Origin: an uncultured Thiotrichaceae bacterium
GTDB taxonomy: Bacteria > Pseudomonadota > Gammaproteobacteria > Thiotrichales > Thiotrichaceae
Direction: 5' to 3'
Assembly: GCA_937925855.1 (NCBI GenBank)
Contig: CALAMO010000020.1
Span: 62,001 to 126,000 of the forward strand
DNA: 64,000 nt
In this document: in pieces, positions 1 to 64,000 of the stretch
Position numbering within the stretch: position 1 is the stretch's first letter
How the letters are laid out: each line of letters starts with the position of its first letter
The notes under the pieces: generated by a model
What the model saw: only the letters and a program-made list of their open reading frames with translations
Told to the model about the DNA's origin: nothing
Database searches by the model: none
Translations under genes and position numbers: made by a program

Positions 1-1195
1 CAATGAGCGCCCAAGTTTCTTTGGGATCCCACGACCAGTAGCCGCCCCAGGCTTCTGCCGCCCACATTGCGCCAAGAATCGTTGCGATAGTGAAGAAAGC
101 AAAACCCAGTGCTATAGACTTATAGCTAATATCATCCAGCATTTCCAGCGTGGGGAAGCCGCGCTGTGCTCTTTCAGTTAAACACAGCCAGCCCAAGAGG
201 CTTAGCGCTGCGGTGGCAATCAGGCTGGTTTGTGCCGCGCTGAATAAAGCCGCAGTGTCCCAGACAAAGCCAGTGTCTTTACTGTAGATGGTGGTGAGGA
301 ATAACCAGATAAAGCTCACCAGAAAAATAAGCGCCGGTACCAGGACAGCCAATAGGCGTGACGGATGCTGGTAATGATGCCTAAGCAAGTAGGCCACGCT
401 GACCATCGCTGAGAGCGCAAAAGCACCGTAGCCGACAAAATTAGCCGGGACGTGAATCTTCATCCAATAGCTTTTCAAGGCGGGCACCAGCGGCTGAATT
501 TCATGAGCGCCCCGATCAAAGCTATACCACAGCAGAAACGCAACGGCGGCGCTGATCACCAGCAATACGAAGCCACCCATTGCCCGGCTGCGGTACTTAG
601 CTTCGTAGTACATGTACAGCATGCCCGTAATCAAACAGAACAGGATAAATACTTCGTACAGATTACTGACCGGGATATGACCAAATTCGGGGTCAACCAG
701 ATAAGATTCATACCAGCGCACCATCAGGCCAACAAAGCCCATGGTGATTGCGACCCAGGTCATGGCCGAGGCGGTTTTTCCAATGAAGGCGTTCGTCGTC
801 AGCAGCGCCGCGAAATAAAAGACTGTCGCCAGCACAAACAAGGCGCTCATCCACATCACGGCGGACTGGCTTGAGAATAGATATTTCAGGCCAAAGACCT
901 GATCTGCATTGGCATAATCACTGCCATACAGCCAGATACCCAGCAAACTCAGCAGCGTGACCGCAATGCTCAGCGGTTGAAACGCGCGCCAGTACCAACC
1001 CAGTGCAATCATGGCGGGAGCAGTGAGTACCAGAATGCCCTGTTCATATACGTCCATATAAGCGGCGTAGCGCACGAACACAAAAGCCGCTCCTGCAATG
1101 ACGAGTGCGGCCCATAGCCAGTCATTTAGGCGGAGGCGCTGCGTTAAGCTTGGACGACTAATGATTTCTTGCATGGCGTCTTGTGGAACAGACAT
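1..1195 (-). CDS. ccsA: System II cytochrome c biogenesis protein CcsA/ResC (C-terminus cut by window edge)
   Basis: Integral membrane partner of ResB in System II cytochrome c maturation. It carries heme to the periplasmic face and joins it to CXXCH apocytochromes. 398 codons run from the ATG at 1195 to the window edge. The visible part is a series of hydrophobic helices and ends in the tryptophan-rich heme-handling WWD motif, read as WGGYWSWDPKETW at positions 9-47, which is diagnostic of the CcmC/CcmF/CcsA superfamily. The start lies 3 nt after the resB stop, so the two genes are probably co-transcribed and translationally coupled. The last transmembrane helices lie outside the window. Confidence 0.9.
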   Translation of the reverse strand, partial: MSVPQDAMQEIISRPSLTQRLRLNDWLWAALVIAGAAFVFVRYAAYMDVYEQGILVLTAPAMIALGWYWRAFQPLSIAVTLLSLLGIWLYGSDYANADQVFGLKYLFSSQSAVMWMSALFVLATVFYFAALLTTNAFIGKTASAMTWVAITMGFVGLMVRWYESYLVDPEFGHIPVSNLYEVFILFCLITGMLYMYYEAKYRSRAMGGFVLLVISAAVAFLLWYSFDRGAHEIQPLVPALKSYWMKIHVPANFVGYGAFALSAMVSVAYLLRHHYQHPSRLLAVLVPALIFLVSFIWLFLTTIYSKDTGFVWDTAALFSAAQTSLIATAALSLLGWLCLTERAQRGFPTLEMLDDISYKSIALGFAFFTIATILGAMWAAEAWGGYWSWDPKETWALI

Positions 1196-1198
1196 GGT

Positions 1199-3181
1199 CT
1201 AACCTCTTTTGGTTAATGCGTGCTCAAAGGCATGGCTGATGCGTTGAAAATAGCTGCTGAACTCTTTTTGCTGACGGTTGGTTGAACCGGCGAGAATGAC
1301 TTCGGTTTGGCCGTCGTCCAGTGGTTTCATATAAACCCAGATTCTACGTTGCGCTATGTAGAACAGTAGAAAGACCCCAATCATTAGCAGGGTGCTCCCC
1401 AGATACACCACGTTCTTGCCGGGAGAGCGGGTGATTTGTAAACCGGAGGCTTCAATATGTTTGAAGCTGGTCATTTGAATGTACCAGGGCGAGCCATAAA
1501 AGGGCAGATTGGCAATGGCACTCAGGCTGTCGTCGAAGAAGGCCCAGTCGGCGTCGTCGAGTTCGGTTTTACCAAGGGCAGCGAGCGTAGCGCTATAAGC
1601 GCTGCGTAAGCTGGCCTGGAGCACATTGAGGAAAGCCTCAGAAACCTGTTGGCGCTGATCTTCAGGGAAGCGCGCCGCAATATCCTCGGTGATGCCATCA
1701 AAGCCGTCGGATACGAATAATTGTGTCAGCCTGATCATGGATGCGATGACCTGACGCTGTACGCCGTCATTGGCCATTTGTGCATTCTGCATCGATGCTT
1801 GTGTCGTATCGGTCGCAGCCTGCCGCACAAAAGCTTCGTCCTGTAGATTATGCAGGAACTGCATGAACAGCTCGGCGCTGCCTTTTTCATCGGCTGGGAT
1901 ATGTAGGAAACGCTGCGGTTCTGAAGGTGACAGCCTAACTCCACTGAGTAGGTAAGAACGGCCATTCAGCTGCACAGGTGCCATGTAATTAGTGTATTCA
2001 ATGGCTTCGCCCGCCGCGTTGCGTAGCCTAAAAATAAAGCTAGGACCATTATTTTGTTGCTCATCCTCGCCCTGTTCATTAGTGACTTGATTGATATTGA
2101 ACAGACGGAAATTATCTAGTTCTAGCCGAAAGCGCCGGTCGTTGCTATCGGTGAGGTCATATTCCTCGAATATCTTACCAGTCATATCCTGTGTGGCATA
2201 GCGACTGATGAACGGGCGCAGTTTCATCTGGATTTCAGAGCCACCGTCCCCAAAATTGGCCTGATAAATGGTATTTCCTTTGTAAGTCAGCGGGTGGTTC
2301 ACTGCGATGGTTTGTTGCAGCGGTTCAGCTAAATCTGCATCGTGAATCACCAAGTCGCTTTCAAATGACTTGGGTTGCCCCGTGCTGTAGTGTTCGACTC
2401 TGAAGTCCTTCACTTCAATCTGGAAGGGTAGTTTTTGTACGACATAACCATCGCGCACCGGCAGAAAGATAACGTTCGCTCGACTGCCCTCCGGTACGTC
2501 GACAGAGCCGCGGTAGGAGAAATTGCCGGTGGACAGGGTGCTGATTTCTGGCACCTGAGAAGCTGGTATATTGCGGGTTTCTGGGATGACTGCACCGCGC
2601 CACTCTGCGAGCATCATTGGCAGACGGCTATCTAAGAGCCCGCCGAGGCAAATAATAATAATGCCGATATGGGTCAGCCAGTAGCCCCATTTATTGGCGT
2701 GACCTTTCATCCCGGCAAGGACGGTATGTTGCTCGCCACTATGTTGGCGGAAACGGAAACGTTCTGTTTTAAGGGCGCGTTGGGAGCGTTGCTGGATGTC
2801 GTCGACGCTGTACGGGCTAATGAAGCTAACGCTATGGCTCATGACGCGGAGCGACTTTTCTTTAGCGCGTTCTCGATAGCGGGTTAAGTCGCGGAGCATG
2901 CTCGGTGTGTTGCGTACCACACAGGTGGTGGTCGAGATCACCAGGAAGGCCAAAATTAGTAAGAACCATGGTGCGGAATACACATCGTAAAGGCCTAGCT
3001 GGCGAAACATCTCGAACCAAAACTTGCCAAATTTGATTTCGTAGTCGGTGTAGGGCTGGTTTTGTTGCAGAACGGTGCCGATAATAGAAGCAATCGCTAA
3101 CGCAACCAACAAGGTAATGGCCAGGCTCATAGAGCCAAGGAAGTCAATGGTGCTGTAGCGCGATTTACGGCTTGCTTTCAT
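1199..3181 (-). CDS. resB: System II cytochrome c biogenesis protein ResB/CcsB
   Basis: Membrane component of the ResB-CcsA cytochrome c synthetase. The 660-residue product has hydrophobic segments at about residues 15-37 and 70-90, a further one near residue 165 (starting at HANKWGYWLTHIG), a large periplasmic domain, and a final helix near the C-terminus (VVYLGSTLLMIGVFLLFYI), the usual ResB layout. I chose the ATG at 3181 because the protein then begins just before the first helix. A GTG at 3250 would add 23 residues unlike the family. No strong ribosome site is visible at either. It lies directly upstream of ccsA, and cytochrome c4, a likely client, is encoded just upstream. Confidence 0.9.
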   Translation of the reverse strand: MKASRKSRYSTIDFLGSMSLAITLLVALAIASIIGTVLQQNQPYTDYEIKFGKFWFEMFRQLGLYDVYSAPWFLLILAFLVISTTTCVVRNTPSMLRDLTRYRERAKEKSLRVMSHSVSFISPYSVDDIQQRSQRALKTERFRFRQHSGEQHTVLAGMKGHANKWGYWLTHIGIIIICLGGLLDSRLPMMLAEWRGAVIPETRNIPASQVPEISTLSTGNFSYRGSVDVPEGSRANVIFLPVRDGYVVQKLPFQIEVKDFRVEHYSTGQPKSFESDLVIHDADLAEPLQQTIAVNHPLTYKGNTIYQANFGDGGSEIQMKLRPFISRYATQDMTGKIFEEYDLTDSNDRRFRLELDNFRLFNINQVTNEQGEDEQQNNGPSFIFRLRNAAGEAIEYTNYMAPVQLNGRSYLLSGVRLSPSEPQRFLHIPADEKGSAELFMQFLHNLQDEAFVRQAATDTTQASMQNAQMANDGVQRQVIASMIRLTQLFVSDGFDGITEDIAARFPEDQRQQVSEAFLNVLQASLRSAYSATLAALGKTELDDADWAFFDDSLSAIANLPFYGSPWYIQMTSFKHIEASGLQITRSPGKNVVYLGSTLLMIGVFLLFYIAQRRIWVYMKPLDDGQTEVILAGSTNRQQKEFSSYFQRISHAFEHALTKRG

Positions 3182-3348
3182 GGCGGAATGTTGTCTGTTC
3201 TGGCTCTGCAAAAGTATGGACAGTGCTTGGCTGTTGCGGGCTGTCCACACTTGCTAAGCATAAAGGGTGGACATTGCCACCCTTCTGCCTAAACATAAAA
3301 TAACCTCAGTGAAGGCCCGCCTTCACCTTGCTCAGGTACGGGTAGACC

Positions 3349-3987
3349 TTATTGCAGGCCTGCAACATATTCAGCTACGGCTTGCATTTCTTCTTTACTC
3401 ATTTTAGCAGCAATATTGCGCATCATTTGAGCGGGATCATTGGCGCGTTCGCCAGCGCTGAACGCCTCTAATTGCAGCACCGTGTATTGAGCGTGCTGCC
3501 CGGCTAGTGATGGGAACTTAGCCTTTGGGTTGCCGTTGCCATTCGGGCCGTGACAAGCCGCACAGGCCGCTACGCCGGATGAGTTATTGCCGCCTTTGTA
3601 AATCATACGGCCCAACTCAACTTTGTCAGCAGCGGCGGTGCCCTTGCTGGGCTTTTGACTGGCATAGTAGGCGGCTAAATCAGCCATATCCTGTTCGCTC
3701 AGCGGCATGACCATGCCATTCATTGATGCGTTGCTGCGATGGTTGGGACTATCCGGGTCAGCCTTAAAGTTCATCAGCTGTTTTAGCAGATAGGCCTCAC
3801 CCTGTCCGGCGAGTTTGGGCCATTCGGGGTTGCTGCTGTTGCCGTCGGCACCATGGCAGGCAACGCAGGTGGCTGATTTGGCTTTGCCTGCTGCGGGATC
3901 GCCAGTCAGTTCATGCCCGTCGGCCAGCGCCGTCGCTGAGAGGCTGGTGACCAGACCGGCCAGCGCCACAATAAGTATATGTTTCAT
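3349..3987 (-). CDS. Diheme cytochrome c4
   Basis: Periplasmic electron carrier with two fused class I cytochrome c domains, typically feeding terminal oxidases. The 212-residue product has a signal peptide ending near ALA-DG (residue 22) and two heme sites, CVACH at 41-45 and CAACH at 142-146. Methionine-containing segments (NGMVMPL and MMRNIAAKM) can supply the axial ligands. Length and spacing are those of cytochrome c4. The ATG is preceded by an AGGAG-type ribosome site. Its place beside resB/ccsA fits a cytochrome c production locus. Confidence 0.92.
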   Translation of the reverse strand: MKHILIVALAGLVTSLSATALADGHELTGDPAAGKAKSATCVACHGADGNSSNPEWPKLAGQGEAYLLKQLMNFKADPDSPNHRSNASMNGMVMPLSEQDMADLAAYYASQKPSKGTAAADKVELGRMIYKGGNNSSGVAACAACHGPNGNGNPKAKFPSLAGQHAQYTVLQLEAFSAGERANDPAQMMRNIAAKMSKEEMQAVAEYVAGLQ

Positions 3988-4186
3988 TAACGTGCTCCTA
4001 AAACATCTCTGAGAAAGCTGTAAATTCGCTTGCCAGCGAGCTGTGCAAAAGTATAGTGTGCAAACCCTAATGGGCCATGCTATCGCAGCCCGCCGCCTGC
4101 TGCAAAATGACGGGATTGTATATCACTTTCGGTCTGTGTGCTGCAAAATAATCCGACGCTCAAACCTACCGGAGACTTCTTATCAG

Positions 4187-4780
4187 ATGAATGCCTATTT
4201 TCAGCAAGCGACCTTTACGCAAAGTGCGACGACGGGTCGAACCTTGCCGCCTGAAACGGGTGTGGAAATTGCGTTTGCAGGCCGTTCAAACTCAGGCAAG
4301 TCGAGTACGATAAACCGAGTCTGTTCACAAAAGTCGCTGGCACGTACCAGTAAAACGCCGGGGCGCACGCAGTTGATTAATTTTTTCGCCCTGCCGGATG
4401 GGGCGCAGCTGGTTGATTTGCCGGGCTACGGCTATGCCAAAGTGCCGGAGGCGGTTAAGTTGCAGTGGCAGCAGTTTATTGAAGCTTATCTGGTGGAGCG
4501 CACAACGCTAAAAGGCTTAATTATCGTGATGGATATCCGGCATCCGCTAACAGCCTTTGATCAAGCGTTGCTAGATTGGGCAGAGCAGCGCGATTTGGCG
4601 ACGCATATCGTGCTGAATAAAGCCGACAAGTTGAAGCGCGGGCCAGGTAAAGCAACGCTATTACAGGTGCAGAAGGCACTGCAACAACGGCAGCTAGTGA
4701 CGTCGGTTCAGCTGTTTTCGGCGCATAATGGGGTGGGTTTGGATGAATTGTGGGGACAGCTCACGCACTGGTTAGCGTAA
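4187..4780 (+). CDS. engB: Ribosome biogenesis GTPase EngB (YsxC/YihA)
   Basis: Essential small GTPase needed for assembly of the large ribosomal subunit. The 197-residue product has a clear G1 P-loop (AGRSNSGKSS), a TPGRTQ switch I, G3 (DLPGYGYAKV) and G4 (NKADK). The ATG at 4187 follows a GGAG 12 nt upstream and gives the usual EngB N-terminus. The longer open frame from 4043 adds 48 unlikely residues. It is divergent from cytochrome c4. Confidence 0.93.
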   Translation: MNAYFQQATFTQSATTGRTLPPETGVEIAFAGRSNSGKSSTINRVCSQKSLARTSKTPGRTQLINFFALPDGAQLVDLPGYGYAKVPEAVKLQWQQFIEAYLVERTTLKGLIIVMDIRHPLTAFDQALLDWAEQRDLATHIVLNKADKLKRGPGKATLLQVQKALQQRQLVTSVQLFSAHNGVGLDELWGQLTHWLA

Positions 4781-4862
4781 CGTGGTTTGCACTAGGCAAT
4801 TGATCTGTGGGGATAGTTTGCACAATTCAGTATAAATTCAGTTTTGTGCGGGTAACGTGTTC

Positions 4863-5131
4863 TAAAAAAAGGAACCCCGGCCAAACAGGGGGTCTAAAAG
4901 CCGGGGTTTAATAAACAGGTCTGGATTGGGGAAACCAAACCTGTGTCTGCGAAAGAAATCCAGCGACGCCGGGCTTTAGCGTACTAAATGCTGTCATTCT
5001 GTATCTCGCAGAATCTTCAATTCAACTTACCAAGTATTCATCTGCACCCCATCCATGATGAAGTCCATTGACTAAAGATGAACGCAGGCTGTACGAACCA
5101 CACTCTATATCACTTTTTTGAGATTTTCAAA
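4863..5131 (-). ncRNA. Possible small RNA in the engB/degS-like gap
   Basis: The 380-nt gap between engB and the protease holds no credible ORF. On the minus strand it has a promoter-like pair TTTGAA (5131-5126) and TATAGA (5109-5104) with 16-nt spacing, a hairpin (ACAGGT/ACCTGT arms around 4915-4944) and the terminator at 4864-4908. This would give a transcript of about 235 nt. This is inference from sequence signals only. I see no match to a known RNA family. Confidence 0.25.
4864..4908 (-). terminator. Rho-independent terminator
   Basis: A 9-bp stem (AACCCCGGC 4873-4881 paired with GCCGGGGTT 4900-4908, 18-nt loop) is followed on the minus strand by CC and seven T. It would end leftward transcripts from the degS-like gene or from a separate intergenic transcript. 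It may also slow rightward engB transcription, which stops 83 nt before the T run. Confidence 0.75.
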
Positions 5132-5160
5132 GGTTAATCTACTCTTAACTCAGAAAAATG

Positions 5161-6288
5161 CTAATTATTTTCCCAAAATGGTTTCTGTTCAGTAGCGGGT
5201 ACTGGGATAGGGATAGCCTGACCAATGCTTGTCTGTGCAGTGCGTGCGGCCCCGGCGCGTAAGTAAACAATATTCAGTCTTGAGCCGACACGCATCGAGC
5301 CAATCAAACTTTTTACGTCGCTTGCCCCACTAATTTCTGAGTTATTTAGCCGCACTATAACGTCACCCGCTTGTAAGCCCGCCAGATCAGCTGAAGATGA
5401 GGGGAAAACTCGTTCGATCAGCGCGCCTTTATTGGCGGGGAGGCCAACAGCGCGCGCAGTGCGTGGATCAACGTTACTGACCTCGATACCCAGTAAGCCA
5501 CGCTCAACCTGACCGAAACGTACGATTTGGTCGATAATGCCTGCAGTAGTATTAATGGGGATTGCAAAGCCAATGCCGATATTGCCGCCGCTTTGTCCGC
5601 CTAGGATGGCGGTGTTAATGCCAATAAGCTCACCGCGCAGATTAATCAGCGCACCACCAGAGTTGCCGAGATTGATTGAAGCATCGGTTTGGATGAAATC
5701 TTCATATTCCCCAATGCCAGGGTTGCGGTGTAAAGCACTAATAATGCCTGAGGTGACAGATTGGCCTATACCGTAGGGGTTGCCAATAGCAACAACAAAA
5801 TCGCCGACCTTGAGCTGATCTGAGTTGCCGAAGCGAATCGCGGTTAGGCGTCCTGGTGGAATGCCGATAATTGCCAAATCGGCTTTGGGGTCAGTGCCGA
5901 TAATGCGGGCAACATATTTTCTGCCGTCATTCAGGGTGACGTTAATACGGTCTGCGCCTTCTAAAACGTGAAAGTTGGTGAGAATATGACCGTGTTTCGC
6001 GTGGATAATGACGCCAGAGCCAGTACCGTCTATACGACGTTCATTGTCCATATTGTTGAAGAATCGTTTAAAAAACGGATCGTTAACTAGGGATTCATCT
6101 ATTTTTTGTCGGCCTTCGGTGGTGATGTTGACAACTGAGGGGGTAACACGCTCAAGCATAGGCGATAAGGAGGGTAATGCTTGGCCGTTTACACTTTTGG
6201 GCAGCGCACCTGCGTGGGTGATTGCTGCCGCACTAAGGTGCAATGCCAGCAAAGTCATCAAAAATTTTTTAATAATTGCGGATGCCAT
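5161..6288 (-). CDS. DegS/AlgW-like HtrA family serine endoprotease
   Basis: Envelope serine protease of the trypsin-like HtrA family. The 375-residue product has an N-terminal hydrophobic segment (signal anchor or signal peptide, possible cleavage after THA at 24-26), a protease domain with the triad H107 (TNFHV), D137 (KADLAI) and S210 (GNSGGA), and a single PDZ domain at about 250-355. One PDZ and this length match DegS/AlgW, which trigger the sigma-E response, rather than two-PDZ DegP/DegQ. The ATG at 6288 has AGGA 8 nt upstream. The ATG at 6324 has no ribosome site. No rse genes are adjacent, so the sigma-E role is inferred. Confidence 0.88.
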   Translation of the reverse strand: MASAIIKKFLMTLLALHLSAAAITHAGALPKSVNGQALPSLSPMLERVTPSVVNITTEGRQKIDESLVNDPFFKRFFNNMDNERRIDGTGSGVIIHAKHGHILTNFHVLEGADRINVTLNDGRKYVARIIGTDPKADLAIIGIPPGRLTAIRFGNSDQLKVGDFVVAIGNPYGIGQSVTSGIISALHRNPGIGEYEDFIQTDASINLGNSGGALINLRGELIGINTAILGGQSGGNIGIGFAIPINTTAGIIDQIVRFGQVERGLLGIEVSNVDPRTARAVGLPANKGALIERVFPSSSADLAGLQAGDVIVRLNNSEISGASDVKSLIGSMRVGSRLNIVYLRAGAARTAQTSIGQAIPIPVPATEQKPFWENN

Positions 6289-6446
6289 TGTTTTTCCTGG
6301 GTGATGCGTGATGCTGTTGATCATAGTTATTTTATCTGCGCGTAATCAACATGCCAAATATTTTGCGGTTTGTCCGCCAGTAACGCATTAAGCATTTTCT
6401 GATTAAGGCTTATTATCTCAAATTTTTACGCAAATTTATTTATTTT

Positions 6447-6608
6447 CGTTAAACGCGCACTATGAGGATGAATTTTCGGCATTAATGGGTCGTCCACCTG
6501 CGTTAAATGTGCGATACGAGAGGGGATTTTCGACGTTGAGGTGTAGCCCATCTGCATTAAGCGCGCGTTGAGAGAGTGAGCTGCTGGCATTGATGTATGG
6601 CCCATCTG
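6447..6608. repeat. Three tandem 54-bp degenerate repeats
   Basis: Units begin at 6447, 6501 and 6555, each with a CGTTAA or CATTAA start and a GTCCACCT or GCCCATCT end. A fourth partial unit starts at 6609. Spacing is exactly 54 bp, so no indels have built up despite many substitutions. On the minus strand one frame (6611-6426) stays open through all units as three related 18-residue blocks, but there is no evidence it is translated. The rest of the 6289-6734 gap shows nothing recognisable. Confidence 0.8.
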
Positions 6609-6734
6609 CACTTTGCTATCATGTGATAAGCACGGGTGTGAAGCGATTTTGCCCCGGTGTGTCTATGAATCTCCGGCTTGCAGCATTATAAATGCTGAGC
6701 AGGTCACCAATAACCGCTAATGGAGCGTGCGAGT

Positions 6735-7961
6735 ATGGTCAACACAGTTAGCAGGCGTAGCTTTGTTAAGTTCATGGGGGCTGGTGTGGCAATGCCTTTG
6801 GCCGCTTGTGGAGGTGGTTCTTCAGGCGGTAGTGGTACCTCCTATACTTCCAATACGAGCGCGACCGCTACGCCTAGCCCCAGCCCAACTAGCACTGCTG
6901 CTACCACCTCGCCTAGTCCCAGCCCGACAAGCACCGCTGCTGTTAGCCTCAGCGACCGATGGTTTATGCCCGACGAGTCCGCCTCACATCGCTGTACCTG
7001 GATGGCGTTTGGTGCCCGTTCCACCGTGTGGGGTAACTCGCTGTTGCCTGCGGTACAGGAAAACCTAGGGCTAATCGCCCGCACGTTGGTTGAGTTTGAG
7101 CCGGTGCGCATGCTGGTGCGTCAGGTTGATGTGGCGCGGGCACGTAATCTGTGCGGTTCGCAGGTCGAGTTGATTGTTGCCGATTTGGATGATTTGTGGA
7201 TGCGCGATAGCGGGCCGGTTTTTGTGCGCAATGAAACCGGTGCGCTGGCCGGCGTCGATTTTAATTTTAACGGCTGGGGCAATAAGCAGGCGCATGCAAA
7301 CGATGCCAAAGTGGCTGCTAGAGTTATTAATCTAGCCAATGCGACGCCTGTGCGGTCTTCGTTAGTGCTAGAGGGGGGCGGTATTGAGGTTGATGGTGAG
7401 GGCACAGCACTCGTGACGGAAAGCTGCGTGCTAAATGCTAATCGTAATCCGGGTGTTAGCAAGGCTCAGTGCGAAGCCGAATTAAAGCGCGTTCTGGGTT
7501 TAAAGAAAATTATCTGGTTGCCGGGTATCGCCGGGCGCGATATTACTGACGGACATACTGATTTTTACGCACGCTTTCTTAAGCCCGGCGCGGTAGTGGC
7601 GGCGTTGGAAACAGATGTTAACCAGTATGATTATCAGGTGACGCGCCAGCATCTCGCCATTCTGCGTAATGCGACGGACGCACAGGGCCGAGCGTTGGAT
7701 GTGGTGACATTAGCGGTGCCGAGCACGATTCGGCCACAATTTGCTACGGCGGAATTTGCGCCGGGATACATCAATTATTATGTGGCCAACGGGGTGCTGC
7801 TGCTGCCACAGTTCGGCGACGCGAATGCCGACGCTGAGGCGCAGCTGGTATTAGGGGAATCCTATCCAGGGCGGGAGGTGATTGCGCTCAATGTGGATGC
7901 AATTGCGGCTGGTGGCGGCGGTATTCATTGCGCCACTCAGCAGGAGCCGGTGCGAGTATAG
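6735..7961 (+). CDS. Exported agmatine deiminase (PAD-porph family), Tat lipoprotein
   Basis: Predicted to hydrolyse agmatine to N-carbamoylputrescine and ammonia. The 408-residue product carries family signatures: DLWMRDSGP, LEGGG, GHTDF and the catalytic cysteine in GGGGIHCATQQEP near the C-terminus. The N-terminus has a twin-arginine motif (SRRSFVK) and lipobox (LAAC, C25). A Gly/Ser stretch and a Pro-Ser-Thr linker with two copies of a PSPSPTSTAA repeat follow. It should therefore act as a lipid-anchored protein outside the cytoplasm, unlike typical cytosolic agmatine deiminases. The ATG at 6735 has GGAG 9 nt upstream. It overlaps the convergent Nudix gene by 25 bp. Other guanidine substrates are possible. 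Confidence 0.85.
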   Translation: MVNTVSRRSFVKFMGAGVAMPLAACGGGSSGGSGTSYTSNTSATATPSPSPTSTAATTSPSPSPTSTAAVSLSDRWFMPDESASHRCTWMAFGARSTVWGNSLLPAVQENLGLIARTLVEFEPVRMLVRQVDVARARNLCGSQVELIVADLDDLWMRDSGPVFVRNETGALAGVDFNFNGWGNKQAHANDAKVAARVINLANATPVRSSLVLEGGGIEVDGEGTALVTESCVLNANRNPGVSKAQCEAELKRVLGLKKIIWLPGIAGRDITDGHTDFYARFLKPGAVVAALETDVNQYDYQVTRQHLAILRNATDAQGRALDVVTLAVPSTIRPQFATAEFAPGYINYYVANGVLLLPQFGDANADAEAQLVLGESYPGREVIALNVDAIAAGGGGIHCATQQEPVRV

Positions 7962-8575
7962 TTATGCCCGTGCGCATGCTGTGACTGTTCTGCTGCGTTG
8001 GGTTGGCGCTGTTTTAAGGCTAACCATTGCAGGGCAATAATCGTCATTGACGCTTTAATTTTACCAGCGTGGAGCCATTCCATCGCGGTTGCCGTTGGAA
8101 TAATGTGGGTGCGAATATCTTCGTTCTCATTTTCTAGACCGTAGATGCCGGGTGTGCTGTTGCTTAAGTCCAAATTTGCATAGTAAATGCTGATGGTCTC
8201 ATCGCTGCCACCAGCGCTGGGATAGTAATCCAATACGTGCTCCACGGTGGATACGGTGCAGCCCGCTTCCTCCAGCGCTTCTCGCTTGGCAACGTCCCCA
8301 TCACTTTCCCCTTCCTCAACCATGCCTGCAATAATTTCCAGCATCCAAGGACCGTTTGGGTCGGCCAGTGCGCCGGGACGAAATTGTTCGATCAATAGAA
8401 TATGGTCAGTCTGTGGGTCGTGTAGCAGAACGGCGACAGCATGGCCGCGCGCCAGCACTTCACGTTTGAATATTGCCGACCAGCCTCCGGCAAAAAGTTG
8501 GTGTTGTAAGGTGTAAACGTGCAGCTTGAAAAAGCCCTGGTGGGGCGTTTGCTGAGTGATCAATTTGAACTTCAT
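7937..8575 (-). CDS. nudF: ADP-ribose pyrophosphatase-like Nudix hydrolase
   Basis: Cytosolic Nudix enzyme expected to cleave ADP-ribose (and related nucleoside diphosphate sugars) to AMP and ribose 5-phosphate. The 212-residue product has the full Nudix box (G-x5-E-x7-REALEEAG) and the upstream segment (LLIEQFRPG) typical of NudF/TrgB. The downstream YYPSAGGSDE stretch is also typical of this subfamily. Its 3' end overlaps the convergent agmatine deiminase gene. Confidence 0.87.
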   Translation of the reverse strand: MKFKLITQQTPHQGFFKLHVYTLQHQLFAGGWSAIFKREVLARGHAVAVLLHDPQTDHILLIEQFRPGALADPNGPWMLEIIAGMVEEGESDGDVAKREALEEAGCTVSTVEHVLDYYPSAGGSDETISIYYANLDLSNSTPGIYGLENENEDIRTHIIPTATAMEWLHAGKIKASMTIIALQWLALKQRQPNAAEQSQHAHGHNYTRTGSC

Positions 8576-8696
8576 TATTGTCCCGCTGTGCTAGCACAAA
8601 TGAATGAGATATTAATGACGGTTTATCTATATCGCCAATATTTGAGGGCTGAAAAGCAATTGATGTGCCGTAAATACCACATTTAAAAGCAGCATT

Positions 8697-8720
8697 TTAG
8701 CATAAATTGTTTTATGCTAA
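8697..8720. promoter_or_regulatory. 24-bp palindrome, candidate operator of the urate module
   Basis: Perfect 10-bp arms TTAGCATAAA and TTTATGCTAA around a 4-nt centre, about 100 nt upstream of the purine permease start and 120 nt from the divergent Nudix start. No T run follows in either direction, so it reads as an operator rather than a terminator. The binding protein is unknown. Confidence 0.55.
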
Positions 8721-8822
8721 TAAAAACTGCTCAATTCAGTCAGTTTCTTACAACAGTACGCGGCGTGAAACTGAGAGTGTTCGCCAGTATTGCGTCTACT
8801 TCAACCTCAGAGGAGGAGTCAA

Positions 8823-10166
8823 ATGTCTAGTATAGGCACACCGGAACAGTTACGAGATCCGAATTATTTCCCCCCGATACATAAAGCCGTCCCGCTGGGT
8901 ATTCAGCATGTGTTGGCAATGTTTATCAGTAATGTTACCCCGGCGATTATTGTCGCGGGTGCCGCAGGCTTTGGGTTCGGTTCGAACTCTCCTGATTTCC
9001 CAGTGATGTTATACATGATTCAGATGTCGATGCTGTTCGCTGGTATCGCAACTCTGATCCAGACGATTGGCCTTGGCCCGGTGGGCGCTAAGCTGCCAGT
9101 GGTACAAGGTACCAGTTTTGCCTTTCTGCCGGTGATGATTCCAGTGGTTGCGGGTGGTGGTGTTGATGCGCTGGCCGGACTGATGACGGGTGTTATTGCC
9201 GGTGGTGTCTTCCACATGCTGATCGGTACGTTCATCGGGCGTATTCGTTTTGCCTTGCCACCGCTGGTGACGGGCCTGATTGTACTGATGATTGGTTTGG
9301 CCCTGATTAAAGTGGGTATTCAGTATGCGGCGGGCGGTGTCCCGGCGAAAGGTACCGAGGCGTTTGGTAGCTTGCTGAATTGGAGCGTGGCGCTGGTTGT
9401 GATTATTGTGACCGTGCTGGTTAAGTTTTTTATGCGTGGCATTCTGTCGGTCTCGGCGGTCTTCGTTGGTATTATCGCGGGTTATTTGGTAGCCGTGCTA
9501 TTGGGTATGGTGAACTTTGGCAACATTGAAAAAGCTGCTTGGTTCATGCAGCCAGAGCCACTGAAGTTTGGTTTTAGCTTTAATACGGCTGCTATTGTGG
9601 GCATGTGTTTGATGACCATTATCTCTGCGATTGAGACCGTGGGTGATGTCTCGGGTATCACTAAGGGCGGCGCTGGACGCGAGGCGACGGATCGTGAAGT
9701 GACGGGCGCAACTTATGCTGATGGTCTAGGTACGTTTGTTGCCGGTTTCTTCGGTGGTCTGCCGAATACTTCATTCAGCCAGAACGTAGGGCTGGTCTCG
9801 ATGACGGGCGTGATGAGTCGTCATGTGGTGACGATTGGTGCGCTGTTCCTGATTGCTTGTGGTCTGGTGCCTAAAGTCGGTGCTGCAATCCAAACTATTC
9901 CGATCACCGTTTTAGGTGGTGGCGTGATTATCATGTTTGGTATGGTGGCTGCTGCTGGTGTACGCATGCTGGGTGATGTGGATTGGAGTCGTCGCAATAT
10001 GGTGATTTTTGCGATTGCGCTATCGGTCGGCCTAGGGCTGCAAACGGAGCCAGAAGCGTTACAACATTTGCCAAAAACAGCACAAATTCTGCTAACCAGC
10101 GGCCTGTTACCGTCTGCTGCGCTAGCGATTATTCTGAATTTGTTATTACCACAAGACCTGGATTAA
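8823..10166 (+). CDS. NCS2 family purine (uracil-xanthine/urate) permease
   Basis: Inner-membrane proton symporter of the nucleobase-cation symporter 2 family. The 447-residue, very hydrophobic product has the NCS2 signature QNVGLVSMTG and the conserved AIETVGDVSG segment. The next gene encodes the urate oxidase PuuD, so urate or xanthine is the likely substrate. The ATG at 8823 follows a near-ideal AGGAGG (8811-8816). An upstream TTG at 8790 would add 11 unlikely residues. No specific purine can be proved from sequence. Confidence 0.9.
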   Translation: MSSIGTPEQLRDPNYFPPIHKAVPLGIQHVLAMFISNVTPAIIVAGAAGFGFGSNSPDFPVMLYMIQMSMLFAGIATLIQTIGLGPVGAKLPVVQGTSFAFLPVMIPVVAGGGVDALAGLMTGVIAGGVFHMLIGTFIGRIRFALPPLVTGLIVLMIGLALIKVGIQYAAGGVPAKGTEAFGSLLNWSVALVVIIVTVLVKFFMRGILSVSAVFVGIIAGYLVAVLLGMVNFGNIEKAAWFMQPEPLKFGFSFNTAAIVGMCLMTIISAIETVGDVSGITKGGAGREATDREVTGATYADGLGTFVAGFFGGLPNTSFSQNVGLVSMTGVMSRHVVTIGALFLIACGLVPKVGAAIQTIPITVLGGGVIIMFGMVAAAGVRMLGDVDWSRRNMVIFAIALSVGLGLQTEPEALQHLPKTAQILLTSGLLPSAALAIILNLLLPQDLD

Positions 10167-10193
10167 TTCAGGCACGACAGGGTTAATTACTAA

Positions 10194-11414
10194 ATGGAAG
10201 CTTATATCATCGAATGGCTCAACTTATTGGGCCGTTGGGTGCACATGATTGTAGGGATTGCCTGGATTGGCGCGTCGTTTTATTTTGTGTGGCTGGATAA
10301 TCATCTCCAGTCGCCCAAAGTAAAGGCCGATGCTGATCAAGGCGTAGGTGGCGAATTGTGGGCTGTGCATGGTGGTGGTTTTTACCACGCACAGAAATAC
10401 ACGGTGTCACCTCCTGAACTGCCGGATACGCTGCATTGGTTTAAGTGGGAAGCTTATACTACTTGGATATCCGGCATGTTCATGCTGATCCTTATTTATT
10501 GGTATAGCGCAGAAATTTATCTGATTGATCCTGACGTGGCGGCGTTGAGTAAGCCGGTTGCGATCTTACTCGGCGCTGCTTTTCTTGGTCTGGGGTGGGT
10601 GGTTTATGATTTACTGTGTAAGTCAGCCCTAGGTAAAGATGAGAAAAAGCTGAGCGCTGCTCTCTTTATTTATGTGGCGGTCGCGGCGTTCCTGCTCTGT
10701 CATTTATTTAGCGGACGCGGCGCTTTCATCCACTTCGGTGCGATGTTGGGGACGATGATGGTTGCCAATGTCTTCTTCGTCATTATGCCGGGCCAACGGG
10801 CCATGGTGGCAGCGGTTAAGGCTGGGCGTTCACCCGATCCGAGTCAAGGGTTGAAAGCCAAACAGCGTTCAGTGCATAACACCTACTTTACGCTGCCGGT
10901 GTTGTTCACCATGATCAGCAATCACTACGCCACGACTTATAGCAGCACTTATAACTGGCTGGTGCTGATTGCAATCTCGCTGGCGGGTGCGTTGATCCGG
11001 GTTTACTTTGTGCAGCGTCATTTTGGCAAGCCGTCGACCACACCGTTATGGGTGGCAGCGGCGTTATTGCTGGGCGTGATTACGGCGCTAAAACCGCCAA
11101 TGGTGGGTTCGACTACAACTCCGACTGTGGCGGCGGTTGCCGGTTCGCAGGCTGAACTATTCGCCTCGGTACAGCAGGTAGTGCAAATGCGCTGTGCTAG
11201 CTGTCATGCCGCGAAACCTACGCAGACTGGTTTTAGTGCGCCACCGCAGGGCATTATCCTAGAGTCGGCGGCGGATATGGTTAAACATGCGACGGCCATC
11301 TATCAGCAGACCGTGGTGAGTAAGGCGATGCCAATCGCCAATCTGACGAAAATCACGGACAAGGAGCGTGCGCTACTCGCACGCTGGTATGAGGCGGGTG
11401 CCAAGCAACAATAA
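10194..11414 (+). CDS. puuD: Membrane urate oxidase (hydroxylase) PuuD with C-terminal cytochrome c domain
   Basis: PuuD oxidises urate to 5-hydroxyisourate and passes electrons to its fused cytochrome c instead of making hydrogen peroxide. The 406-residue product has an N-terminal multi-helix domain starting MEAYIIEWLNLLGRWVH with several conserved histidines, and a C-terminal heme domain with CASCH at 334-338 and a probable Met ligand in SKAMPI. It starts 27 nt after the permease, so the pair is probably an operon for urate uptake and oxidation. Enzymes for the later steps (HIU hydrolase, OHCU decarboxylase) are not in the window. Confidence 0.92.
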   Translation: MEAYIIEWLNLLGRWVHMIVGIAWIGASFYFVWLDNHLQSPKVKADADQGVGGELWAVHGGGFYHAQKYTVSPPELPDTLHWFKWEAYTTWISGMFMLILIYWYSAEIYLIDPDVAALSKPVAILLGAAFLGLGWVVYDLLCKSALGKDEKKLSAALFIYVAVAAFLLCHLFSGRGAFIHFGAMLGTMMVANVFFVIMPGQRAMVAAVKAGRSPDPSQGLKAKQRSVHNTYFTLPVLFTMISNHYATTYSSTYNWLVLIAISLAGALIRVYFVQRHFGKPSTTPLWVAAALLLGVITALKPPMVGSTTTPTVAAVAGSQAELFASVQQVVQMRCASCHAAKPTQTGFSAPPQGIILESAADMVKHATAIYQQTVVSKAMPIANLTKITDKERALLARWYEAGAKQQ

Positions 11415-11440
11415 GCTGCAATTTGTGGTATGCTGCGCCG

Positions 11441-12946
11441 ATGGAAAATCAGTATCTTAGTGACATACGTTTTGATTCATTCGATCTAGATGGTCGCGTA
11501 TTGGCTTCATTGCAGGAAGCCGGTTTTGAGCAGTGCTCACGTATACAGGCTGAAACACTACCGCTTGCGCTAAACGGACAGGATGTAACCGGCCAAGCGC
11601 AGACCGGCACGGGTAAAACCGGTGCCTTTCTGGTCGCAGTGTTTCAGCGCCTTTTGGCTAATCCGGTAGACAATCCAGCGCCCGGTTCCGTGCGCTGTCT
11701 TATTTTGGCTCCAACCCGAGAATTAGCGATTCAAATTGCGCGTGATGCCGAATCGCTAGGCAAGCATACCGGTTTGCGGAGCATCTTGGTCTATGGCGGA
11801 GCGGCCTATGAGAAGCAGCGGCAACAGTTTGAGCAGCCCGTTGACCTGCTGATCGGCACCCCAGGGCGGGTGATCGACTACTGGAAGCAGAAAATATTCA
11901 CGCTTAAACAGGCGCAGGCGATGGTGCTGGATGAAGCGGATCGTATGTTTGACATGGGTTTCATTCAGGATGTGCGCTATTTGTTGCGTAAGCTGCCTGA
12001 GCCTACGCAGCGTCTGAACATGCTGTTCTCTGCAACGCTATCGCAAAAGGTGCTGGAACTGGCCTACGAGCACATGAATAATCCGGTGCCGATTAAAATC
12101 GAAGCCACTTCGGTTAGTGCTGATAATATTGCTGAACACATGTACTTCCCGGCGAATCAGGAGAAAATTCCGCTCTTAGTGGGTTTGATCCGTCAGTTGG
12201 AGCCATTCCGTGCGATTACCTTTGTTAATACGAAGCATAATGCTGAGAAAATTGATGCCTTCCTGCGCACCAATGGCATTAAATCAGCGTTGATTTCTGG
12301 CGATGTGCGCCAGAGTAAGCGCGAGCGCCTTCTTGAGGAATTTTCTGGGGGCAAGCACCAGGTATTGATTGCCACCGACGTGGCGGCACGCGGCCTGCAT
12401 ATCGATGATGTGAGTCATGTGTTTAATTTTGACCTGCCGCAAATTGCTGAGGATTATGTGCACCGTATTGGCCGTACTGCCCGTGCGGGGGCTTCGGGCG
12501 AGGCGCATAGTTTTGCCTGTGAAGACACCGCTTTTTACCTGCCGGATATCGAAGAGTATACCGGTAAGGCGATTCCAGTGACCTCGATCAGTAGCACTAT
12601 GTTACCTGAGTTGGAAAGGCCAAAGCGGATTGAGCGTCAGCGCCCTGGTGGCAAAAATGGCCGAGATAGCCGTGGTCGCGGCAAGCCGGTAGAGCGCAGT
12701 TCCACAGGTGCTGGACGCCCGCGTGGACAGCGTCCGCACAATGCACCTGCTGCGAACCCAAGTGCGGGGCCAAAGCCAGAGCAAGCGTCTGGACAGGCGC
12801 TAACCGTTGCGGCGACCGCAGGTGGGGGAATGCCTGATAGCGGGCGCAGCGCCAATCTGGACGAGCCGAAGAAGAAGCGTCGCCGCCGCAGGCGTAAGCC
12901 AAAAGCACCGGGCACCGCTCCTGTGCCGGAAAACACTCCGTCGTAA
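11441..12946 (+). CDS. rhlB: DEAD-box ATP-dependent RNA helicase RhlB
   Basis: RNA helicase, in enterobacteria a degradosome partner of RNase E. The 501-residue product has the DEAD-box motifs in order: Q motif (CSRIQAETLPLAL), motif I (AQTGTGKT), PTRELA, TPGR, DEAD, SAT, and motif VI HRIGRTARAG. An extended tail rich in Pro, Gly, Arg and Lys (KKKRRRRRRKPK) follows, likely for RNA binding. The ATG at 11441 gives the family N-terminus but lacks a clear Shine-Dalgarno. Confidence 0.9.
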   Translation: MENQYLSDIRFDSFDLDGRVLASLQEAGFEQCSRIQAETLPLALNGQDVTGQAQTGTGKTGAFLVAVFQRLLANPVDNPAPGSVRCLILAPTRELAIQIARDAESLGKHTGLRSILVYGGAAYEKQRQQFEQPVDLLIGTPGRVIDYWKQKIFTLKQAQAMVLDEADRMFDMGFIQDVRYLLRKLPEPTQRLNMLFSATLSQKVLELAYEHMNNPVPIKIEATSVSADNIAEHMYFPANQEKIPLLVGLIRQLEPFRAITFVNTKHNAEKIDAFLRTNGIKSALISGDVRQSKRERLLEEFSGGKHQVLIATDVAARGLHIDDVSHVFNFDLPQIAEDYVHRIGRTARAGASGEAHSFACEDTAFYLPDIEEYTGKAIPVTSISSTMLPELERPKRIERQRPGGKNGRDSRGRGKPVERSSTGAGRPRGQRPHNAPAANPSAGPKPEQASGQALTVAATAGGGMPDSGRSANLDEPKKKRRRRRRKPKAPGTAPVPENTPS

Positions 12947-13109
12947 AACAGATGCGCCTTAGGGCCTCTGTTAAGTGCTTGCATATTTATTAAAATACCA
13001 CTTATCTTTAGAACGCTTCCACTCCACCCCGTGTCATTCGTCTCAGTTGTGTGGGCACCCTACGCTGTGAATATTGCTACCAATAGATCAGCGTGTGGAG
13101 CGTTGTTTG

Positions 13110-14450
13110 ATGACAAATACGAAATATATGTTACTGGCTGTGCTAGTCACGGCGTTATTAGCGGGCTGTGATCGCGTCCGCACTCGAATTGATGCTCCAG
13201 CATTAACCGCAGCGGGTTCAGTTCCGCCCTCGTTGCCACCTGCAAATACCCTGCCCACGTCTTCATCAGTTAGCAATGCATTACCGGCTGCTTTGCCCGC
13301 ACCAGTGCGACCATTGCCGTTATACACGCGCCAAGTGCCTGCGGCGGCCACGCATACGCCGGGTCGTTACCCGGTGGGTATTCGTGCTGGGAGTGACTTG
13401 ATCGCCAAACAAGACCTGCTGGAAATTACGGTGTTTAAGGTGCCTGACTTAACCCGTGAAATACGAGTGGGGAATAATGGTAATATTACTTTTCCGCTGA
13501 TTGGTGGCGTGCGGGCGCAGGGACTGACGCCCGCGCAATTAGAGCGCCAGCTGGAGCAGCGTCTGGGTCGAGACTTTATGAATGACCCACAGGTCACGGT
13601 CGTGGTAACAGAGTCTGTTAGGAATCGAGTTACCGTGGAAGGGGCCGTGAATAAGCCGGGTATCTTTCCAGTCGTTGGTAATATGACCGTTTTACAGGCG
13701 ATTGCCTTGGCTGGTGGGCTGGATGCAAAGGCTGACACGCGCCGCGCTGTGCTACTACGCCGTGATGCAAAGGGCCAGATCAGTCAGCAGCCCATAGATA
13801 TAGCGGCTATTCGCCAGGGGCGAATGCAGGACTTAATGCTGCTGCAAGATGACCGTATCGTTGTGCCGGAAGGGACATATAACCGTTTTACGGTGAGTGG
13901 TGCAGTGACAAGCCCTGGGGTATTTGATTTACGCGATGGCTTGACTATCACGCAGGCTATTTCGATGGCGGGTGGCTTGACCGCGCAGGCTGATCGGGGG
14001 CAAGCCACGCTGATGCGGCGTGATCGAGGTGGTAATTTCCGCCGTTACAGCGTTAATTTGCGCGCGATTGCTACCGGACGTGAAGCCGACCCCGAGGTGG
14101 GTTTGGATGATCGCATTATGATTGCCGAAGCCACGTTTAACCGCTTTACCGTTTCCGGTTCGGTGAATAGTCCCGGCGTGTTTGAACTGCGCGAGGGTAT
14201 GACCTTCCTACAGGCGATAGCCATGGCCGGTGGCTTAACCGATTTGGCTGATCGTAAGCAGGCTATTTTATACCGCCGTGATGGCAGCGGTAATTTCCAG
14301 CGTTATATTGTGAACATGCAGGCGATTGTTGAAGGCGGCCAGCGTGATCCACAAATTGGTATGGATGATCGTATCGTGCTGATTGATCACAAAACACGTA
14401 AATTATTACAGGATGCGCGGCAATTTATCTCGCCGATCAGACTCTTTTAA
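13110..14450 (+). CDS. Wza-like polysaccharide export lipoprotein with three SLBB domains
   Basis: Predicted outer-membrane export protein for polysaccharide. The 446-residue product has a lipoprotein signal (LLAGC, C20), a Pro/Ala-rich linker to about residue 90, a polysaccharide export domain (about 91-168), and three SLBB domains at about 172-253, 258-338 and 344-424. SLBB2 and SLBB3 are very alike (both begin NRFTVSG and have SPGVF), suggesting a recent internal duplication. The ATG at 13110 has GGAG about 9 nt upstream. No glycosyltransferase, Wzc kinase or other export gene is nearby, so the polymer is unknown. Confidence 0.85.
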   Translation: MTNTKYMLLAVLVTALLAGCDRVRTRIDAPALTAAGSVPPSLPPANTLPTSSSVSNALPAALPAPVRPLPLYTRQVPAAATHTPGRYPVGIRAGSDLIAKQDLLEITVFKVPDLTREIRVGNNGNITFPLIGGVRAQGLTPAQLERQLEQRLGRDFMNDPQVTVVVTESVRNRVTVEGAVNKPGIFPVVGNMTVLQAIALAGGLDAKADTRRAVLLRRDAKGQISQQPIDIAAIRQGRMQDLMLLQDDRIVVPEGTYNRFTVSGAVTSPGVFDLRDGLTITQAISMAGGLTAQADRGQATLMRRDRGGNFRRYSVNLRAIATGREADPEVGLDDRIMIAEATFNRFTVSGSVNSPGVFELREGMTFLQAIAMAGGLTDLADRKQAILYRRDGSGNFQRYIVNMQAIVEGGQRDPQIGMDDRIVLIDHKTRKLLQDARQFISPIRLF

Positions 14451-14487
14451 TGCTTTGTTAGGCCCTCCCTGCTGCATCGCAGCCTTG

Positions 14488-14524
14488 ACGCCAGTCTTTG
14501 AATGAGAAGTGCTGGCGTTTTTTA
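14488..14524 (+). terminator. Rho-independent terminator after the export lipoprotein gene
   Basis: Stem ACGCCAG (14488-14494) with CTGGCGT (14512-14518), followed by a run of T, 38 nt after the stop codon at 14450. Confidence 0.8.
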
Positions 14525-14658
14525 TTGTGGTTGCCTTGTAAAGCCATTGGCTTTTTCTATAGCCTGCGGTTAAATTTGAAAGAGGGTTGCTTGCCGCACG
14601 CTGAGGCGTGTTTGGCAGCTGAGTGCCATTAATAGCGCTATTGACTGGGAGTCGTGCT

Positions 14659-15420
14659 GTGGAAATTAAAGATAAGCTGTTTGTGATTACCGGCGGGGCG
14701 CGTGGCCTTGGTCAGGCCATGGCAGAGCGCATTGCGCAGGAGGGCGGTAAACTGGCCCTGCTTGATGTTGAGGCGGAACAGCTCGCCGCAACCGTGAATG
14801 AATTGACGCAGCGGGGCTTCAGTGCTCAGGGCTATCCCGTGGATATTACGGATGAACAGCAGCTCGTTACGACCTTTGCAGCGATTGCAGCGAGGCTGGG
14901 GCCCATCAGCGGATTGATTAATAATGCCGGTATTTTGCGTGATGCGCTGCTGGTTAAAGCCAAAGACGGTGTTGTGACGGACTGCATGTCGCTGGCGCAG
15001 TGGCAAAGTGTGCTTGATGTCAATCTGACGGGGGTGTTTCTTTGTGGGCGTGAGGCGGCCAAGCACATGATCAGCGGCGGCCATAATGGTCTCATCATTA
15101 ATATATCCAGTGTGGTCAATGGCGGTAATGCCGGGCAGTCGAATTATGCCGCTGCGAAGGCTGGTGTCGCTGCGCTGACGGTGACCTGGGCGCGGGAATT
15201 AGCCCGGCACGGTATTCGCGTTGCCGGTATTTCTCCCGGTGTGTTTGCAACCGATATGGTCGCCAGTATGAAGCCGGAAGCAAAGGAGCGCATGTGCATG
15301 CAGGTTCCGCTGCGCCGCACTGGTGAGGTGGCCGAGCTGGCTGATGGCATGGCCTGGATCATTGGTAATGATTATTTTCATGGCCGCTCATTACAGTTGG
15401 ACGGCGGCATTATTGTCTGA
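14659..15420 (+). CDS. Short-chain dehydrogenase/reductase (FabG-like)
   Basis: NAD(P)-dependent oxidoreductase, substrate unknown. The 253-residue product has a classical SDR pattern: nucleotide motif TGGARGLG at 11-18, NNAG, the catalytic serine in NISSVVN, and YAAAK. The GTG at 14659 has GGGAG 7 nt upstream. The longer frame from 14623 lacks support. The downstream kinase gene overlaps or abuts it, so the two may work on the same small molecule. Confidence 0.85.
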   Translation: MEIKDKLFVITGGARGLGQAMAERIAQEGGKLALLDVEAEQLAATVNELTQRGFSAQGYPVDITDEQQLVTTFAAIAARLGPISGLINNAGILRDALLVKAKDGVVTDCMSLAQWQSVLDVNLTGVFLCGREAAKHMISGGHNGLIINISSVVNGGNAGQSNYAAAKAGVAALTVTWARELARHGIRVAGISPGVFATDMVASMKPEAKERMCMQVPLRRTGEVAELADGMAWIIGNDYFHGRSLQLDGGIIV

Positions 15421-16264
15421 AACTGAAGGATTGGCAGCTGATCCCAGTCCGGCACAGCGCGCCCGCACTTGGCTTGCGCAGCAGGGAGTGCAGCTAGATT
15501 GCCTGCTGCCGCTGGCGGGTTACAGCAACCATGTTTTTTGGGTCAAACAATCCGGCGCGACCTATCCAGCACACTCGGTCATTCGTCTGGCTGATTTTTC
15601 CCTGTCGATCGATTTATGCCCTCTGGCCTACCGGTTTGAGGCGGTGGTGCAGCGGCATCGGGATATGGCCGCGTTGGAATTAGCACCAGAGGTGATCGCA
15701 GCAGAGCCTGCGGCGGGCGTGCTTTGGCTGCATGCGGCGGGGCAGCAAAAGGCACTGCGCCCTGCGGGTTTTGCTCATCTACGTGACTTGCTATCCAGGT
15801 TGCACCACAGTGGGCTGGACTGGGGTGAGGCTGAGCCGTTTAGGCTGCGGGACTGGCTACGGGCAGAGGCTTGTCCAAATGCGCTTAGCCACACGGCGAC
15901 AAAGCAAGCGCTGTACCAACAGGCGCAGCAGGACGGTTATTTTGACTATCCCTTAGTGCCGATTCACGGCGATTTAAACCCTGGTAACCTGCTGTATGAT
16001 GGTCGACGTTGGTGGCTTATTGACTGGGATTTTGGGGCGATGCAGCCGCGAGAATGGGATTTGGCGAGCCTGATAGTAGAGCATGATTGGCGGCTGGAGC
16101 AGGCACTGGCATTTGCGCCTGAAATGACAGGCGCGGCGATAAAATGGTTTTGCAGCTGTTTCGCGCTGTTGAGCTGGCAATGGCATCGCCAGCGTGGCAG
16201 TCAGCCGCAGGTTTTAGCGGCCAAGGCACGAACGATGGACTATTGGATAGCCCTTAAGGGATAG
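15380..16264 (+). CDS. Choline/aminoglycoside kinase-like phosphotransferase
   Basis: Predicted small-molecule kinase of the APH/choline kinase fold. The catalytic loop HGDLNPGN and the magnesium-binding segment LIDWDFG are clear, followed by WDLAS as in thiamine/choline kinases. The start is uncertain. The ATG at 15380 overlaps the SDR gene by 41 bp and gives 294 residues. A TTG at 15431 has AAGGA directly adjacent, too close to be ideal. Overlap with the SDR suggests coupled expression. Substrate cannot be assigned. Confidence 0.75.
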   Translation: MAAHYSWTAALLSETEGLAADPSPAQRARTWLAQQGVQLDCLLPLAGYSNHVFWVKQSGATYPAHSVIRLADFSLSIDLCPLAYRFEAVVQRHRDMAALELAPEVIAAEPAAGVLWLHAAGQQKALRPAGFAHLRDLLSRLHHSGLDWGEAEPFRLRDWLRAEACPNALSHTATKQALYQQAQQDGYFDYPLVPIHGDLNPGNLLYDGRRWWLIDWDFGAMQPREWDLASLIVEHDWRLEQALAFAPEMTGAAIKWFCSCFALLSWQWHRQRGSQPQVLAAKARTMDYWIALKG

Positions 16265-16369
16265 ATTTTTCTGGTTTCAGCGCCAGAAGTCCGTTATATT
16301 CGCTGATTATTAACGGTTATGAGTTGACTTTGACGTTATTGCATCGGTCATGTTCATAACGGGTATTGA

Positions 16370-16571
16370 CAGGAGAGTGCGTTTTAAGCGGTTAAAACCA
16401 CCGTATAAAACGCCGCCGAAGGCGCATTACGCCCGTAAACGCTCAGGCAAAAGGACTGTTAATACGGTTAACTCTGGAGAGTAGTGGCGGGTAGCCACTC
16501 ACCGAAGGGTAGTAACCGGTCAGGCGTAGTGCGCGCCATGAACGGGAATCTCTCAGGTACCACGGACAGAG
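16370..16571 (+). ncRNA. Tandem glycine riboswitch
   Basis: Two consecutive aptamers show the conserved glycine riboswitch core: GGAGAG, then CGCCGAAGGCGCA and CTCAGGCAAAAGGAC in aptamer 1 (about 16370-16458). Aptamer 2 (16472-16571) has CTCTGGAGAG, CACCGAAGGG, then CTCTCAGGTACC and GGACAGAGG. CTCTG (16472-16476) can pair with CAGAG (16567-16571) to close P1 of aptamer 2. It lies just before gcvT, the classic target, so glycine should turn on the cleavage system. Confidence 0.95.
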
Positions 16572-16607
16572 GGGCGGCAGACTATAAGGGTCTGCCGCCC
16601 CTTTTTT
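16571..16607 (+). terminator. Riboswitch-linked terminator before gcvT
   Basis: An 11-bp perfect stem (16571-16581 with 16591-16601, GGGGCGGCAGA/TCTGCCGCCCC) is followed by six T. Its first base is also the last base of the aptamer 2 P1 stem. The riboswitch therefore probably controls termination, with read-through when glycine is bound. Confidence 0.9.
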
Positions 16608-16623
16608 ATGGCCTGGAGAAAAT

Positions 16624-17721
16624 ATGCAACGCACAGCGCTTTATCAACAGCACCTCGCTGCCAGCGGCAAGATGGTCGATTTTGCCGGTTGGGAAATGCC
16701 CATTCATTATGGTTCACAGCTCAATGAGCACAAACAGGTGCGCGGTGACGCCGGTATGTTTGATGTCTCTCACATGGTGGTGCTTGATCTGCATGGCCCT
16801 GAGGTTAAGCCCTATCTACAGCAGCTGCTGGCAAATGATGTGGCTCGGCTGAGCGTACCCGGCAAAGCCTTATATAGCTGCATGTTGAATCAGCAGGGCG
16901 GCATTATCGATGATCTCATTGTTTATTATCTCGCCGCTGACTGCTACCGGCTGGTGGTGAATGCGGCAACGCGGGAGAACGATTTAGCCTGGATGCGGCA
17001 GCAGCTCGCTGGGTTTAACGTTGAGCTGCGTGAGCGTGACGACCTCTCTATGCTGGCGGTGCAGGGGCCACAGGCCCGACAAAAAGTAATGGCCTTGTTG
17101 CCCGCGCTGTTGCCGGATATTGCGCTCGATGCTGCCGCCGAACTAAAGCCTTTTGTGGGGGTTGCGCTGAGGGATTGGTTTATTGCCCGCACGGGCTATA
17201 CCGGTGAAGATGGGTTTGAAATTATGATTCCGCACGCACAGGTGGCGGCGGCCTGGGAACACTTGCTAGCGGCGGGTATTGCGCCGATTGGACTGGGTGC
17301 GCGGGACACGCTGCGCCTGGAGGCCGGGATGAATTTGTACGGTACGGACATGGATATAACGACGTCGCCGCTGGTGTCTGGTCTGGGCTGGACGGTGGCG
17401 TGGGAGCCTGCGGCGCGTGTGTTTAACGGGCGGGCGGCGCTGGAGGCTGAGCGGGCTGCGGGTGTGCCGCAGAAATTTGTTGGACTAGTCTTGCAGGGCA
17501 AGGGCGTGCTGCGTAGTCATATGCAGGTGGTGTGCGCGGCGGGTGAAGGTGAAATTACCAGCGGTACGTTTTCACCTTCGCTGGGGGTGGCGATTGCTAT
17601 GGCGCGTGTGCCTGCGGCGTGTGGGGATAGCTGTGAGGTGGTGGTTCGTGGCAAACTAATGCCTGCTAACGTGGTGAAGCCTAGTTTTGTCCGTAACGGT
17701 ACGCCACAAATTAACGTGTAA
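16624..17721 (+). CDS. gcvT: Glycine cleavage system T protein (aminomethyltransferase)
   Basis: Takes the aminomethyl group from the H protein and transfers the one-carbon unit to tetrahydrofolate, releasing ammonia. The 365-residue product opens with LYQQHLAASGKMVDFAGWEMP, as in GcvT, and contains FDVSHM and TGYTGEDGFE. Its length is normal. The ATG has GGAG 5 nt upstream and follows the riboswitch terminator. First gene of gcvTHP. Confidence 0.95.
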   Translation: MQRTALYQQHLAASGKMVDFAGWEMPIHYGSQLNEHKQVRGDAGMFDVSHMVVLDLHGPEVKPYLQQLLANDVARLSVPGKALYSCMLNQQGGIIDDLIVYYLAADCYRLVVNAATRENDLAWMRQQLAGFNVELRERDDLSMLAVQGPQARQKVMALLPALLPDIALDAAAELKPFVGVALRDWFIARTGYTGEDGFEIMIPHAQVAAAWEHLLAAGIAPIGLGARDTLRLEAGMNLYGTDMDITTSPLVSGLGWTVAWEPAARVFNGRAALEAERAAGVPQKFVGLVLQGKGVLRSHMQVVCAAGEGEITSGTFSPSLGVAIAMARVPAACGDSCEVVVRGKLMPANVVKPSFVRNGTPQINV

Positions 17722-17758
17722 TGTAAATGTACATGACAGAAATTATTGGAGTTGAATC

Positions 17759-18148
17759 ATGAGTAATATTCCCGCTGACTTGAAATACGCCGCTTCCCAC
17801 GAGTGGGTGCGCGATAATGAAGATGGCACGGTAACGGTTGGAATTACGGATCATGCGCAGGAGCTGCTGGGTGATCTGGTGTTTGTTGAACTGCCGGATG
17901 TTGACGCTGAGTTTGGTGCTGGGGATGGCATTGTGGTGGCGGAGTCAGTCAAAGCGGCCTCGGATGTGTATGCCCCGCTGACGGGGAAGGTCACTGAAGT
18001 GAATGAAGCGCTGATCGATGCGCCGGAGCTGGTCAACTCGGATCCTTATGGCGATGGCTGGCTGTTTATGCTGGAGGTCGAAGATATGGACATGATGGCG
18101 GGCCTGTTGGACGCTGCGGCCTATGAAGATGGGATTGAAGAGGCTTAA
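17759..18148 (+). CDS. gcvH: Glycine cleavage system H protein
   Basis: Lipoyl carrier that moves the aminomethyl group between P, T and L proteins. The 129-residue product has the lipoylation site ESVKAASD with K65 and the usual SHEWVR opening. It sits 37 nt after gcvT, behind a TTGGAG ribosome site. Confidence 0.96.
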
Positions 18149-18196
18149 GTACAACGGCCTGATGGACGCCCCTTTCTAAACTATACGGACAACACC

Positions 18197-21085
<2,889 letters not shown>

Positions 21086-21155
21086 TCAGTTAGGTGTAAG
21101 CCGCTCTGCCGCGCTTGTTGCTTGCGGCCGCTTGGCTTATGAGGTGGGATTTAGG

Positions 21156-21185
21156 CGGGCCTTGTGGTAACACAAGGCCCGTTTT
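21156..21185 (+). terminator. Rho-independent terminator after gcvP
   Basis: Perfect 11-bp stem CGGGCCTTGTG (21156-21166) with CACAAGGCCCG (21171-21181), GTAA loop, then TTTT. It ends the gcv operon and separates it from zwf. Confidence 0.9.
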
Positions 21186-21322
21186 GCTGTGCCGTCTATA
21201 AGATTCTGTCTGTGTTAGACCGTGCTGCGATAGCCCCGGGTACGCCGACAGGTACATTCAGGTATTTGTGATAACATAGCTTGCCTTTTGTGAGTTTGCG
21301 ACAAATAATATGTTGTACTTTT

Positions 21323-21337
21323 TGTAGTAAAACTACA
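21323..21337. promoter_or_regulatory. HexR-type operator upstream of zwf
   Basis: Perfect 15-bp palindrome TGTAGTAAAACTACA, matching the HexR consensus known from gammaproteobacterial sugar catabolic genes, 29 nt before the zwf ATG. A possible -10 TATAAT-like hexamer (TAATAT at 21306-21311) lies just upstream, so a bound repressor would block the start of transcription. hexR itself is not in the window. Confidence 0.8.
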
Positions 21338-21366
21338 ATTTACCCATAAACGTGACGAGAAGCACC

Positions 21367-22842
21367 ATGACAAGCAGAACCATTCCTGTTGCTGAGTTTG
21401 ATCTGGTTATTTTTGGCGGCACCGGTGATTTAGCCATGCGTAAATTGCTGCCCGGCCTGTATCGGCGCGATGCCGCCGGGCAAATTCCAGCGCACTCACG
21501 CATTATTGCGCTGGCGCGTACCGAGCAGGATACTGCGGCTTTTTGTGACCAGGCCCGTGCCTCCCTGCATGAGCATCTTGATCAGTCCGAGTGTGACGCG
21601 GCGCTGATGGAGCGCTTTCTTGGGCGCTTGCAATACCTGTTTAATGATGTGACGAATGCCGAGTCCTGGGATCAGTTGGTGACGGTATTAGATCAGCAGC
21701 CGGAGCATGTGCGCGTCTATTATATGGCGGTTGGTCCGTCATTGTTTGGGGTGATTGCGCGTGGTTTAGCCGGTGTAGGTTTGCATGAGGGTAACGCTCG
21801 GCTGGTGGTGGAAAAGCCGTTGGGGCATGATTTGGCGAGCGCACGTTCACTGAATGCGGAAATCGGTGCGGTGTTTAGCGAGGATCGCCTATACCGGATT
21901 GATCATTATCTCGGTAAGGAAACGGTACAAAACCTAATGGCACTCCGTTTCGCAAATGCGCTGTTTGAACCGATCTGGAATTCAAACTGTATCGATCATG
22001 TGCAAATTACTGCGGCAGAGTCGCTTGGGGTAGGGAGTCGCGGCAGCTATTACGATCGCGCTGGGGCGATGCGCGATATGGTGCAGAATCACCTGATGCA
22101 GCTCCTCTGTCTGATTGCGATGGAGCCGCCTTATACCTTTGAAGCGGATGCGGTACGTGATGAAAAACTAAAGGTGCTGCGCGCTTTAAAGCCGATTCAG
22201 GGCCGTGATGCCTTGCTAAAAACGGTACGGGCGCAGTACCGTGCGGGGGAGGATTCGCCCTCTTACCGGGAAGAAGCACAGAACCCGGACAGTACCACCG
22301 ATTCCTATGTGGCGATTAAAGCGGAAATTGAAAACTGGCGATGGGCCGGAGTGCCGTTTTACCTGCGCACCGGCAAAAAGCTGCGTGCTCGCTTTACCGA
22401 GATTGCGATTGTGTTTAAAGAGCCGACACACTCGGTGTTTGCTAAAGTCACGGCCACGCCGGTCGTGCCAAACGTGTTGAGTATCCGTCTCCAGCCGGAT
22501 GAAGGCCTACAGCTCCAGATTATGACGAAAGATCCGGGGCCGGGTGGGTTCCGCATGCATGACACTCAGCTGGACATGCAGTTTTCCGCCGGTCGCAGTG
22601 ATGACTGGCGCATGCCGGATGCCTATGAGCGCCTGCTGATGGACGTGGTGCGCGGTAACCAGACCTTGTTTATGCGGGGCGATGAGGTGGAGGCCGCTTG
22701 GGGTTGGATTGATCCAATTATTGACGCCTGGGAAAGCATTGGCCAGGAGCCGGAAGCCTATGAGCCGGGCAGCCGTGGGCCGATGACGGCGATGGAAATG
22801 CTGGCGCGAGATGGCCGTCGCTGGCGTGAAATTGAAAAATAA
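21367..22842 (+). CDS. zwf: Glucose-6-phosphate 1-dehydrogenase
   Basis: Oxidises glucose 6-phosphate to 6-phosphogluconolactone, making NADPH, and is the entry to the Entner-Doudoroff and pentose phosphate routes. The 491-residue product has the dinucleotide motif FGGTGDLAMRK and the active-site RIDHYLGKE. The ATG at 21367 gives the usual N-terminus, and the GTG at 21352 would add five residues. First gene of zwf-pgl-edd-eda-glk, behind a HexR site. Confidence 0.96.
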   Translation: MTSRTIPVAEFDLVIFGGTGDLAMRKLLPGLYRRDAAGQIPAHSRIIALARTEQDTAAFCDQARASLHEHLDQSECDAALMERFLGRLQYLFNDVTNAESWDQLVTVLDQQPEHVRVYYMAVGPSLFGVIARGLAGVGLHEGNARLVVEKPLGHDLASARSLNAEIGAVFSEDRLYRIDHYLGKETVQNLMALRFANALFEPIWNSNCIDHVQITAAESLGVGSRGSYYDRAGAMRDMVQNHLMQLLCLIAMEPPYTFEADAVRDEKLKVLRALKPIQGRDALLKTVRAQYRAGEDSPSYREEAQNPDSTTDSYVAIKAEIENWRWAGVPFYLRTGKKLRARFTEIAIVFKEPTHSVFAKVTATPVVPNVLSIRLQPDEGLQLQIMTKDPGPGGFRMHDTQLDMQFSAGRSDDWRMPDAYERLLMDVVRGNQTLFMRGDEVEAAWGWIDPIIDAWESIGQEPEAYEPGSRGPMTAMEMLARDGRRWREIEK

Positions 22843-22855
22843 GCCGATCGCATCA

Positions 22856-22870
22856 AGAAGTAAAACTACA
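22856..22870. promoter_or_regulatory. Second, imperfect HexR-like site before pgl
   Basis: AGAAGTAAAACTACA matches 13 of 15 positions of the perfect site at 21323. It lies in the 44-nt zwf-pgl gap, 16 nt before the pgl ATG. It may give extra control within the operon, but is weaker evidence than the first site. Confidence 0.4.
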
Positions 22871-22886
22871 TTTATGAGCTTCGTTT

Positions 22887-23576
22887 ATGAAATTAATTGA
22901 ATATAAGGATCGGCAGCAGCAGGCAAGTTATCTTGCAACTGCCGTGGCGGGACAGCTGAACGCTGCGCTTGCCGCCGGTAATAAAGCTTCGCTGGCCGTT
23001 CCCGGTGGCACTACACCGGCGCCGTTTTTACAGGCCCTGAGCGTTCAGTCGCTGGCTTGGCAGCAGGTAAATATTACGTTGGGTGATGAGCGACAGGTGC
23101 CTGCGGAGCATGAGCGCTCCAATGCCAAACTGCTGCGGGATAATTTTCTGTATGCGGTGCCAGAGGTCAAATTCCAGCCGCTGTATGCCGAGGCGGAAGA
23201 TTTGGCGACTACGCGCGCCGCCTTAAGTGCGAATTGTTTACCCCTCAGCGTGTGCGTACTCGGTATGGGCACGGACGGGCATTTTGCCTCGCTGTTCCCG
23301 GCTGCGGCCCAGCTCAAACAGGGGCTTGATCCTATGAATAAGGACGTGCTGCTTGCGGTGACGGCGGATAATATTCCAGAGCCTCGGCTGTCGCTGACGC
23401 TGGCGGCGATTTTGCAGGCTGGGCATATTCATCTGCTGATTACCGGCGCTGAAAAAAAGCGCGTGCTGGAACAGGCCGAACGCTATGAGGCGAAGCCTAA
23501 CGCTGCACTTGAGCTGCCGATACAGGCCTTATTGCGGCATGGTTCGGCGCAGCTGACGGTGCATTACGCGGCATGA
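22887..23576 (+). CDS. pgl: 6-phosphogluconolactonase (DevB type)
   Basis: Hydrolyses 6-phosphogluconolactone to 6-phosphogluconate. The 229-residue product has VPGGTTPAPFL near residue 40, TLGDERQVP, and MGTDGHFASLFP, all typical of the SOL/DevB family. Second gene of the glucose catabolic operon. Confidence 0.93.
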   Translation: MKLIEYKDRQQQASYLATAVAGQLNAALAAGNKASLAVPGGTTPAPFLQALSVQSLAWQQVNITLGDERQVPAEHERSNAKLLRDNFLYAVPEVKFQPLYAEAEDLATTRAALSANCLPLSVCVLGMGTDGHFASLFPAAAQLKQGLDPMNKDVLLAVTADNIPEPRLSLTLAAILQAGHIHLLITGAEKKRVLEQAERYEAKPNAALELPIQALLRHGSAQLTVHYAA

Positions 23577-23630
23577 ACACGCTAGCCATTCAGAAGAAAA
23601 CTTATAAAAAATCGTAGTGAGTGAAGCCTT

Positions 23631-25493
23631 GTGAGTAAAAAACTAAATTCAACGGTTGCTGCCGTGACCGAGCGCATCGAACAGCGCAGCGCTGTGACCC
23701 GCCGTCAATACCTCGATGGTATCCATGCAATGCAAGCGCAGGGTAAAACCCGTACCTTAAGCTGCGGCAATTTGGCGCACGCCGTGGCAGCGATGCCAAA
23801 GACCGAAAAATTCCGCATTGTCGCCGAGCAAAAACACGCCGGTAATATCGGCATTGTGACCGCATACAATGACATGTTATCCGCGCATCAGCCGTTTGCG
23901 TCATACCCCGAGCTGATTAAGGAAACGGCGCTTGCCGCCGGTGGCAGCGCGCAGGTGGCAGGCGGCGTGCCCGCGATGTGCGACGGCGTGACTCAGGGTC
24001 AGCCGGGCATGGAGCTGTCCTTGTTTTCGCGTGATGTGATTGCGCTCAGTGCCACGGTGGCGCTATCGCATAATGTGTTTGATGCGGCGGTGTTTCTCGG
24101 CGTGTGCGATAAAATTGTGCCGGGGCTGGTGATTGCAGCCGCCACTTTTGGCCATTTGCCGTGTATCTTTTTACCCGCCGGTCCGATGCTGTCGGGCATT
24201 CCCAATAACGAGAAAGCCAAGATTCGCCAGCAATATGCGCTGGGTGAAGTAGGCCGGGCTGAGCTATTACAGGCAGAGATGAGTTCCTATCACGATGCCG
24301 GCACCTGCACGTTTTACGGGACGGCAAACAGCAATCAGATGTTGATGGAGTTCATGGGGCTGCAGCTACCCGGCAGCAGTTTTGTCAATCCGAATACCCC
24401 ACTGCGTACCGCACTAACGGTGGCCGGTACGCAGCGCGTGCTGGCGATGACAGGTCATGGTACACAGCCGCAGGTGACCACCAGTGAAATTCTCGATGTG
24501 AAAGCCTTTGTGAATGGCATGGTTGGGCTGAATGCAACCGGCGGTTCGACGAATTTGGTGCTGCATTTGGTGGCGATGGCGCGGGCGGCGGGTATTCTGC
24601 TGCACGTCGAAGATTTGGCTGATTTATCAGCGGTGACGCCGCTATTGGCGCGGGTTTATCCGAATGGCATCGCCGATGTGAATCATTTTCATGCGGCGGG
24701 TGGGCTACAGTTTGTGATGGCCGAGTTGCTGGCAGCCGGTCTACTGCATGAAGATGTGCAGACCGTGGCGGGGCCGGGGCTGAGTCACTACACGCAGGAA
24801 GCGGTGCTGGATACGGCGGGACATGCCAAATGGCAGGCCGGTGCCGCTGTCAGCCACGACTCCGAGATACTGCGCCCCTGTCAGGATGCGTTTCAAGCCA
24901 GCGGCGGCTTGGTGCGGCTAAAGGGTAATCTGGGTGAGGCGGTGATTAAGGTATCTGCCGTTCAGCCCGCGCAACGCCGCATTACCGCTCCGGCGCGTGT
25001 GTTCCATGATCAGGCTGCAGTTAAGGCGGCGTTTGAGCGTGAAGAACTGAGCGGTGATTTTATCTGCGTGCTGCGCTTTCAGGGGCCTGGGGCCAATGGC
25101 ATGCCAGAGCTGCATAGCCTAACGCCGCTGCTGGGTGTGCTGCAAGATCGCGGCCAGAAAGTTGCGCTCGTCACCGATGGCCGGATGTCAGGGGCCAGTG
25201 GTAAAGTGCCCGCTGCGATTCATCTTAGCCCAGAGGCGGCGCAGGGTGGAGCGATTGCGCGTATTCGTGACGGTGATTTGTTAGTGTTGGATGCGGATAA
25301 TGGCAGCTTGGAGGTGTTGGCAGCGGATTTTGCCACGCGGCCAGCGGTGACGGCAGACCTCAGTGCGGGCCAGCGCGGCATGGGGCGGGAATTATTTGAG
25401 GTGTTTCGGCGCGTGGCAGGCCCGGCGGCGACTGGCGGTAATACGCTACTGAGTGAGTCTGTTGAGTCACTGCCTGCGGGTTCCAGCGCTTAA
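23631..25493 (+). CDS. edd: 6-phosphogluconate dehydratase
   Basis: Iron-sulfur dehydratase forming 2-keto-3-deoxy-6-phosphogluconate. The 620-residue product matches IlvD/Edd family length and has [15 protein letters not shown] and GVCDKIVPG, which supply cluster cysteines. It begins with GTG at 23631, 55 nt after pgl. The following gap holds a small CGCCCG/CGGGCG hairpin (25514-25535) before eda. Confidence 0.95.
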
Positions 25494-25565
25494 ATCAATG
25501 CTCGTGTTTGTGGCGCCCGGTGCGTACAGCGGGCGTTAACCAGAATCAGAAAACAGGAATAAAAC

Positions 25566-26186
25566 ATGCTTTCAACTCGTGAATTATGTCAGCAAGTGCC
25601 GGTGATTCCGGTGTTGGTCGTGGACGATGTGGAACACGCGAAGCCGCTGGCGGAGACGCTGGTCGCTGCTGGTTTGCCGGTGCTAGAGGTGACGCTGCGT
25701 ACACCAGTGGCACTGGAGGTGATTCGGATTATGAGCGAGGTGCCGGGCAGTATTGTCGGTGCCGGGACGGTGTTAACGGCGCAGGATGTGGCCGCCGTGA
25801 AAGCCGCAGGCGCGGCGTTTGCGGTCTCGCCGGGTGCAACTGATGACTTGCTAGCGGCTGTTCGTGATCAGGCTTTGCCACTGTTGCCCGGTGCGGTGAC
25901 CGCATCCGAGGTAATGGCCTTAATGGCGCAGGGTTATGATACGCTGAAGTTTTTCCCGGCGGAAGCCGCAGGCGGGATTCCGCTGTTGAAGTCACTCGGC
26001 GGGCCGTTACCTGACGTGCGATTTTGCCCTACGGGCGGCATTAATCCGGTCACTGCGCGTGACTATCTGGCGCTCTCCAATGTCTTGTGTGTGGGCGGTT
26101 CGTGGGTGGCACCAAAAAACCTACTGGCTGCAAAAAATTGGACGGGTATCGCTGATTTAGCCCGCACGACATTGCAGTTGCGCTAG
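25566..26186 (+). CDS. eda: KDPG/KHG aldolase
   Basis: Splits 2-keto-3-deoxy-6-phosphogluconate into pyruvate and glyceraldehyde 3-phosphate. The 206-residue TIM-barrel product has the Schiff-base lysine in DTLKFFPAE, the catalytic glutamate in VLEVTLRT and the AVSPGATDDL loop. It completes the Entner-Doudoroff route with edd. Confidence 0.95.
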   Translation: MLSTRELCQQVPVIPVLVVDDVEHAKPLAETLVAAGLPVLEVTLRTPVALEVIRIMSEVPGSIVGAGTVLTAQDVAAVKAAGAAFAVSPGATDDLLAAVRDQALPLLPGAVTASEVMALMAQGYDTLKFFPAEAAGGIPLLKSLGGPLPDVRFCPTGGINPVTARDYLALSNVLCVGGSWVAPKNLLAAKNWTGIADLARTTLQLR

Positions 26187-26225
26187 AATAGCGGCGATAA
26201 AATATCGGGATGATTAAGTTTCTGT

Positions 26226-27212
26226 ATGCCTGTTTACTCACGATTAGCGCTTGATATTGGCGGTACGAATGTCCGGCTTGGCCTGTTAACTGCGGATTCG
26301 CTGCTGCCACAGCATATTCGCGGCTACCGCATTGATGATTTTGCGAGCTTGGCCGATGTGATCGCGCTTTATCTGGCGCAGCAGGACGAGCAGCCTGTCA
26401 TTCAGGAGGCTGCGATTGCGGTCGCGACCCCCATTACCGGCGACCATATCAAGCTAACCAATCACGACTGGAATTTCAGCGTGGCGGATATTCAGCGCCG
26501 CTTTGCGTTCAAACGTCTGAAAGTGGTGAATGATTTCACCGCGTTGGCGCTGTCTATCCCGTGGTTGCAAACGGCGGAGCTGCAACTGGTTGGCGCTGGA
26601 GTGGCGGAGCCGGATGCGGCAATTGCGCTGCTGGGGTCGGGCACTGGGTTGGGCGTATCTGGCTTGGTACACACGGCGGAGGGATATTTTCCGCTGTCGG
26701 GGGAAGGTGGGCATGTGACCCTGGGGGCGCGTAATGCGCGTGAGCTGTCGATTTTCGCACATTTCTGGCAAAAGTATGGGCATATGTCAGCGGAGCGCCT
26801 GCTGTCTGGCACCGGTCTGACTGAGTTTTACCAGGTGATCCGGCGGCTGGATGGCTTAGATGATACGGCGCTGCGCCCAGAGGAAATTACAGCGCGCACG
26901 TTAGACGGACGCTGTGCCAGCTGTGCGGAAGTGATGGCTTTATTCTGCGAGTGGCTGGGGATTGTGGCGGCGAATTTAGTGCTGTCGCTCGGCGCTGGGG
27001 GCGGCCTGTACATCGGTGGTGGGATTGTGCCAAAGCTGGGCGATTACTTCATGCAGTCCGGTTTTCGGCAGGCCTTTGAGACCAAGGGGCGCTTTACGGC
27101 GTTTATGCGCGCTGTACCGGTGTATATCATTCAGGCTGAACAGCCTGCTCTGCGCGGTGCGGCTTATGCCTTGGATGCACGTTTTGACCGCTTGGGCGTA
27201 GGGTGTGGGTGA
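26226..27212 (+). CDS. glk: Glucokinase
   Basis: ATP-dependent glucose phosphorylation. The 328-residue product has the phosphate motif LALDIGGTNVRLGL, the sugar-binding LTNHDW and VVNDFTALA, as in the bacterial Glk family. Its place after eda means cytosolic glucose feeds straight into zwf. The Shine-Dalgarno is weak. Confidence 0.93.
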   Translation: MPVYSRLALDIGGTNVRLGLLTADSLLPQHIRGYRIDDFASLADVIALYLAQQDEQPVIQEAAIAVATPITGDHIKLTNHDWNFSVADIQRRFAFKRLKVVNDFTALALSIPWLQTAELQLVGAGVAEPDAAIALLGSGTGLGVSGLVHTAEGYFPLSGEGGHVTLGARNARELSIFAHFWQKYGHMSAERLLSGTGLTEFYQVIRRLDGLDDTALRPEEITARTLDGRCASCAEVMALFCEWLGIVAANLVLSLGAGGGLYIGGGIVPKLGDYFMQSGFRQAFETKGRFTAFMRAVPVYIIQAEQPALRGAAYALDARFDRLGVGCG

Positions 27213-27281
27213 CGCTAGCCGCAGGTAATAGTAATAACAGCAGATAGTATGCGCTAAAAAAGCGCGGGAGCAGGCAGCGAT

Positions 27282-28229
27282 ATGATGAACCAGAATCAGG
27301 ACATCCTCACCCGCGCTTTGAACTGGCTGAATGAAAGCTACGCCGTTGTGCTGTACACCGTGGTACAGACCTGGGGCTCATCGCCGCGCCCACCCGGCTC
27401 GATGATGGCGCTGCGTGCCGATGGGCAGGTCGCTGGTTCGGTTTCCGGGGGCTGCATTGAGGATGATCTGATTGAGCGTGTACGTACTGAGGGCGTGCCG
27501 GAACAACCTAGTATGATCAGCTATGGCGTGGCTGCGGATGAAGCGCGGCGCTTTGGTCTACCTTGCGGTGGCACTATGCGTCTGGTGCAGGAGCCGCTGC
27601 TGGGCGTGGAGGCCCGCGTTGATCTGAATAAGCTGCTCAGCATGCTGCAACAAGGGCAAATTGTGCGGCGTGAGCTGGATTTTGCCAGCGCTGCGGTGAG
27701 TCTGAGTGTCGCGCAGCACGATTGCCAGCTTTCATGTGATGATGCGCGTTTGGTGAGTGTGTTTGGCCCGCGTTATCGGCTATTGATTATTGGCGCTGGG
27801 CAAATCAGCGAGCTGCTGGCACAGATGGCATTGAGTCTGGAATTTGCGGTAACGATTTGTGATCCGCGCAGCGAATATCATGCGCAGTGGCGGGTCGAGG
27901 GCACAACCTTGCTCACCACTATGCCAGATGATACCGTGTTAGCCATGCGGATGGATGCGCGCACGGCGGTGGTAGCCTTAACCCATGATCCAAAACTGGA
28001 TGATCTGGCGCTGATGGAGGCGCTGGCGTCCCCGGCCTTTTATGTGGGTGCGCTGGGGTCGCAGTTGAATAATGATAGGCGGCGTGAGCGACTGCTGGAA
28101 TTTGACCTAAATGCGCAGCAGATTGCGCGGCTGCGTGGCCCCGCCGGACTAAATATCGGCAGTCGGACACCGGCGGAAATTGCGGTGTCGATGGCGGCGG
28201 AGATCGTTGCGGTTAAAAATGGGGTGTGA
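27282..28229 (+). CDS. XdhC/CoxI family protein
   Basis: XdhC proteins bind and sulfurate the molybdenum cofactor for xanthine-dehydrogenase-type enzymes. The 315-residue product has an N-terminal XdhC domain (TWGSSPRPPGSMM, SVSGGCIEDDL, GLPCGG) and a C-terminal Rossmann domain (LLIIGAGQIS; YVGALGSQ). No molybdenum hydroxylase gene is in the window, so its client is elsewhere or it serves another role. It begins a same-strand run with the aldehyde dehydrogenase 60 nt downstream. Confidence 0.88.
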   Translation: MMNQNQDILTRALNWLNESYAVVLYTVVQTWGSSPRPPGSMMALRADGQVAGSVSGGCIEDDLIERVRTEGVPEQPSMISYGVAADEARRFGLPCGGTMRLVQEPLLGVEARVDLNKLLSMLQQGQIVRRELDFASAAVSLSVAQHDCQLSCDDARLVSVFGPRYRLLIIGAGQISELLAQMALSLEFAVTICDPRSEYHAQWRVEGTTLLTTMPDDTVLAMRMDARTAVVALTHDPKLDDLALMEALASPAFYVGALGSQLNNDRRRERLLEFDLNAQQIARLRGPAGLNIGSRTPAEIAVSMAAEIVAVKNGV

Positions 28230-28289
28230 GCTGGCGCATCACTGTGATGTTGGCGCATCAATTTCAGGCCTGTTCCGAGGGAGGACGCT

Positions 28290-29744
28290 ATGCAAGAAGT
28301 TGCTAATTTCATTCAGGGGCAATGGGTAAAGACCGGTGCCACCTTCGATAATATCAATCCCGCCAACGGTAAGCCGGTGGCCGTGGTGCACGAAGCCAAT
28401 GCTGAGACCGTACACGCGGCGGTGAGTGCTGCACAGGCTGCGATGCAGGGCCCATGGGGCAAAATGCCTTTGGCGAAGCGCTGTCAGCTGCTGTATAAAA
28501 TCGCCGATGAAATTGAGCGCCGGATGGACGACTTTGTTGCGCTGGAATGTGAGGATGTTGGCGTGCCAGAACCGGTGGCGCGCGCCGTCTTTATTGGTCG
28601 GGCTGCACATCTTTTTCGCTTATATGCGGATCAGGCGAAGGAACATATGGAGCGTTCCTACTCCGTCGATACCCCGGACGGTGGCAAGGCGCTGGCCTAT
28701 ACCTTCCATCGGCCTAAGGGCGTGGTGGCGGCGATTGCACCGTGGAATGTGCCGATGCTGCTGCTGGCCTTTAAGGTGGCACCGGCGCTGGCAGCGGGGA
28801 ATGCTGTCGTCGCGAAGCCGTCTGAAGTGACGCCACGTTCAGCCACTTTGCTGGCGGAAGTGATGCAGTCTGTTGGCGTGCCGGATGGGGTGTATAATGT
28901 GGTGCAGGGTTTTGGGCGTGATTCAGCCGGCGAGTACCTAACCCAGCATCAGGGGGTAATGGCGTATAGCTTCACTGGTGAATCCACAACCGGCGCCGCG
29001 ATTATGCGTGCGGCGGCGACCGGCCTGCGCGATGTGTCACTCGAACTGGGTGGGAAGAATCCGGCCATTATCTTTGCAGATGCTAATCTGGATGCGGTGC
29101 TGCCGGGTAGTCAGATGTCCTGCTTTTCTAATACCGGCCAAATTTGCTTCGCGACTGAGCGTACCTATGTTGAGCGTGCGCTTTATGATGAATACGTCGA
29201 GCGCTTAACTGCGGTTGCGCAGTCTGTGAAAATCGGCGCGCCGTTTGAAGCAGGCGTGCAGATGGGGCCGCTGGTCTCGCAGGCGCATCGGGAGAAAGTG
29301 AGTGCTGCGATTGAGCGCGCCGTTAAAGACGGCGGCGAGCTTGTGTATGGCGGTGGCATACCAGAATTTGGTGATGAGCGGGATCAGGGCTTTTTCATCC
29401 AGCCCACCATTGTGACCGGTTTGCCGGAGACGGCTGATTTTGTGCAGCATGAGATTTTTGGGCCGGTCACGCACATCCAGCCGTTTGATGATGAGGATGA
29501 GGTCATTGCGCTGGCGACCAATACGGCTTACGGATTGGCCTCAACCATCTGGACGCAAAATATTTCCTGTGGCCATCGGGTTGCCGCGCAGATGCAAAGC
29601 GGCCTAATCTGGCTAAACTGCTGGCAGCTGCGTGATTTACGCGCGCCGTTTAGTGGGCATGGTTTGTCCGGTGTGGGTACGCAGGGCGGAACTGAGAGCC
29701 TGGAATTTTTTAGTGATGTTTCTACGGTGACTTTGAAACTATGA
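28290..29744 (+). CDS. NAD(P)-dependent aldehyde dehydrogenase
   Basis: Oxidises an aldehyde to the acid. The 484-residue product has the ALDH core: PWNVPM, the general base in ELGGKNP, and the catalytic cysteine in NTGQICFATER. The end (NCWQLRDLRAPFSG) resembles hydroxymuconic/aminomuconic semialdehyde dehydrogenases, so the substrate is probably a polar or unsaturated semialdehyde. This is not certain. A strong GGGAGG ribosome site precedes it. It overlaps the next gene by 4 nt (ATGA). Confidence 0.9.
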   Translation: MQEVANFIQGQWVKTGATFDNINPANGKPVAVVHEANAETVHAAVSAAQAAMQGPWGKMPLAKRCQLLYKIADEIERRMDDFVALECEDVGVPEPVARAVFIGRAAHLFRLYADQAKEHMERSYSVDTPDGGKALAYTFHRPKGVVAAIAPWNVPMLLLAFKVAPALAAGNAVVAKPSEVTPRSATLLAEVMQSVGVPDGVYNVVQGFGRDSAGEYLTQHQGVMAYSFTGESTTGAAIMRAAATGLRDVSLELGGKNPAIIFADANLDAVLPGSQMSCFSNTGQICFATERTYVERALYDEYVERLTAVAQSVKIGAPFEAGVQMGPLVSQAHREKVSAAIERAVKDGGELVYGGGIPEFGDERDQGFFIQPTIVTGLPETADFVQHEIFGPVTHIQPFDDEDEVIALATNTAYGLASTIWTQNISCGHRVAAQMQSGLIWLNCWQLRDLRAPFSGHGLSGVGTQGGTESLEFFSDVSTVTLKL

Positions 29745-30517
29745 CAAAACGAACCTACCTCGCCGTTGGCGGTGCTACCGGTATCGGCCGCCAGGTCTGC
29801 GAACAGCTCATGTCCGCCGGGCATGACGTTATTTTAATGGATAGAGTGGCCCCTGAGTTCGCGGTGACGCAGTATATTGCGATTGACCTCACCCAACAGG
29901 CGGCGGTCGACGCCGCGTTGGCGCAGCTGTCAGTGAAGATTGATGGTCTGCTGAATATTGCGGGTTTACCGCCGCGCGCCGGGCTGACGCACAGCGTGAT
30001 TGCGGTCAACTGGGTCGGTTTGGCGTATGTGACGGAGCGCGTGTTAGCGCAGATGAATGACGGCGGCGTTATTGTTAATTTGGCCTCAAAGGCTGGGCAG
30101 TTCTGGCAGCAGAATCTGCCGCAGGTGCAGGCGCTACTGGCCCTGCGAGCTTGGGATGAGGTGGCCGATTGGTGTGCCGCGCAGGAGCTTGATCATGTGC
30201 GGGCGTATAATTTATCGAAAGAGGCGCTGATTGTCTGGACCAAACTGTTGGCGGCGCGCCTGATTGAGCGCAATATTCGCGCAGTTTCGGTGAGTCCAGC
30301 GGCGGTAGCAACGAGCATTTTGGATGACTTTATGCAGGCGTTTGGCGATAAGGTGGCTGCAAATTTACAGCGCGTGGGGCGCCCGGGGAACGCGGATGAA
30401 ATTGCTAATGTCATTATGTCGGTTGCGCATCCGGCGAGTAGTTGGTTGAATGGTATCGATATTCAAGTCGATGGCGGCATGGGGGCGATTATGTTTGCTG
30501 AGCAGTTTAAGGCATGA
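29741..30517 (+). CDS. Short-chain dehydrogenase/reductase
   Basis: NAD(P)-dependent alcohol or ketone oxidoreductase. The 258-residue product has GGATGIGR near the N-terminus, the serine in NLASKAG and YNLSK. It overlaps the aldehyde dehydrogenase by ATGA, so the two are translationally coupled and may act in sequence (alcohol to aldehyde to acid). NIAG replaces the usual NNAG. Confidence 0.87.
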   Translation: MTKRTYLAVGGATGIGRQVCEQLMSAGHDVILMDRVAPEFAVTQYIAIDLTQQAAVDAALAQLSVKIDGLLNIAGLPPRAGLTHSVIAVNWVGLAYVTERVLAQMNDGGVIVNLASKAGQFWQQNLPQVQALLALRAWDEVADWCAAQELDHVRAYNLSKEALIVWTKLLAARLIERNIRAVSVSPAAVATSILDDFMQAFGDKVAANLQRVGRPGNADEIANVIMSVAHPASSWLNGIDIQVDGGMGAIMFAEQFKA

Positions 30518-30576
30518 ACGGGAGCATAAGCTCAACGCAGCCCTAAAGGCATAATCCAACAGTGAGGAGAGGCTAA

Positions 30577-32466
30577 GTGGATCAGTGGTTGGCGCGTGGT
30601 TTTATGTTGGGGGCGAATGCCGCTGCGATTACACTGGCCTGTCTGGCGTTTTACGTGGCGGGCTGGGGAGTGTTTGACAACGTCTGGGTGTCTGGTCTGA
30701 CGGTATGGCTGGGCTGTATGGTCGGTTTCTTCAGCATACCGGCCGATGAGCAGACGACTGCTGCGCCCGCGCCTGTTTCTGGTCTGCAAAAAACCCTATC
30801 GGTGCTGCATATTGCACTGGCCCTGCTGTTTAGCTGGATCCTGTGGAAGTGGGTCGCGGTGATGCTGGAGCAGGAAGAATTTTTCATTGAAATTAGCGTG
30901 GCAGATAATGTCTTGGGCTGGCTGGGCCTGCTGCTGAGTGCGTATCTGACCTGGCGCTGCTTTGGCTTACCGATGCTGGCGGTTTTTGTGCTGATGGCGA
31001 TCTTTGTGCTGGTGCCCGATCGTTTTTTGGGGGCCGGTGAAGATTGGGTGCGGGTCGCGGAAAATCTCTGGTATTCCACCGATGGAGCGTTCGGGCGCCC
31101 GGTCGAAGTGGTGGGGCGCGTGGTGCTGATATTTATTTTGTTTGGCGCCATTCTCCAGGTCTCTGGGGCGGGGGAGGTGCTGTTAAAGTTTGCCTTCGCA
31201 GCCACCGGGCGTTTTACCGGCGGCCCGGCGCACGCTGCGATTGTGGCCTCCGCCATGTTTGGCACTTTATCTGGGGCGGCGGTGGCCAATGTGGTGTCGA
31301 CCGGCGTCTTTACCATTCCGATTATTAAGCGCTCCGGCTTTCGCGCTAAATTTGCCGGTGCGGTGGAAGCAGCGGCTTCTACTGGGGGGCAAATCATGCC
31401 GCCGGTGATGGGTGTGGTGGCTTTTCTGATGGCCGATGTGACCGGCATTCCCTACCTGAGTATTGTGGTCGCAGCGCTGATTCCGGCGGCGATGTACTAT
31501 CTGTCGCTGTTTGTTGTGGTGCTGATTGAAGCGCGTAAACATAATATCCAGCCGGTGCCCGTGGAGGATCGACAGGTGCTGACTAAAATGGACTGGCTGC
31601 GCAGTCTGGCGTTCTGGGTGCCGTTGGGGATTCTGATTGCCTATTTGCTCGATGGACGCACGCCACAGAATGCAGGTTTTGCCGCCACTATTGCGGCCAC
31701 GTTGCTGTGCCTCCTACTGTTTCCGGCGTTTCGCCATCCGAAAAAATGGCTGGAAGCGCTGATTTCTGCGGGTAAGGTTTCGGCGACCCTGATGATTATT
31801 GTGACTGCGATTGGATTCGTTATCGGCGTGGTTAATATGACTGGGATTGGGCTGAGCTTTGCCGAAACCATTTTGGCGATTGCCGGTTCGGAATTGTTCG
31901 TTAGCCTGCTGCTGGTGATGTTGGGCTGCCTGATTATGGGGATGGGCGTTCCCACCGGGGCGGCGTATCTGATTATTGCGATTGTGCTGGGGCCAGCGCT
32001 GGAGCGTCTGGGCTTGCCGACGATTGCGGCGCACTTATTTGTCGTGTATTTCGGCGTGCTGTCGGTGGTGACGCCGCCGGTCGCGCTGGCGGCGTTTGCG
32101 GCGGCTCCGATTGCGGGCGCTAAACCGATGGAAACGGGCTTTGAGGCGGTGCGGCTGGCGCTGGCGGGCTTTATTATTCCGTATATTTTTGTTTATCATC
32201 AGGATGTATTAATCATCGTTGATGACTTTTCAGTGATTGGCTTGATCTGGGCGTTATTGGCCTTTGGATTATCGACTTGGTCAATCAGTACCGCGCTGAG
32301 TGGGTTTGATACGCGCGGCCTGCCGTTGTGGGAAAGAATCTTAAGAGGCGCGGCTGGCGTGGCGGTATTAGTGCCTATGCTACCGGTAGCCGCATTGGCG
32401 GCGGCGGTGGCGGTCGGACTTATCGTGTATCATCGTATGGCAGCATCGGCGCGGGCGCTTGCTTAG
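30577..32466 (+). CDS. TRAP transporter fused permease (DctQM type)
   Basis: Inner-membrane permease of a TAXI-type tripartite ATP-independent periplasmic transporter. The 629-residue product has about 16 hydrophobic segments. The small-subunit-like part is N-terminal and the large DctM part follows (GTLSGAAVANVVSTG, EAAASTGGQIMPPVMG, GMGVPTGAAY), all TRAP permease hallmarks. It begins with GTG at 30577 after GGAGAGG. The receptor gene lies 43 nt downstream. Confidence 0.93.
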   Translation: MDQWLARGFMLGANAAAITLACLAFYVAGWGVFDNVWVSGLTVWLGCMVGFFSIPADEQTTAAPAPVSGLQKTLSVLHIALALLFSWILWKWVAVMLEQEEFFIEISVADNVLGWLGLLLSAYLTWRCFGLPMLAVFVLMAIFVLVPDRFLGAGEDWVRVAENLWYSTDGAFGRPVEVVGRVVLIFILFGAILQVSGAGEVLLKFAFAATGRFTGGPAHAAIVASAMFGTLSGAAVANVVSTGVFTIPIIKRSGFRAKFAGAVEAAASTGGQIMPPVMGVVAFLMADVTGIPYLSIVVAALIPAAMYYLSLFVVVLIEARKHNIQPVPVEDRQVLTKMDWLRSLAFWVPLGILIAYLLDGRTPQNAGFAATIAATLLCLLLFPAFRHPKKWLEALISAGKVSATLMIIVTAIGFVIGVVNMTGIGLSFAETILAIAGSELFVSLLLVMLGCLIMGMGVPTGAAYLIIAIVLGPALERLGLPTIAAHLFVVYFGVLSVVTPPVALAAFAAAPIAGAKPMETGFEAVRLALAGFIIPYIFVYHQDVLIIVDDFSVIGLIWALLAFGLSTWSISTALSGFDTRGLPLWERILRGAAGVAVLVPMLPVAALAAAVAVGLIVYHRMAASARALA

Positions 32467-32509
32467 CCCGCCGAGTGCTTGCATTATCTTTTTTGGAGGA
32501 GAACAATTT

Positions 32510-33529
32510 ATGAAACCTTTACATTCCCTGTTACTGGCGGGTGCGCTGAGTTTATCAGCCGTCTCTGCGCAGGCCGCAGACAAGCTGAAAATGGCGACGA
32601 TTGCGCCGGGTACTTCGGCCTATCTGACCATGACGACGTTCGCCAATATCGTTAACCAAAATCAGGATCAATACGAGTTTACGGTGGATGCAACCGGTGC
32701 GGCGACTAAGCATATGGTTGAAGTCGCCCAGGGCAAGCTGGACTATTCCATGAGCGCGCCGACGGTGATTCATTTCATGAAAAACGGCATGGCGATGTAC
32801 AAGAAGCTGAAAAACCATGCTGAGCTGGCGAAGAAGCTGAAGCTGGTGATGTGGTTTCCGTATGGACAGTATCATATCCTGACGCATGCCGACAGCGGGA
32901 TTGAAAAGCTGTCTGACCTGAAAGGGAAGAAGGTTTTTCTTGGCCCTCCAGGGGGTGGCGCGTGGACAGCGGCTTATGGTCTGGTGAAGAGCGTGACCGG
33001 GTTGGATGCCAAAGCAGGTGACTATGAGAGCGTGAAAGCGAGCTGGTCTTCGGCGTTTCAGGGCTTCCAGGATCGTCAGTTCGACGTGTATATCAACGGT
33101 GGCATTGCGCCATTCCCACAGGTGGAGCAGCTGTCGCTGACCAATAAAATTCGCCTGTTAGGCCTGACCCGTGCTGAATATGAAGCCAGTGAAGGTGCCC
33201 AGAAGTACATTAATGGCCTCAAGGGACGTGAGCTGGGCGTGATTGCTAAAGGTGCCTATGGCGATAACGTCTTGATGGATGAAGATATTTATGTATTGGG
33301 TGCTAAGGTTGGCATTACTGTGAATGAGGATATGCCGGATGAGCAGGTGTACGCAGTGACCAAGGCCTTCTGGGACAACGTTGAGGCCGCGCGCGCTTCT
33401 ACGCCGTGGTTGCATGCAGTGACCCTGGATTATGCGGTGTCCGATGGCGGCATGCCGTTACATCCCGGTGCACAGAAGTACTACAAGGAAAAGGGTGCGG
33501 AAATCGCCGAGAGTTCGATGGCGAACTAG
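32510..33529 (+). CDS. TAXI family TRAP transporter solute-binding protein
   Basis: Periplasmic receptor that feeds the fused permease. The 339-residue product has a signal peptide ending AQA-AD near residue 23, then a TAXI-type binding domain (TIAPGTSAYLTM, DATGAATKHMVEVAQGKLD). The ATG at 32510 follows GGAGGA at 32495-32500. The ligand is unknown. Neighbours suggest an organic acid, alcohol or sulfate ester. Confidence 0.92.
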   Translation: MKPLHSLLLAGALSLSAVSAQAADKLKMATIAPGTSAYLTMTTFANIVNQNQDQYEFTVDATGAATKHMVEVAQGKLDYSMSAPTVIHFMKNGMAMYKKLKNHAELAKKLKLVMWFPYGQYHILTHADSGIEKLSDLKGKKVFLGPPGGGAWTAAYGLVKSVTGLDAKAGDYESVKASWSSAFQGFQDRQFDVYINGGIAPFPQVEQLSLTNKIRLLGLTRAEYEASEGAQKYINGLKGRELGVIAKGAYGDNVLMDEDIYVLGAKVGITVNEDMPDEQVYAVTKAFWDNVEAARASTPWLHAVTLDYAVSDGGMPLHPGAQKYYKEKGAEIAESSMAN

Positions 33530-33550
33530 TTAAACGCCTCTAACACCCCA

Positions 33551-33610
33551 GCCCCCTCGCCCTTATCAGCACCGCTGCTATAAAAACGGTCAGGGTGAGG
33601 GGGCATTGTT
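33551..33610 (+). terminator. Stem-loop after the TAXI receptor gene
   Basis: A 13-bp stem with one G-U pair (33551-33563 with 33592-33604), 22 nt after the stop, followed by a weak T-containing tail (ATTGTTGT). It may end or attenuate transcription before the alkylsulfatase gene. Confidence 0.55.
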
Positions 33611-33661
33611 GTAAAGCCTCTTCCCAGCCAATACCCGCATATTCAACTCAGGTTGCATCCA

Positions 33662-35590
33662 ATGAATCCATCAACTCCAGCAAATCCATCTCCCAAACCG
33701 GCGACCCCGCATACCATTACTGCGAATCAGCAGCTTGGCGCTAAGCTCGATTTCGATAACGTCAGCTGTTTTGATGATGCGTCCCGTGGCTTTATCGGTA
33801 CCATTCCCGATGCGCGTATTACCACTGCGGATGGGAGTCGTGTGGTGTGGGACGTGTCGGCCTATCGCTTTCTGGAAGCAGAGGCCGCGCCGGATTCAGT
33901 TAATCCTAGCCTGTGGCGTCAGGCCCGTCTGAACGGGCATCACGGTTTGTTTCAGGTGACTGAGGGCATGTATCAGGTGCGCGGCTTCGATATTGCGAAT
34001 ATCACCTTTATCGAAGGCGAGACTGGGGTATTGATTATTGATCCGCTAATGAATACGGAAACGGCGCAGGCGGCGCTCTCGCTGTACCGCAGTCATCGTG
34101 GCGATCGACCGGTGCATAGTGTGATGTACAGCCATAGCCACCCCGATCATTACGGCGGCGTGGAGGGGGTGATCACGCCTGAACAGGCGGCTAGCGGTGC
34201 GGTGCATGTCATTGCGCCCGATGGTTTTTTGGAAGCCGCACTGTCGGAAACGATTCTGGCCGGTGTGCCGATGCGGCGGCGTGCGATGTTCCAGTTTGGC
34301 CCAACCCTGCCGCCTGATCCCTGTGGTCATGTGGACAGCGGTTTGGGCAAGCGGGTGGGGCGTGGTACGACCAGTCTGATTGCACCGAACTGGTTGATTA
34401 AGCAGGATTTAGAAACGCATGTCATCGACGGCGTGGAAATTGTGTTCCAGCTCACGCCAGAAACCGAAGCGCCTGCGGAGATGAACTTCTTTTTTCCGGC
34501 GCTTGGGGTGCTGAATCTCTCTGAAAATGGCTGCCATACCATGCATAACCTGTGCCCGATACGCGGTGCACAAACTCGGGATGCGTTGGCTTGGTCTAAG
34601 TATCTGGACGATGCGCTGAACCGCTTTATCGATAAAACCGAGGTAGTGATTGCGCAGCACCATTGGCCGACTTGGGGCCAGGATCGGGTGCGGCAGTTTA
34701 TCACTGAGCAGCGCGATATGTACCGCTATTTGCATGACCAGACGCTGCGGCTAATGAGTCATGGCCTGACGCCGAATGAGATCGCTGAAGCCGTGGCAAT
34801 GCCGCTGAGCTTGGAAACTGCGTGGCATGCGCGCCCCTATTATGGCGCGTTGGAACATAATGTACGCTCGATTTATGTGCATTATATGGGGCCATATGAC
34901 GGTAATCCGGTGAATTTAAATCCGCTGGCACCGGTTCCAGCGGGTAAGAAATACGTTGAGTATATGGGTGGTGCCGCCGCTGTGTTGGCGAAAGCGCAGC
35001 AGGATTATGCCGCTGGGGATTATCGCTGGGTGACGCAGGTGTTGCACCATCTGGTGTTCGCGGAGCCAGAGAATGAGGCGGCGCGCCTGCTGGCGGCGGA
35101 TGCGATGGAGCAGCTGGGCTATCAGGCGGAGTGTGCGACCTGGCGCAATGCGTATTTACAGGGTGCGAAAGAACTGCGCGTCGGTGCGCCAAAGCCACCG
35201 CCGGGTGGGGTGGGTATGATTAGCCCGAAAGTGGTGGCGATGATGCCGCTGGAGATGTTTTTGGATTTTCTGGCGGTACGGGTTAATGGGCCGAAAGCTG
35301 ATGGTTGTACGCTGTATATTGACTGGCTGATGACTGATGCGAATGAGTGCCGCCGTTTAACGTTGAATCACGGTGCGTTGACGCATTTTGCGGGTAGCCA
35401 TGGTGAGGCGGCTGTGGCAGTGATTAAGCTGGATCGGCAGCAGCTGGCGCAGATGATTATGAGTGGTAAGCCGCTGTTGGAGTGCTTTGATGATGGCATG
35501 CTGCCGCATCATGGCGACGGTGAGGGGGTGCGGCAGTTATTGGCGTGTCTGGATGACTTTTATCCAATGTTTAATATTTTGGAGCCTTGA
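33662..35590 (+). CDS. Metallo-beta-lactamase-fold alkyl sulfatase (SdsA1/YjcS-like)
   Basis: Hydrolyses primary alkyl sulfate esters to alcohol and sulfate. The 642-residue product has the two-zinc motif SHSHPDHYGG, the downstream ENGCHTMHNL and AQHHWPTWG, then the alkylsulfatase dimerisation region and a C-terminal SCP2-like domain. There is no signal peptide, unlike many periplasmic homologues, so it is probably cytosolic and needs imported substrate. The ATG at 33662 is chosen over a TTG at 33653. It follows the TRAP receptor gene on the same strand. Confidence 0.9.
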   Translation: MNPSTPANPSPKPATPHTITANQQLGAKLDFDNVSCFDDASRGFIGTIPDARITTADGSRVVWDVSAYRFLEAEAAPDSVNPSLWRQARLNGHHGLFQVTEGMYQVRGFDIANITFIEGETGVLIIDPLMNTETAQAALSLYRSHRGDRPVHSVMYSHSHPDHYGGVEGVITPEQAASGAVHVIAPDGFLEAALSETILAGVPMRRRAMFQFGPTLPPDPCGHVDSGLGKRVGRGTTSLIAPNWLIKQDLETHVIDGVEIVFQLTPETEAPAEMNFFFPALGVLNLSENGCHTMHNLCPIRGAQTRDALAWSKYLDDALNRFIDKTEVVIAQHHWPTWGQDRVRQFITEQRDMYRYLHDQTLRLMSHGLTPNEIAEAVAMPLSLETAWHARPYYGALEHNVRSIYVHYMGPYDGNPVNLNPLAPVPAGKKYVEYMGGAAAVLAKAQQDYAAGDYRWVTQVLHHLVFAEPENEAARLLAADAMEQLGYQAECATWRNAYLQGAKELRVGAPKPPPGGVGMISPKVVAMMPLEMFLDFLAVRVNGPKADGCTLYIDWLMTDANECRRLTLNHGALTHFAGSHGEAAVAVIKLDRQQLAQMIMSGKPLLECFDDGMLPHHGDGEGVRQLLACLDDFYPMFNILEP

Positions 35591-35878
35591 GTGTGGTTGA
35601 CATCTAGGTATCTATCTTTGGTGCTGTGCTCATGATTTTCCCCTGCTAGATATTGTGCGGTATGTTTTCTGCTGGGAAATATGGTCTTAAGAAATATTCC
35701 ATGCTTACCGTATTACTTTTGCCAACAGGAGTGAGGCGACGCTGCGCGACCAGCCAAGATTTTAAATAATTATCCTTGCTAATTTAACGCCTGACGTTCA
35801 AATTGGGCGGATGATTGATAGGCTAGCAGAGAAAAAGCTTGGAGAAGCGAAGCGCTCAAACAACAACCCGCTGTCACC
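35591..35878. other. Intergenic stretch, no feature recognised
   Basis: The gap between the convergent alkylsulfatase and SLATT genes. It is more AT-rich than its surroundings. I see no ORF, strong terminator or repeat. Confidence 0.6.
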
Positions 35879-36766
35879 CTAAGCAGCTTTTCGGGCAGCC
35901 CACTGGGTGTGCTCTCTTGAAAAGGCGGTTTCACTGTTGAGTACGAACTCAGCTAGCTCAAGCTCTGATGTGACGGATAAGGCTTCGCCCTTAATCAACA
36001 TGATTTCATGCGCGGCTAGGGCATAAGACGAATTAAGTTCATTATGCTTTTTGGCTTGCAGCCATGTCAGCACGGCACCGGCTGCTGTCGCTACCACCTC
36101 TACGGGTAAGCTAAAAGTAGGGTCTTGCACACGATAAATCAGAAAGCCTATGGCTGTAGCATGCAGCACAACAGAGGCCCAGAACCATAGTGCGGCCCGC
36201 TTTTTATTGAAGAGGGATTTTTTTGAGTACCAATGAGCCTGTTCGTCTATTCTTTGCTCTTTGTACAATTTAAGGCGCTCAGCAATACTTAACTGTCTGA
36301 TTTGGCTCATCGTCGAGGAGATTGGATCTTTTATGCCCGCATCTGCTTGTAAAATACCGTTTAAATTTTTATTTTGTTGCAGTATCGACTTGAGGTCATT
36401 GATAAATTGTTTTGCGACAGCTTCGGCGCTCTCGGTATCGTCATAAGGTTCAGCGCGCATGCACCAACGCCATGACCTTGTTTTTACTGACTCCGCCACT
36501 GCCCTGCCGTTGTACCATTGATCATCAGGGCGTTTTACTCGCAGATAAATGAGCATGCCTAAGGTGATTAAAAATAACAAAGCGGATGCGATGGCACCCT
36601 CTGGATGTTTGGGCCACTGATAGGAGATAAAGGCCGCTAAAACTAATAAAAGCAAATAGCTGCGTAAACCCCAGAAGTAGGTGGACTGCGCGCCTAATGA
36701 CGCTTTATCGGCTGATTGGTATAAACCAGGGAGTGTCGCACGGTTTAATGTTAATTCTTGGCTCAT
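35879..36766 (-). CDS. Double SLATT-domain (DUF4231-like) membrane protein
   Basis: SLATT domains are two-helix membrane modules proposed as pore-forming effectors in nucleotide-second-messenger defence systems. The 295-residue product has two such halves: helices at about 35-52 and 57-76 followed by WYNGRAVAESVKTRSWRW, and helices at about 193-212 and 218-236 followed by a soluble tail ending AFSREHTQWAARKA. Both halves match the SLATT layout as I know it. No SMODS, SLOG, TIR or other sensor gene is adjacent, so it is an orphan. Family assignment is from pattern memory. Confidence 0.72.
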   Translation of the reverse strand: MSQELTLNRATLPGLYQSADKASLGAQSTYFWGLRSYLLLLVLAAFISYQWPKHPEGAIASALLFLITLGMLIYLRVKRPDDQWYNGRAVAESVKTRSWRWCMRAEPYDDTESAEAVAKQFINDLKSILQQNKNLNGILQADAGIKDPISSTMSQIRQLSIAERLKLYKEQRIDEQAHWYSKKSLFNKKRAALWFWASVVLHATAIGFLIYRVQDPTFSLPVEVVATAAGAVLTWLQAKKHNELNSSYALAAHEIMLIKGEALSVTSELELAEFVLNSETAFSREHTQWAARKAA

Positions 36767-36830
36767 GGGGAATCTCGCACTGTTTGCGGGGTATATGCGT
36801 TAATTAGGGCAATGTTGCCTTCCGCGCCGA

Positions 36831-37808
36831 TCATACCGGTAAATCCGGCAGCCGCCCTTCAGCCTTTAATTGCATAAAGGCCGCATAGGTCGCCTTAATC
36901 CCATCCTGTACGCTAATAGACGGATAATCCGGCACATGCGCCCGCAGCGCTGCATCACTTAAATCTGGTGGGAAGGGGAATGGTGTACCGGAGCAGGAGA
37001 CCTGTGCATCCGGCGCAATTTTCCGCAGTTCGACTAGGCCCTGCTCGACTTCCTCACAGCTGCCATTGAGGTCAAAGGCATAAGCGCCCTCGCCGTCCTG
37101 ACTCACCGCAGCGATAAACGCGGCGGCGGCTTCACCCGCATACAGCCAGCTCAGTCGGCCTGCAAAGCCGACTTCATAAGGCACGCCGAGGGCGGCCGCT
37201 TGAATCGCGATAGTATTTTTAGAGCTCATACCTTGATCACGGGCCAAGCCGTAAACCACATTGGGGCGCAGACAGACCGAAGGCACCTGCCAGTCCGCCC
37301 AGTAGACATAAGCGGTTTGCTCATTGGCGACCTTATAAGCACCGTACAGCGTTTCCTTCCATGGCCCGCCCGCCGGAAAGCCGAGTGCGGCGACTGAGGA
37401 GGCGAATGTAGTGCGTTTAATCCCGGTTTCGCGCGCGGCCTGGAGGACATTCAGCGTGCCCTCAACGTTAATGCGTGCGCCGCGCGCTGGATTCGCTGCA
37501 CAAAAAGGAATTTGTAGCCCGGCGAGGTGAATGATGGCCTGCGCATTATGCTGCTGGATCAGCGCCTTAAACGGTGCATAATCCGTAATATCACAGCATT
37601 GCCAGTTCAGCTCAGCGGCGGCAGCTTCACCCATCACCAGCGCGGCTCGCCGCCGATCATCGTGTAAATCAACTGCCACCACCGGCACGCCGGAGTGGTG
37701 TAAAATCGCCAGTACCCAGGAACCAATACAGCCTCCCGCACCAGTCACAATCACCGGGGCGGTGAAACGGTTTTGCGGGATAATAAACGGTGCGATTAAC
37801 TGCTGCAT
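36831..37808 (-). CDS. NAD(P)-dependent sugar epimerase/dehydratase
   Basis: Extended short-chain dehydrogenase acting on a (nucleotide) sugar or similar substrate. The 325-residue product has the nucleotide motif VTGAGGCIGSW at the N-terminus and the catalytic YGAYKVANE. The ATG at 37808 has AGGA 9 nt upstream and starts 16 nt after xseA stops, so it is probably the last gene of a transcript with xseA. Substrate unknown. It resembles UDP-glucose 4-epimerase-like and denD-type enzymes. Confidence 0.85.
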   Translation of the reverse strand: MQQLIAPFIIPQNRFTAPVIVTGAGGCIGSWVLAILHHSGVPVVAVDLHDDRRRAALVMGEAAAAELNWQCCDITDYAPFKALIQQHNAQAIIHLAGLQIPFCAANPARGARINVEGTLNVLQAARETGIKRTTFASSVAALGFPAGGPWKETLYGAYKVANEQTAYVYWADWQVPSVCLRPNVVYGLARDQGMSSKNTIAIQAAALGVPYEVGFAGRLSWLYAGEAAAAFIAAVSQDGEGAYAFDLNGSCEEVEQGLVELRKIAPDAQVSCSGTPFPFPPDLSDAALRAHVPDYPSISVQDGIKATYAAFMQLKAEGRLPDLPV

Positions 37809-37824
37809 GCTGTCTGATCCTATA

Positions 37825-39183
37825 TTAAAACAAAGACCCGGTCTGCACCCGCTCCACCACACAATCCAGCTCGCCATCCGCTAGTTGAGTGACAATGGAC
37901 TGACCGGGCTTGACCTGCTTGACACTTCTGATCAGCCGTTTGCGCTGATCGCGTGCCAGTGAATAGCCCCGGCTGAGCGTGGCGAGCGGGCTGTAGGCAT
38001 CCAGCTTGGCTGCCGCCAGCTGGAGCGTATTCTGCTGTTCTTCCAGCTGCTGCGTGATCAGCTGGGCGAGCTGCTGTCTGATCTGCTGGATGTGCTGCTG
38101 CTGCAATAGAATAGCACCATGGGGTGAGCGTTGCTGTAAACGGGCCTGTAAGTGTTGCTGCCGCTGCTGCTGCTGGACGACTTTCTGCTGTAGCGCCCGC
38201 TGTAAGCGCAGTTCCAATTCGTCCAGGCGCTGTGCATTCTGTTCCAGCTTGCGCGTCGGCTGCTGAGCCTGTAGGCGTTGGCTGAGGGTGTGGAGTGTTT
38301 GCTGCTGTTGCTGTAGGTAGCGTGCCTGTCGGGCGACGAGCTGCATTTGCAGTCGATCCAGCTGCTGCGACAGGGTTTGCATGTCCGGGCTAACCAGCTC
38401 TGCCGCTGCCGACGGTGTTGGGGCGCGCTGATCGGCGACAAAATCAGCAATGGTGACATCGACCTCATGGCCGACCCCAGCGATCACCGGCAGCGCACTC
38501 GCATGAATGGCGTGCGCCACTGCTTCCTCATTAAACGGCCACAAATCCTCCAGTGAGCCACCACCACGGGCCAGAATAAGCACATCACAAGGCAGGGCGC
38601 GCTGATCTTGGTTGGCCTGATGCAGGGCCTGCACAATCTCGCCCTGTGCCTGCGCACCCTGTACGGCTACTGGATACACGGTGATCGGAATTTGTGGGCA
38701 GCGCCGGTGCAGCACATTGAGAATATCGCGGATGGCTGCCCCACTGGGCGAGGTGATGACGCCAATATGGCGCGGCATAGCGGGCAGGGTCTGTTTGTGT
38801 TCGGCGGCAAATAAACCGGCGGCGCTGAGTCGTTGTTTCAGCGCTTCAAACTGGCGTTGCAGCTGGCCTTCGCCCGCGTCTTCTAGGCGGCTGATGATAA
38901 ACTGATAGTCGCCGCGGGGTTCGTACAAGCCGACCTGACCGCGTGCCAGCACTTTCATCCCGTTTTCCAGCGTGAGTTGGCAGCTCAGCGCACGGTTACG
39001 AAACATGGCGCAGCGCAACTGCGCATTGGCATCTTTGAGGGAAAAATACAGGTGGCCGGAACGTGGCCGTGAGAGATTGGAAATTTCGCCCTCTACCCAC
39101 AGGGCAGGAAAGCCCTGGGATAGGAGCTGATTGACCTCAGCATTCAGTGCGGTGACGCTGAGAATCGTGCGCGGGTCGGACAT
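37825..39183 (-). CDS. xseA: Exodeoxyribonuclease VII large subunit
   Basis: Catalytic subunit of the single-strand exonuclease ExoVII. The 452-residue product has the N-terminal OB fold (LWVEGEISNLSRPRSGHLYF), the catalytic core (VITSPSGAAIRDIL, ARGGGSLEDLW, GVGHEVDVTIADFVADQRAPTP) and a long glutamine-rich coiled coil at about 260-395. Its ATG overlaps the stop of the upstream small gene by one base (TAATG). xseB is not in the window. Confidence 0.95.
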   Translation of the reverse strand: MSDPRTILSVTALNAEVNQLLSQGFPALWVEGEISNLSRPRSGHLYFSLKDANAQLRCAMFRNRALSCQLTLENGMKVLARGQVGLYEPRGDYQFIISRLEDAGEGQLQRQFEALKQRLSAAGLFAAEHKQTLPAMPRHIGVITSPSGAAIRDILNVLHRRCPQIPITVYPVAVQGAQAQGEIVQALHQANQDQRALPCDVLILARGGGSLEDLWPFNEEAVAHAIHASALPVIAGVGHEVDVTIADFVADQRAPTPSAAAELVSPDMQTLSQQLDRLQMQLVARQARYLQQQQQTLHTLSQRLQAQQPTRKLEQNAQRLDELELRLQRALQQKVVQQQQRQQHLQARLQQRSPHGAILLQQQHIQQIRQQLAQLITQQLEEQQNTLQLAAAKLDAYSPLATLSRGYSLARDQRKRLIRSVKQVKPGQSIVTQLADGELDCVVERVQTGSLF

Positions 39184-39551
39184 TACATGCCGTAAAGCGC
39201 AGGCCCGGCTTTAGCCGCTCTATCGGCCTGCATGACGCCTTGCTTGGCCGCATTTTCTACATAGGCAGCTAGCTTTTTAGCGTCTTCATGCTTGCCGTCA
39301 TTGGCCATTTCAATCGCCTGTTCCAGCACTTTAGTGGCCGTTTTCTTATTGCCTTTCCACATTTTGCGCACTGGCTTGGCCCAAAGCCACTCGACCTTCG
39401 CGGCTTTCGCGGCTTTATTCGCGGCCAGCGCAGACTCAATCGCCGCCTTAGCGCCAGCATCAACGCCGTCTTGTAGCGTCGGCTTATCAGCCGCAATGGC
39501 CGATGTTGCGATACACAGCGCCAGACCGGCGAATAATAAGTGAATTTTCAT
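39183..39551 (-). CDS. Small exported helical protein, possibly SoxK-like
   Basis: The 122-residue product has a signal peptide cleaved near AIA-AD (residue 21), then a basic Ala/Lys-rich helical domain with VEWLWAKPVRKMWKG and a pattern of A..A..GK..DA..LA..A..QG. This layout recalls the periplasmic SoxXA-binding protein SoxK of sulfur oxidisers, but similarity is weak and no sox gene is in view. It is translationally coupled to xseA. Confidence 0.65.
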   Translation of the reverse strand: MKIHLLFAGLALCIATSAIAADKPTLQDGVDAGAKAAIESALAANKAAKAAKVEWLWAKPVRKMWKGNKKTATKVLEQAIEMANDGKHEDAKKLAAYVENAAKQGVMQADRAAKAGPALYGM

Positions 39552-39609
39552 TGTGCTCCTCCCAGGTATAGCTACAAAAAATTAATAAGCGCTCGGCATT
39601 CATAGATAG

Positions 39610-41133
<1,524 letters not shown>

Positions 41134-41143
41134 AGAAAATACA

Positions 41144-42721
41144 ATGACCCAAGACATCCACTCTGACCGCATCTTAATCCTCGATTTCGGTTCCCAATAC
41201 ACTCAACTCATCGCCCGCCGTGTCCGAGAAATAGGCGTTTACTGCGAAATCTTCCCCTGGGATGTCACTGAACAAGATGTGGCTGCTTTCAACGCAAAAG
41301 GCATTATCCTCGCGGGTAGCCCAGAGTCGGTGTTGGATGATGGCGCACCGTTTGCACCGGCGAATGTGTACACGCAGGGCGTACCCGTCTTAGGTATTTG
41401 TTATGGCATGCAAACCATGGCGCAGCAGCTTGGCGGTAAGGTCGAAGCCTCGGATGAGCGTGAGTTTGGCTATGCCGAAGTGCGTGCCCGTGGGCATACT
41501 GATTTGCTGAAGGGTATTCAGGATCGCACCACGCCCGAAGGTTACGGCATGCTGGATGTGTGGATGTCGCACGGCGATAAGGTCACGGCAATCCCGGATG
41601 GTTTTAAGCTGATGGCGAGTACAGCTAGTGCACCAATTGCGGGCATGGCGGATCAGGCGCGGCGTTTCTATGGCGTGCAGTTCCATCCTGAGGTGACACA
41701 CACCACGCAGGGCATGGCGATCTATCAGCGCTTTGTGAATGATATTTGTGGTTGTAAAAGCCTGTGGACGACGGCAAATATTATTGAGGATAACATCGCT
41801 AACGTGCGTGCCCAGGTGGGTGATGATGAAGTGATTCTGGGTCTGTCCGGCGGGGTGGATTCGTCGGTGGTGGCGGCATTATTGCACCGCGCGATTGGTG
41901 ATCAGCTGACCTGTGTGTTTGTCGATACCGGTTTGCTGCGTCATAACGAGGGTGATCAGGTCATGGCTATGTTCGCGGAGAACATGGGCGTACGGGTGAT
42001 CCGGGTGAATGCGAAGGAACGTTATCTGGCGGCGCTGGCGGGAGAGGCTGACCCAGAGGCGAAGCGTAAGATTATTGGGCGTTTGTTCGTGGAAATTTTT
42101 GATGAAGAATCAGCCAAGCTGAGGAATGCGAAGTGGCTGGCGCAGGGCACGATTTATCCCGATGTGATTGAATCAGCAGGCAGTAAAACCGGCAAGGCGC
42201 ATGTGATTAAGTCGCATCATAATGTCGGTGGGCTGCCGGAGGATATGAAGCTGGGACTGGTTGAACCGCTGCGTGAATTGTTTAAAGACGAGGTGCGGAT
42301 CATGGGGGTGGCGCTGGGGCTGCCCCATGCCATGGTGTATCGCCATCCGTTTCCGGGGCCGGGTTTGGGCGTGCGGATTTTGGGTGAAGTGAAGCAGGAG
42401 TTTGCTGAGCTGCTGCGGCTGGCGGATCATATCTTCATCGAAGAGTTATACAAGAATGACCTGTATGACAAAACCTCACAGGCATTTGCGGTGTTCCTGC
42501 CGGTGAAGTCGGTGGGGGTAATGGGTGATGGGCGGCGCTATGACTATGTGATTGCGCTGCGCGCGGTGGAGACGATTGATTTTATGACGGCGCGCTGGGC
42601 GCACCTGCCCTATGACTTCTTGGACTTGGTGTCGCGCCGGATTATTAACGAGGTCAAAGGGATTTCGCGCGTGGTGTATGACGTGTCGGGTAAGCCGCCT
42701 GCGACGATTGAATGGGAGTGA
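41144..42721 (+). CDS. guaA: GMP synthase (glutamine-hydrolysing)
   Basis: Aminates XMP to GMP. The 525-residue product has the class I glutamine amidotransferase domain (nucleophile in [15 protein letters not shown]) and the ATP pyrophosphatase domain (LSGGVDSSV) with the C-terminal dimerisation domain ending PPATIEWE. The ATG at 41144 gives exactly the usual length. Co-transcribed with guaB. Confidence 0.97.
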
Positions 42722-42726
42722 CGGTG

Positions 42727-43494
42727 ATGTCCCAGCACTTAAGCCGAGAACAGCTCAGCCATTTTGTCCGCTTCGGCTATGTGATTTTGCCGCAGGTGGC
42801 GACGCCGGAACAGCTGGTGCAGCTACGAGCGACGACTGAGGCTGAGCTGGCGGCGCGGCATGAGCCGTTTGAACTGGAGGCCGATGTACAATACCCCGGT
42901 GCGCCCGTTTCAGCGGCGGCTGAGGGCGGGCAAACTATTCGGCGTTTGCTCCAGGCGTATACGCGGCATGAGGTTTACCAGAACTGGGCGGAACACCCCG
43001 CAGTGACCGCTAGTGTTAAGCAGCTTTTGGGCTGTGAGCAGCTGCTGCTGTCGCCGAATCACCATAATTGCATGATGACGAAACAGCCTGCGTTTAGCTC
43101 GCATACGCACTGGCATCGTGATACGCGCTACTGGCGTTTCTCGGATAAGTACCTGATTAATTCATGGCTGGCGTTGGGCGATGAAAAAGCCGAAAACGGG
43201 GGCATGATGATCCTGCCGGGGTCGCATCGTTGGGATGTGAAGCCTGAGGCGCTGGATGCCGCGCAGTTTTTGATTGAGGATCATCCGGCTAATCTGGGGC
43301 GGCTGACTCTGGCGCGGCAGGTGGATTTAAACGCTGGCGACTGTCTGCTGTTTAGCGCGCATTGTTTTCATGCGGCGGGGGCGAATAAGACGGATCAGCG
43401 GAAATTTTCGTTGGTGTTTACCTACCACGGCGAGGGTACGCAAGGCATCGCGGGAACGCGGTCGGCGGTTTTAGCACCGGTAGTGCTGCCGTAG
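42727..43494 (+). CDS. Phytanoyl-CoA dioxygenase (PhyH) family Fe(II)/2-oxoglutarate oxygenase
   Basis: Non-heme iron oxygenase that hydroxylates a small molecule. The 255-residue product has the facial triad HxD (H130, D132 in HWHRDTRYW) and a distal histidine (H215 in AHCFHAAGAN), with R225 as the likely 2-oxoglutarate anchor. The ATG at 42727 follows GGGAG and starts 5 nt after guaA stops, so it may be transcribed with guaBA. The substrate is unknown. Relatives act on ectoine, betaine-like and other amino-acid derivatives. Confidence 0.85.
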   Translation: MSQHLSREQLSHFVRFGYVILPQVATPEQLVQLRATTEAELAARHEPFELEADVQYPGAPVSAAAEGGQTIRRLLQAYTRHEVYQNWAEHPAVTASVKQLLGCEQLLLSPNHHNCMMTKQPAFSSHTHWHRDTRYWRFSDKYLINSWLALGDEKAENGGMMILPGSHRWDVKPEALDAAQFLIEDHPANLGRLTLARQVDLNAGDCLLFSAHCFHAAGANKTDQRKFSLVFTYHGEGTQGIAGTRSAVLAPVVLP

Positions 43495-43507
43495 GGTAGC
43501 TGAGGCC

Positions 43508-44176
43508 TTATTGCGGTAGAAAATCCTCTAGCATGCTGACAATTCGCTTATCCTCCGGTGCGACATGGCTGGGGAAGCTGGCGATTAACTCGCCTTTATG
43601 AATCAAATATTTATGGAAGTTCCATGCCGGATATTCGCCCGCTAATGTGCCCAGCGTAGTATATAGCGGTGAGGCCGACGCCTGGGCGGCGTGCAGTTTT
43701 TCAAACATGGGAAACGAGGTTTTATACTGGCCGTGGCAGACGCTGGCGATTTCTTTTTCGCTGCCGGGGTCTTGGCTGCCAAAATCATTGGACGGCATGC
43801 CGAGCACTACGAAACCACGCGCTTTATATTGCTGGTAGATGTTTTCCAGCCCGCTGAACTGTGGGGTGAAGCCGCAGTGGCTGGCGGTGTTCACCACTAG
43901 CACCGTTTTATCTTTATATGCGGCACACAGATCGATGGTTTGGTCGCTGTTTAACTTGCGCAGGCTAAAGTTGAGCGTGGCCGGACAGTTTTGTGCCGCT
44001 GTTGTAGCCGCTGTTGGACTACTATCGTTCGCAGCTGCTGTTGGCAGTGGGCTAATGAATAAGCAGAAGGCGAATAGTGTGGCTGTGCTAAAGCCCATTC
44101 GGCGGCGAGTGCGGCGGTGCATCATGGCGGCTAGCGAGCGGCAGCGGGCGGTTAAATGGGCTGGATAACTAAACAT
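43508..44176 (-). CDS. Glutathione peroxidase family protein (Cys type), exported
   Basis: Thiol peroxidase reducing hydroperoxides. The domain at about 66-222 has catalytic C101 in NTASHCGFTPQ, the glutamine in the SQDPG stretch and tryptophan in AWNFHKYL. Cysteine replaces selenocysteine. The N-terminus (ATG at 44176, AGGA 8 nt upstream) carries an Arg-rich segment and a hydrophobic stretch at about 30-49, suggesting export or a membrane anchor after an unusually long n-region. An internal ATG would give a more normal signal peptide but has no ribosome site. Confidence 0.87.
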   Translation of the reverse strand: MFSYPAHLTARCRSLAAMMHRRTRRRMGFSTATLFAFCLFISPLPTAAANDSSPTAATTAAQNCPATLNFSLRKLNSDQTIDLCAAYKDKTVLVVNTASHCGFTPQFSGLENIYQQYKARGFVVLGMPSNDFGSQDPGSEKEIASVCHGQYKTSFPMFEKLHAAQASASPLYTTLGTLAGEYPAWNFHKYLIHKGELIASFPSHVAPEDKRIVSMLEDFLPQ

Positions 44177-44301
44177 GAGGCTATTCCTTCAGATTAAGCC
44201 CCTGTTGTAGCAGATTTCAGCTCAGGCCTTCAGAAACGCTAGTGGGAGTAGGGTTGGCCTGCTGTGCCTGCGCTGTGGGCGAGCGCCCATAAAGCTTATG
44301 C

Positions 44302-45648
44302 TCAGGCATAGGTGCGCATAACGCTGCGGATGCCCTGTTCCAGCAGATCCATCATCTGATCGATTTGTGCGCGGTTAATAATGAGCGGCGGGGAAAAAAC
44401 ACACATATTGTTAATGGGCCGCACAATCAGCCCCCGCTTTTGGCAATGTTCATCGATCTGATAGCCCAGCGCCTGATCCTGTTGCAGCGTGCCGTCGCCC
44501 CCGTCGAGCGAGCATTCGACACAGCCAATCAGCCCCATGCCGCGCACATCACACACGATGGGCAGGGCGCGCAGCTGTTGCAGTCGCTGCTGGAAATATG
44601 GGGTGATGTCGCGCACCTGTTGCAGCATATTTTCCCGCTCGATAATTTCAATGTTCTTTAAGGCGGCGGCGCAGCTGACGGGATGGCCGGAATAGGTATA
44701 GCCGTTGGAGAACGTGGCCTTATACCCCTGTAGGTCCTGCATCAGCCGATCAGAGATAATGCAGGCGCCCAACGGCACATAGCCAGAGGTAATGCCTTTG
44801 GCGGTGGTGATCATGTCTGGCTGAATATCGAAGACGGTCTCTGAGGCAAACCAGTGGCCGAGGCGACCAAAGGCGGTGACCACTTCATCAGAAATATACA
44901 GCACATCGTAGCGCCGACAGACTTCAAGGCAGCGCTTATGGTAGCCCGGCGGTGGGATGATCACACCACCGGATGCCAGAATGGGTTCAGCAATAAACGC
45001 GCCGACCCGCTCTGGCCCCAGCGTAACAATGGCCTGTTCCAGCTCGTTCACCTTCGCCGTGCAGAACTGTTCAATACTCTGTTCCTGCGGGCGGCGGAAG
45101 GGGTTAACGTGCCCGAGGAAGTGGCTCAGCTCGGCGGAGGTGTCCATAAAGCTGCGGTCGCGCTCCTTACCGGATACGGAGGCGGCGAGATAGCTGCTGC
45201 CGTGGTAAGCCTGCTGACGCGAGATCACCACTTTTTTCTCGGGCCGTCCGCGAACATTATTATAAAAGTGCACAAAGCGCAGCGCGCTATCGACCGCTGT
45301 GGAGCCGCCGGTGGTGAAAAAGACATGATTCAAATCACCGGGCGCTAGCGTGGCGATTTTGGCGGCGAGTTGGGTCGCTGGCTGTGCGGTTAGGTTCCAG
45401 GGGGAGTAATAGGCGGTCTGCATCACCTGGGCGGCGATGGCATCGGCCATTTCTTGTCGTCCGTAGCCAATCTGCATACACCACATGCCGCCGGGGCCAT
45501 CAATCAGCTGACGGCCCTGTTCATCGCGGACATAAATACCCTCGGCGGACTGCGCGAGGGTGCGCTGCTGCGTCCCGTAATCCGCCATGCCTTCCCAGGG
45601 GTGAACAAAATGCTGATTGTCGAAGGCGCGCTGTTGGTCGATATTCAT
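44302..45648 (-). CDS. Class III PLP-dependent aminotransferase
   Basis: Omega-amino-acid or diamine transaminase of the pyruvate/2-oxoglutarate type. The 448-residue product has the PLP-binding aspartate in ISDEVVTAFGR and the Schiff-base lysine in TTAKGITSGYVPLGA. The ATG at 45648 has AGGA 9 nt upstream. It starts 16 nt after marC, at the end of the probable betaine operon. The substrate is unresolved. Relatives use taurine, beta-alanine or putrescine. Confidence 0.88.
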   Translation of the reverse strand: MNIDQQRAFDNQHFVHPWEGMADYGTQQRTLAQSAEGIYVRDEQGRQLIDGPGGMWCMQIGYGRQEMADAIAAQVMQTAYYSPWNLTAQPATQLAAKIATLAPGDLNHVFFTTGGSTAVDSALRFVHFYNNVRGRPEKKVVISRQQAYHGSSYLAASVSGKERDRSFMDTSAELSHFLGHVNPFRRPQEQSIEQFCTAKVNELEQAIVTLGPERVGAFIAEPILASGGVIIPPPGYHKRCLEVCRRYDVLYISDEVVTAFGRLGHWFASETVFDIQPDMITTAKGITSGYVPLGACIISDRLMQDLQGYKATFSNGYTYSGHPVSCAAALKNIEIIERENMLQQVRDITPYFQQRLQQLRALPIVCDVRGMGLIGCVECSLDGGDGTLQQDQALGYQIDEHCQKRGLIVRPINNMCVFSPPLIINRAQIDQMMDLLEQGIRSVMRTYA

Positions 45649-45664
45649 GGCTAGGTATCCTGTG

Positions 45665-46306
45665 TTATGACGCGATGAGACCCCTGATGCCGTCAGCAAT
45701 ATACTGCACTGAAAGTGCTGCGAGCAGCACGCCGAGGAGACGGGTGAAAATCATTTTGCCGTTGTTACTGATATATTTATCCAGCCTTTCTGCGGCGATT
45801 AAGACGATGACCGTTAATAGCATTAGGGCAATAATAATGCCCATTAGCACCAAGATACCTAGCCAGGCATTATGGTTGCCAGCGGCCGACATTTGGGAGG
45901 ATAAGATAATCGTGGCCGAAATGGTGCCGGGGCCGGCCAGCAAAGGAATCGCCAGCGGAAAAACCGCAATATTGGAAATATGATCCTTGAGCGCCGATTC
46001 TGAAATCTGTTCTTTGCGCTCCTGTCGTTTGGCGTAAAGCATCTCAAAGGCAGTGTAAAACAAGAGTAAACCACCTGCGACCCGAAAGGCATCGATAGTA
46101 ATGCCCATCGCATCGAGGATACCCGTACCGGTAACTGCGAACAGGCCTAGGATTAAGAATGCGATTATACCGCCACGTAGCGCAACCGAGCGCCGCGCCA
46201 GTGTGCTCATACCCGCCGTTAAGCCGAGAAACAATGGGGCATTGCCCACGGGGTCAATCGTGACAAACAGGGTCACAAAGGCATTTAGGATAAGATCAGC
46301 TGTCAC
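45665..46306 (-). CDS. MarC family integral membrane protein
   Basis: Six-helix inner-membrane protein (UPF0056/MarC) of unknown substrate. Members have been suggested to move small amino-acid-like molecules. The 213-residue product opens with the family signature FVTIDPVGNAPLFLGLT and contains PLAIPLLAGPGTIS. It lies between the Rieske oxygenase (41-nt gap) and the aminotransferase (16-nt gap), so a transport role for that pathway is plausible. Confidence 0.9.
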   Translation of the reverse strand: MTADLILNAFVTLFVTIDPVGNAPLFLGLTAGMSTLARRSVALRGGIIAFLILGLFAVTGTGILDAMGITIDAFRVAGGLLLFYTAFEMLYAKRQERKEQISESALKDHISNIAVFPLAIPLLAGPGTISATIILSSQMSAAGNHNAWLGILVLMGIIIALMLLTVIVLIAAERLDKYISNNGKMIFTRLLGVLLAALSVQYIADGIRGLIAS

Positions 46307-46347
46307 GGGTATATTCCCTGGCCGCGACTCTGCGGTGATTATAGTGT

Positions 46348-47592
46348 TTAACCATCGTATCTATTTGCCAGCGTGCTGAGATAGTTTGAGTAAAAGTCGG
46401 CTATCCCACCTTCCATCTGCGATAGCGGGCCACCGCGATAGTGCAGTGAGTTTACCCCAGCCTGATTATGGCGAATGATCTTTTCATCGGCCTGTGTGGT
46501 GACATCCCACAGCCAGATGAGTTTTTCAAGGTCATAGTCGCGGCCTGCCTCTGCTTCTGCTTGCACCAGCCACACGGTTTGTATTTCGGTTTCTTGTGGG
46601 CCAGTCGGCAGGAAGCGATAGCCCACCACATGATCTGAGTACAGCAGAAAGTTATTCAGCATGCCGATTTGCAGGTCGGTGGCTCCGCCGTCGTAGCTGC
46701 TGAGCGTGCCTAATAATGGGGCTAAGGGCTGGCCGTCTTCACTGCCAGTGTCATAGCCTGGATACAGCGGATAGCGGCGGTAGTATGCGCTGTGGCCCGC
46801 ATGCTGCCCGCTAGTATCCGTCATCGAGATTTCTGTTGTGGGCAAGCCGGCGCTAATACAGCGCCTATGCAATTCCGGCGTCATACGGACGAAGGCCTCG
46901 GGGTCTTTGATACTATGTGAGCGGGCGTATTCGCGGTGTGATGGCGCGCAGTGATAGCATTCCATGTAGTTCTCAAGCGCCAGTTTCCAGTTAGCGGCGA
47001 CCGGGTAGCTGGCTTGATGCACTACTTTCAGCTGCTCCAACCCAAAAGGTTGCGTCAGCGGGGCCAGCCGCGCAAGTTCTGCCGCTAGCGGCGGCGGGTT
47101 GGCGGCTAAGGAAATAAACAGCAGCCCCTGATACTCGACTAAATGGGCCGGTAACAGCGGGTAGTCCTCGCGCTTAAAGTCCTCCGGCATCAGGTGTAGC
47201 CGTCCAGCGCGCAGTTCGCCATTCAGCTGATAGCTCCAGGCATGATAAGGGCAGGTAAAGCGGCGTGCATTGCCGCTTTGTTCCAGGCAAACCCGCGAGC
47301 CGCGATGGCGACAAACATTGAGGTGGGCGTGCAGCTGGCCGCTTTCATCCCGCGTGATAATGACGGACTCTGTGCCAAACTCAAATAGGAAATAATCGCC
47401 GCTGTTCGGTAGCTGGCTGCTGTGTCCGACCCAATGCCAGCTCTCGCCCCAGTAGTGCTGGAGGTCGTATTGATAGATCGCGTCTGAGGTGTAGAAGTCA
47501 CGTTCTAGCGCGAAACCGGGCGGTTGGCGGGCGATTAAGCGGCACAGCTTATCTGGGCTGAGTGCAGGGTGCAGTGTGGGGTGGGTGGGCAT
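46348..47592 (-). CDS. Rieske oxygenase alpha subunit, quaternary-ammonium (betaine) type
   Basis: Likely N-demethylates a betaine such as glycine betaine or proline betaine. The 414-residue product has the Rieske cluster site C94-x-H96 and C114-x2-H117 (CRHRGS, CPYHAW) and the catalytic iron site H214/H219 in ECYHCAPSH. The bridging residue is glutamate (E211) rather than the usual aspartate, as in carnitine monooxygenase CntA and related betaine oxygenases. No reductase partner is adjacent. Its ATG overlaps the stop of the flavoprotein gene by one base. Confidence 0.87.
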   Translation of the reverse strand: MPTHPTLHPALSPDKLCRLIARQPPGFALERDFYTSDAIYQYDLQHYWGESWHWVGHSSQLPNSGDYFLFEFGTESVIITRDESGQLHAHLNVCRHRGSRVCLEQSGNARRFTCPYHAWSYQLNGELRAGRLHLMPEDFKREDYPLLPAHLVEYQGLLFISLAANPPPLAAELARLAPLTQPFGLEQLKVVHQASYPVAANWKLALENYMECYHCAPSHREYARSHSIKDPEAFVRMTPELHRRCISAGLPTTEISMTDTSGQHAGHSAYYRRYPLYPGYDTGSEDGQPLAPLLGTLSSYDGGATDLQIGMLNNFLLYSDHVVGYRFLPTGPQETEIQTVWLVQAEAEAGRDYDLEKLIWLWDVTTQADEKIIRHNQAGVNSLHYRGGPLSQMEGGIADFYSNYLSTLANRYDG

Positions 47593-49697
47593 TAGGCAGA
47601 CTCCAGGGAAGGCATTTCGCGCCGGAATAGGGCTTGTTCAATGCGCAGCGGATCCGCCTGGAAATTCTCTGCGGCTAAATGACCGTTAAACACCGCATCG
47701 GCAATTAGGCCGGGCGATAGCGCATCACCGATTAAGGTGATCTGCCAGTCCGCTTTGGCGGCTTCGGTTTGCTTGAGCGCGTCTAGCGCCTGATAAAGCG
47801 AGGTGTCCGGCAGGCGCTCTGTCACTAGGATCAGGGTGGCGCAGGCGATGGCGTCGGTGGTGCCGGTGTAGTGACAGCGGGTTTGTACCGAATCAGCATC
47901 GACCTTATGCAGGGTTTTACCGGTGATAATCTGTACGTTCTGTTGCAACAGCGTGGCCTGAATGCGTTCTTGTTCCAGCGTGTGCTCCGTCCACGGTGAC
48001 ACGACGCTGGCTGGGGTGACGAAGGTCACGGTGTGACCGCTGCTGCTGAGCTGATCGGCGATGACTCCAGCCATATACGCCTGATCATCATCGTAAATCA
48101 CCACTGGCCCGGCGGCGATGGCGTGTCCGGCCATGATTTGGTCTGGGGTGAGTACACTCATACCGCTGCTGCTAGCAACAGACTGAGGTCGCTGGCTAAG
48201 TCCGGCCAGCGGTGTACGCTGACTGCGGCCAACGCCATCTGCGCGCCAGTGCGAGCCGGTGGCGAGAAAGATATTGCTGATGCCTAATTCCTGCACCATG
48301 GCGGCATCGACGCGGCTGTCGGTATATAGCGCTACGTTCGGTAATTGCTTCAGCGCATAAGTGCGGTAATCAGCGACGCGGCCCCAGGCCGATAAGCCTT
48401 TGAGCGCGGCTTCTGTTCTGACCCGTCCGCCCAGCTGTGTGTGGGCTTCGCTTAGAATGACCTGATAGCCACGTTTCGCTAGCTGCAAGCTGCATTCCAG
48501 CCCGGCTGGCCCAGCGCCGACCACCAGTGTCTGCGCGTCTGATTTTTTCGGGCTGGCGCGTTCGGGATGCCAGCCACGACGCCATTCCTCGCCCATCGTT
48601 GGATTTTGAGTGCAGCGGATTGGCACGCCGAGATTATCTGCGGAAACGCAGATGTTACAGCCGATACATTCGCGAATTTCGTCGCTGCGGTTGTCGCGGA
48701 TTTTGTTCGGTAGATAAGGATCGGCAATCGAGGGGCGCGCGGCTCCAATCAAATCAACCACGCCGCGTTTCACCATCGATACCATGGTGTCTGGTGAATT
48801 TAGGCGGCCTACTGCGACTACGGGTTTAGTGGTGACCTGTTTGACAAATTCGATATAGGGGGTCTGATAGCCCTCTTGCAGCGCAAAACGTGTGGTTTGC
48901 GAATCATTCGACCAGTCCGAGACATTCACATCCCACAGGTCAGGCAGCTCGGCCAATAGTTCTACCACGGCGCGACCCTCTTCTTGAGCCTGCATGCCGT
49001 CCATGCCTTTCAGCTCGTCTACCGCAAAGCGGAAGGCCACGGCACAGCTATCGCCAACGGCTTCCTGGGTGTCTTGTAGAATTTCACGGGTCAAGCGGAT
49101 GCGGTTCTCTAGACGGCCACCGTATTCATCGCTGCGGGTATTAAATTCGGGCAGCATAAATTGTTGGGTCAACGTCATGCCGTGTCCGGCGTAGACATAG
49201 ATAATATCGAATCCGGCCTGTTTAGCGTTGAGCGCGGCTTGACGATGCCAGCGCCGCAGTTCACGGATGTCACGTTTATCCATGGCCCGCGCCTGGAGTG
49301 TGTTCACCGCATGCTGGGCCATAGGGCTCGGTGCTAGCGGGGGGGTGCGCGAGAACAGGTTGGGTGAGTGGTAGCCGTTATGCGCCAGTTCGATCGCCGC
49401 TAACGCGCCGTGCTGGTGCACCGCCTCGGTCATTAGCTGTAAGGCGGGGATATCGCGCTTATCCCACAGCCGCTGTTCCGCGTAGGGCGATAGGTCTGAG
49501 CTGGGATGAATTTCAGTTTCTTCGGTGCTGACCACCGCCCAGCCACCTTCGGCTTTCATACCGCGCATAGCGGCGTGAGCTTGGGGGCGCAGATGGCCCA
49601 TGCCGCAGCAGTGTGGCACCTGATAAAAGCGGTTTTTGGCGGTGACCGGGCCAATTTTTACTGGCTCAAACAGGATGTCATAAGGGCGGGTGGACAT
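47592..49697 (-). CDS. Trimethylamine dehydrogenase-like FMN/4Fe-4S/FAD oxidoreductase (DgcA/StcD-like)
   Basis: Probably oxidatively demethylates a methylated amine released by the Rieske enzyme. The 701-residue product has an Old Yellow Enzyme barrel (KIGPVTAKNRFYQVPHC, IELAHNGYH), a 4Fe-4S site at C344, C347, C350 and C362 (CIGCNIC; CTQNP) followed by EEWRRGWHPE, and a dinucleotide domain (VVGAGPAGLE). Cofactor spacing and the GWHPE motif match trimethylamine and dimethylglycine dehydrogenases. It is coupled to the Rieske gene by TAATG. Confidence 0.87.
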   Translation of the reverse strand: MSTRPYDILFEPVKIGPVTAKNRFYQVPHCCGMGHLRPQAHAAMRGMKAEGGWAVVSTEETEIHPSSDLSPYAEQRLWDKRDIPALQLMTEAVHQHGALAAIELAHNGYHSPNLFSRTPPLAPSPMAQHAVNTLQARAMDKRDIRELRRWHRQAALNAKQAGFDIIYVYAGHGMTLTQQFMLPEFNTRSDEYGGRLENRIRLTREILQDTQEAVGDSCAVAFRFAVDELKGMDGMQAQEEGRAVVELLAELPDLWDVNVSDWSNDSQTTRFALQEGYQTPYIEFVKQVTTKPVVAVGRLNSPDTMVSMVKRGVVDLIGAARPSIADPYLPNKIRDNRSDEIRECIGCNICVSADNLGVPIRCTQNPTMGEEWRRGWHPERASPKKSDAQTLVVGAGPAGLECSLQLAKRGYQVILSEAHTQLGGRVRTEAALKGLSAWGRVADYRTYALKQLPNVALYTDSRVDAAMVQELGISNIFLATGSHWRADGVGRSQRTPLAGLSQRPQSVASSSGMSVLTPDQIMAGHAIAAGPVVIYDDDQAYMAGVIADQLSSSGHTVTFVTPASVVSPWTEHTLEQERIQATLLQQNVQIITGKTLHKVDADSVQTRCHYTGTTDAIACATLILVTERLPDTSLYQALDALKQTEAAKADWQITLIGDALSPGLIADAVFNGHLAAENFQADPLRIEQALFRREMPSLESA

Positions 49698-49706
49698 GAG
49701 CTACTC

Positions 49707-50921
49707 CTACTGTGTGATTAGGCCGCAGTCGCGTAGGTGTTCCATAAACTTGCGCCGCCGCTGGTATTTCTCGATTAAGGTCTGGAATCTGGGTGTGAAC
49801 TGCTCCGTTTCCCCTTCTTGCGCCGCTAGATCGTGCAAATCGTTGAGGTGCTTAGCGGCTTGGGCATAGCCTTTGGCTTGGCCTTGTTCGACCAGCTGTG
49901 CGGCTTCCTGCCAGAGTTCTTCCTTGCGCGCGCTTAATTTCGCCAGCTGGGTGGCGCGTTTCTTGGCCGCGATTTGACGTTTGTGCTCGGCGGCGGCGGC
50001 GGCTTTTTGGGCGGCTTCTTTTTCTATTTTATAACGGTAGTTTTGACAGGTATCAAGCAGCGCCTGGATACCGCGTCGTTCCGGTGATGTGGTGTGTGTC
50101 GTCGGCTCTGCATCGGCAGTGTGTTCAGTGGCGTTGGCCTGCTGCCAGAGCATTTTTAGGCGACGATTCAGATGGAGTTCGAGCTTATCTTCGCCCCGAC
50201 TGAGCCGCAGCAGGTAGTCGTCTTTCTCCGGCAGTGATAACAGTGGTAGCCATTCTTCTGGCTTGAATGCGGGCTGCTTGGACAGGGGCGGGCTGTTCAG
50301 GGCCAGTGCCGCAATGTCGAGCCGGTCGATTTGCAGCAGCTCAGCAAATGCCTGTTGTGCTCGGGATAAGTCCTGCAAGCCCGCTGGTAATGGGGGCTCT
50401 GTGGTGTCTTCCGCAATCTCATCGTCACACAATGCCTGTTCTGCGGCTTTAAACCAGGCCAGGTATAACACTCGTAAATCGCCGCGCAGCAATTCATCGC
50501 GCAGCAGCAGCATCTCATTCAGCCAGCCGCTGCCTTCGATGGCGTCGCCTTCACCGTCTGTGCTATCGGCCTGCGCATTGATCGCTTTGAAATGCAGGTC
50601 GAGCATAATATGGCTGCCGCTGCGGTAGTGGCTGATCGTATCCGCAATAAGAAAATCATCGCACTGGCTGGCTTCAAACAGGCTGGCAGGCAGGCGGAAC
50701 AGCAAGCGGCGCGCGCCTGCGCTGTTCACATGGAGCATTAGGTCGAACATATTATGTACGAGCTGCTCAGCATCACCGCGAAAAGCACCGTACTGGTAGA
50801 CAAACTCAGCGCGGCGATTATTGATGGTGGCGCGGCTGGAAAGGTGCTGTAACTCGTCTATTTGTGAGGGGGTCAGTGATCGGTCGATGGCCCTGAAATC
50901 GTAATATTGATAATCGCTCAT
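49707..50921 (-). CDS. Conserved protein of unknown function
   Basis: I recognise the opening MSDYQYYDFRAIDRSLT as one that recurs in uncharacterised bacterial proteins, but no function. The 404-residue product is soluble, with acidic middle regions and a basic Ala/Lys-rich coiled coil at about 290-370 (KEAAQKAAAAAEHKRQIAAK). There is no signal peptide or catalytic motif I can name. It begins the probable operon with the flavoprotein (9-nt gap) and the Rieske gene. Confidence 0.8.
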   Translation of the reverse strand: MSDYQYYDFRAIDRSLTPSQIDELQHLSSRATINNRRAEFVYQYGAFRGDAEQLVHNMFDLMLHVNSAGARRLLFRLPASLFEASQCDDFLIADTISHYRSGSHIMLDLHFKAINAQADSTDGEGDAIEGSGWLNEMLLLRDELLRGDLRVLYLAWFKAAEQALCDDEIAEDTTEPPLPAGLQDLSRAQQAFAELLQIDRLDIAALALNSPPLSKQPAFKPEEWLPLLSLPEKDDYLLRLSRGEDKLELHLNRRLKMLWQQANATEHTADAEPTTHTTSPERRGIQALLDTCQNYRYKIEKEAAQKAAAAAEHKRQIAAKKRATQLAKLSARKEELWQEAAQLVEQGQAKGYAQAAKHLNDLHDLAAQEGETEQFTPRFQTLIEKYQRRRKFMEHLRDCGLITQ

Positions 50922-51090
50922 GAATTTTTATAGTGCCGTTAGTCGATAGGGTGGTCTCAATGGTAGCGATGATAACAAATCGTAACGGGTCTTGGGTATG
51001 CATGTAACGCGATGTGACTACTTATCGGGCCGGTGGTTGTTGAGTCTTTGTCGATCCGTGCGGGGATACATAGACGGGGCAGCGGCCCGT

Positions 51091-51261
51091 TTATTGGCAA
51101 CAGCCTTCTAGCGTTTCACGCGCAGTCACAACACAGCAGATACGAGTGGCTACTGCGGGTTTGTGAAAGAGTTCGGCTGCGTCCATGGTGCAGTAGGTTT
51201 CCCAGGTGATACCGGTGGGGTCTTGTATCCATGTTTTATCGAACTTGGTGTAGCAACACTC
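51091..51261 (-). pseudogene. C-terminal remnant of an ArsI/CadI-like glyoxalase-fold gene
   Basis: 57 codons, ending in TAA at 51091-51093, read ECCYTKFDKTWIQDPTGITW and continue WETYCTMDAAELF, ending EGCCQ. This matches the C-terminal end of ArsI/CadI-type proteins, including the paired cysteines. Upstream in the same frame the similarity vanishes as base composition turns AT-rich, so the N-terminal two thirds are missing. The break coincides with the edge of the EcoRI island. Confidence 0.7.
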
Positions 51262-51537
51262 GGTTAATTTGTATGAGTGTTTTAATATGATTTTCCGCGT
51301 ACTGAGTGAGTTGGACGTTAGTTGAAAACTATGCGATTAGAGCGTACGATTGTGAGTCTGCAATAATTAAGAGTTTTACAAAGAATGAAATATTTCATTT
51401 CGCGGAATTTTTTTTTGAACGAAACAGCCAAAAATTTTTGATTATGATGTAAAAGTTTTCAGAAAATTATGAGTGGTAATTTTGATGCATATGTGATTTT
51501 TAGTTTAATTAGAAATTAAAAGCGAGAAGCAAGAAAT
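51262..51537. other. AT-rich leader of the restriction-modification island
   Basis: Sharp shift to AT-rich sequence. It contains a 16-bp perfect palindrome AATGAAATATTTCATT (51384-51399) and long T and A runs, and presumably the endonuclease promoter, though no confident -35/-10 pair is visible. No transposase, integrase or terminal repeat was seen. Confidence 0.6.
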
Positions 51538-52374
51538 ATGGCTAAGAAAAGCCAGTCGAATAGATTAACAGAACAGCATAAGCGTTCTAAAGGTGTGGTT
51601 GGAATATTTGGCGAAGATGCAAAAGTGCACGATTTTACTGTTGGAAAAATATCAAGAATAGTTGTTGACCAACTTTATAAAAAATATCCTCAGCTGTCCT
51701 TTCGATATAGAACAAGTATTAAAAAAGAAGAGATAAATGCGGCGCTCCAAAAGATTGACCCAGAACTAGGGCAAACCCTTTTTGTATCAAAGTCTAGCAT
51801 TAAACCTGATGGTGGTATAGTGGAAGTTAAAGATGATGGCGGTAACTGGAGGATTGTGCTGGTTACAGAGGCCAAACATCAAGGAAAAGATATAGAAAAT
51901 ATAAAGAAAGGTATTTTGGTTGGTAAGAATAGCGATCAGGATTTAATGGCTGCTGGTAATGCGATAGAGAGGTCGCATAAAAACATATCAGAGATAGCAA
52001 ATCTGATGTTGTCTGAGATTTATTTTCCTTATGTGTTGTTTTTGGAAGGCTCAAATTTTTTGACAAAAAATATTTCAATTGAAAGGCCTGATGGGAGAAT
52101 TGTCGATCTTGAGTATAATTCAGGAGCTTTAAATAGGTTGGACAGGCTAACTTCTGCGAATTATGGAATGCCCATAGATAAAAACCTATGTTTAAATAAA
52201 TTTGTCAAAAACAATAATAAGGTGGTTATGTTGCAAGCAGCATCAATATATTCTCAAGGCGATGGGTTGAGTTGGGATCCTAAAAAGATGTTTGAGGTAA
52301 TGATGGACGTTTCCAGTACATCCCTTAAGGCGTTGGGAGGTGATTTATTTGCTCAGTTGACTGCTGGTAGCTAA
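51538..52374 (+). CDS. ecoRIR: Type II restriction endonuclease, EcoRI isoschizomer
   Basis: Predicted to cut G^AATTC. The 278-residue product aligns over its full length with EcoRI as I know it (QSNRLTEQHK, PQLSFRYR, KPDGGIVEVKDD, EAKHQGKDI). The catalytic residues D91, E111 and K113 are at the same numbers. The recognition segment AGNAIERSHKN keeps N141, E144 and R145, and R200 and R203 are kept. The gene is strongly AT-rich compared with its surroundings, a sign of transfer. The methyltransferase gene follows after 37 nt, the same order as the plasmid-borne EcoRI system. No controller gene is present. Confidence 0.95.
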   Translation: MAKKSQSNRLTEQHKRSKGVVGIFGEDAKVHDFTVGKISRIVVDQLYKKYPQLSFRYRTSIKKEEINAALQKIDPELGQTLFVSKSSIKPDGGIVEVKDDGGNWRIVLVTEAKHQGKDIENIKKGILVGKNSDQDLMAAGNAIERSHKNISEIANLMLSEIYFPYVLFLEGSNFLTKNISIERPDGRIVDLEYNSGALNRLDRLTSANYGMPIDKNLCLNKFVKNNNKVVMLQAASIYSQGDGLSWDPKKMFEVMMDVSSTSLKALGGDLFAQLTAGS

Positions 52375-52411
52375 TTGAGATTTAACGAATGCAAACTTGG
52401 ATAGATTGTTA

Positions 52412-53398
52412 ATGGCACGACAAGCAACAAATAAAATATTGCAAAAAGCAAAGAAATCAAAGAGCGATGAATTTTACACTCAGCTTTGTGACATAGAAAG
52501 TGAGTTGAAGTATTACAAAGCTCATTTTAAAAATAAAGTTATTTTTTGTAACTGTGACGACCCTAGGATAAGTAATTTCTTTAGATATTTTTCTTCTAAT
52601 TTTGAAAAGCTGGGTGTTAAGAAGGTATTAGCGGCCTGCTATAGAGAACAAGTAAGAGACTTATTTAGTGAGCAGAGTAATGAAAATGGTTTTTTTCTGG
52701 AGTATGAAAATACTGCCGAGGAACAAGTTCAGTTACAATCGCTTGGGGTCACTTCCTTTGAGGGAGATGGCGACTTCAGAAGTCCAGAAAGTATTGAGTT
52801 GCTGAAAAAAGCGGATGTTGTTGTGACTAACCCACCATTTTCTCTATTCAGGGAGTACGTTGAACAATTAATTAAATATGATAAGAAATTCCTAATCATT
52901 GGTAATGTAAACGCGATAACCTATAAAGAGATTTTTAAACTGATTCAGGAAAATAAAGCATGGCTGGGTATTAATCTTGGGAGGGGCGTGTCCGGCTTTA
53001 TCGTGCCTGAGCACTACGAACTTTATGGGACAGAAGCTAGAGTTGATGCGGAGGGAAACCGCATCGTCTCTCCAAATAATTGTCTGTGGTTAACTAATTT
53101 AGATACTTTTAGGCGGCATGAAGATATTATTCTTACAAAGAAATACTATGGAAATGAATGTGATTATCCTAAGTATGATAATTATGATGGCATAAATGTC
53201 AATAGAACAAAAGATATACCCTCTGATTACCAGGGAGCTATGGGGGTTCCGATAACCTTTCTGCATAAATTTAACCCTGAACAGTTTGAAATCATTAAGT
53301 TTAGAAAAGGGAATGATGGGAAAGACCTGGCAATTAATGGGAATTGTCCCTATTTTAGAATACTAATAAAAAGCAAACGCATCGCTAATCACTTATAA
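52412..53398 (+). CDS. ecoRIM: EcoRI-type adenine-specific DNA methyltransferase
   Basis: Protects host DNA by methylating the inner adenine of GAATTC. The 328-residue product starts MARQATNKILQKAKKSKSDEFYTQ-like, as in M.EcoRI, and has the catalytic NPPF motif (VVTNPPFSLF). The ATG at 52412 gives the family N-terminus. The TTG at 52397 would add five residues. It has a poor ribosome site and low GC like its partner. The next gene downstream returns to host composition within about 40 nt. Confidence 0.94.
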   Translation: MARQATNKILQKAKKSKSDEFYTQLCDIESELKYYKAHFKNKVIFCNCDDPRISNFFRYFSSNFEKLGVKKVLAACYREQVRDLFSEQSNENGFFLEYENTAEEQVQLQSLGVTSFEGDGDFRSPESIELLKKADVVVTNPPFSLFREYVEQLIKYDKKFLIIGNVNAITYKEIFKLIQENKAWLGINLGRGVSGFIVPEHYELYGTEARVDAEGNRIVSPNNCLWLTNLDTFRRHEDIILTKKYYGNECDYPKYDNYDGINVNRTKDIPSDYQGAMGVPITFLHKFNPEQFEIIKFRKGNDGKDLAINGNCPYFRILIKSKRIANHL

Positions 53399-53435
53399 TC
53401 TCTGCCAATCACCTGAAGATCCTGGAGGAGAAACG

Positions 53436-54497
53436 ATGGCGATTACCACGACGGTTATCGGTGCTTATCCCAAGCCCGATTTTATCACGCTGCCGGATTG
53501 GTTTGATACTGCACTTGTGGATGCAACAGACACTGCCGCGCCTACTAAAAATTGGGCGCAGGCGCTGGCGGCGATGGGGCCGGGTGCTGAGCAAATGTTA
53601 CAGCGTGGCATTAAGCAAGTGATTAACGACCAGGTTGAATTTGGGATTGATATTCCGACCGATGGCGAGGTGCGGCGTGAGAACTATGTGCACTACCATT
53701 GCCGCCACCTTGATGGCTTTGATTTCAGCAATCTGACTCGAAAAGTAATGCGGGAAGGCTCCTATGTGAGCAGTCTGCCGACGATCACTGGTCCGGTGCG
53801 GCTGCGCGACTATTTTATGGCGCAGGAGTGGAAAATTGCGCAGTCTTTTACCGACAAACCGCTCAAAGTGACTTTGCCCGGCCCGATGACTATTACCGAC
53901 ACTAGCGCGGATGCTTTTTATCATGATGATACCCGCTTGGGTGCGGAACTGGCGGCGGCCTTAAATCAGGAAGTGCTAGCATTGGCGGCAGCCGGGTGTA
54001 AGTATATCCAGATTGATGAGCCCTTATTTGCGCGCAAACCGCAGCAGGCCTTGGACTACGGCTTTGAAAATCTGGAGCGCGCGTTCCATAATTGTCCAGC
54101 GCAGGTACAGCGTACGGTGCATATGTGCTGTGGTTACCCGGATCGTATTGACCGTGCTGATTACCTGAAGGCGGATCCGCAGGCCTATTTCGCCCTATCG
54201 GATGCGGTCGAAACATCCAGCATTAACGCCGTCTCCATTGAGGATGCGCACCGCCATAATGATTTAGCGCTCCTGGAGAAATTTCAGACGACAACCGTTA
54301 TCCTTGGGGTGGTGGCGATTGCTCAAAGCCGTGTCGAAAGCGTAGATGACATTGAGCAGCGCTTGGCATTAGCGCTGAATCATATTGATGCGGATCGGTT
54401 GCTGGCGGCACCAGACTGTGGCTTGGGGTTTCTGAGTCGTGCCCAGTGCGCGCAAAAACTAACTAATCTGTGTCTGGCGGCGCAGCGGGTGGGGTGA
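53436..54497 (+). CDS. Short MetE-like cobalamin-independent methyltransferase
   Basis: Homologue of the C-terminal catalytic domain of methionine synthase MetE. The 353-residue product keeps zinc ligands: HMC in TVHMCCGYP, the glutamate in SIEDAH, and the cysteine in PDCGLG. It also has DIPTDGEVRREN near residue 70. Without the N-terminal MetE half it belongs to the 'core MetE' group, whose methyl donor may differ from methyltetrahydrofolate. A strong GGAGGAG ribosome site precedes it. It lies directly after the EcoRI island and 36 nt before copD. Confidence 0.85.
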   Translation: MAITTTVIGAYPKPDFITLPDWFDTALVDATDTAAPTKNWAQALAAMGPGAEQMLQRGIKQVINDQVEFGIDIPTDGEVRRENYVHYHCRHLDGFDFSNLTRKVMREGSYVSSLPTITGPVRLRDYFMAQEWKIAQSFTDKPLKVTLPGPMTITDTSADAFYHDDTRLGAELAAALNQEVLALAAAGCKYIQIDEPLFARKPQQALDYGFENLERAFHNCPAQVQRTVHMCCGYPDRIDRADYLKADPQAYFALSDAVETSSINAVSIEDAHRHNDLALLEKFQTTTVILGVVAIAQSRVESVDDIEQRLALALNHIDADRLLAAPDCGLGFLSRAQCAQKLTNLCLAAQRVG

Positions 54498-54533
54498 ATA
54501 ATTAGCGTTATTACGCTGTGAAGGAATGGGCCG

Positions 54534-55394
54534 ATGTTTGTGTTAGCGGAACTTGTTTTTAAGCTGCTGATCTATCTAGGCGTTGCTGCCGTAGTGGGGG
54601 GGGTGTTTATTGGTGTGCTGGCAAAAGGGCAGCTGGAATTAATACGGCTAATCAGGCGCTATATGTTGCTGGGTGCGCTAGGCGCTTTATTGGCGGTGGT
54701 TGGTAACTTTTATGCACAGGTCGGCAACTTCGCTGAAAGTGGCTGGGGTGGCATGTTTGATACCCTATATATCGCTATGCTGTGGGATTCACCCGTCGGA
54801 CATAGCGTGCTGCTGAGCTCGGTTGCTCTGATTGCGCTCATCTTTATGCTGCTGCTAAACCGTCATACTCCTGCTGGACTGTGCCTTATGTTTGGGCTGA
54901 GTGTGCTGCTGTCTGCCTCTTTTAGCCTGCTTGGGCATACGGCAGAATTAAATCTGCTGCTGCGCTGCTTGTTGAGCCTCCATGTGTTGCTTGCGCTGCT
55001 GTGGCTGGGGTCGTTGTATCCGCTGTGGCAGGCTTGTCGGCACGTCGATATTCCGGTGTTGCAAGGTTTGATGCATCGGTTTGGGGTGGTTGCGTTTATT
55101 CTTGTCGCTGTCTTACTGGTGTGTGGTGTGATTTTGGCTTATCAGTTATTAGGCAGTGTAAACGCCGTCTTGAACACGCCGTATGGCTTGCTGCTGCTGA
55201 CGAAGGTCGGTTGGGTCGCGGTGATGTTGGGTTTTGCGGGTTGGCATAAATGGCGGCTCGTGCCACAGCTGACTGACCGGGTGAGTGTTTTGCGTTTACA
55301 ACGTTCTATCGTGCTGGAGAGTGGGGTTGGGGGGATTGTTTTGTGTGTTACCGTGCTGCTAACCACCTTAGTGGGGCCTGATGTGCTGCATTAA
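54534..55394 (+). CDS. copD: Copper resistance protein CopD
   Basis: Inner-membrane protein with about eight helices, thought to take part in copper uptake or handling with CopC. The 286-residue product has the CopD domain including the HVLLALLWLGSLYPL and GVILAYQLLG segments and histidines in the helices. In many genomes copC and copD are adjacent. Here copC lies 2.8 kb downstream, past a persulfide module. Confidence 0.85.
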   Translation: MFVLAELVFKLLIYLGVAAVVGGVFIGVLAKGQLELIRLIRRYMLLGALGALLAVVGNFYAQVGNFAESGWGGMFDTLYIAMLWDSPVGHSVLLSSVALIALIFMLLLNRHTPAGLCLMFGLSVLLSASFSLLGHTAELNLLLRCLLSLHVLLALLWLGSLYPLWQACRHVDIPVLQGLMHRFGVVAFILVAVLLVCGVILAYQLLGSVNAVLNTPYGLLLLTKVGWVAVMLGFAGWHKWRLVPQLTDRVSVLRLQRSIVLESGVGGIVLCVTVLLTTLVGPDVLH

Positions 55395-55422
55395 AGTGGC
55401 TAAGGGGTAACAAACAGGTGTG

Positions 55423-55460
55423 TTGACTTCTAAATAAGAATATTAATATACTCTAATATT
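55423..55460 (+). promoter_or_regulatory. Promoter with BigR/SqrR-like operator of the persulfide module
   Basis: TTGACT (55423-55428), 18-nt spacer, TATACT (55447-55452). The -10 lies inside an AT-rich inverted repeat AATATTA (55439-55445), 8-nt centre, TAATATT (55454-55460). BigR, an ArsR-family sulfide/persulfide sensor, represses persulfide dioxygenase operons by covering such AT-rich palindromes over the -10. The repressor gene is not in the window. Confidence 0.65.
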
Positions 55461-55489
55461 AAGATTCACATTTAAGTGGAGGCAATGTC

Positions 55490-56212
55490 ATGCCACTCAA
55501 GCAATTTCTTGATCCAGAGACCGCTACCCTCAGCTACCTTCTACTGGATGAAAGCACCGGGGAAGCGGTGCTGATCGACCCGGTGTTAGGCCAAGAAGAA
55601 CAGTATCTGTCTGCGCTTGATGAGCTGAATGCGCGGCTGCTGTATATCGCGGAAACTCATGTTCATGCGGATCATGTCACTGGTGCAAACATCGTACGCG
55701 AAGCGACGGGCTGTCAGTTTGTCGCAGGCATAGGCACGGGTATTCACTGTGCTGATCGGCTGCTGGCTGACGGCGATGTTATTTATTTCGGGGCGGAGGT
55801 CTTACGCGCGCTGCCAACGCCGGGCCATACGAGTGGCTGCACCACCTATCAGTGGCGTGACCGCTTGTTTACCGGTGATACGCTGCTGATTGGTGGCTGC
55901 GGGCGCACTGATTTTCAACAGGGTGATGCGGGCTGTTTGTATGACAGTTTGCAGCGCTTGCTGGCCTTCCCCGATGAGTATCTGGTGTATCCGGCGCACG
56001 ATTATAAGCAGCACCGAGTCAGTAGCATCGGTCAGGAGAAACTGACTAATCCACGGATTAAAGGCTTATCTCGGCCACAGTTTATTGCCTTAATGAACGG
56101 CTTGAAACTGGCCAATCCCGCCAAGATTGATACTGCGGTACCCGCTAATATGGCCTGCGGTCATTATGCTGGGGTTAGCGCTGACACTCGCGCTGTGGCG
56201 CATAACGCCTGA
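55490..56212 (+). CDS. Persulfide dioxygenase, ETHE1/Blh type
   Basis: Iron-dependent oxidation of glutathione persulfide to sulfite and glutathione. The 240-residue metallo-beta-lactamase-fold product has ETHVHADHVTGA, PTPGHTSGC, TGDTLLIGGCGRTDFQQG and YPAHDY, the ETHE1 pattern. It is followed by two half-size YeeE/YedE genes as in bigR-blh operons. A GGAGG ribosome site precedes the ATG. Confidence 0.93.
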   Translation: MPLKQFLDPETATLSYLLLDESTGEAVLIDPVLGQEEQYLSALDELNARLLYIAETHVHADHVTGANIVREATGCQFVAGIGTGIHCADRLLADGDVIYFGAEVLRALPTPGHTSGCTTYQWRDRLFTGDTLLIGGCGRTDFQQGDAGCLYDSLQRLLAFPDEYLVYPAHDYKQHRVSSIGQEKLTNPRIKGLSRPQFIALMNGLKLANPAKIDTAVPANMACGHYAGVSADTRAVAHNA

Positions 56213-56230
56213 TTCGCTGGAGAACAAAAA

Positions 56231-56650
56231 ATGCTTATGGATGTTCATGCTCTGCCGTCGCTGCTGGGTGGTGCGCTGATTGGCAGCGCTGCTGTGATCT
56301 TGATGCTTACGCTGGGGCGTATTGCCGGTGTCAGTGGTATTACCGCGACGCTATTAAGTGGATCTGTCGATCGTCAACAGCTGTGGCGACTTGCATTTAT
56401 CCTCGGCTTGATTACTGGGCCGCTGCTGTACAGCCTATTGGGTGGGGCAATACCCGCGATTACGCTAACCCCAGACCTATTCTATCTAGTGGTGGGTGGC
56501 CTGTTGGTTGGCTTCGGTTCGAGCCTTGGCTCTGGCTGTGCGAGTGGTCATGGGGTTTGTGGTTTAGCCCGTCTTTCTCTGCGCTCAATCATTGCGACCC
56601 TGCTGTTTGTGCTGACCGCCATGCTGACGGTGTATTTCACCGGGAAATGA
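56231..56650 (+). CDS. YeeE/YedE family sulfur transport half-protein (PmpA-like)
   Basis: Small inner-membrane protein of 139 residues with about four helices and the family motif GCASGHGVCG, whose cysteine handles thiosulfate-like sulfur in YeeE. It corresponds to one half of a full-length YeeE protein. It starts 18 nt after the persulfide dioxygenase with a GGAG site and should pair with the next gene. Confidence 0.88.
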   Translation: MLMDVHALPSLLGGALIGSAAVILMLTLGRIAGVSGITATLLSGSVDRQQLWRLAFILGLITGPLLYSLLGGAIPAITLTPDLFYLVVGGLLVGFGSSLGSGCASGHGVCGLARLSLRSIIATLLFVLTAMLTVYFTGK

Positions 56651-56659
56651 GGACCTATC

Positions 56660-57106
56660 ATGCTTAAAATAGTTTCAGCTTTTGTGGCTGGCGTTATCTT
56701 TTCAATCGGTCTCACCGTATCGGGTATGACTGACCCGGCGAATGTGATTGGCTTTCTGGATGTAAGCGGCGACTGGAATCCGGGTTTGATGCTGGTATTA
56801 GCGGCTGCGGTGATTGTGACGGGGCTGGGGTATCGGCTGGTTTGGCGGCGCAGCGCACCTTTACTGGATACTGCCTTTCACGTACCGACCAATCGCATTA
56901 TTGATGGGCGTTTATTGACGGGTGCCGCTATTTTTGGGATAGGTTGGGGATTGGTAGGCCTGTGTCCTGGCCCGGCTTTCAGCGCAATGACGGGGGGTGA
57001 AAGCGGCGTCTTGGTCTTCAGCGCAGCAATGCTGGGCGGCATGCTATTACAACGGGTGATCCGCGACTTTTTGGAGCAGCAGAGCCAGCGTATCACATCG
57101 GCCTGA
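56660..57106 (+). CDS. YeeE/YedE family sulfur transport half-protein (PmpB-like)
   Basis: 148 residues with about four helices, an FSIGLTVSGMTDPANVIGFL opening and GLVGLCPGPA, the second-half YeeE motif. It begins 9 nt after its partner. Together they probably export or import sulfite, thiosulfate or sulfane sulfur linked to persulfide oxidation. Confidence 0.88.
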   Translation: MLKIVSAFVAGVIFSIGLTVSGMTDPANVIGFLDVSGDWNPGLMLVLAAAVIVTGLGYRLVWRRSAPLLDTAFHVPTNRIIDGRLLTGAAIFGIGWGLVGLCPGPAFSAMTGGESGVLVFSAAMLGGMLLQRVIRDFLEQQSQRITSA

Positions 57107-57189
57107 ACGTGGATTCTCTGAGAAGTCGGTGCTGGCTGGGCAAGCATGAATTTATCGTAATGGTATCGATACGGTTGCGCGCCTATACT

Positions 57190-57537
57190 ATGTGTATGAA
57201 ATTTGTCCTGTTCATTGGCATCAGCTTACTGGTGAATATGTTCCATGCTACGGCCATGCCTGTGAGCATGATCGATCATATGCCGTTGGAAGTGGCTACC
57301 GATGCGGCGCAGCCTATCGATAGGCACCATGCGCACATGACAGCCGATGACCTGAAATCAAACAATCACTGTCCTGATAACAATAGCCCTTGTTGTCTTG
57401 TACTCGCATTGCCTCCCTCCTCATCGCCCCCGTCGCCTGATTTCTCTGGTCAGGAGCGATACCTCTCATTTTCTCCGCGCCATGCCAAGCGCACCCGGGT
57501 TGCGCCCTTCCGGCCTCCAAAGTTTTATCTGAGTTAA
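57190..57537 (+). CDS. Small exported His-rich protein, possibly copper-related
   Basis: 115 residues from the ATG at 57190 (a second ATG is at 57196). It has a signal-peptide-like start (KFVLFIGISLLVNMFHATA), a His/Met-rich stretch (DRHHAHM), a CPDNNSPCC motif and an end reading FRPPKFYLS. The end resembles LLRPPRFS of the protein at 61787, suggesting one loose family of periplasmic metal-linked proteins. The GTG at 57109 would add 27 residues with no clear purpose. No confident ribosome site. Confidence 0.6.
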   Translation: MCMKFVLFIGISLLVNMFHATAMPVSMIDHMPLEVATDAAQPIDRHHAHMTADDLKSNNHCPDNNSPCCLVLALPPSSSPPSPDFSGQERYLSFSPRHAKRTRVAPFRPPKFYLS

Positions 57538-57599
57538 ACAAGATAAAACGTAGCTGCGTGGCGTTTTGCCACACACTTTAGAAATTTGGAGAACATCAT

Positions 57600-58091
57600 A
57601 TGAACATGACTCATTACATGGAGTTGCTGGCGGTTAACCAACCCTGGAATTTAATTATTTTTATGGGCATTCCAATCGTCCTGGCGGAAACTTTGGCGAT
57701 TACTGAGCTGTATATTTTATTTACCCGCAAGTTCGATGGTTTGGTGGGAAAGATCAATCGTTATTCTGGTCTTATTGTCGGCATTTACTTCGTGGGCATT
57801 ATTATCTACATCGTCACTCAGGCAATTATACCGATTACGATGGCCGGTGAATGGCGCACCATTATTGACGTGATTGCTGTGTTGACTTACGTGATTGGTG
57901 GTTTGCCCTTGGTGTGGATTGCGCTGCAAGAACTGGGAATAGTCGATAAACACCGGGATCGTGAAGGTAAGTTGATGGTACATGCTACTTGTATCGCAAT
58001 CTTCCTGATTTTTGGTCATATTGCAATGATCTTTGGCATGCTTGATCCTTCTATACTTGGGCATGAAGGCATGGCGGGAATGAAGCACTAA
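57600..58091 (+). CDS. Four-helix membrane protein (DUF6803-like)
   Basis: 163-residue membrane protein with helices at about 18-38, 58-80, 88-108 and 130-148. The opening MNMTHYMELLAVNQPWNLIIF and the His/Met end (GHEGMAGMKH) recall a family I know from memory as DUF6803, often seen near copper genes. It has GGAG 8 nt upstream. Function unknown. The tail could bind copper. Confidence 0.8.
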   Translation: MNMTHYMELLAVNQPWNLIIFMGIPIVLAETLAITELYILFTRKFDGLVGKINRYSGLIVGIYFVGIIIYIVTQAIIPITMAGEWRTIIDVIAVLTYVIGGLPLVWIALQELGIVDKHRDREGKLMVHATCIAIFLIFGHIAMIFGMLDPSILGHEGMAGMKH

Positions 58092-58117
58092 ACGTGATCG
58101 TTTAGACCTTTAGAACG

Positions 58118-58143
58118 CGGCTATCACACACCTGTGGTAGCCG
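58118..58143 (+). terminator. Strong hairpin without T run between DUF6803-like and copC-DUF411 genes
   Basis: 11-bp stem with one G-U pair (58118-58128 with 58133-58143), CACC loop, followed by TTATGG. It may attenuate or stabilise the transcript rather than end it. Confidence 0.4.
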
Positions 58144-58179
58144 TTATGGATTGGATTTAACTATAAAAAGAGCAGTATT

Positions 58180-58935
58180 ATGAAATTTTCTACCCGACTT
58201 TCACTCATCATTTTATGCCTGTTGCCGCTACAGGTATTCAGTCACAGCAAACTGCTGTCATCAGAGCCAGCGCACCAGGCTGAGCTAACGGAACCTCCCA
58301 AACAGATCGTGCTCACCTTTAACCAGAAGGCGCGCTTAATGAAGTTGGCGCTGGCGAATGCGGCGCAGGAAGCACTGGATATTGGCTTCAAGCCGTCATC
58401 GACCCGAGCGGATACGTTTACGGTTGCCTTACCGGCCTTAGCTGCGGGCACGTATCAGGCCAAATGGTCGGCTATGAGTGGGGATTCACACAAAATTCAA
58501 GGCGAGTTTAACTTTGTGGTGCAGGCGGTAAGCGCAGCGCTGCCGGTAGTAACGGTTTATAAAAGCGCGACCTGCGGCTGTTGTAAAGCCTGGGTGAGCC
58601 ATCTGGAGCGTAATGGTTTTACCGTAGCGGCGCATGACGTGGGCAATATGTTGGAATATAAACAGCGGGCTAAACTGGGCGCGGGTATGGGTTCCTGTCA
58701 CACCGCCTTCGTCGATGGCTACGCGGTGGAGGGGCATGTTCCGGCTAAAGACCTGAAGCGTATGTTGTTAGAAAAGCCGGATATTTCCGGGTTGACCGTG
58801 CCGCGCATGCCCATGGGGTCGCCGGGGATGGAAATGCCGGGCCGTGAGTCTGATGCATTCCAGGTACTTGGCTACAAAGAGGGCGAAGTGGTTGGTGTGT
58901 TTAGTGATTATCCGGCGGGTTCGGTGTTCGAGTGA
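58180..58935 (+). CDS. CopC-DUF411 fusion copper-binding protein
   Basis: Exported protein joining two copper modules. A signal peptide ends VFS (residue 21), leaving a mature N-terminal histidine (HSKLL), the classic CopC copper(II) ligand. DSHKIQGEF supplies the second site. From about residue 125 a DUF411 domain follows: VYKSATCGCCKAWVSHL, MGSCHTAFVDGYAVEGHVPA and PRMPMGSPGME, with conserved Cys, His and Met. CopC and DUF411 proteins are normally separate. The stop overlaps the next gene (TGATG), so it is co-translated with the cytochrome. Confidence 0.9.
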   Translation: MKFSTRLSLIILCLLPLQVFSHSKLLSSEPAHQAELTEPPKQIVLTFNQKARLMKLALANAAQEALDIGFKPSSTRADTFTVALPALAAGTYQAKWSAMSGDSHKIQGEFNFVVQAVSAALPVVTVYKSATCGCCKAWVSHLERNGFTVAAHDVGNMLEYKQRAKLGAGMGSCHTAFVDGYAVEGHVPAKDLKRMLLEKPDISGLTVPRMPMGSPGMEMPGRESDAFQVLGYKEGEVVGVFSDYPAGSVFE

Positions 58936-59354
58936 TGGGCTGCCGAACGATTCCGGGGCTGTTCATGGCGTTATGGTTATTAACGGCTTGTACTGAGCAG
59001 GAACGTTGGTATACCGATGCTCAGGTAACCGCTGGCAAAGCGCTGTTTCAAACCAACTGCATGAGCTGTCACGGTGTTGCGGCGGCGGGGTTGGGCGATG
59101 ACTGGGAACAGAAATTGCCCGGTTTTCCGGCTAAGCCACCCGCACTCAATGGTAGCGCGCACGCATGGCATCATCCAATGAAGGTATTGCTGTATACCAT
59201 TGAAAACGGTGGCGCGGATATAGGCGGCAAGATGCCTGCGTTTGGTGACAGTCTGACGCAGGATGAGAAGTTAGCCATTATTGCGTATTTCCAGAGCTTC
59301 TGGGACGAAGAAACGTATTCTATCTGGCAGGAAGTGGACGCACAAAACCAGTGA
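58935..59354 (+). CDS. Lipoprotein monoheme cytochrome c
   Basis: 139 residues with a lipobox (LLTAC) near residue 19 and a heme site CMSCH, with a probable methionine ligand in GGKMPAFG. It looks like the small cytochromes often found with copper resistance clusters. It is translationally coupled to the CopC-DUF411 gene by TGATG, so it may accept electrons from that copper protein. Maturation would use the ResB/CcsA system. Confidence 0.88.
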   Translation: MGCRTIPGLFMALWLLTACTEQERWYTDAQVTAGKALFQTNCMSCHGVAAAGLGDDWEQKLPGFPAKPPALNGSAHAWHHPMKVLLYTIENGGADIGGKMPAFGDSLTQDEKLAIIAYFQSFWDEETYSIWQEVDAQNQ

Positions 59355-59511
59355 GCAAATCAATGGTCACGTTTGACGATAAACGTTTTCCAACCACCGA
59401 CAGGCCTGACTTTGTTGCAGAGCCTGTCTTGCGATTGTTTCGTCCCCATCCGAAACATTGCGGCGGTAGTGGCAGACAGAAACATAAGCATGCAGCTTGT
59501 ACACAAGGTGA

Positions 59512-60462
59512 TTATAACGACCAGTTCAACCCTGTTTCCTTCTCTGAAATTTCCCACAATTTTGCGATAACCTCACTGTCATAAGCAAAAGGTTCAAGTT
59601 TACATTCATCTACCGGGCCGCCAAAATTCAGGAATCCTGTTGGGCCATAATAAGCCCGCTGCTTTAGCTTATCTTCTGTGGCACACATAACTTCCGGGTA
59701 GGCTCCTTTTTCAGCGGATTGCACCAGGGGAGTCATCACCATCAAAGACCAGGCCATTCTTGTCATCAAGCCCGCTTTATCATTGATCAAGGAGGTGTTA
59801 GATGAGCCGGGGTGGCACACATAAACTTCGACCGACTTATTGGCGGCTTTTATCCGGTTTTGTAATTCATAAGCAAACATCATCTGAGCTAACTTACTCT
59901 GGCTGTATGCATGGTTAGCGTTGTAATCCTTATCCCAGTTCATATCATCAAACTTGATGGTTTTCAGCCCCATCTTATGGCCCTCACTGGCAACAACCAC
60001 AACCCGCCCCTTTGATGCATCAATCCGCTCAAACAGCAATCCACACAACAGGAAATGACCGTAATGGTTGACACCCAGCTGGCTTTCAAAGCCGTCCACG
60101 GTTAGCTCCTGTGTAGCCACCTGTGCGATAGCAGCGTTGCAGATAAGCGCATCGATTTGAGGCACGGTCTCCAACACCTCTGCCGCCGCTGCCCGCACGG
60201 AATCCAGCACTGCCAGGTCCATACGCACGAAAGCCACATCCGCGTCATTCCCAAATTCCTGTTTAAGTTTTTCTATGGCGGCAGTCGATTTATCAGCGCT
60301 ACGGTTCAACATAACGACTTTTGCGCCTTTGGACAGGAGTATGCGCGTTGCCTCAAATCCCGCACCGGCATTAGCACCGGTGATGACGTAGGTTTTGCCT
60401 GTAAGGGCGTTGAGTCGCTCCGGTGTCCAGCCCCTGGGGCCAAATGGTTTATGGGTGTTCAT
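59512..60462 (-). CDS. Short-chain dehydrogenase (retinol dehydrogenase-like)
   Basis: 316-residue NAD(P)-dependent oxidoreductase with TGANAGAGFE, CNAA, a serine in VVASEGH and the catalytic YSQSK. The layout resembles eukaryote-like retinol/WW-domain oxidoreductases, common as stress-induced reductases in bacteria. It is divergent from an AraC-type regulator, which probably controls it. It interrupts the plus-strand copper run and is convergent with the cytochrome gene. Confidence 0.87.
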   Translation of the reverse strand: MNTHKPFGPRGWTPERLNALTGKTYVITGANAGAGFEATRILLSKGAKVVMLNRSADKSTAAIEKLKQEFGNDADVAFVRMDLAVLDSVRAAAAEVLETVPQIDALICNAAIAQVATQELTVDGFESQLGVNHYGHFLLCGLLFERIDASKGRVVVVASEGHKMGLKTIKFDDMNWDKDYNANHAYSQSKLAQMMFAYELQNRIKAANKSVEVYVCHPGSSNTSLINDKAGLMTRMAWSLMVMTPLVQSAEKGAYPEVMCATEDKLKQRAYYGPTGFLNFGGPVDECKLEPFAYDSEVIAKLWEISEKETGLNWSL

Positions 60463-60480
60463 TGTTCAAACTCCTTATTG

Positions 60481-60499
60481 TGTAAATCGAAGATTTACA
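60481..60499. promoter_or_regulatory. Inverted repeat in the SDR/AraC divergent promoter
   Basis: TGTAAATC (60481-60488), GAA, GATTTACA (60492-60499), 19 nt before the SDR ATG. It could be an operator or a leader hairpin. AraC proteins usually prefer direct repeats, so a link to the neighbour regulator is uncertain. Confidence 0.4.
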
Positions 60500-60716
60500 T
60501 GCCTGCGGGGTGTACGCCTTTCATGCGCGTTACTGTGTATGCATTTTGTCGTTTCGCTGGCAAATGTTTGTTTAACAGGGTTTAACATTCTGCCCGCTGC
60601 CATTTGAAATAACTATAGCTCTCAAATGTAAGTGTAACTAGGCGATATAGTCGCTAATACATGCCTATTTGTATCCCTTGATTGAATTCAGTGTTTTGCA
60701 ATGCTACTTTGCCTGC

Positions 60717-61610
60717 ATGAGTAAACAACAAATCAAACAGCTGATTGAAAACCAGCTCAGCGAAGATGGCATGGTGGAAACCGGTGTGAACGGTGTGCAA
60801 CTGTTTCGGGTTACCGACTCGATGCGCTGTGCCCCAGCGGTGTACGAACCCACGGTGATAGCGATTGTGAGCGGAGCTAAGGAAGCCATTTTAGACGGTA
60901 AGCGCTTTGTGTACGACAACAGTCAATACATGTGTTGCGCTATGTCGATGCCGGTTGAGGCGGGAACTCCGGCTGCGTCGCCGGATAACCCGCTTTTGGG
61001 CGCGTATATTTCCCTGGATACGCGCGTGATGACCGAACTGTCCATTGAAATAGAAAGTGCTGCTGGTGCCATCCATAGGCCCAAAGGCGGCCCGCTCCCG
61101 CAGGGTTTGGCGCTTGCCCGCTGGGATGACGCATTCACTGAAGCGCTGCTGCGACTGCTGCAATTAGTAGATAATCCGATGGATGCGGCGGTGCTTGGGA
61201 ACAGTCGGTTACGGGAGGTGTATTACGCTATCCTGAAGGGAGATGCGGGGGATTCCGCACGGCGTGCATTTGGCGTGGGCAATGAAATTGCGCGGGCCAT
61301 TGGTTATTTGTCTTCCCGTTTAAATGAAGCCGTCAGTATCGAAGAATTAGCCGCACAGGTAAGCATGAGCCGGGCCGTTTTCCACCGTAAATTCAAGCAG
61401 GCCACCACGATGTCGCCCATCCAGTTTGTGAAGTCTATGCGGCTGAATAGTGCCGCCATGAAGATTGCCGGTGGCATGAATGTGAACGAAGCGGCGATGG
61501 CCGTGGGTTATGTGAGTTCTTCCCAGTTCAGCCGGGAGTTTAAACGCATGTATGGAGAATCCCCCAGACAATGGAGTCGCTCCAGCCAGCTGCCCGACGG
61601 AATGAGGTGA
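60717..61610 (+). CDS. AraC family transcriptional regulator (AraC_N type)
   Basis: 297 residues with an N-terminal AraC_N sensor domain (APAVYEPTVIAIVSGAKEAIL; YMCCAMSMPVEAG) and a C-terminal double helix-turn-helix (SIEELAAQVSMSRAVFHRKF; NVNEAAMAVGYVSSSQFSREF). The YqhC-like type often sits divergent from the oxidoreductase it controls, as here. The cysteine pair at YMCCA could sense electrophiles. The ATG at 60717 is preferred over a TTG at 60669. Confidence 0.9.
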   Translation: MSKQQIKQLIENQLSEDGMVETGVNGVQLFRVTDSMRCAPAVYEPTVIAIVSGAKEAILDGKRFVYDNSQYMCCAMSMPVEAGTPAASPDNPLLGAYISLDTRVMTELSIEIESAAGAIHRPKGGPLPQGLALARWDDAFTEALLRLLQLVDNPMDAAVLGNSRLREVYYAILKGDAGDSARRAFGVGNEIARAIGYLSSRLNEAVSIEELAAQVSMSRAVFHRKFKQATTMSPIQFVKSMRLNSAAMKIAGGMNVNEAAMAVGYVSSSQFSREFKRMYGESPRQWSRSSQLPDGMR

Positions 61611-61714
61611 TAGGCAAATAAAACCCCTATTAATTAATGGGATGAAAGATTTTCATATGGCTGGCCTTTTAAGCTTTTAATTCACATTTTTATTCTGATT
61701 TATCCAAATGATGC

Positions 61715-61745
61715 TTGACCTGACAGCAGTGTCAGGTCCTAAACT
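61715..61745 (+). promoter_or_regulatory. MerR-family (CueR-like) promoter of the copA segment
   Basis: TTGACC (61715-61720), 19-nt spacer, TAAACT (61740-61745). The spacer holds a perfect dyad GACCTGACA/TGTCAGGTC (61717-61725 and 61730-61738, 4-nt centre). An overlong 19-nt spacer with a dyad is the hallmark of MerR-type metal-activated promoters. The genes downstream are copper-related, so a Cu(I) sensor is likely. Confidence 0.8.
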
Positions 61746-61786
61746 GCTCATAAATTTCAACCATACTAATTGAATAACACTTCGAA

Positions 61787-62182
61787 ATGAGCCGTATTTT
61801 TCTCACCATCCTGATGATCTGGATATTCAGCGCTAACGCAATTGCGTCAGCAGTAGCTGCGTGTCCACACATGACCGCCCCTGTGGTGATGGATCAGAGT
61901 GACGATAATGCACATGCAGCGCATCAGCAGTCTGTAGCTGAAATGAACCAGATGGATCACAACAATACCAGTGATTGCGCTGACGGTTCATGTGGCACTG
62001 CGGCTTCAGGTGATTCTTCGCACGATTGTAGCAGCTGTGCTTCGCATTGCAGCGGCAGTGTGTTGCTAGCATTCCCGGCGTTTGAACCTGAATATGTCGC
62101 TAATCATTACGAATCGTATTTTCTCCCCTCTCTCCCCATCGCTGATAAGCAGCGTCTGTTAAGACCTCCGCGCTTTAGTTAA
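61787..62182 (+). CDS. Small exported His/Cys/Met-rich protein upstream of copA
   Basis: 131 residues with a signal peptide (ILMIWIFSANAIASA), then a metal-ligand-rich region (ACPHM, DDNAHAAHQQ, NQMDHN, DCADGSC, HDCSSCASHC) and an end LLRPPRFS. The many His, Cys and Met residues fit periplasmic copper binding, as in CopL-type proteins. It is the first gene after the MerR-type promoter, 158 nt before copA. A two-tier hairpin (TCGGCT 62201-62206 with AGCCGA 62230-62235, inner TCTGCC with GGCAGA) lies in that gap. Confidence 0.72.
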   Translation: MSRIFLTILMIWIFSANAIASAVAACPHMTAPVVMDQSDDNAHAAHQQSVAEMNQMDHNNTSDCADGSCGTAASGDSSHDCSSCASHCSGSVLLAFPAFEPEYVANHYESYFLPSLPIADKQRLLRPPRFS

Positions 62183-62340
62183 TTCCCTCTGTTTAAGTAT
62201 TCGGCTTTTCTGCCAGCGGGCAGAGGTATAGCCGACCTTATTTAGTAATCAATTCGTTGTGATCTTGAAGCATAGGCACAGGAATTTACCTGCCCGCTTC
62301 AGGCGTTCACAACAACAATAACAGAACAGGATTTAACATT

Positions 62341-64000
62341 ATGAAACACCTGACTGACCAAAACGATTCAGTTCATGGCGGACGGCGACGTTTTGTCAAA
62401 GGTTTAACCACTGCGGGTATGTTGGGCAGCTTGAGCGGCCTCGGATTATTAGCCTCACAGCAAGCCTATGCCGCACCCGGCTCACAGGTACCCGTGTTGG
62501 ACGGGCCGGATTTTGACCTGACAATCGCAGAAATGCCGGTTAATTTCACCGGTACCCCACGTATTGCTACCGCTGTGAACGGCTCTATCCCGGCCCCCGT
62601 TCTGCGCATGCGGGAAGGGGATGACATCACGATCCGTGTCACCAACACGATGAAAGTGACTTCCTCTATTCATTGGCATGGCTTGATTTTGCCCGTGGAA
62701 ATGGATGGCGTGCCTGGACTAAGTTTCGCCGGAATCCGCCCCGGTGAAACTTATGTCTACCGTTTTAAAGCCGTACAAAGTGGCACTTACTGGTACCACA
62801 GCCATTCGGGCTATCAGGAACAAACCGGTATGTATGGCTCTATCGTGATTGAGCCACGTGCTGCTGATCCGGTGCATTATGACCGTGATTATGTGGTGGT
62901 GCTTTCCGATTGGTCGGATGAACGTCCCGAGTCCATCTACGCCAAGCTCAAGAAAATGAGCCATTACTACAATACCCGTGAACGGACATTGGGCGACTTC
63001 ACCGCTGAGGTCAGTAAGAACGGTTTAAGTCAGGCCGTTTCGGATCGGGCAATGTGGAACCAGATGCGTATGAGCGACCGTGACATTTCTGATGTAACGG
63101 GCTGGACATATACTTACCTTGCTAATGGCCAAACCCCGAATCAGGGCTGGGAAGGTATTTTCAAACCCGGTGAGCGGGTGCGCCTGCGTTTTATTAATGC
63201 CGCCGCAATGACTTTTTTCGATGTGCGCATTCCCGGCCTGAAAATGGAAATGGTGGCTACGGATGGCCAAAACATCCGCCCGGTGAAAGGTATTGATGAA
63301 TTCCGCATCGGAGTGGCCGAAACCTATGACGTTATTGTTCAACCCGGCGCGGGTGCTTACACCATTTTCTCACAGGCGATAGACCGCTCTGGTTACGCTC
63401 GTGGCACGCTCACCAGTCAGGCCGGACAAAAAGCCGCGATTCCAGCTCTGGATGCAATGCCCACTCTAACGCATGGTGATATGGGGATGGGTGGCACCAT
63501 GGGCGGGATGGATCACAGCATGATGGGCCACAATATGGCTGGGATGGATCATAGCCAAATGGGTGATGACATGGCTGGGATGGATCACAGCATGATGACA
63601 CCCAGCGGTCAGGTAGAAATTGCTACAGGGCCGCATATCGACATGTTCGCATCAGATCCGCAGGTCAGACTGAATGATCCCGGTGTTGGCTTACGCAATA
63701 ACGGGCGGCGGGTACTCACCTATGCGGATATTCGTAACCTAACGCCTACCATTGATAAGCGTCCCCCCAGCCGGGAAGTCGAACTGCACATGACCGGCAA
63801 TATGAGCCGCTATATGTGGTCATTCAATGGCGTGAAGTTCGCGGATGCCAAACCCATCGGCCTGCGTTTTGGCGAGCGGGTGCGCTTTACCCTGATCAAC
63901 GACACGATGATGAATCACCCGGTTCATCTGCATGGTATGTGGAGCGAACTGGAAACCGGTGACAACAATTACCTGCCACGTAAACACACCATCGTGGTGC
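62341..64000 (+). CDS. copA: Multicopper oxidase CopA/PcoA (C-terminus cut by window edge)
   Basis: Periplasmic copper oxidase, Tat-exported (GGRRRFVKGL), probably oxidising Cu(I). 553 codons are visible. Cupredoxin copper motifs HWHG and HSHSG are in domain 1, and HPVHLHGM begins the last domain. A Met/His-rich segment near residues 380-420 carries a 36-bp repeat (63506-63541, 63542-63577 and part of a third) coding for GMDHS..M units, as in CopA methionine-rich loops. The rest of domain 3 lies beyond the window. Confidence 0.95.
   Translation, partial: MKHLTDQNDSVHGGRRRFVKGLTTAGMLGSLSGLGLLASQQAYAAPGSQVPVLDGPDFDLTIAEMPVNFTGTPRIATAVNGSIPAPVLRMREGDDITIRVTNTMKVTSSIHWHGLILPVEMDGVPGLSFAGIRPGETYVYRFKAVQSGTYWYHSHSGYQEQTGMYGSIVIEPRAADPVHYDRDYVVVLSDWSDERPESIYAKLKKMSHYYNTRERTLGDFTAEVSKNGLSQAVSDRAMWNQMRMSDRDISDVTGWTYTYLANGQTPNQGWEGIFKPGERVRLRFINAAAMTFFDVRIPGLKMEMVATDGQNIRPVKGIDEFRIGVAETYDVIVQPGAGAYTIFSQAIDRSGYARGTLTSQAGQKAAIPALDAMPTLTHGDMGMGGTMGGMDHSMMGHNMAGMDHSQMGDDMAGMDHSMMTPSGQVEIATGPHIDMFASDPQVRLNDPGVGLRNNGRRVLTYADIRNLTPTIDKRPPSREVELHMTGNMSRYMWSFNGVKFADAKPIGLRFGERVRFTLINDTMMNHPVHLHGMWSELETGDNNYLPRKHTIVV
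63506..63600 (+). repeat. 36-bp tandem repeat within copA
   Basis: Units start at 63506, 63542 and 63578 (the last one partial), each starting GGATGGATCA. They encode Met/His copper-binding units GMDHS..M. Confidence 0.85.

Follow-up and report, generated by a model that had tools for sequence, protein, structure and literature searches.

Gene organization of the locus

The window, the whole stretch of 64,000 nucleotides analysed here from an uncultured Thiotrichaceae bacterium, carries five open reading frames (ORFs) in line on the minus strand between positions 44302 and 50921, as reported in the first-pass annotation. Read along the minus strand, these are as follows.

49707..50921, minus strand: uncharacterised protein, 404 aa (no Pfam or NCBIfam match); probably a host-lineage gene outside the conserved unit
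47592..49697, minus strand: flavoprotein of the trimethylamine dehydrogenase (TMADH)/histamine dehydrogenase family (FMN, [4Fe-4S]), 701 aa (PF00724, 6.6e-69); core member
46348..47592, minus strand: Group V (quaternary-ammonium type) Rieske non-haem iron oxygenase, 414 aa (PF00355 and PF00848); core member
45665..46306, minus strand: MarC family membrane protein, 213 aa (PF01914, 8.2e-52); host-lineage gene between core genes
44302..45648, minus strand: class III aminotransferase (PRK07036; Aminotran_3, NF005447); core member

The gaps between adjacent genes, from the 404-aa gene to the aminotransferase gene, are 9, -1, 41 and 16 bases. The final base of the flavoprotein stop codon is also the first base of the Rieske gene (gap -1), in agreement with the overlap of these two genes noted before. 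For the aminotransferase, a TTG start at 45699 was given in the ORF list; the ATG at 45648 is likelier, with the stop at 44302. The assignments of the flavoprotein, the Rieske oxygenase, the MarC protein and the class III aminotransferase were borne out by Pfam (Oxidored_FMN; Rieske and Ring_hydroxyl_A; MarC; Aminotran_3), and the 404-aa protein, which matched nothing in either family collection, is indeed uncharacterised; its AlphaFold model (mean pLDDT 47) was of no use. Between 43400 and 51600, promoter-like sites were about as frequent as expected by chance (7 versus 6.0), and terminator-like sites (14 against 8.3 expected) were not used as evidence.

Distribution of the core genes among relatives

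Gene neighbourhoods were compared at 80 genome loci, the best 80 of at least 581 confirmed Rieske candidates. Among plasmid records, seven of the 248 with a Rieske match were viewed initially, and four of the 103 with a flavoprotein match. Clustering of neighbourhoods was performed on 24 loci plus the window. ORFs in the loci were called by a longest-ORF script, which misses genes in high-G+C DNA, and the locus counts were therefore taken from tblastn; the names metK, purU, BCCT, UPF0261 and kinase-like were assigned by eye from ORFs, without family search. Because contig ends cut many loci, absences should be read as lower bounds.

The 13 nearest Rieske relatives, the top 10 of the 80 genome loci plus three of seven Leisingera plasmid records, belong to Rhodobacterales except for one Hyphomicrobiales MAG, and are not independent, since several loci come from related Rhodobacterales. 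The flavoprotein gene was found at all 13, directly upstream of the Rieske gene and often overlapping it in 12, and the aminotransferase gene at six, being absent from the other seven. Aminotransferase genes of 48-64% identity were located within 10 kb of 14 among the best 80 of at least 581 Rieske loci, spread over three Rieske clades. Neighbours of the 13 include a Pot-type (polyamine family) transporter or binding protein (10 loci), a BetI-like regulator that scores below the BetI cut-offs (11 loci) and an MttB-family methyltransferase (6 loci). GcvT-like genes also lie beside relatives, and locus L034 contains a BCCT-like gene recognised by eye. The Pot-type binding protein of these relatives matched 23 solved proteins, of which 21 are named polyamine binders, but this is a broad family of transporters: the ATPase scored 348 with a 2-aminoethylphosphonate model, nearly the level reached with polyamine models (360-367). 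In the window, no Pot-type transporter adjoins the cassette; the host genome encodes a Pot operon elsewhere, but its binding protein shares just 24% identity with the one found in relatives.

The MarC and 404-aa proteins found no match at any of the same 80 loci (best 80 of at least 581), in eight further loci (four genome stretches, one of them the contig of L048, and four around the other Rieske genes of the host genome), or in L016-L018 and L021, with L115 left out of the count. In other contexts, MarC orthologues of 70-80% identity were detected in 4 of 33 related genomes and an orthologue of the 404-aa protein (64%) in one of the 33, from the same genus; homologues of the latter (33-40%) were present in 4 of 273 other genomes of the class, one with three stops. 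Both proteins were thus rejected as pathway members, being unmatched at these Rieske loci and carried elsewhere by relatives of the host (for the 404-aa protein, by one genome): MarC is clearly, and the 404-aa protein probably, a host-lineage gene outside the conserved unit, and both would be passengers. The co-occurrence check proposed for the "five-gene operon" therefore gave a divided answer, in which the five-gene layout stands and only the flavoprotein, Rieske oxygenase and aminotransferase belong together. These three form one cassette, which marine alphaproteobacteria also carry. Literature searches found nothing on this gene set.

With three reductase queries (E 1e-12, 75 bits), no reductase was found in the window between 34302 and 61000, that is, about 10 kb on each side of the cluster, nor, with the same queries, at the 13 close relatives or the best 80 of at least 581 Rieske loci (10 of the 13 are among the 80, and contig ends truncate many loci). 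The earlier remark that no Rieske reductase lies nearby is in line with this result, and a hidden reductase within the cluster was rejected on the basis of these queries. Elsewhere in the same genome there are five FAD_binding_6 proteins, the most suggestive of which is encoded on contig C11 by a gene overlapping another Rieske gene.

Trees were built from 22 flavoprotein, 27 aminotransferase and 96 Rieske rows after weaker matches and stop-bearing translations were dropped; the Rieske of locus L113 (28%) was among those removed and hence is off the tree. The window flavoprotein and its relatives form one clade (ultrafast bootstrap/SH-aLRT 100/99), and so do the Rieske proteins (SH-aLRT 100), whose tree came from a quick search, has no bootstrap values and contains no characterised enzyme; in the aminotransferase tree, long branches were flagged by the program. 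Among relatives of the host, a close Rieske was found in none of 56, and the flavoprotein and a close aminotransferase in none of 33. The G+C content of the core genes (0.568-0.580) is similar to that of the flanks, so that base composition was dropped as a sign of recent transfer and the case for transfer is drawn from distribution and trees. These suggest that the core cassette was horizontally acquired by the gammaproteobacterial host, as the preferred reading below assumes.

Residues of the Rieske oxygenase, flavoprotein and aminotransferase

Like the linkage of the genes, the cofactor and catalytic residues and the nearest families of the core proteins were read directly from the sequences. 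The Rieske oxygenase carries the [2Fe-2S] ligands C94/H96/C114/H117 and the iron ligands H214/H219/D369 (2-His-1-Asp), kept in all 14 clade rows and in all 96 aligned rows except for a single unresolved residue (X) in the column of C94. The bridging glutamate of the quaternary-ammonium type described in the first-pass annotation is E211, aligned to CntA E205; together with a Cys pair (C212/C215), a feature confined to some Group V members according to PMC10952381, it is present in 96 of 96 rows. Y209 corresponds to CntA Y203, a position held by Tyr in 14 of 14 clade rows and by 89 Tyr, 3 Phe and 4 Asn among the 96. According to PMC7948474, an aromatic residue at this position marks Group Va (CntA, choline monooxygenases and the benzalkonium enzyme OxyBAC), and Asn the glycine-betaine and proline-betaine demethylases of Group Vb (GbcA, Stc2). 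The window enzyme bears the marks of Group V enzymes, which act on quaternary ammonium, and at this position it resembles the carnitine/choline/benzalkonium branch. Names assigned by automatic annotation, for instance "aromatic ring-hydroxylating dioxygenase", mask what are likely quaternary-amine enzymes.

The scores and the residue at CntA position 203 do not point to the same branch. The highest full-length score with a solved structure was obtained with Stc2 (4qup, 3vca; 216.6 bits), likewise a Group V enzyme with the bridging Glu and Cys pair, but with Asn in place of Tyr209. CntA-type Group Va enzymes share the Tyr, the bridging Glu and the CxxC pair, but the CntA score is lower (130.8 bits, spanning only residues 25-226 of the window enzyme), and no reductase adjoins the window Rieske. 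The best NCBIfam match was the GbcA model NF058607, but the score of 281.7 bits against a cut-off of 670, the Tyr for Asn and the absence of the adjoining reductase of the GbcA/GbcB system set the window enzyme apart, so that identity with GbcA was rejected on score and the view that the set does not match the known gbc operon was upheld.

The best solved relatives of the flavoprotein are histamine dehydrogenases (3k30, 737 bits; 6de6, 675 bits), followed by TMADH (1djn, 511 bits). By alignment, the cofactor Cys30, the Fe-S cysteines 344/347/350/362, the triad Y169/H172/D265 and the pocket residues E60/E74/H110/W262/D354 were assigned. TMADH shares the family, the covalent-FMN Cys and the [4Fe-4S] Cys, but its aromatic bowl, which we take to be Y60/W264/W355 (letters from the alignment), is replaced by E60/W262/D354; with two of the three aromatic residues missing, TMADH was rejected as the identity of the flavoprotein. 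The earlier label "trimethylamine/dimethylglycine dehydrogenase-like" is therefore right as to the TMADH family, and histamine dehydrogenase is the nearer relative (737 versus 511 bits).

This replacement bears on the alternative that the Rieske oxygenase, like CntA or choline monooxygenase, hydroxylates the carbon beside the quaternary nitrogen, so that the products are trimethylamine and an aldehyde or, alternatively, an aldehyde still bearing the nitrogen, and that the flavoprotein takes the product amine. Y209, as the signature of a group that includes CntA and the choline monooxygenases (PMC7948474), is in its favour, but a flavoprotein with E60 and D354 for Y60 and W355 of TMADH is not an obvious trimethylamine oxidiser, and this alternative is considered distinctly unlikely.

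For histamine dehydrogenase, Gln65, Ile74, Phe77, Glu79, Asn115, Tyr181, Trp267 and Asp358 have been proposed as binding residues (PMC10180351). The window flavoprotein shares the cofactor residues, the triad and the equivalents of Glu79, Trp267 and Asp358 and has Leu at 74 and Tyr at 77 (181 was unscored), but it differs by Glu60 for Gln65, His110 for Asn115 and the coupling to a Rieske oxygenase; no paper joining a histamine dehydrogenase with a Rieske enzyme was found in the literature search. The acidic residues E60, E74 and D354 are present in all 13 clade flavoproteins, the window included. Locus L039 combines a Rieske of the same clade with a flavoprotein from a different subclade, in which E60 and E74 are missing. 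The same acidic pocket occurs in the flavoproteins of L111 and L112, where no annotated Rieske lies within 12 kb, and of L113, where the Rieske is 12.7 kb away, and hence the pocket is not specific to the proposed pathway.

The flavoprotein could be a dehydrogenase of diamines or histamine while the Rieske oxygenase acts on a different compound, the two being merely co-regulated genes of amine catabolism. The nearest solved relatives, for which activity on agmatine, putrescine or 1,3-diaminopropane has also been reported (PMC10180351), and the same-pocket flavoproteins without an adjoining annotated Rieske agree with such a separation. Against it stands the contiguous, often overlapping order of the two genes in 12 of 13 relatives, which favours consecutive steps, and separate substrates are judged improbable.

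The aminotransferase passed the cut-off of NF005447 (PRK07036; 690.9 bits against 618), a family name that carries no function, and scored 505 bits with the solved structure 3i5t. An aldehyde dehydrogenase is annotated nearby in all four non-Rieske loci viewed, out of the 31 plasmid records with an aminotransferase match. A polyamine role for the aminotransferase is suggested by the neighbours of its relatives.

Proposed pathway and candidate substrates

Based on the sequence comparisons above, the reading preferred here, with a probability of about 0.45, is that the acquired flavoprotein/Rieske/aminotransferase cassette breaks down a compound with both a quaternary ammonium group and an amine, probably by removal of methyl groups followed by removal of the amine. 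As to the substrate class, the order of steps, the electron donors and the downstream steps, we infer the following route. The cation would be taken up, in relatives probably via the Pot-type ABC transporter beside the cassette. The Rieske oxygenase, reduced by an unlinked reductase, would hydroxylate an N-methyl group to release formaldehyde and a tertiary amine. The flavoprotein, via its acidic pocket, would oxidise C-N bonds in the amine so formed, either demethylating it further or deaminating it, and pass the electrons through its [4Fe-4S] cluster, and the aminotransferase would convert the primary amine into an aldehyde that enters the amino-aldehyde catabolism of the host. The coupling of a quaternary-ammonium Rieske enzyme with an amine-oxidising flavoprotein, as first proposed, agrees with the Group V residues and with the linkage of the flavoprotein in relatives.

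Glycine betaine and proline betaine are both improbable as substrates, and a methylated polyamine is a possibility. Of the proposal that the operon strips methyl groups from a betaine, the methyl removal is supported, and "a betaine" is made doubtful by Y209, the GbcA score and the acidic pocket. A carnitine-like betaine still fits, because CntA has the same Tyr. The whole cassette might then demethylate a carboxylate betaine, of which carnitine-like compounds or the betaines of GABA or beta-alanine are likelier than glycine betaine or stachydrine. Several observations agree with such a substrate: GABA or beta-alanine, left after demethylation, could be used by the aminotransferase; the Rieske enzyme is closest in full length to Stc2, with GbcA as its best NCBIfam match; CntA acts on carnitine, itself a carboxylate betaine, and on gamma-butyrobetaine (PMC7948474); and MttB-family and GcvT-like genes adjoin relatives, the MttB-superfamily substrates named in titles cited in PMC12478193 being mostly betaines (carnitine, gamma-butyrobetaine, proline betaine) and also choline. 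The same Y209 where Stc2 and GbcA have Asn, the sub-threshold GbcA score, the histamine-dehydrogenase-like acidic pocket and the Pot-type transporter of 10 of the 13 relatives, despite the BCCT-like gene of L034, argue the other way, and a carboxylate betaine is regarded as a serious but rather doubtful candidate.

Homarine, trigonelline and other N-methylated heterocycles are highly improbable substrates. Environmental bacteria that catabolise homarine were recently reported (work cited in PMC13390433), but none of the cassette genes was recognised as ring-processing, and the residues, the transporter and the aminotransferase point to aliphatic amines.

A more specific form of the preferred reading, unlikely in itself, is a pathway dedicated to quaternised, methylated polyamines or similar dications, for which trimethylputrescine-like compounds, or pieces of the N-methylated long-chain polyamines found in diatom silica, are candidate natural sources. 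The Rieske oxygenase would open the quaternary end, the acidic-pocket relative of histamine dehydrogenase would clear the remaining methyl groups or nitrogen, and the aminotransferase would feed the diamine into putrescine catabolism. No pathway for quaternised, methylated polyamines was found in the literature searches, and the suggestion that the substrate may be new is supported as a possibility.

Much of the dissolved organic nitrogen in the sea consists of quaternary and methylated amines, and, to our knowledge, most of the genes that consume them have assigned functions for no substrates other than glycine betaine, choline, carnitine and trimethylamine. The conserved pair of a Rieske oxygenase and a histamine-dehydrogenase-like flavoprotein in several genera of marine Rhodobacterales is a concrete, testable lead to an unassigned compound, and the same pair, often found with the same aminotransferase and Pot-type uptake, appears to have moved into a gammaproteobacterium.

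Composition of the gene run and its recurrent partners

The five genes described in the first-pass annotation are all present on the minus strand (44302-50921), with spacings of 9, -1, 41 and 16 bases between successive genes, and family assignment is clear for four of them, the exception being the first.

Genes of the run in order of transcription
First gene, minus strand: 404-residue protein, without Pfam or NCBIfam match
Second gene, minus strand: FMN/[4Fe-4S] flavoprotein, 701 residues
Third gene, minus strand: Rieske oxygenase, 414 residues; the final base of the flavoprotein stop codon is also the first of its ATG
Fourth gene, minus strand: MarC protein
Fifth gene, minus strand: class III aminotransferase; likely start ATG 45648, not TTG 45699

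Plasmid records were searched and genome contigs scanned, once each, for relatives of the Rieske oxygenase. Among the best 80 genome loci of at least 581 candidates, the ten closest (L031-L040; Rieske identity 53-60%) all contain the flavoprotein (44-68%), and six contain the aminotransferase (60-64%). When three of the seven Leisingera plasmid records (L016, L017, L115) are added, the flavoprotein is found in all 13 close relatives, on the same strand directly upstream of the Rieske gene and frequently overlapping it in 12, with L039 as the sole exception. Within the same best 80 of at least 581, a flavoprotein of at least 44% identity lies near the Rieske gene in 13 loci and an aminotransferase of 48-64% identity in 14, a fifteenth (L101) appearing broken. 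The aminotransferase is likewise found with two less closely related Rieske clades (L041-L043, L058, L060; and L081, L089, L107), and in Shinella L113 adjoins a Rieske gene of just 28% identity. Thus, of the proposed five-gene set, the flavoprotein, Rieske and aminotransferase genes (the core) recur near related Rieske genes, but MarC and the 404-residue protein are matched in none of these 80 loci.

A second architecture (L018, L041, L043, L058, L060) combines a distant Rieske relative, a Pot-type ABC transporter and the same aminotransferase family with a GcvT/DmdA-like aminomethyltransferase and FAD amine oxidoreductases, and four of the five, L060 being the exception, carry a second Rieske protein (24-30% identity). 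The marine gammaproteobacterial clusters L081, L089 and L107 hold Rieske, aminotransferase and GcvT-like genes, together with FAD oxidoreductases and a PurU-like gene recognised by eye (L081, L089), agmatinase-like genes (L081, L107), and a glutamine-synthetase-like relative of gamma-glutamylputrescine synthetase (L089, L107).

Two further features lie in the window:
51538-53398, plus strand, divergent from the run: complete EcoRI-type restriction-modification pair in an A+T-rich island (G+C 0.36); the endonuclease scores 455 bits to EcoRI across 274 residues and the methylase was identified by Pfam match
42712-43494, plus strand, directly after guaA: PhyH-family dioxygenase, weakly similar to ectoine hydroxylase

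Origin of the core genes

At E <= 1e-60 the flavoprotein was detected in none of 33 related genomes, in which the aminotransferase has only counterparts of 41% identity or less, and among 56 related genomes only Rieske relatives of 33-36% were found, in three. MarC has orthologues of 70-80% in four of the 33 and the 404-residue protein one of 64%, in a same-genus genome, all in other contexts; the native status of the latter is therefore less secure (one genome vs four). The flavoprotein and the other 12 next to Rieske genes make up a supported clade (ultrafast bootstrap/SH-aLRT 100/99), within which it is sister to that of a Hyphomicrobiales MAG (95/99). The Rieske oxygenase falls in a clade of 14 in a quick tree without characterised enzymes (SH-aLRT 100), and the aminotransferase groups with four genes from Ruegeria and one from Leisingera aquaemixtae (95/88). 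Base composition leaves no mark of recent arrival on the core. We infer that the core was probably transferred from alphaproteobacteria and the operon put together around host genes.

Active sites of the two oxidative enzymes

Alignment showed that the Rieske and iron ligands are present, as are the bridging glutamate noted at first pass (E211) and the Cys pair C212/C215, a Group V feature described in PMC10952381; from these residues we conclude a Group V enzyme. According to PMC7948474, the residue at CntA position 203 divides this group into Va (aromatic; carnitine, choline and benzalkonium enzymes) and Vb (Asn; GbcA and Stc2), and Stc2 holds a substrate analogue via its carboxylate on the iron. 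The equivalent residue is Tyr209, Tyr in all 14 clade members, whereas Stc2 has Asn; the full-length score runs counter to this placement, being best to Stc2 (216.6 bits) vs 130.8 to CntA. The score to the GbcA model is 281.7, below the cut-off of 670. A quaternary-ammonium oxygenase, as proposed, is thus supported, but glycine betaine or proline betaine is probably not the substrate; Tyr209 is compatible with a longer carboxylate betaine because CntA itself uses carnitine.

The reductase missing in the first-pass annotation was found near the Rieske gene neither in the stretch 34302-61000 of the window nor in the 13 close relatives nor in the best 80 genome loci of at least 581, and its absence is therefore normal for this Rieske group. 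In the same genome, contig C11 (L030, 8005-10220) carries another Rieske gene, which overlaps that of a PaaE/GbcB-like reductase scoring below the cut-offs of both models. This reductase is a candidate unlinked electron donor for the Rieske oxygenase of the run.

The flavoprotein had been likened to trimethylamine/dimethylglycine dehydrogenases. Trimethylamine dehydrogenase is indeed related (511 bits), but histamine dehydrogenases are nearer (737 and 675), followed by 6l6j (672). The covalent-FMN Cys, the Fe-S cysteines and the catalytic triad are kept in the alignment. Among the histamine-binding residues proposed in PMC10180351, which include Gln65, Glu79, Asn115, Trp267 and Asp358, the second, fourth and fifth are kept, whereas Gln65 is replaced by Glu60 and Asn115 by His110; two of the three residues of the trimethylamine dehydrogenase bowl are replaced by acids. 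E60, E74 and D354 are invariant in all 13 clade flavoproteins, the present one among them, and such an acidic pocket would suit a dication; the same paper reports histamine dehydrogenases active on agmatine, putrescine or 1,3-diaminopropane too. Against this reading, the same acids occur in L111 and L112, with no annotated Rieske gene within 12 kb, and in L113, with one 12.7 kb off, and the clade Rieske gene of L039 is paired with a flavoprotein without E60 and E74.

A second flavoprotein of this family (48-50% identity) is encoded on contig C42 of the same genome (L151, 7407-9446). Judged by eye, its neighbours are a cupin gene, a UPF0261/Tm-1-like gene, a kinase-like gene, an aminotransferase and TctA-type transport genes; in Yoonia L021 a Tm-1-like gene adjoins the flavoprotein as well.

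Genomic context and proposed pathway

The 13 close relatives carry a Pot-type binding protein (10/13), a BetI-like regulator (11/13), an MttB-family protein (6/13) and agmatinase (4/13, all Leisingera). Polyamine binders by name make up 21 of the 23 solved matches of the binding protein, many being variants of one protein, and by model scores the transporter ATPase is indistinguishable from the 2-aminoethylphosphonate type. The one BetI-like regulator scored is under the BetI cut-offs, and the MttB-family protein under that for trimethylamine methyltransferase; members of the MttB superfamily remove methyl groups from quaternary amines, and the substrates named in passages and reference titles of PMC12478193 are mostly betaines.

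An aldehyde dehydrogenase is annotated nearby in all four Rieske-less aminotransferase loci viewed (L114, L116, L117, L118), in L118 as gamma-aminobutyraldehyde dehydrogenase; Pot-type transport genes are found in L114 and a single one at the edge of L116. In L118 (Eleftheria terrae plasmid, 8321-12789) the aminotransferase relative lies within a polyketide cluster, with that dehydrogenase, a SET-domain lysine methyltransferase and a TauD-like dioxygenase as neighbours. In the window's own genome, contig C8 groups agmatinase with a glutamine-synthetase-like gene and a further aminotransferase, and contig C31 holds a Pot operon whose binding protein is just 24% identical to that of Leisingera. 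The genome also has nine aldehyde dehydrogenase matches, all of 38% identity or less to that of L114.

The enzyme kinds of the cassette are already known; their combination and the probable substrate class were not found in the literature searched, most subscription papers lying outside its reach. The most likely mechanism, to which we assign a probability slightly below one half (about 0.45), builds on the residues and linkage shown here, with substrate, step order and electron partners inferred: the Rieske oxygenase would carry out oxidative N-demethylation of the quaternary ammonium end, the flavoprotein would perform flavin-driven oxidation of the amine left over, and the aminotransferase would transaminate a primary amine.
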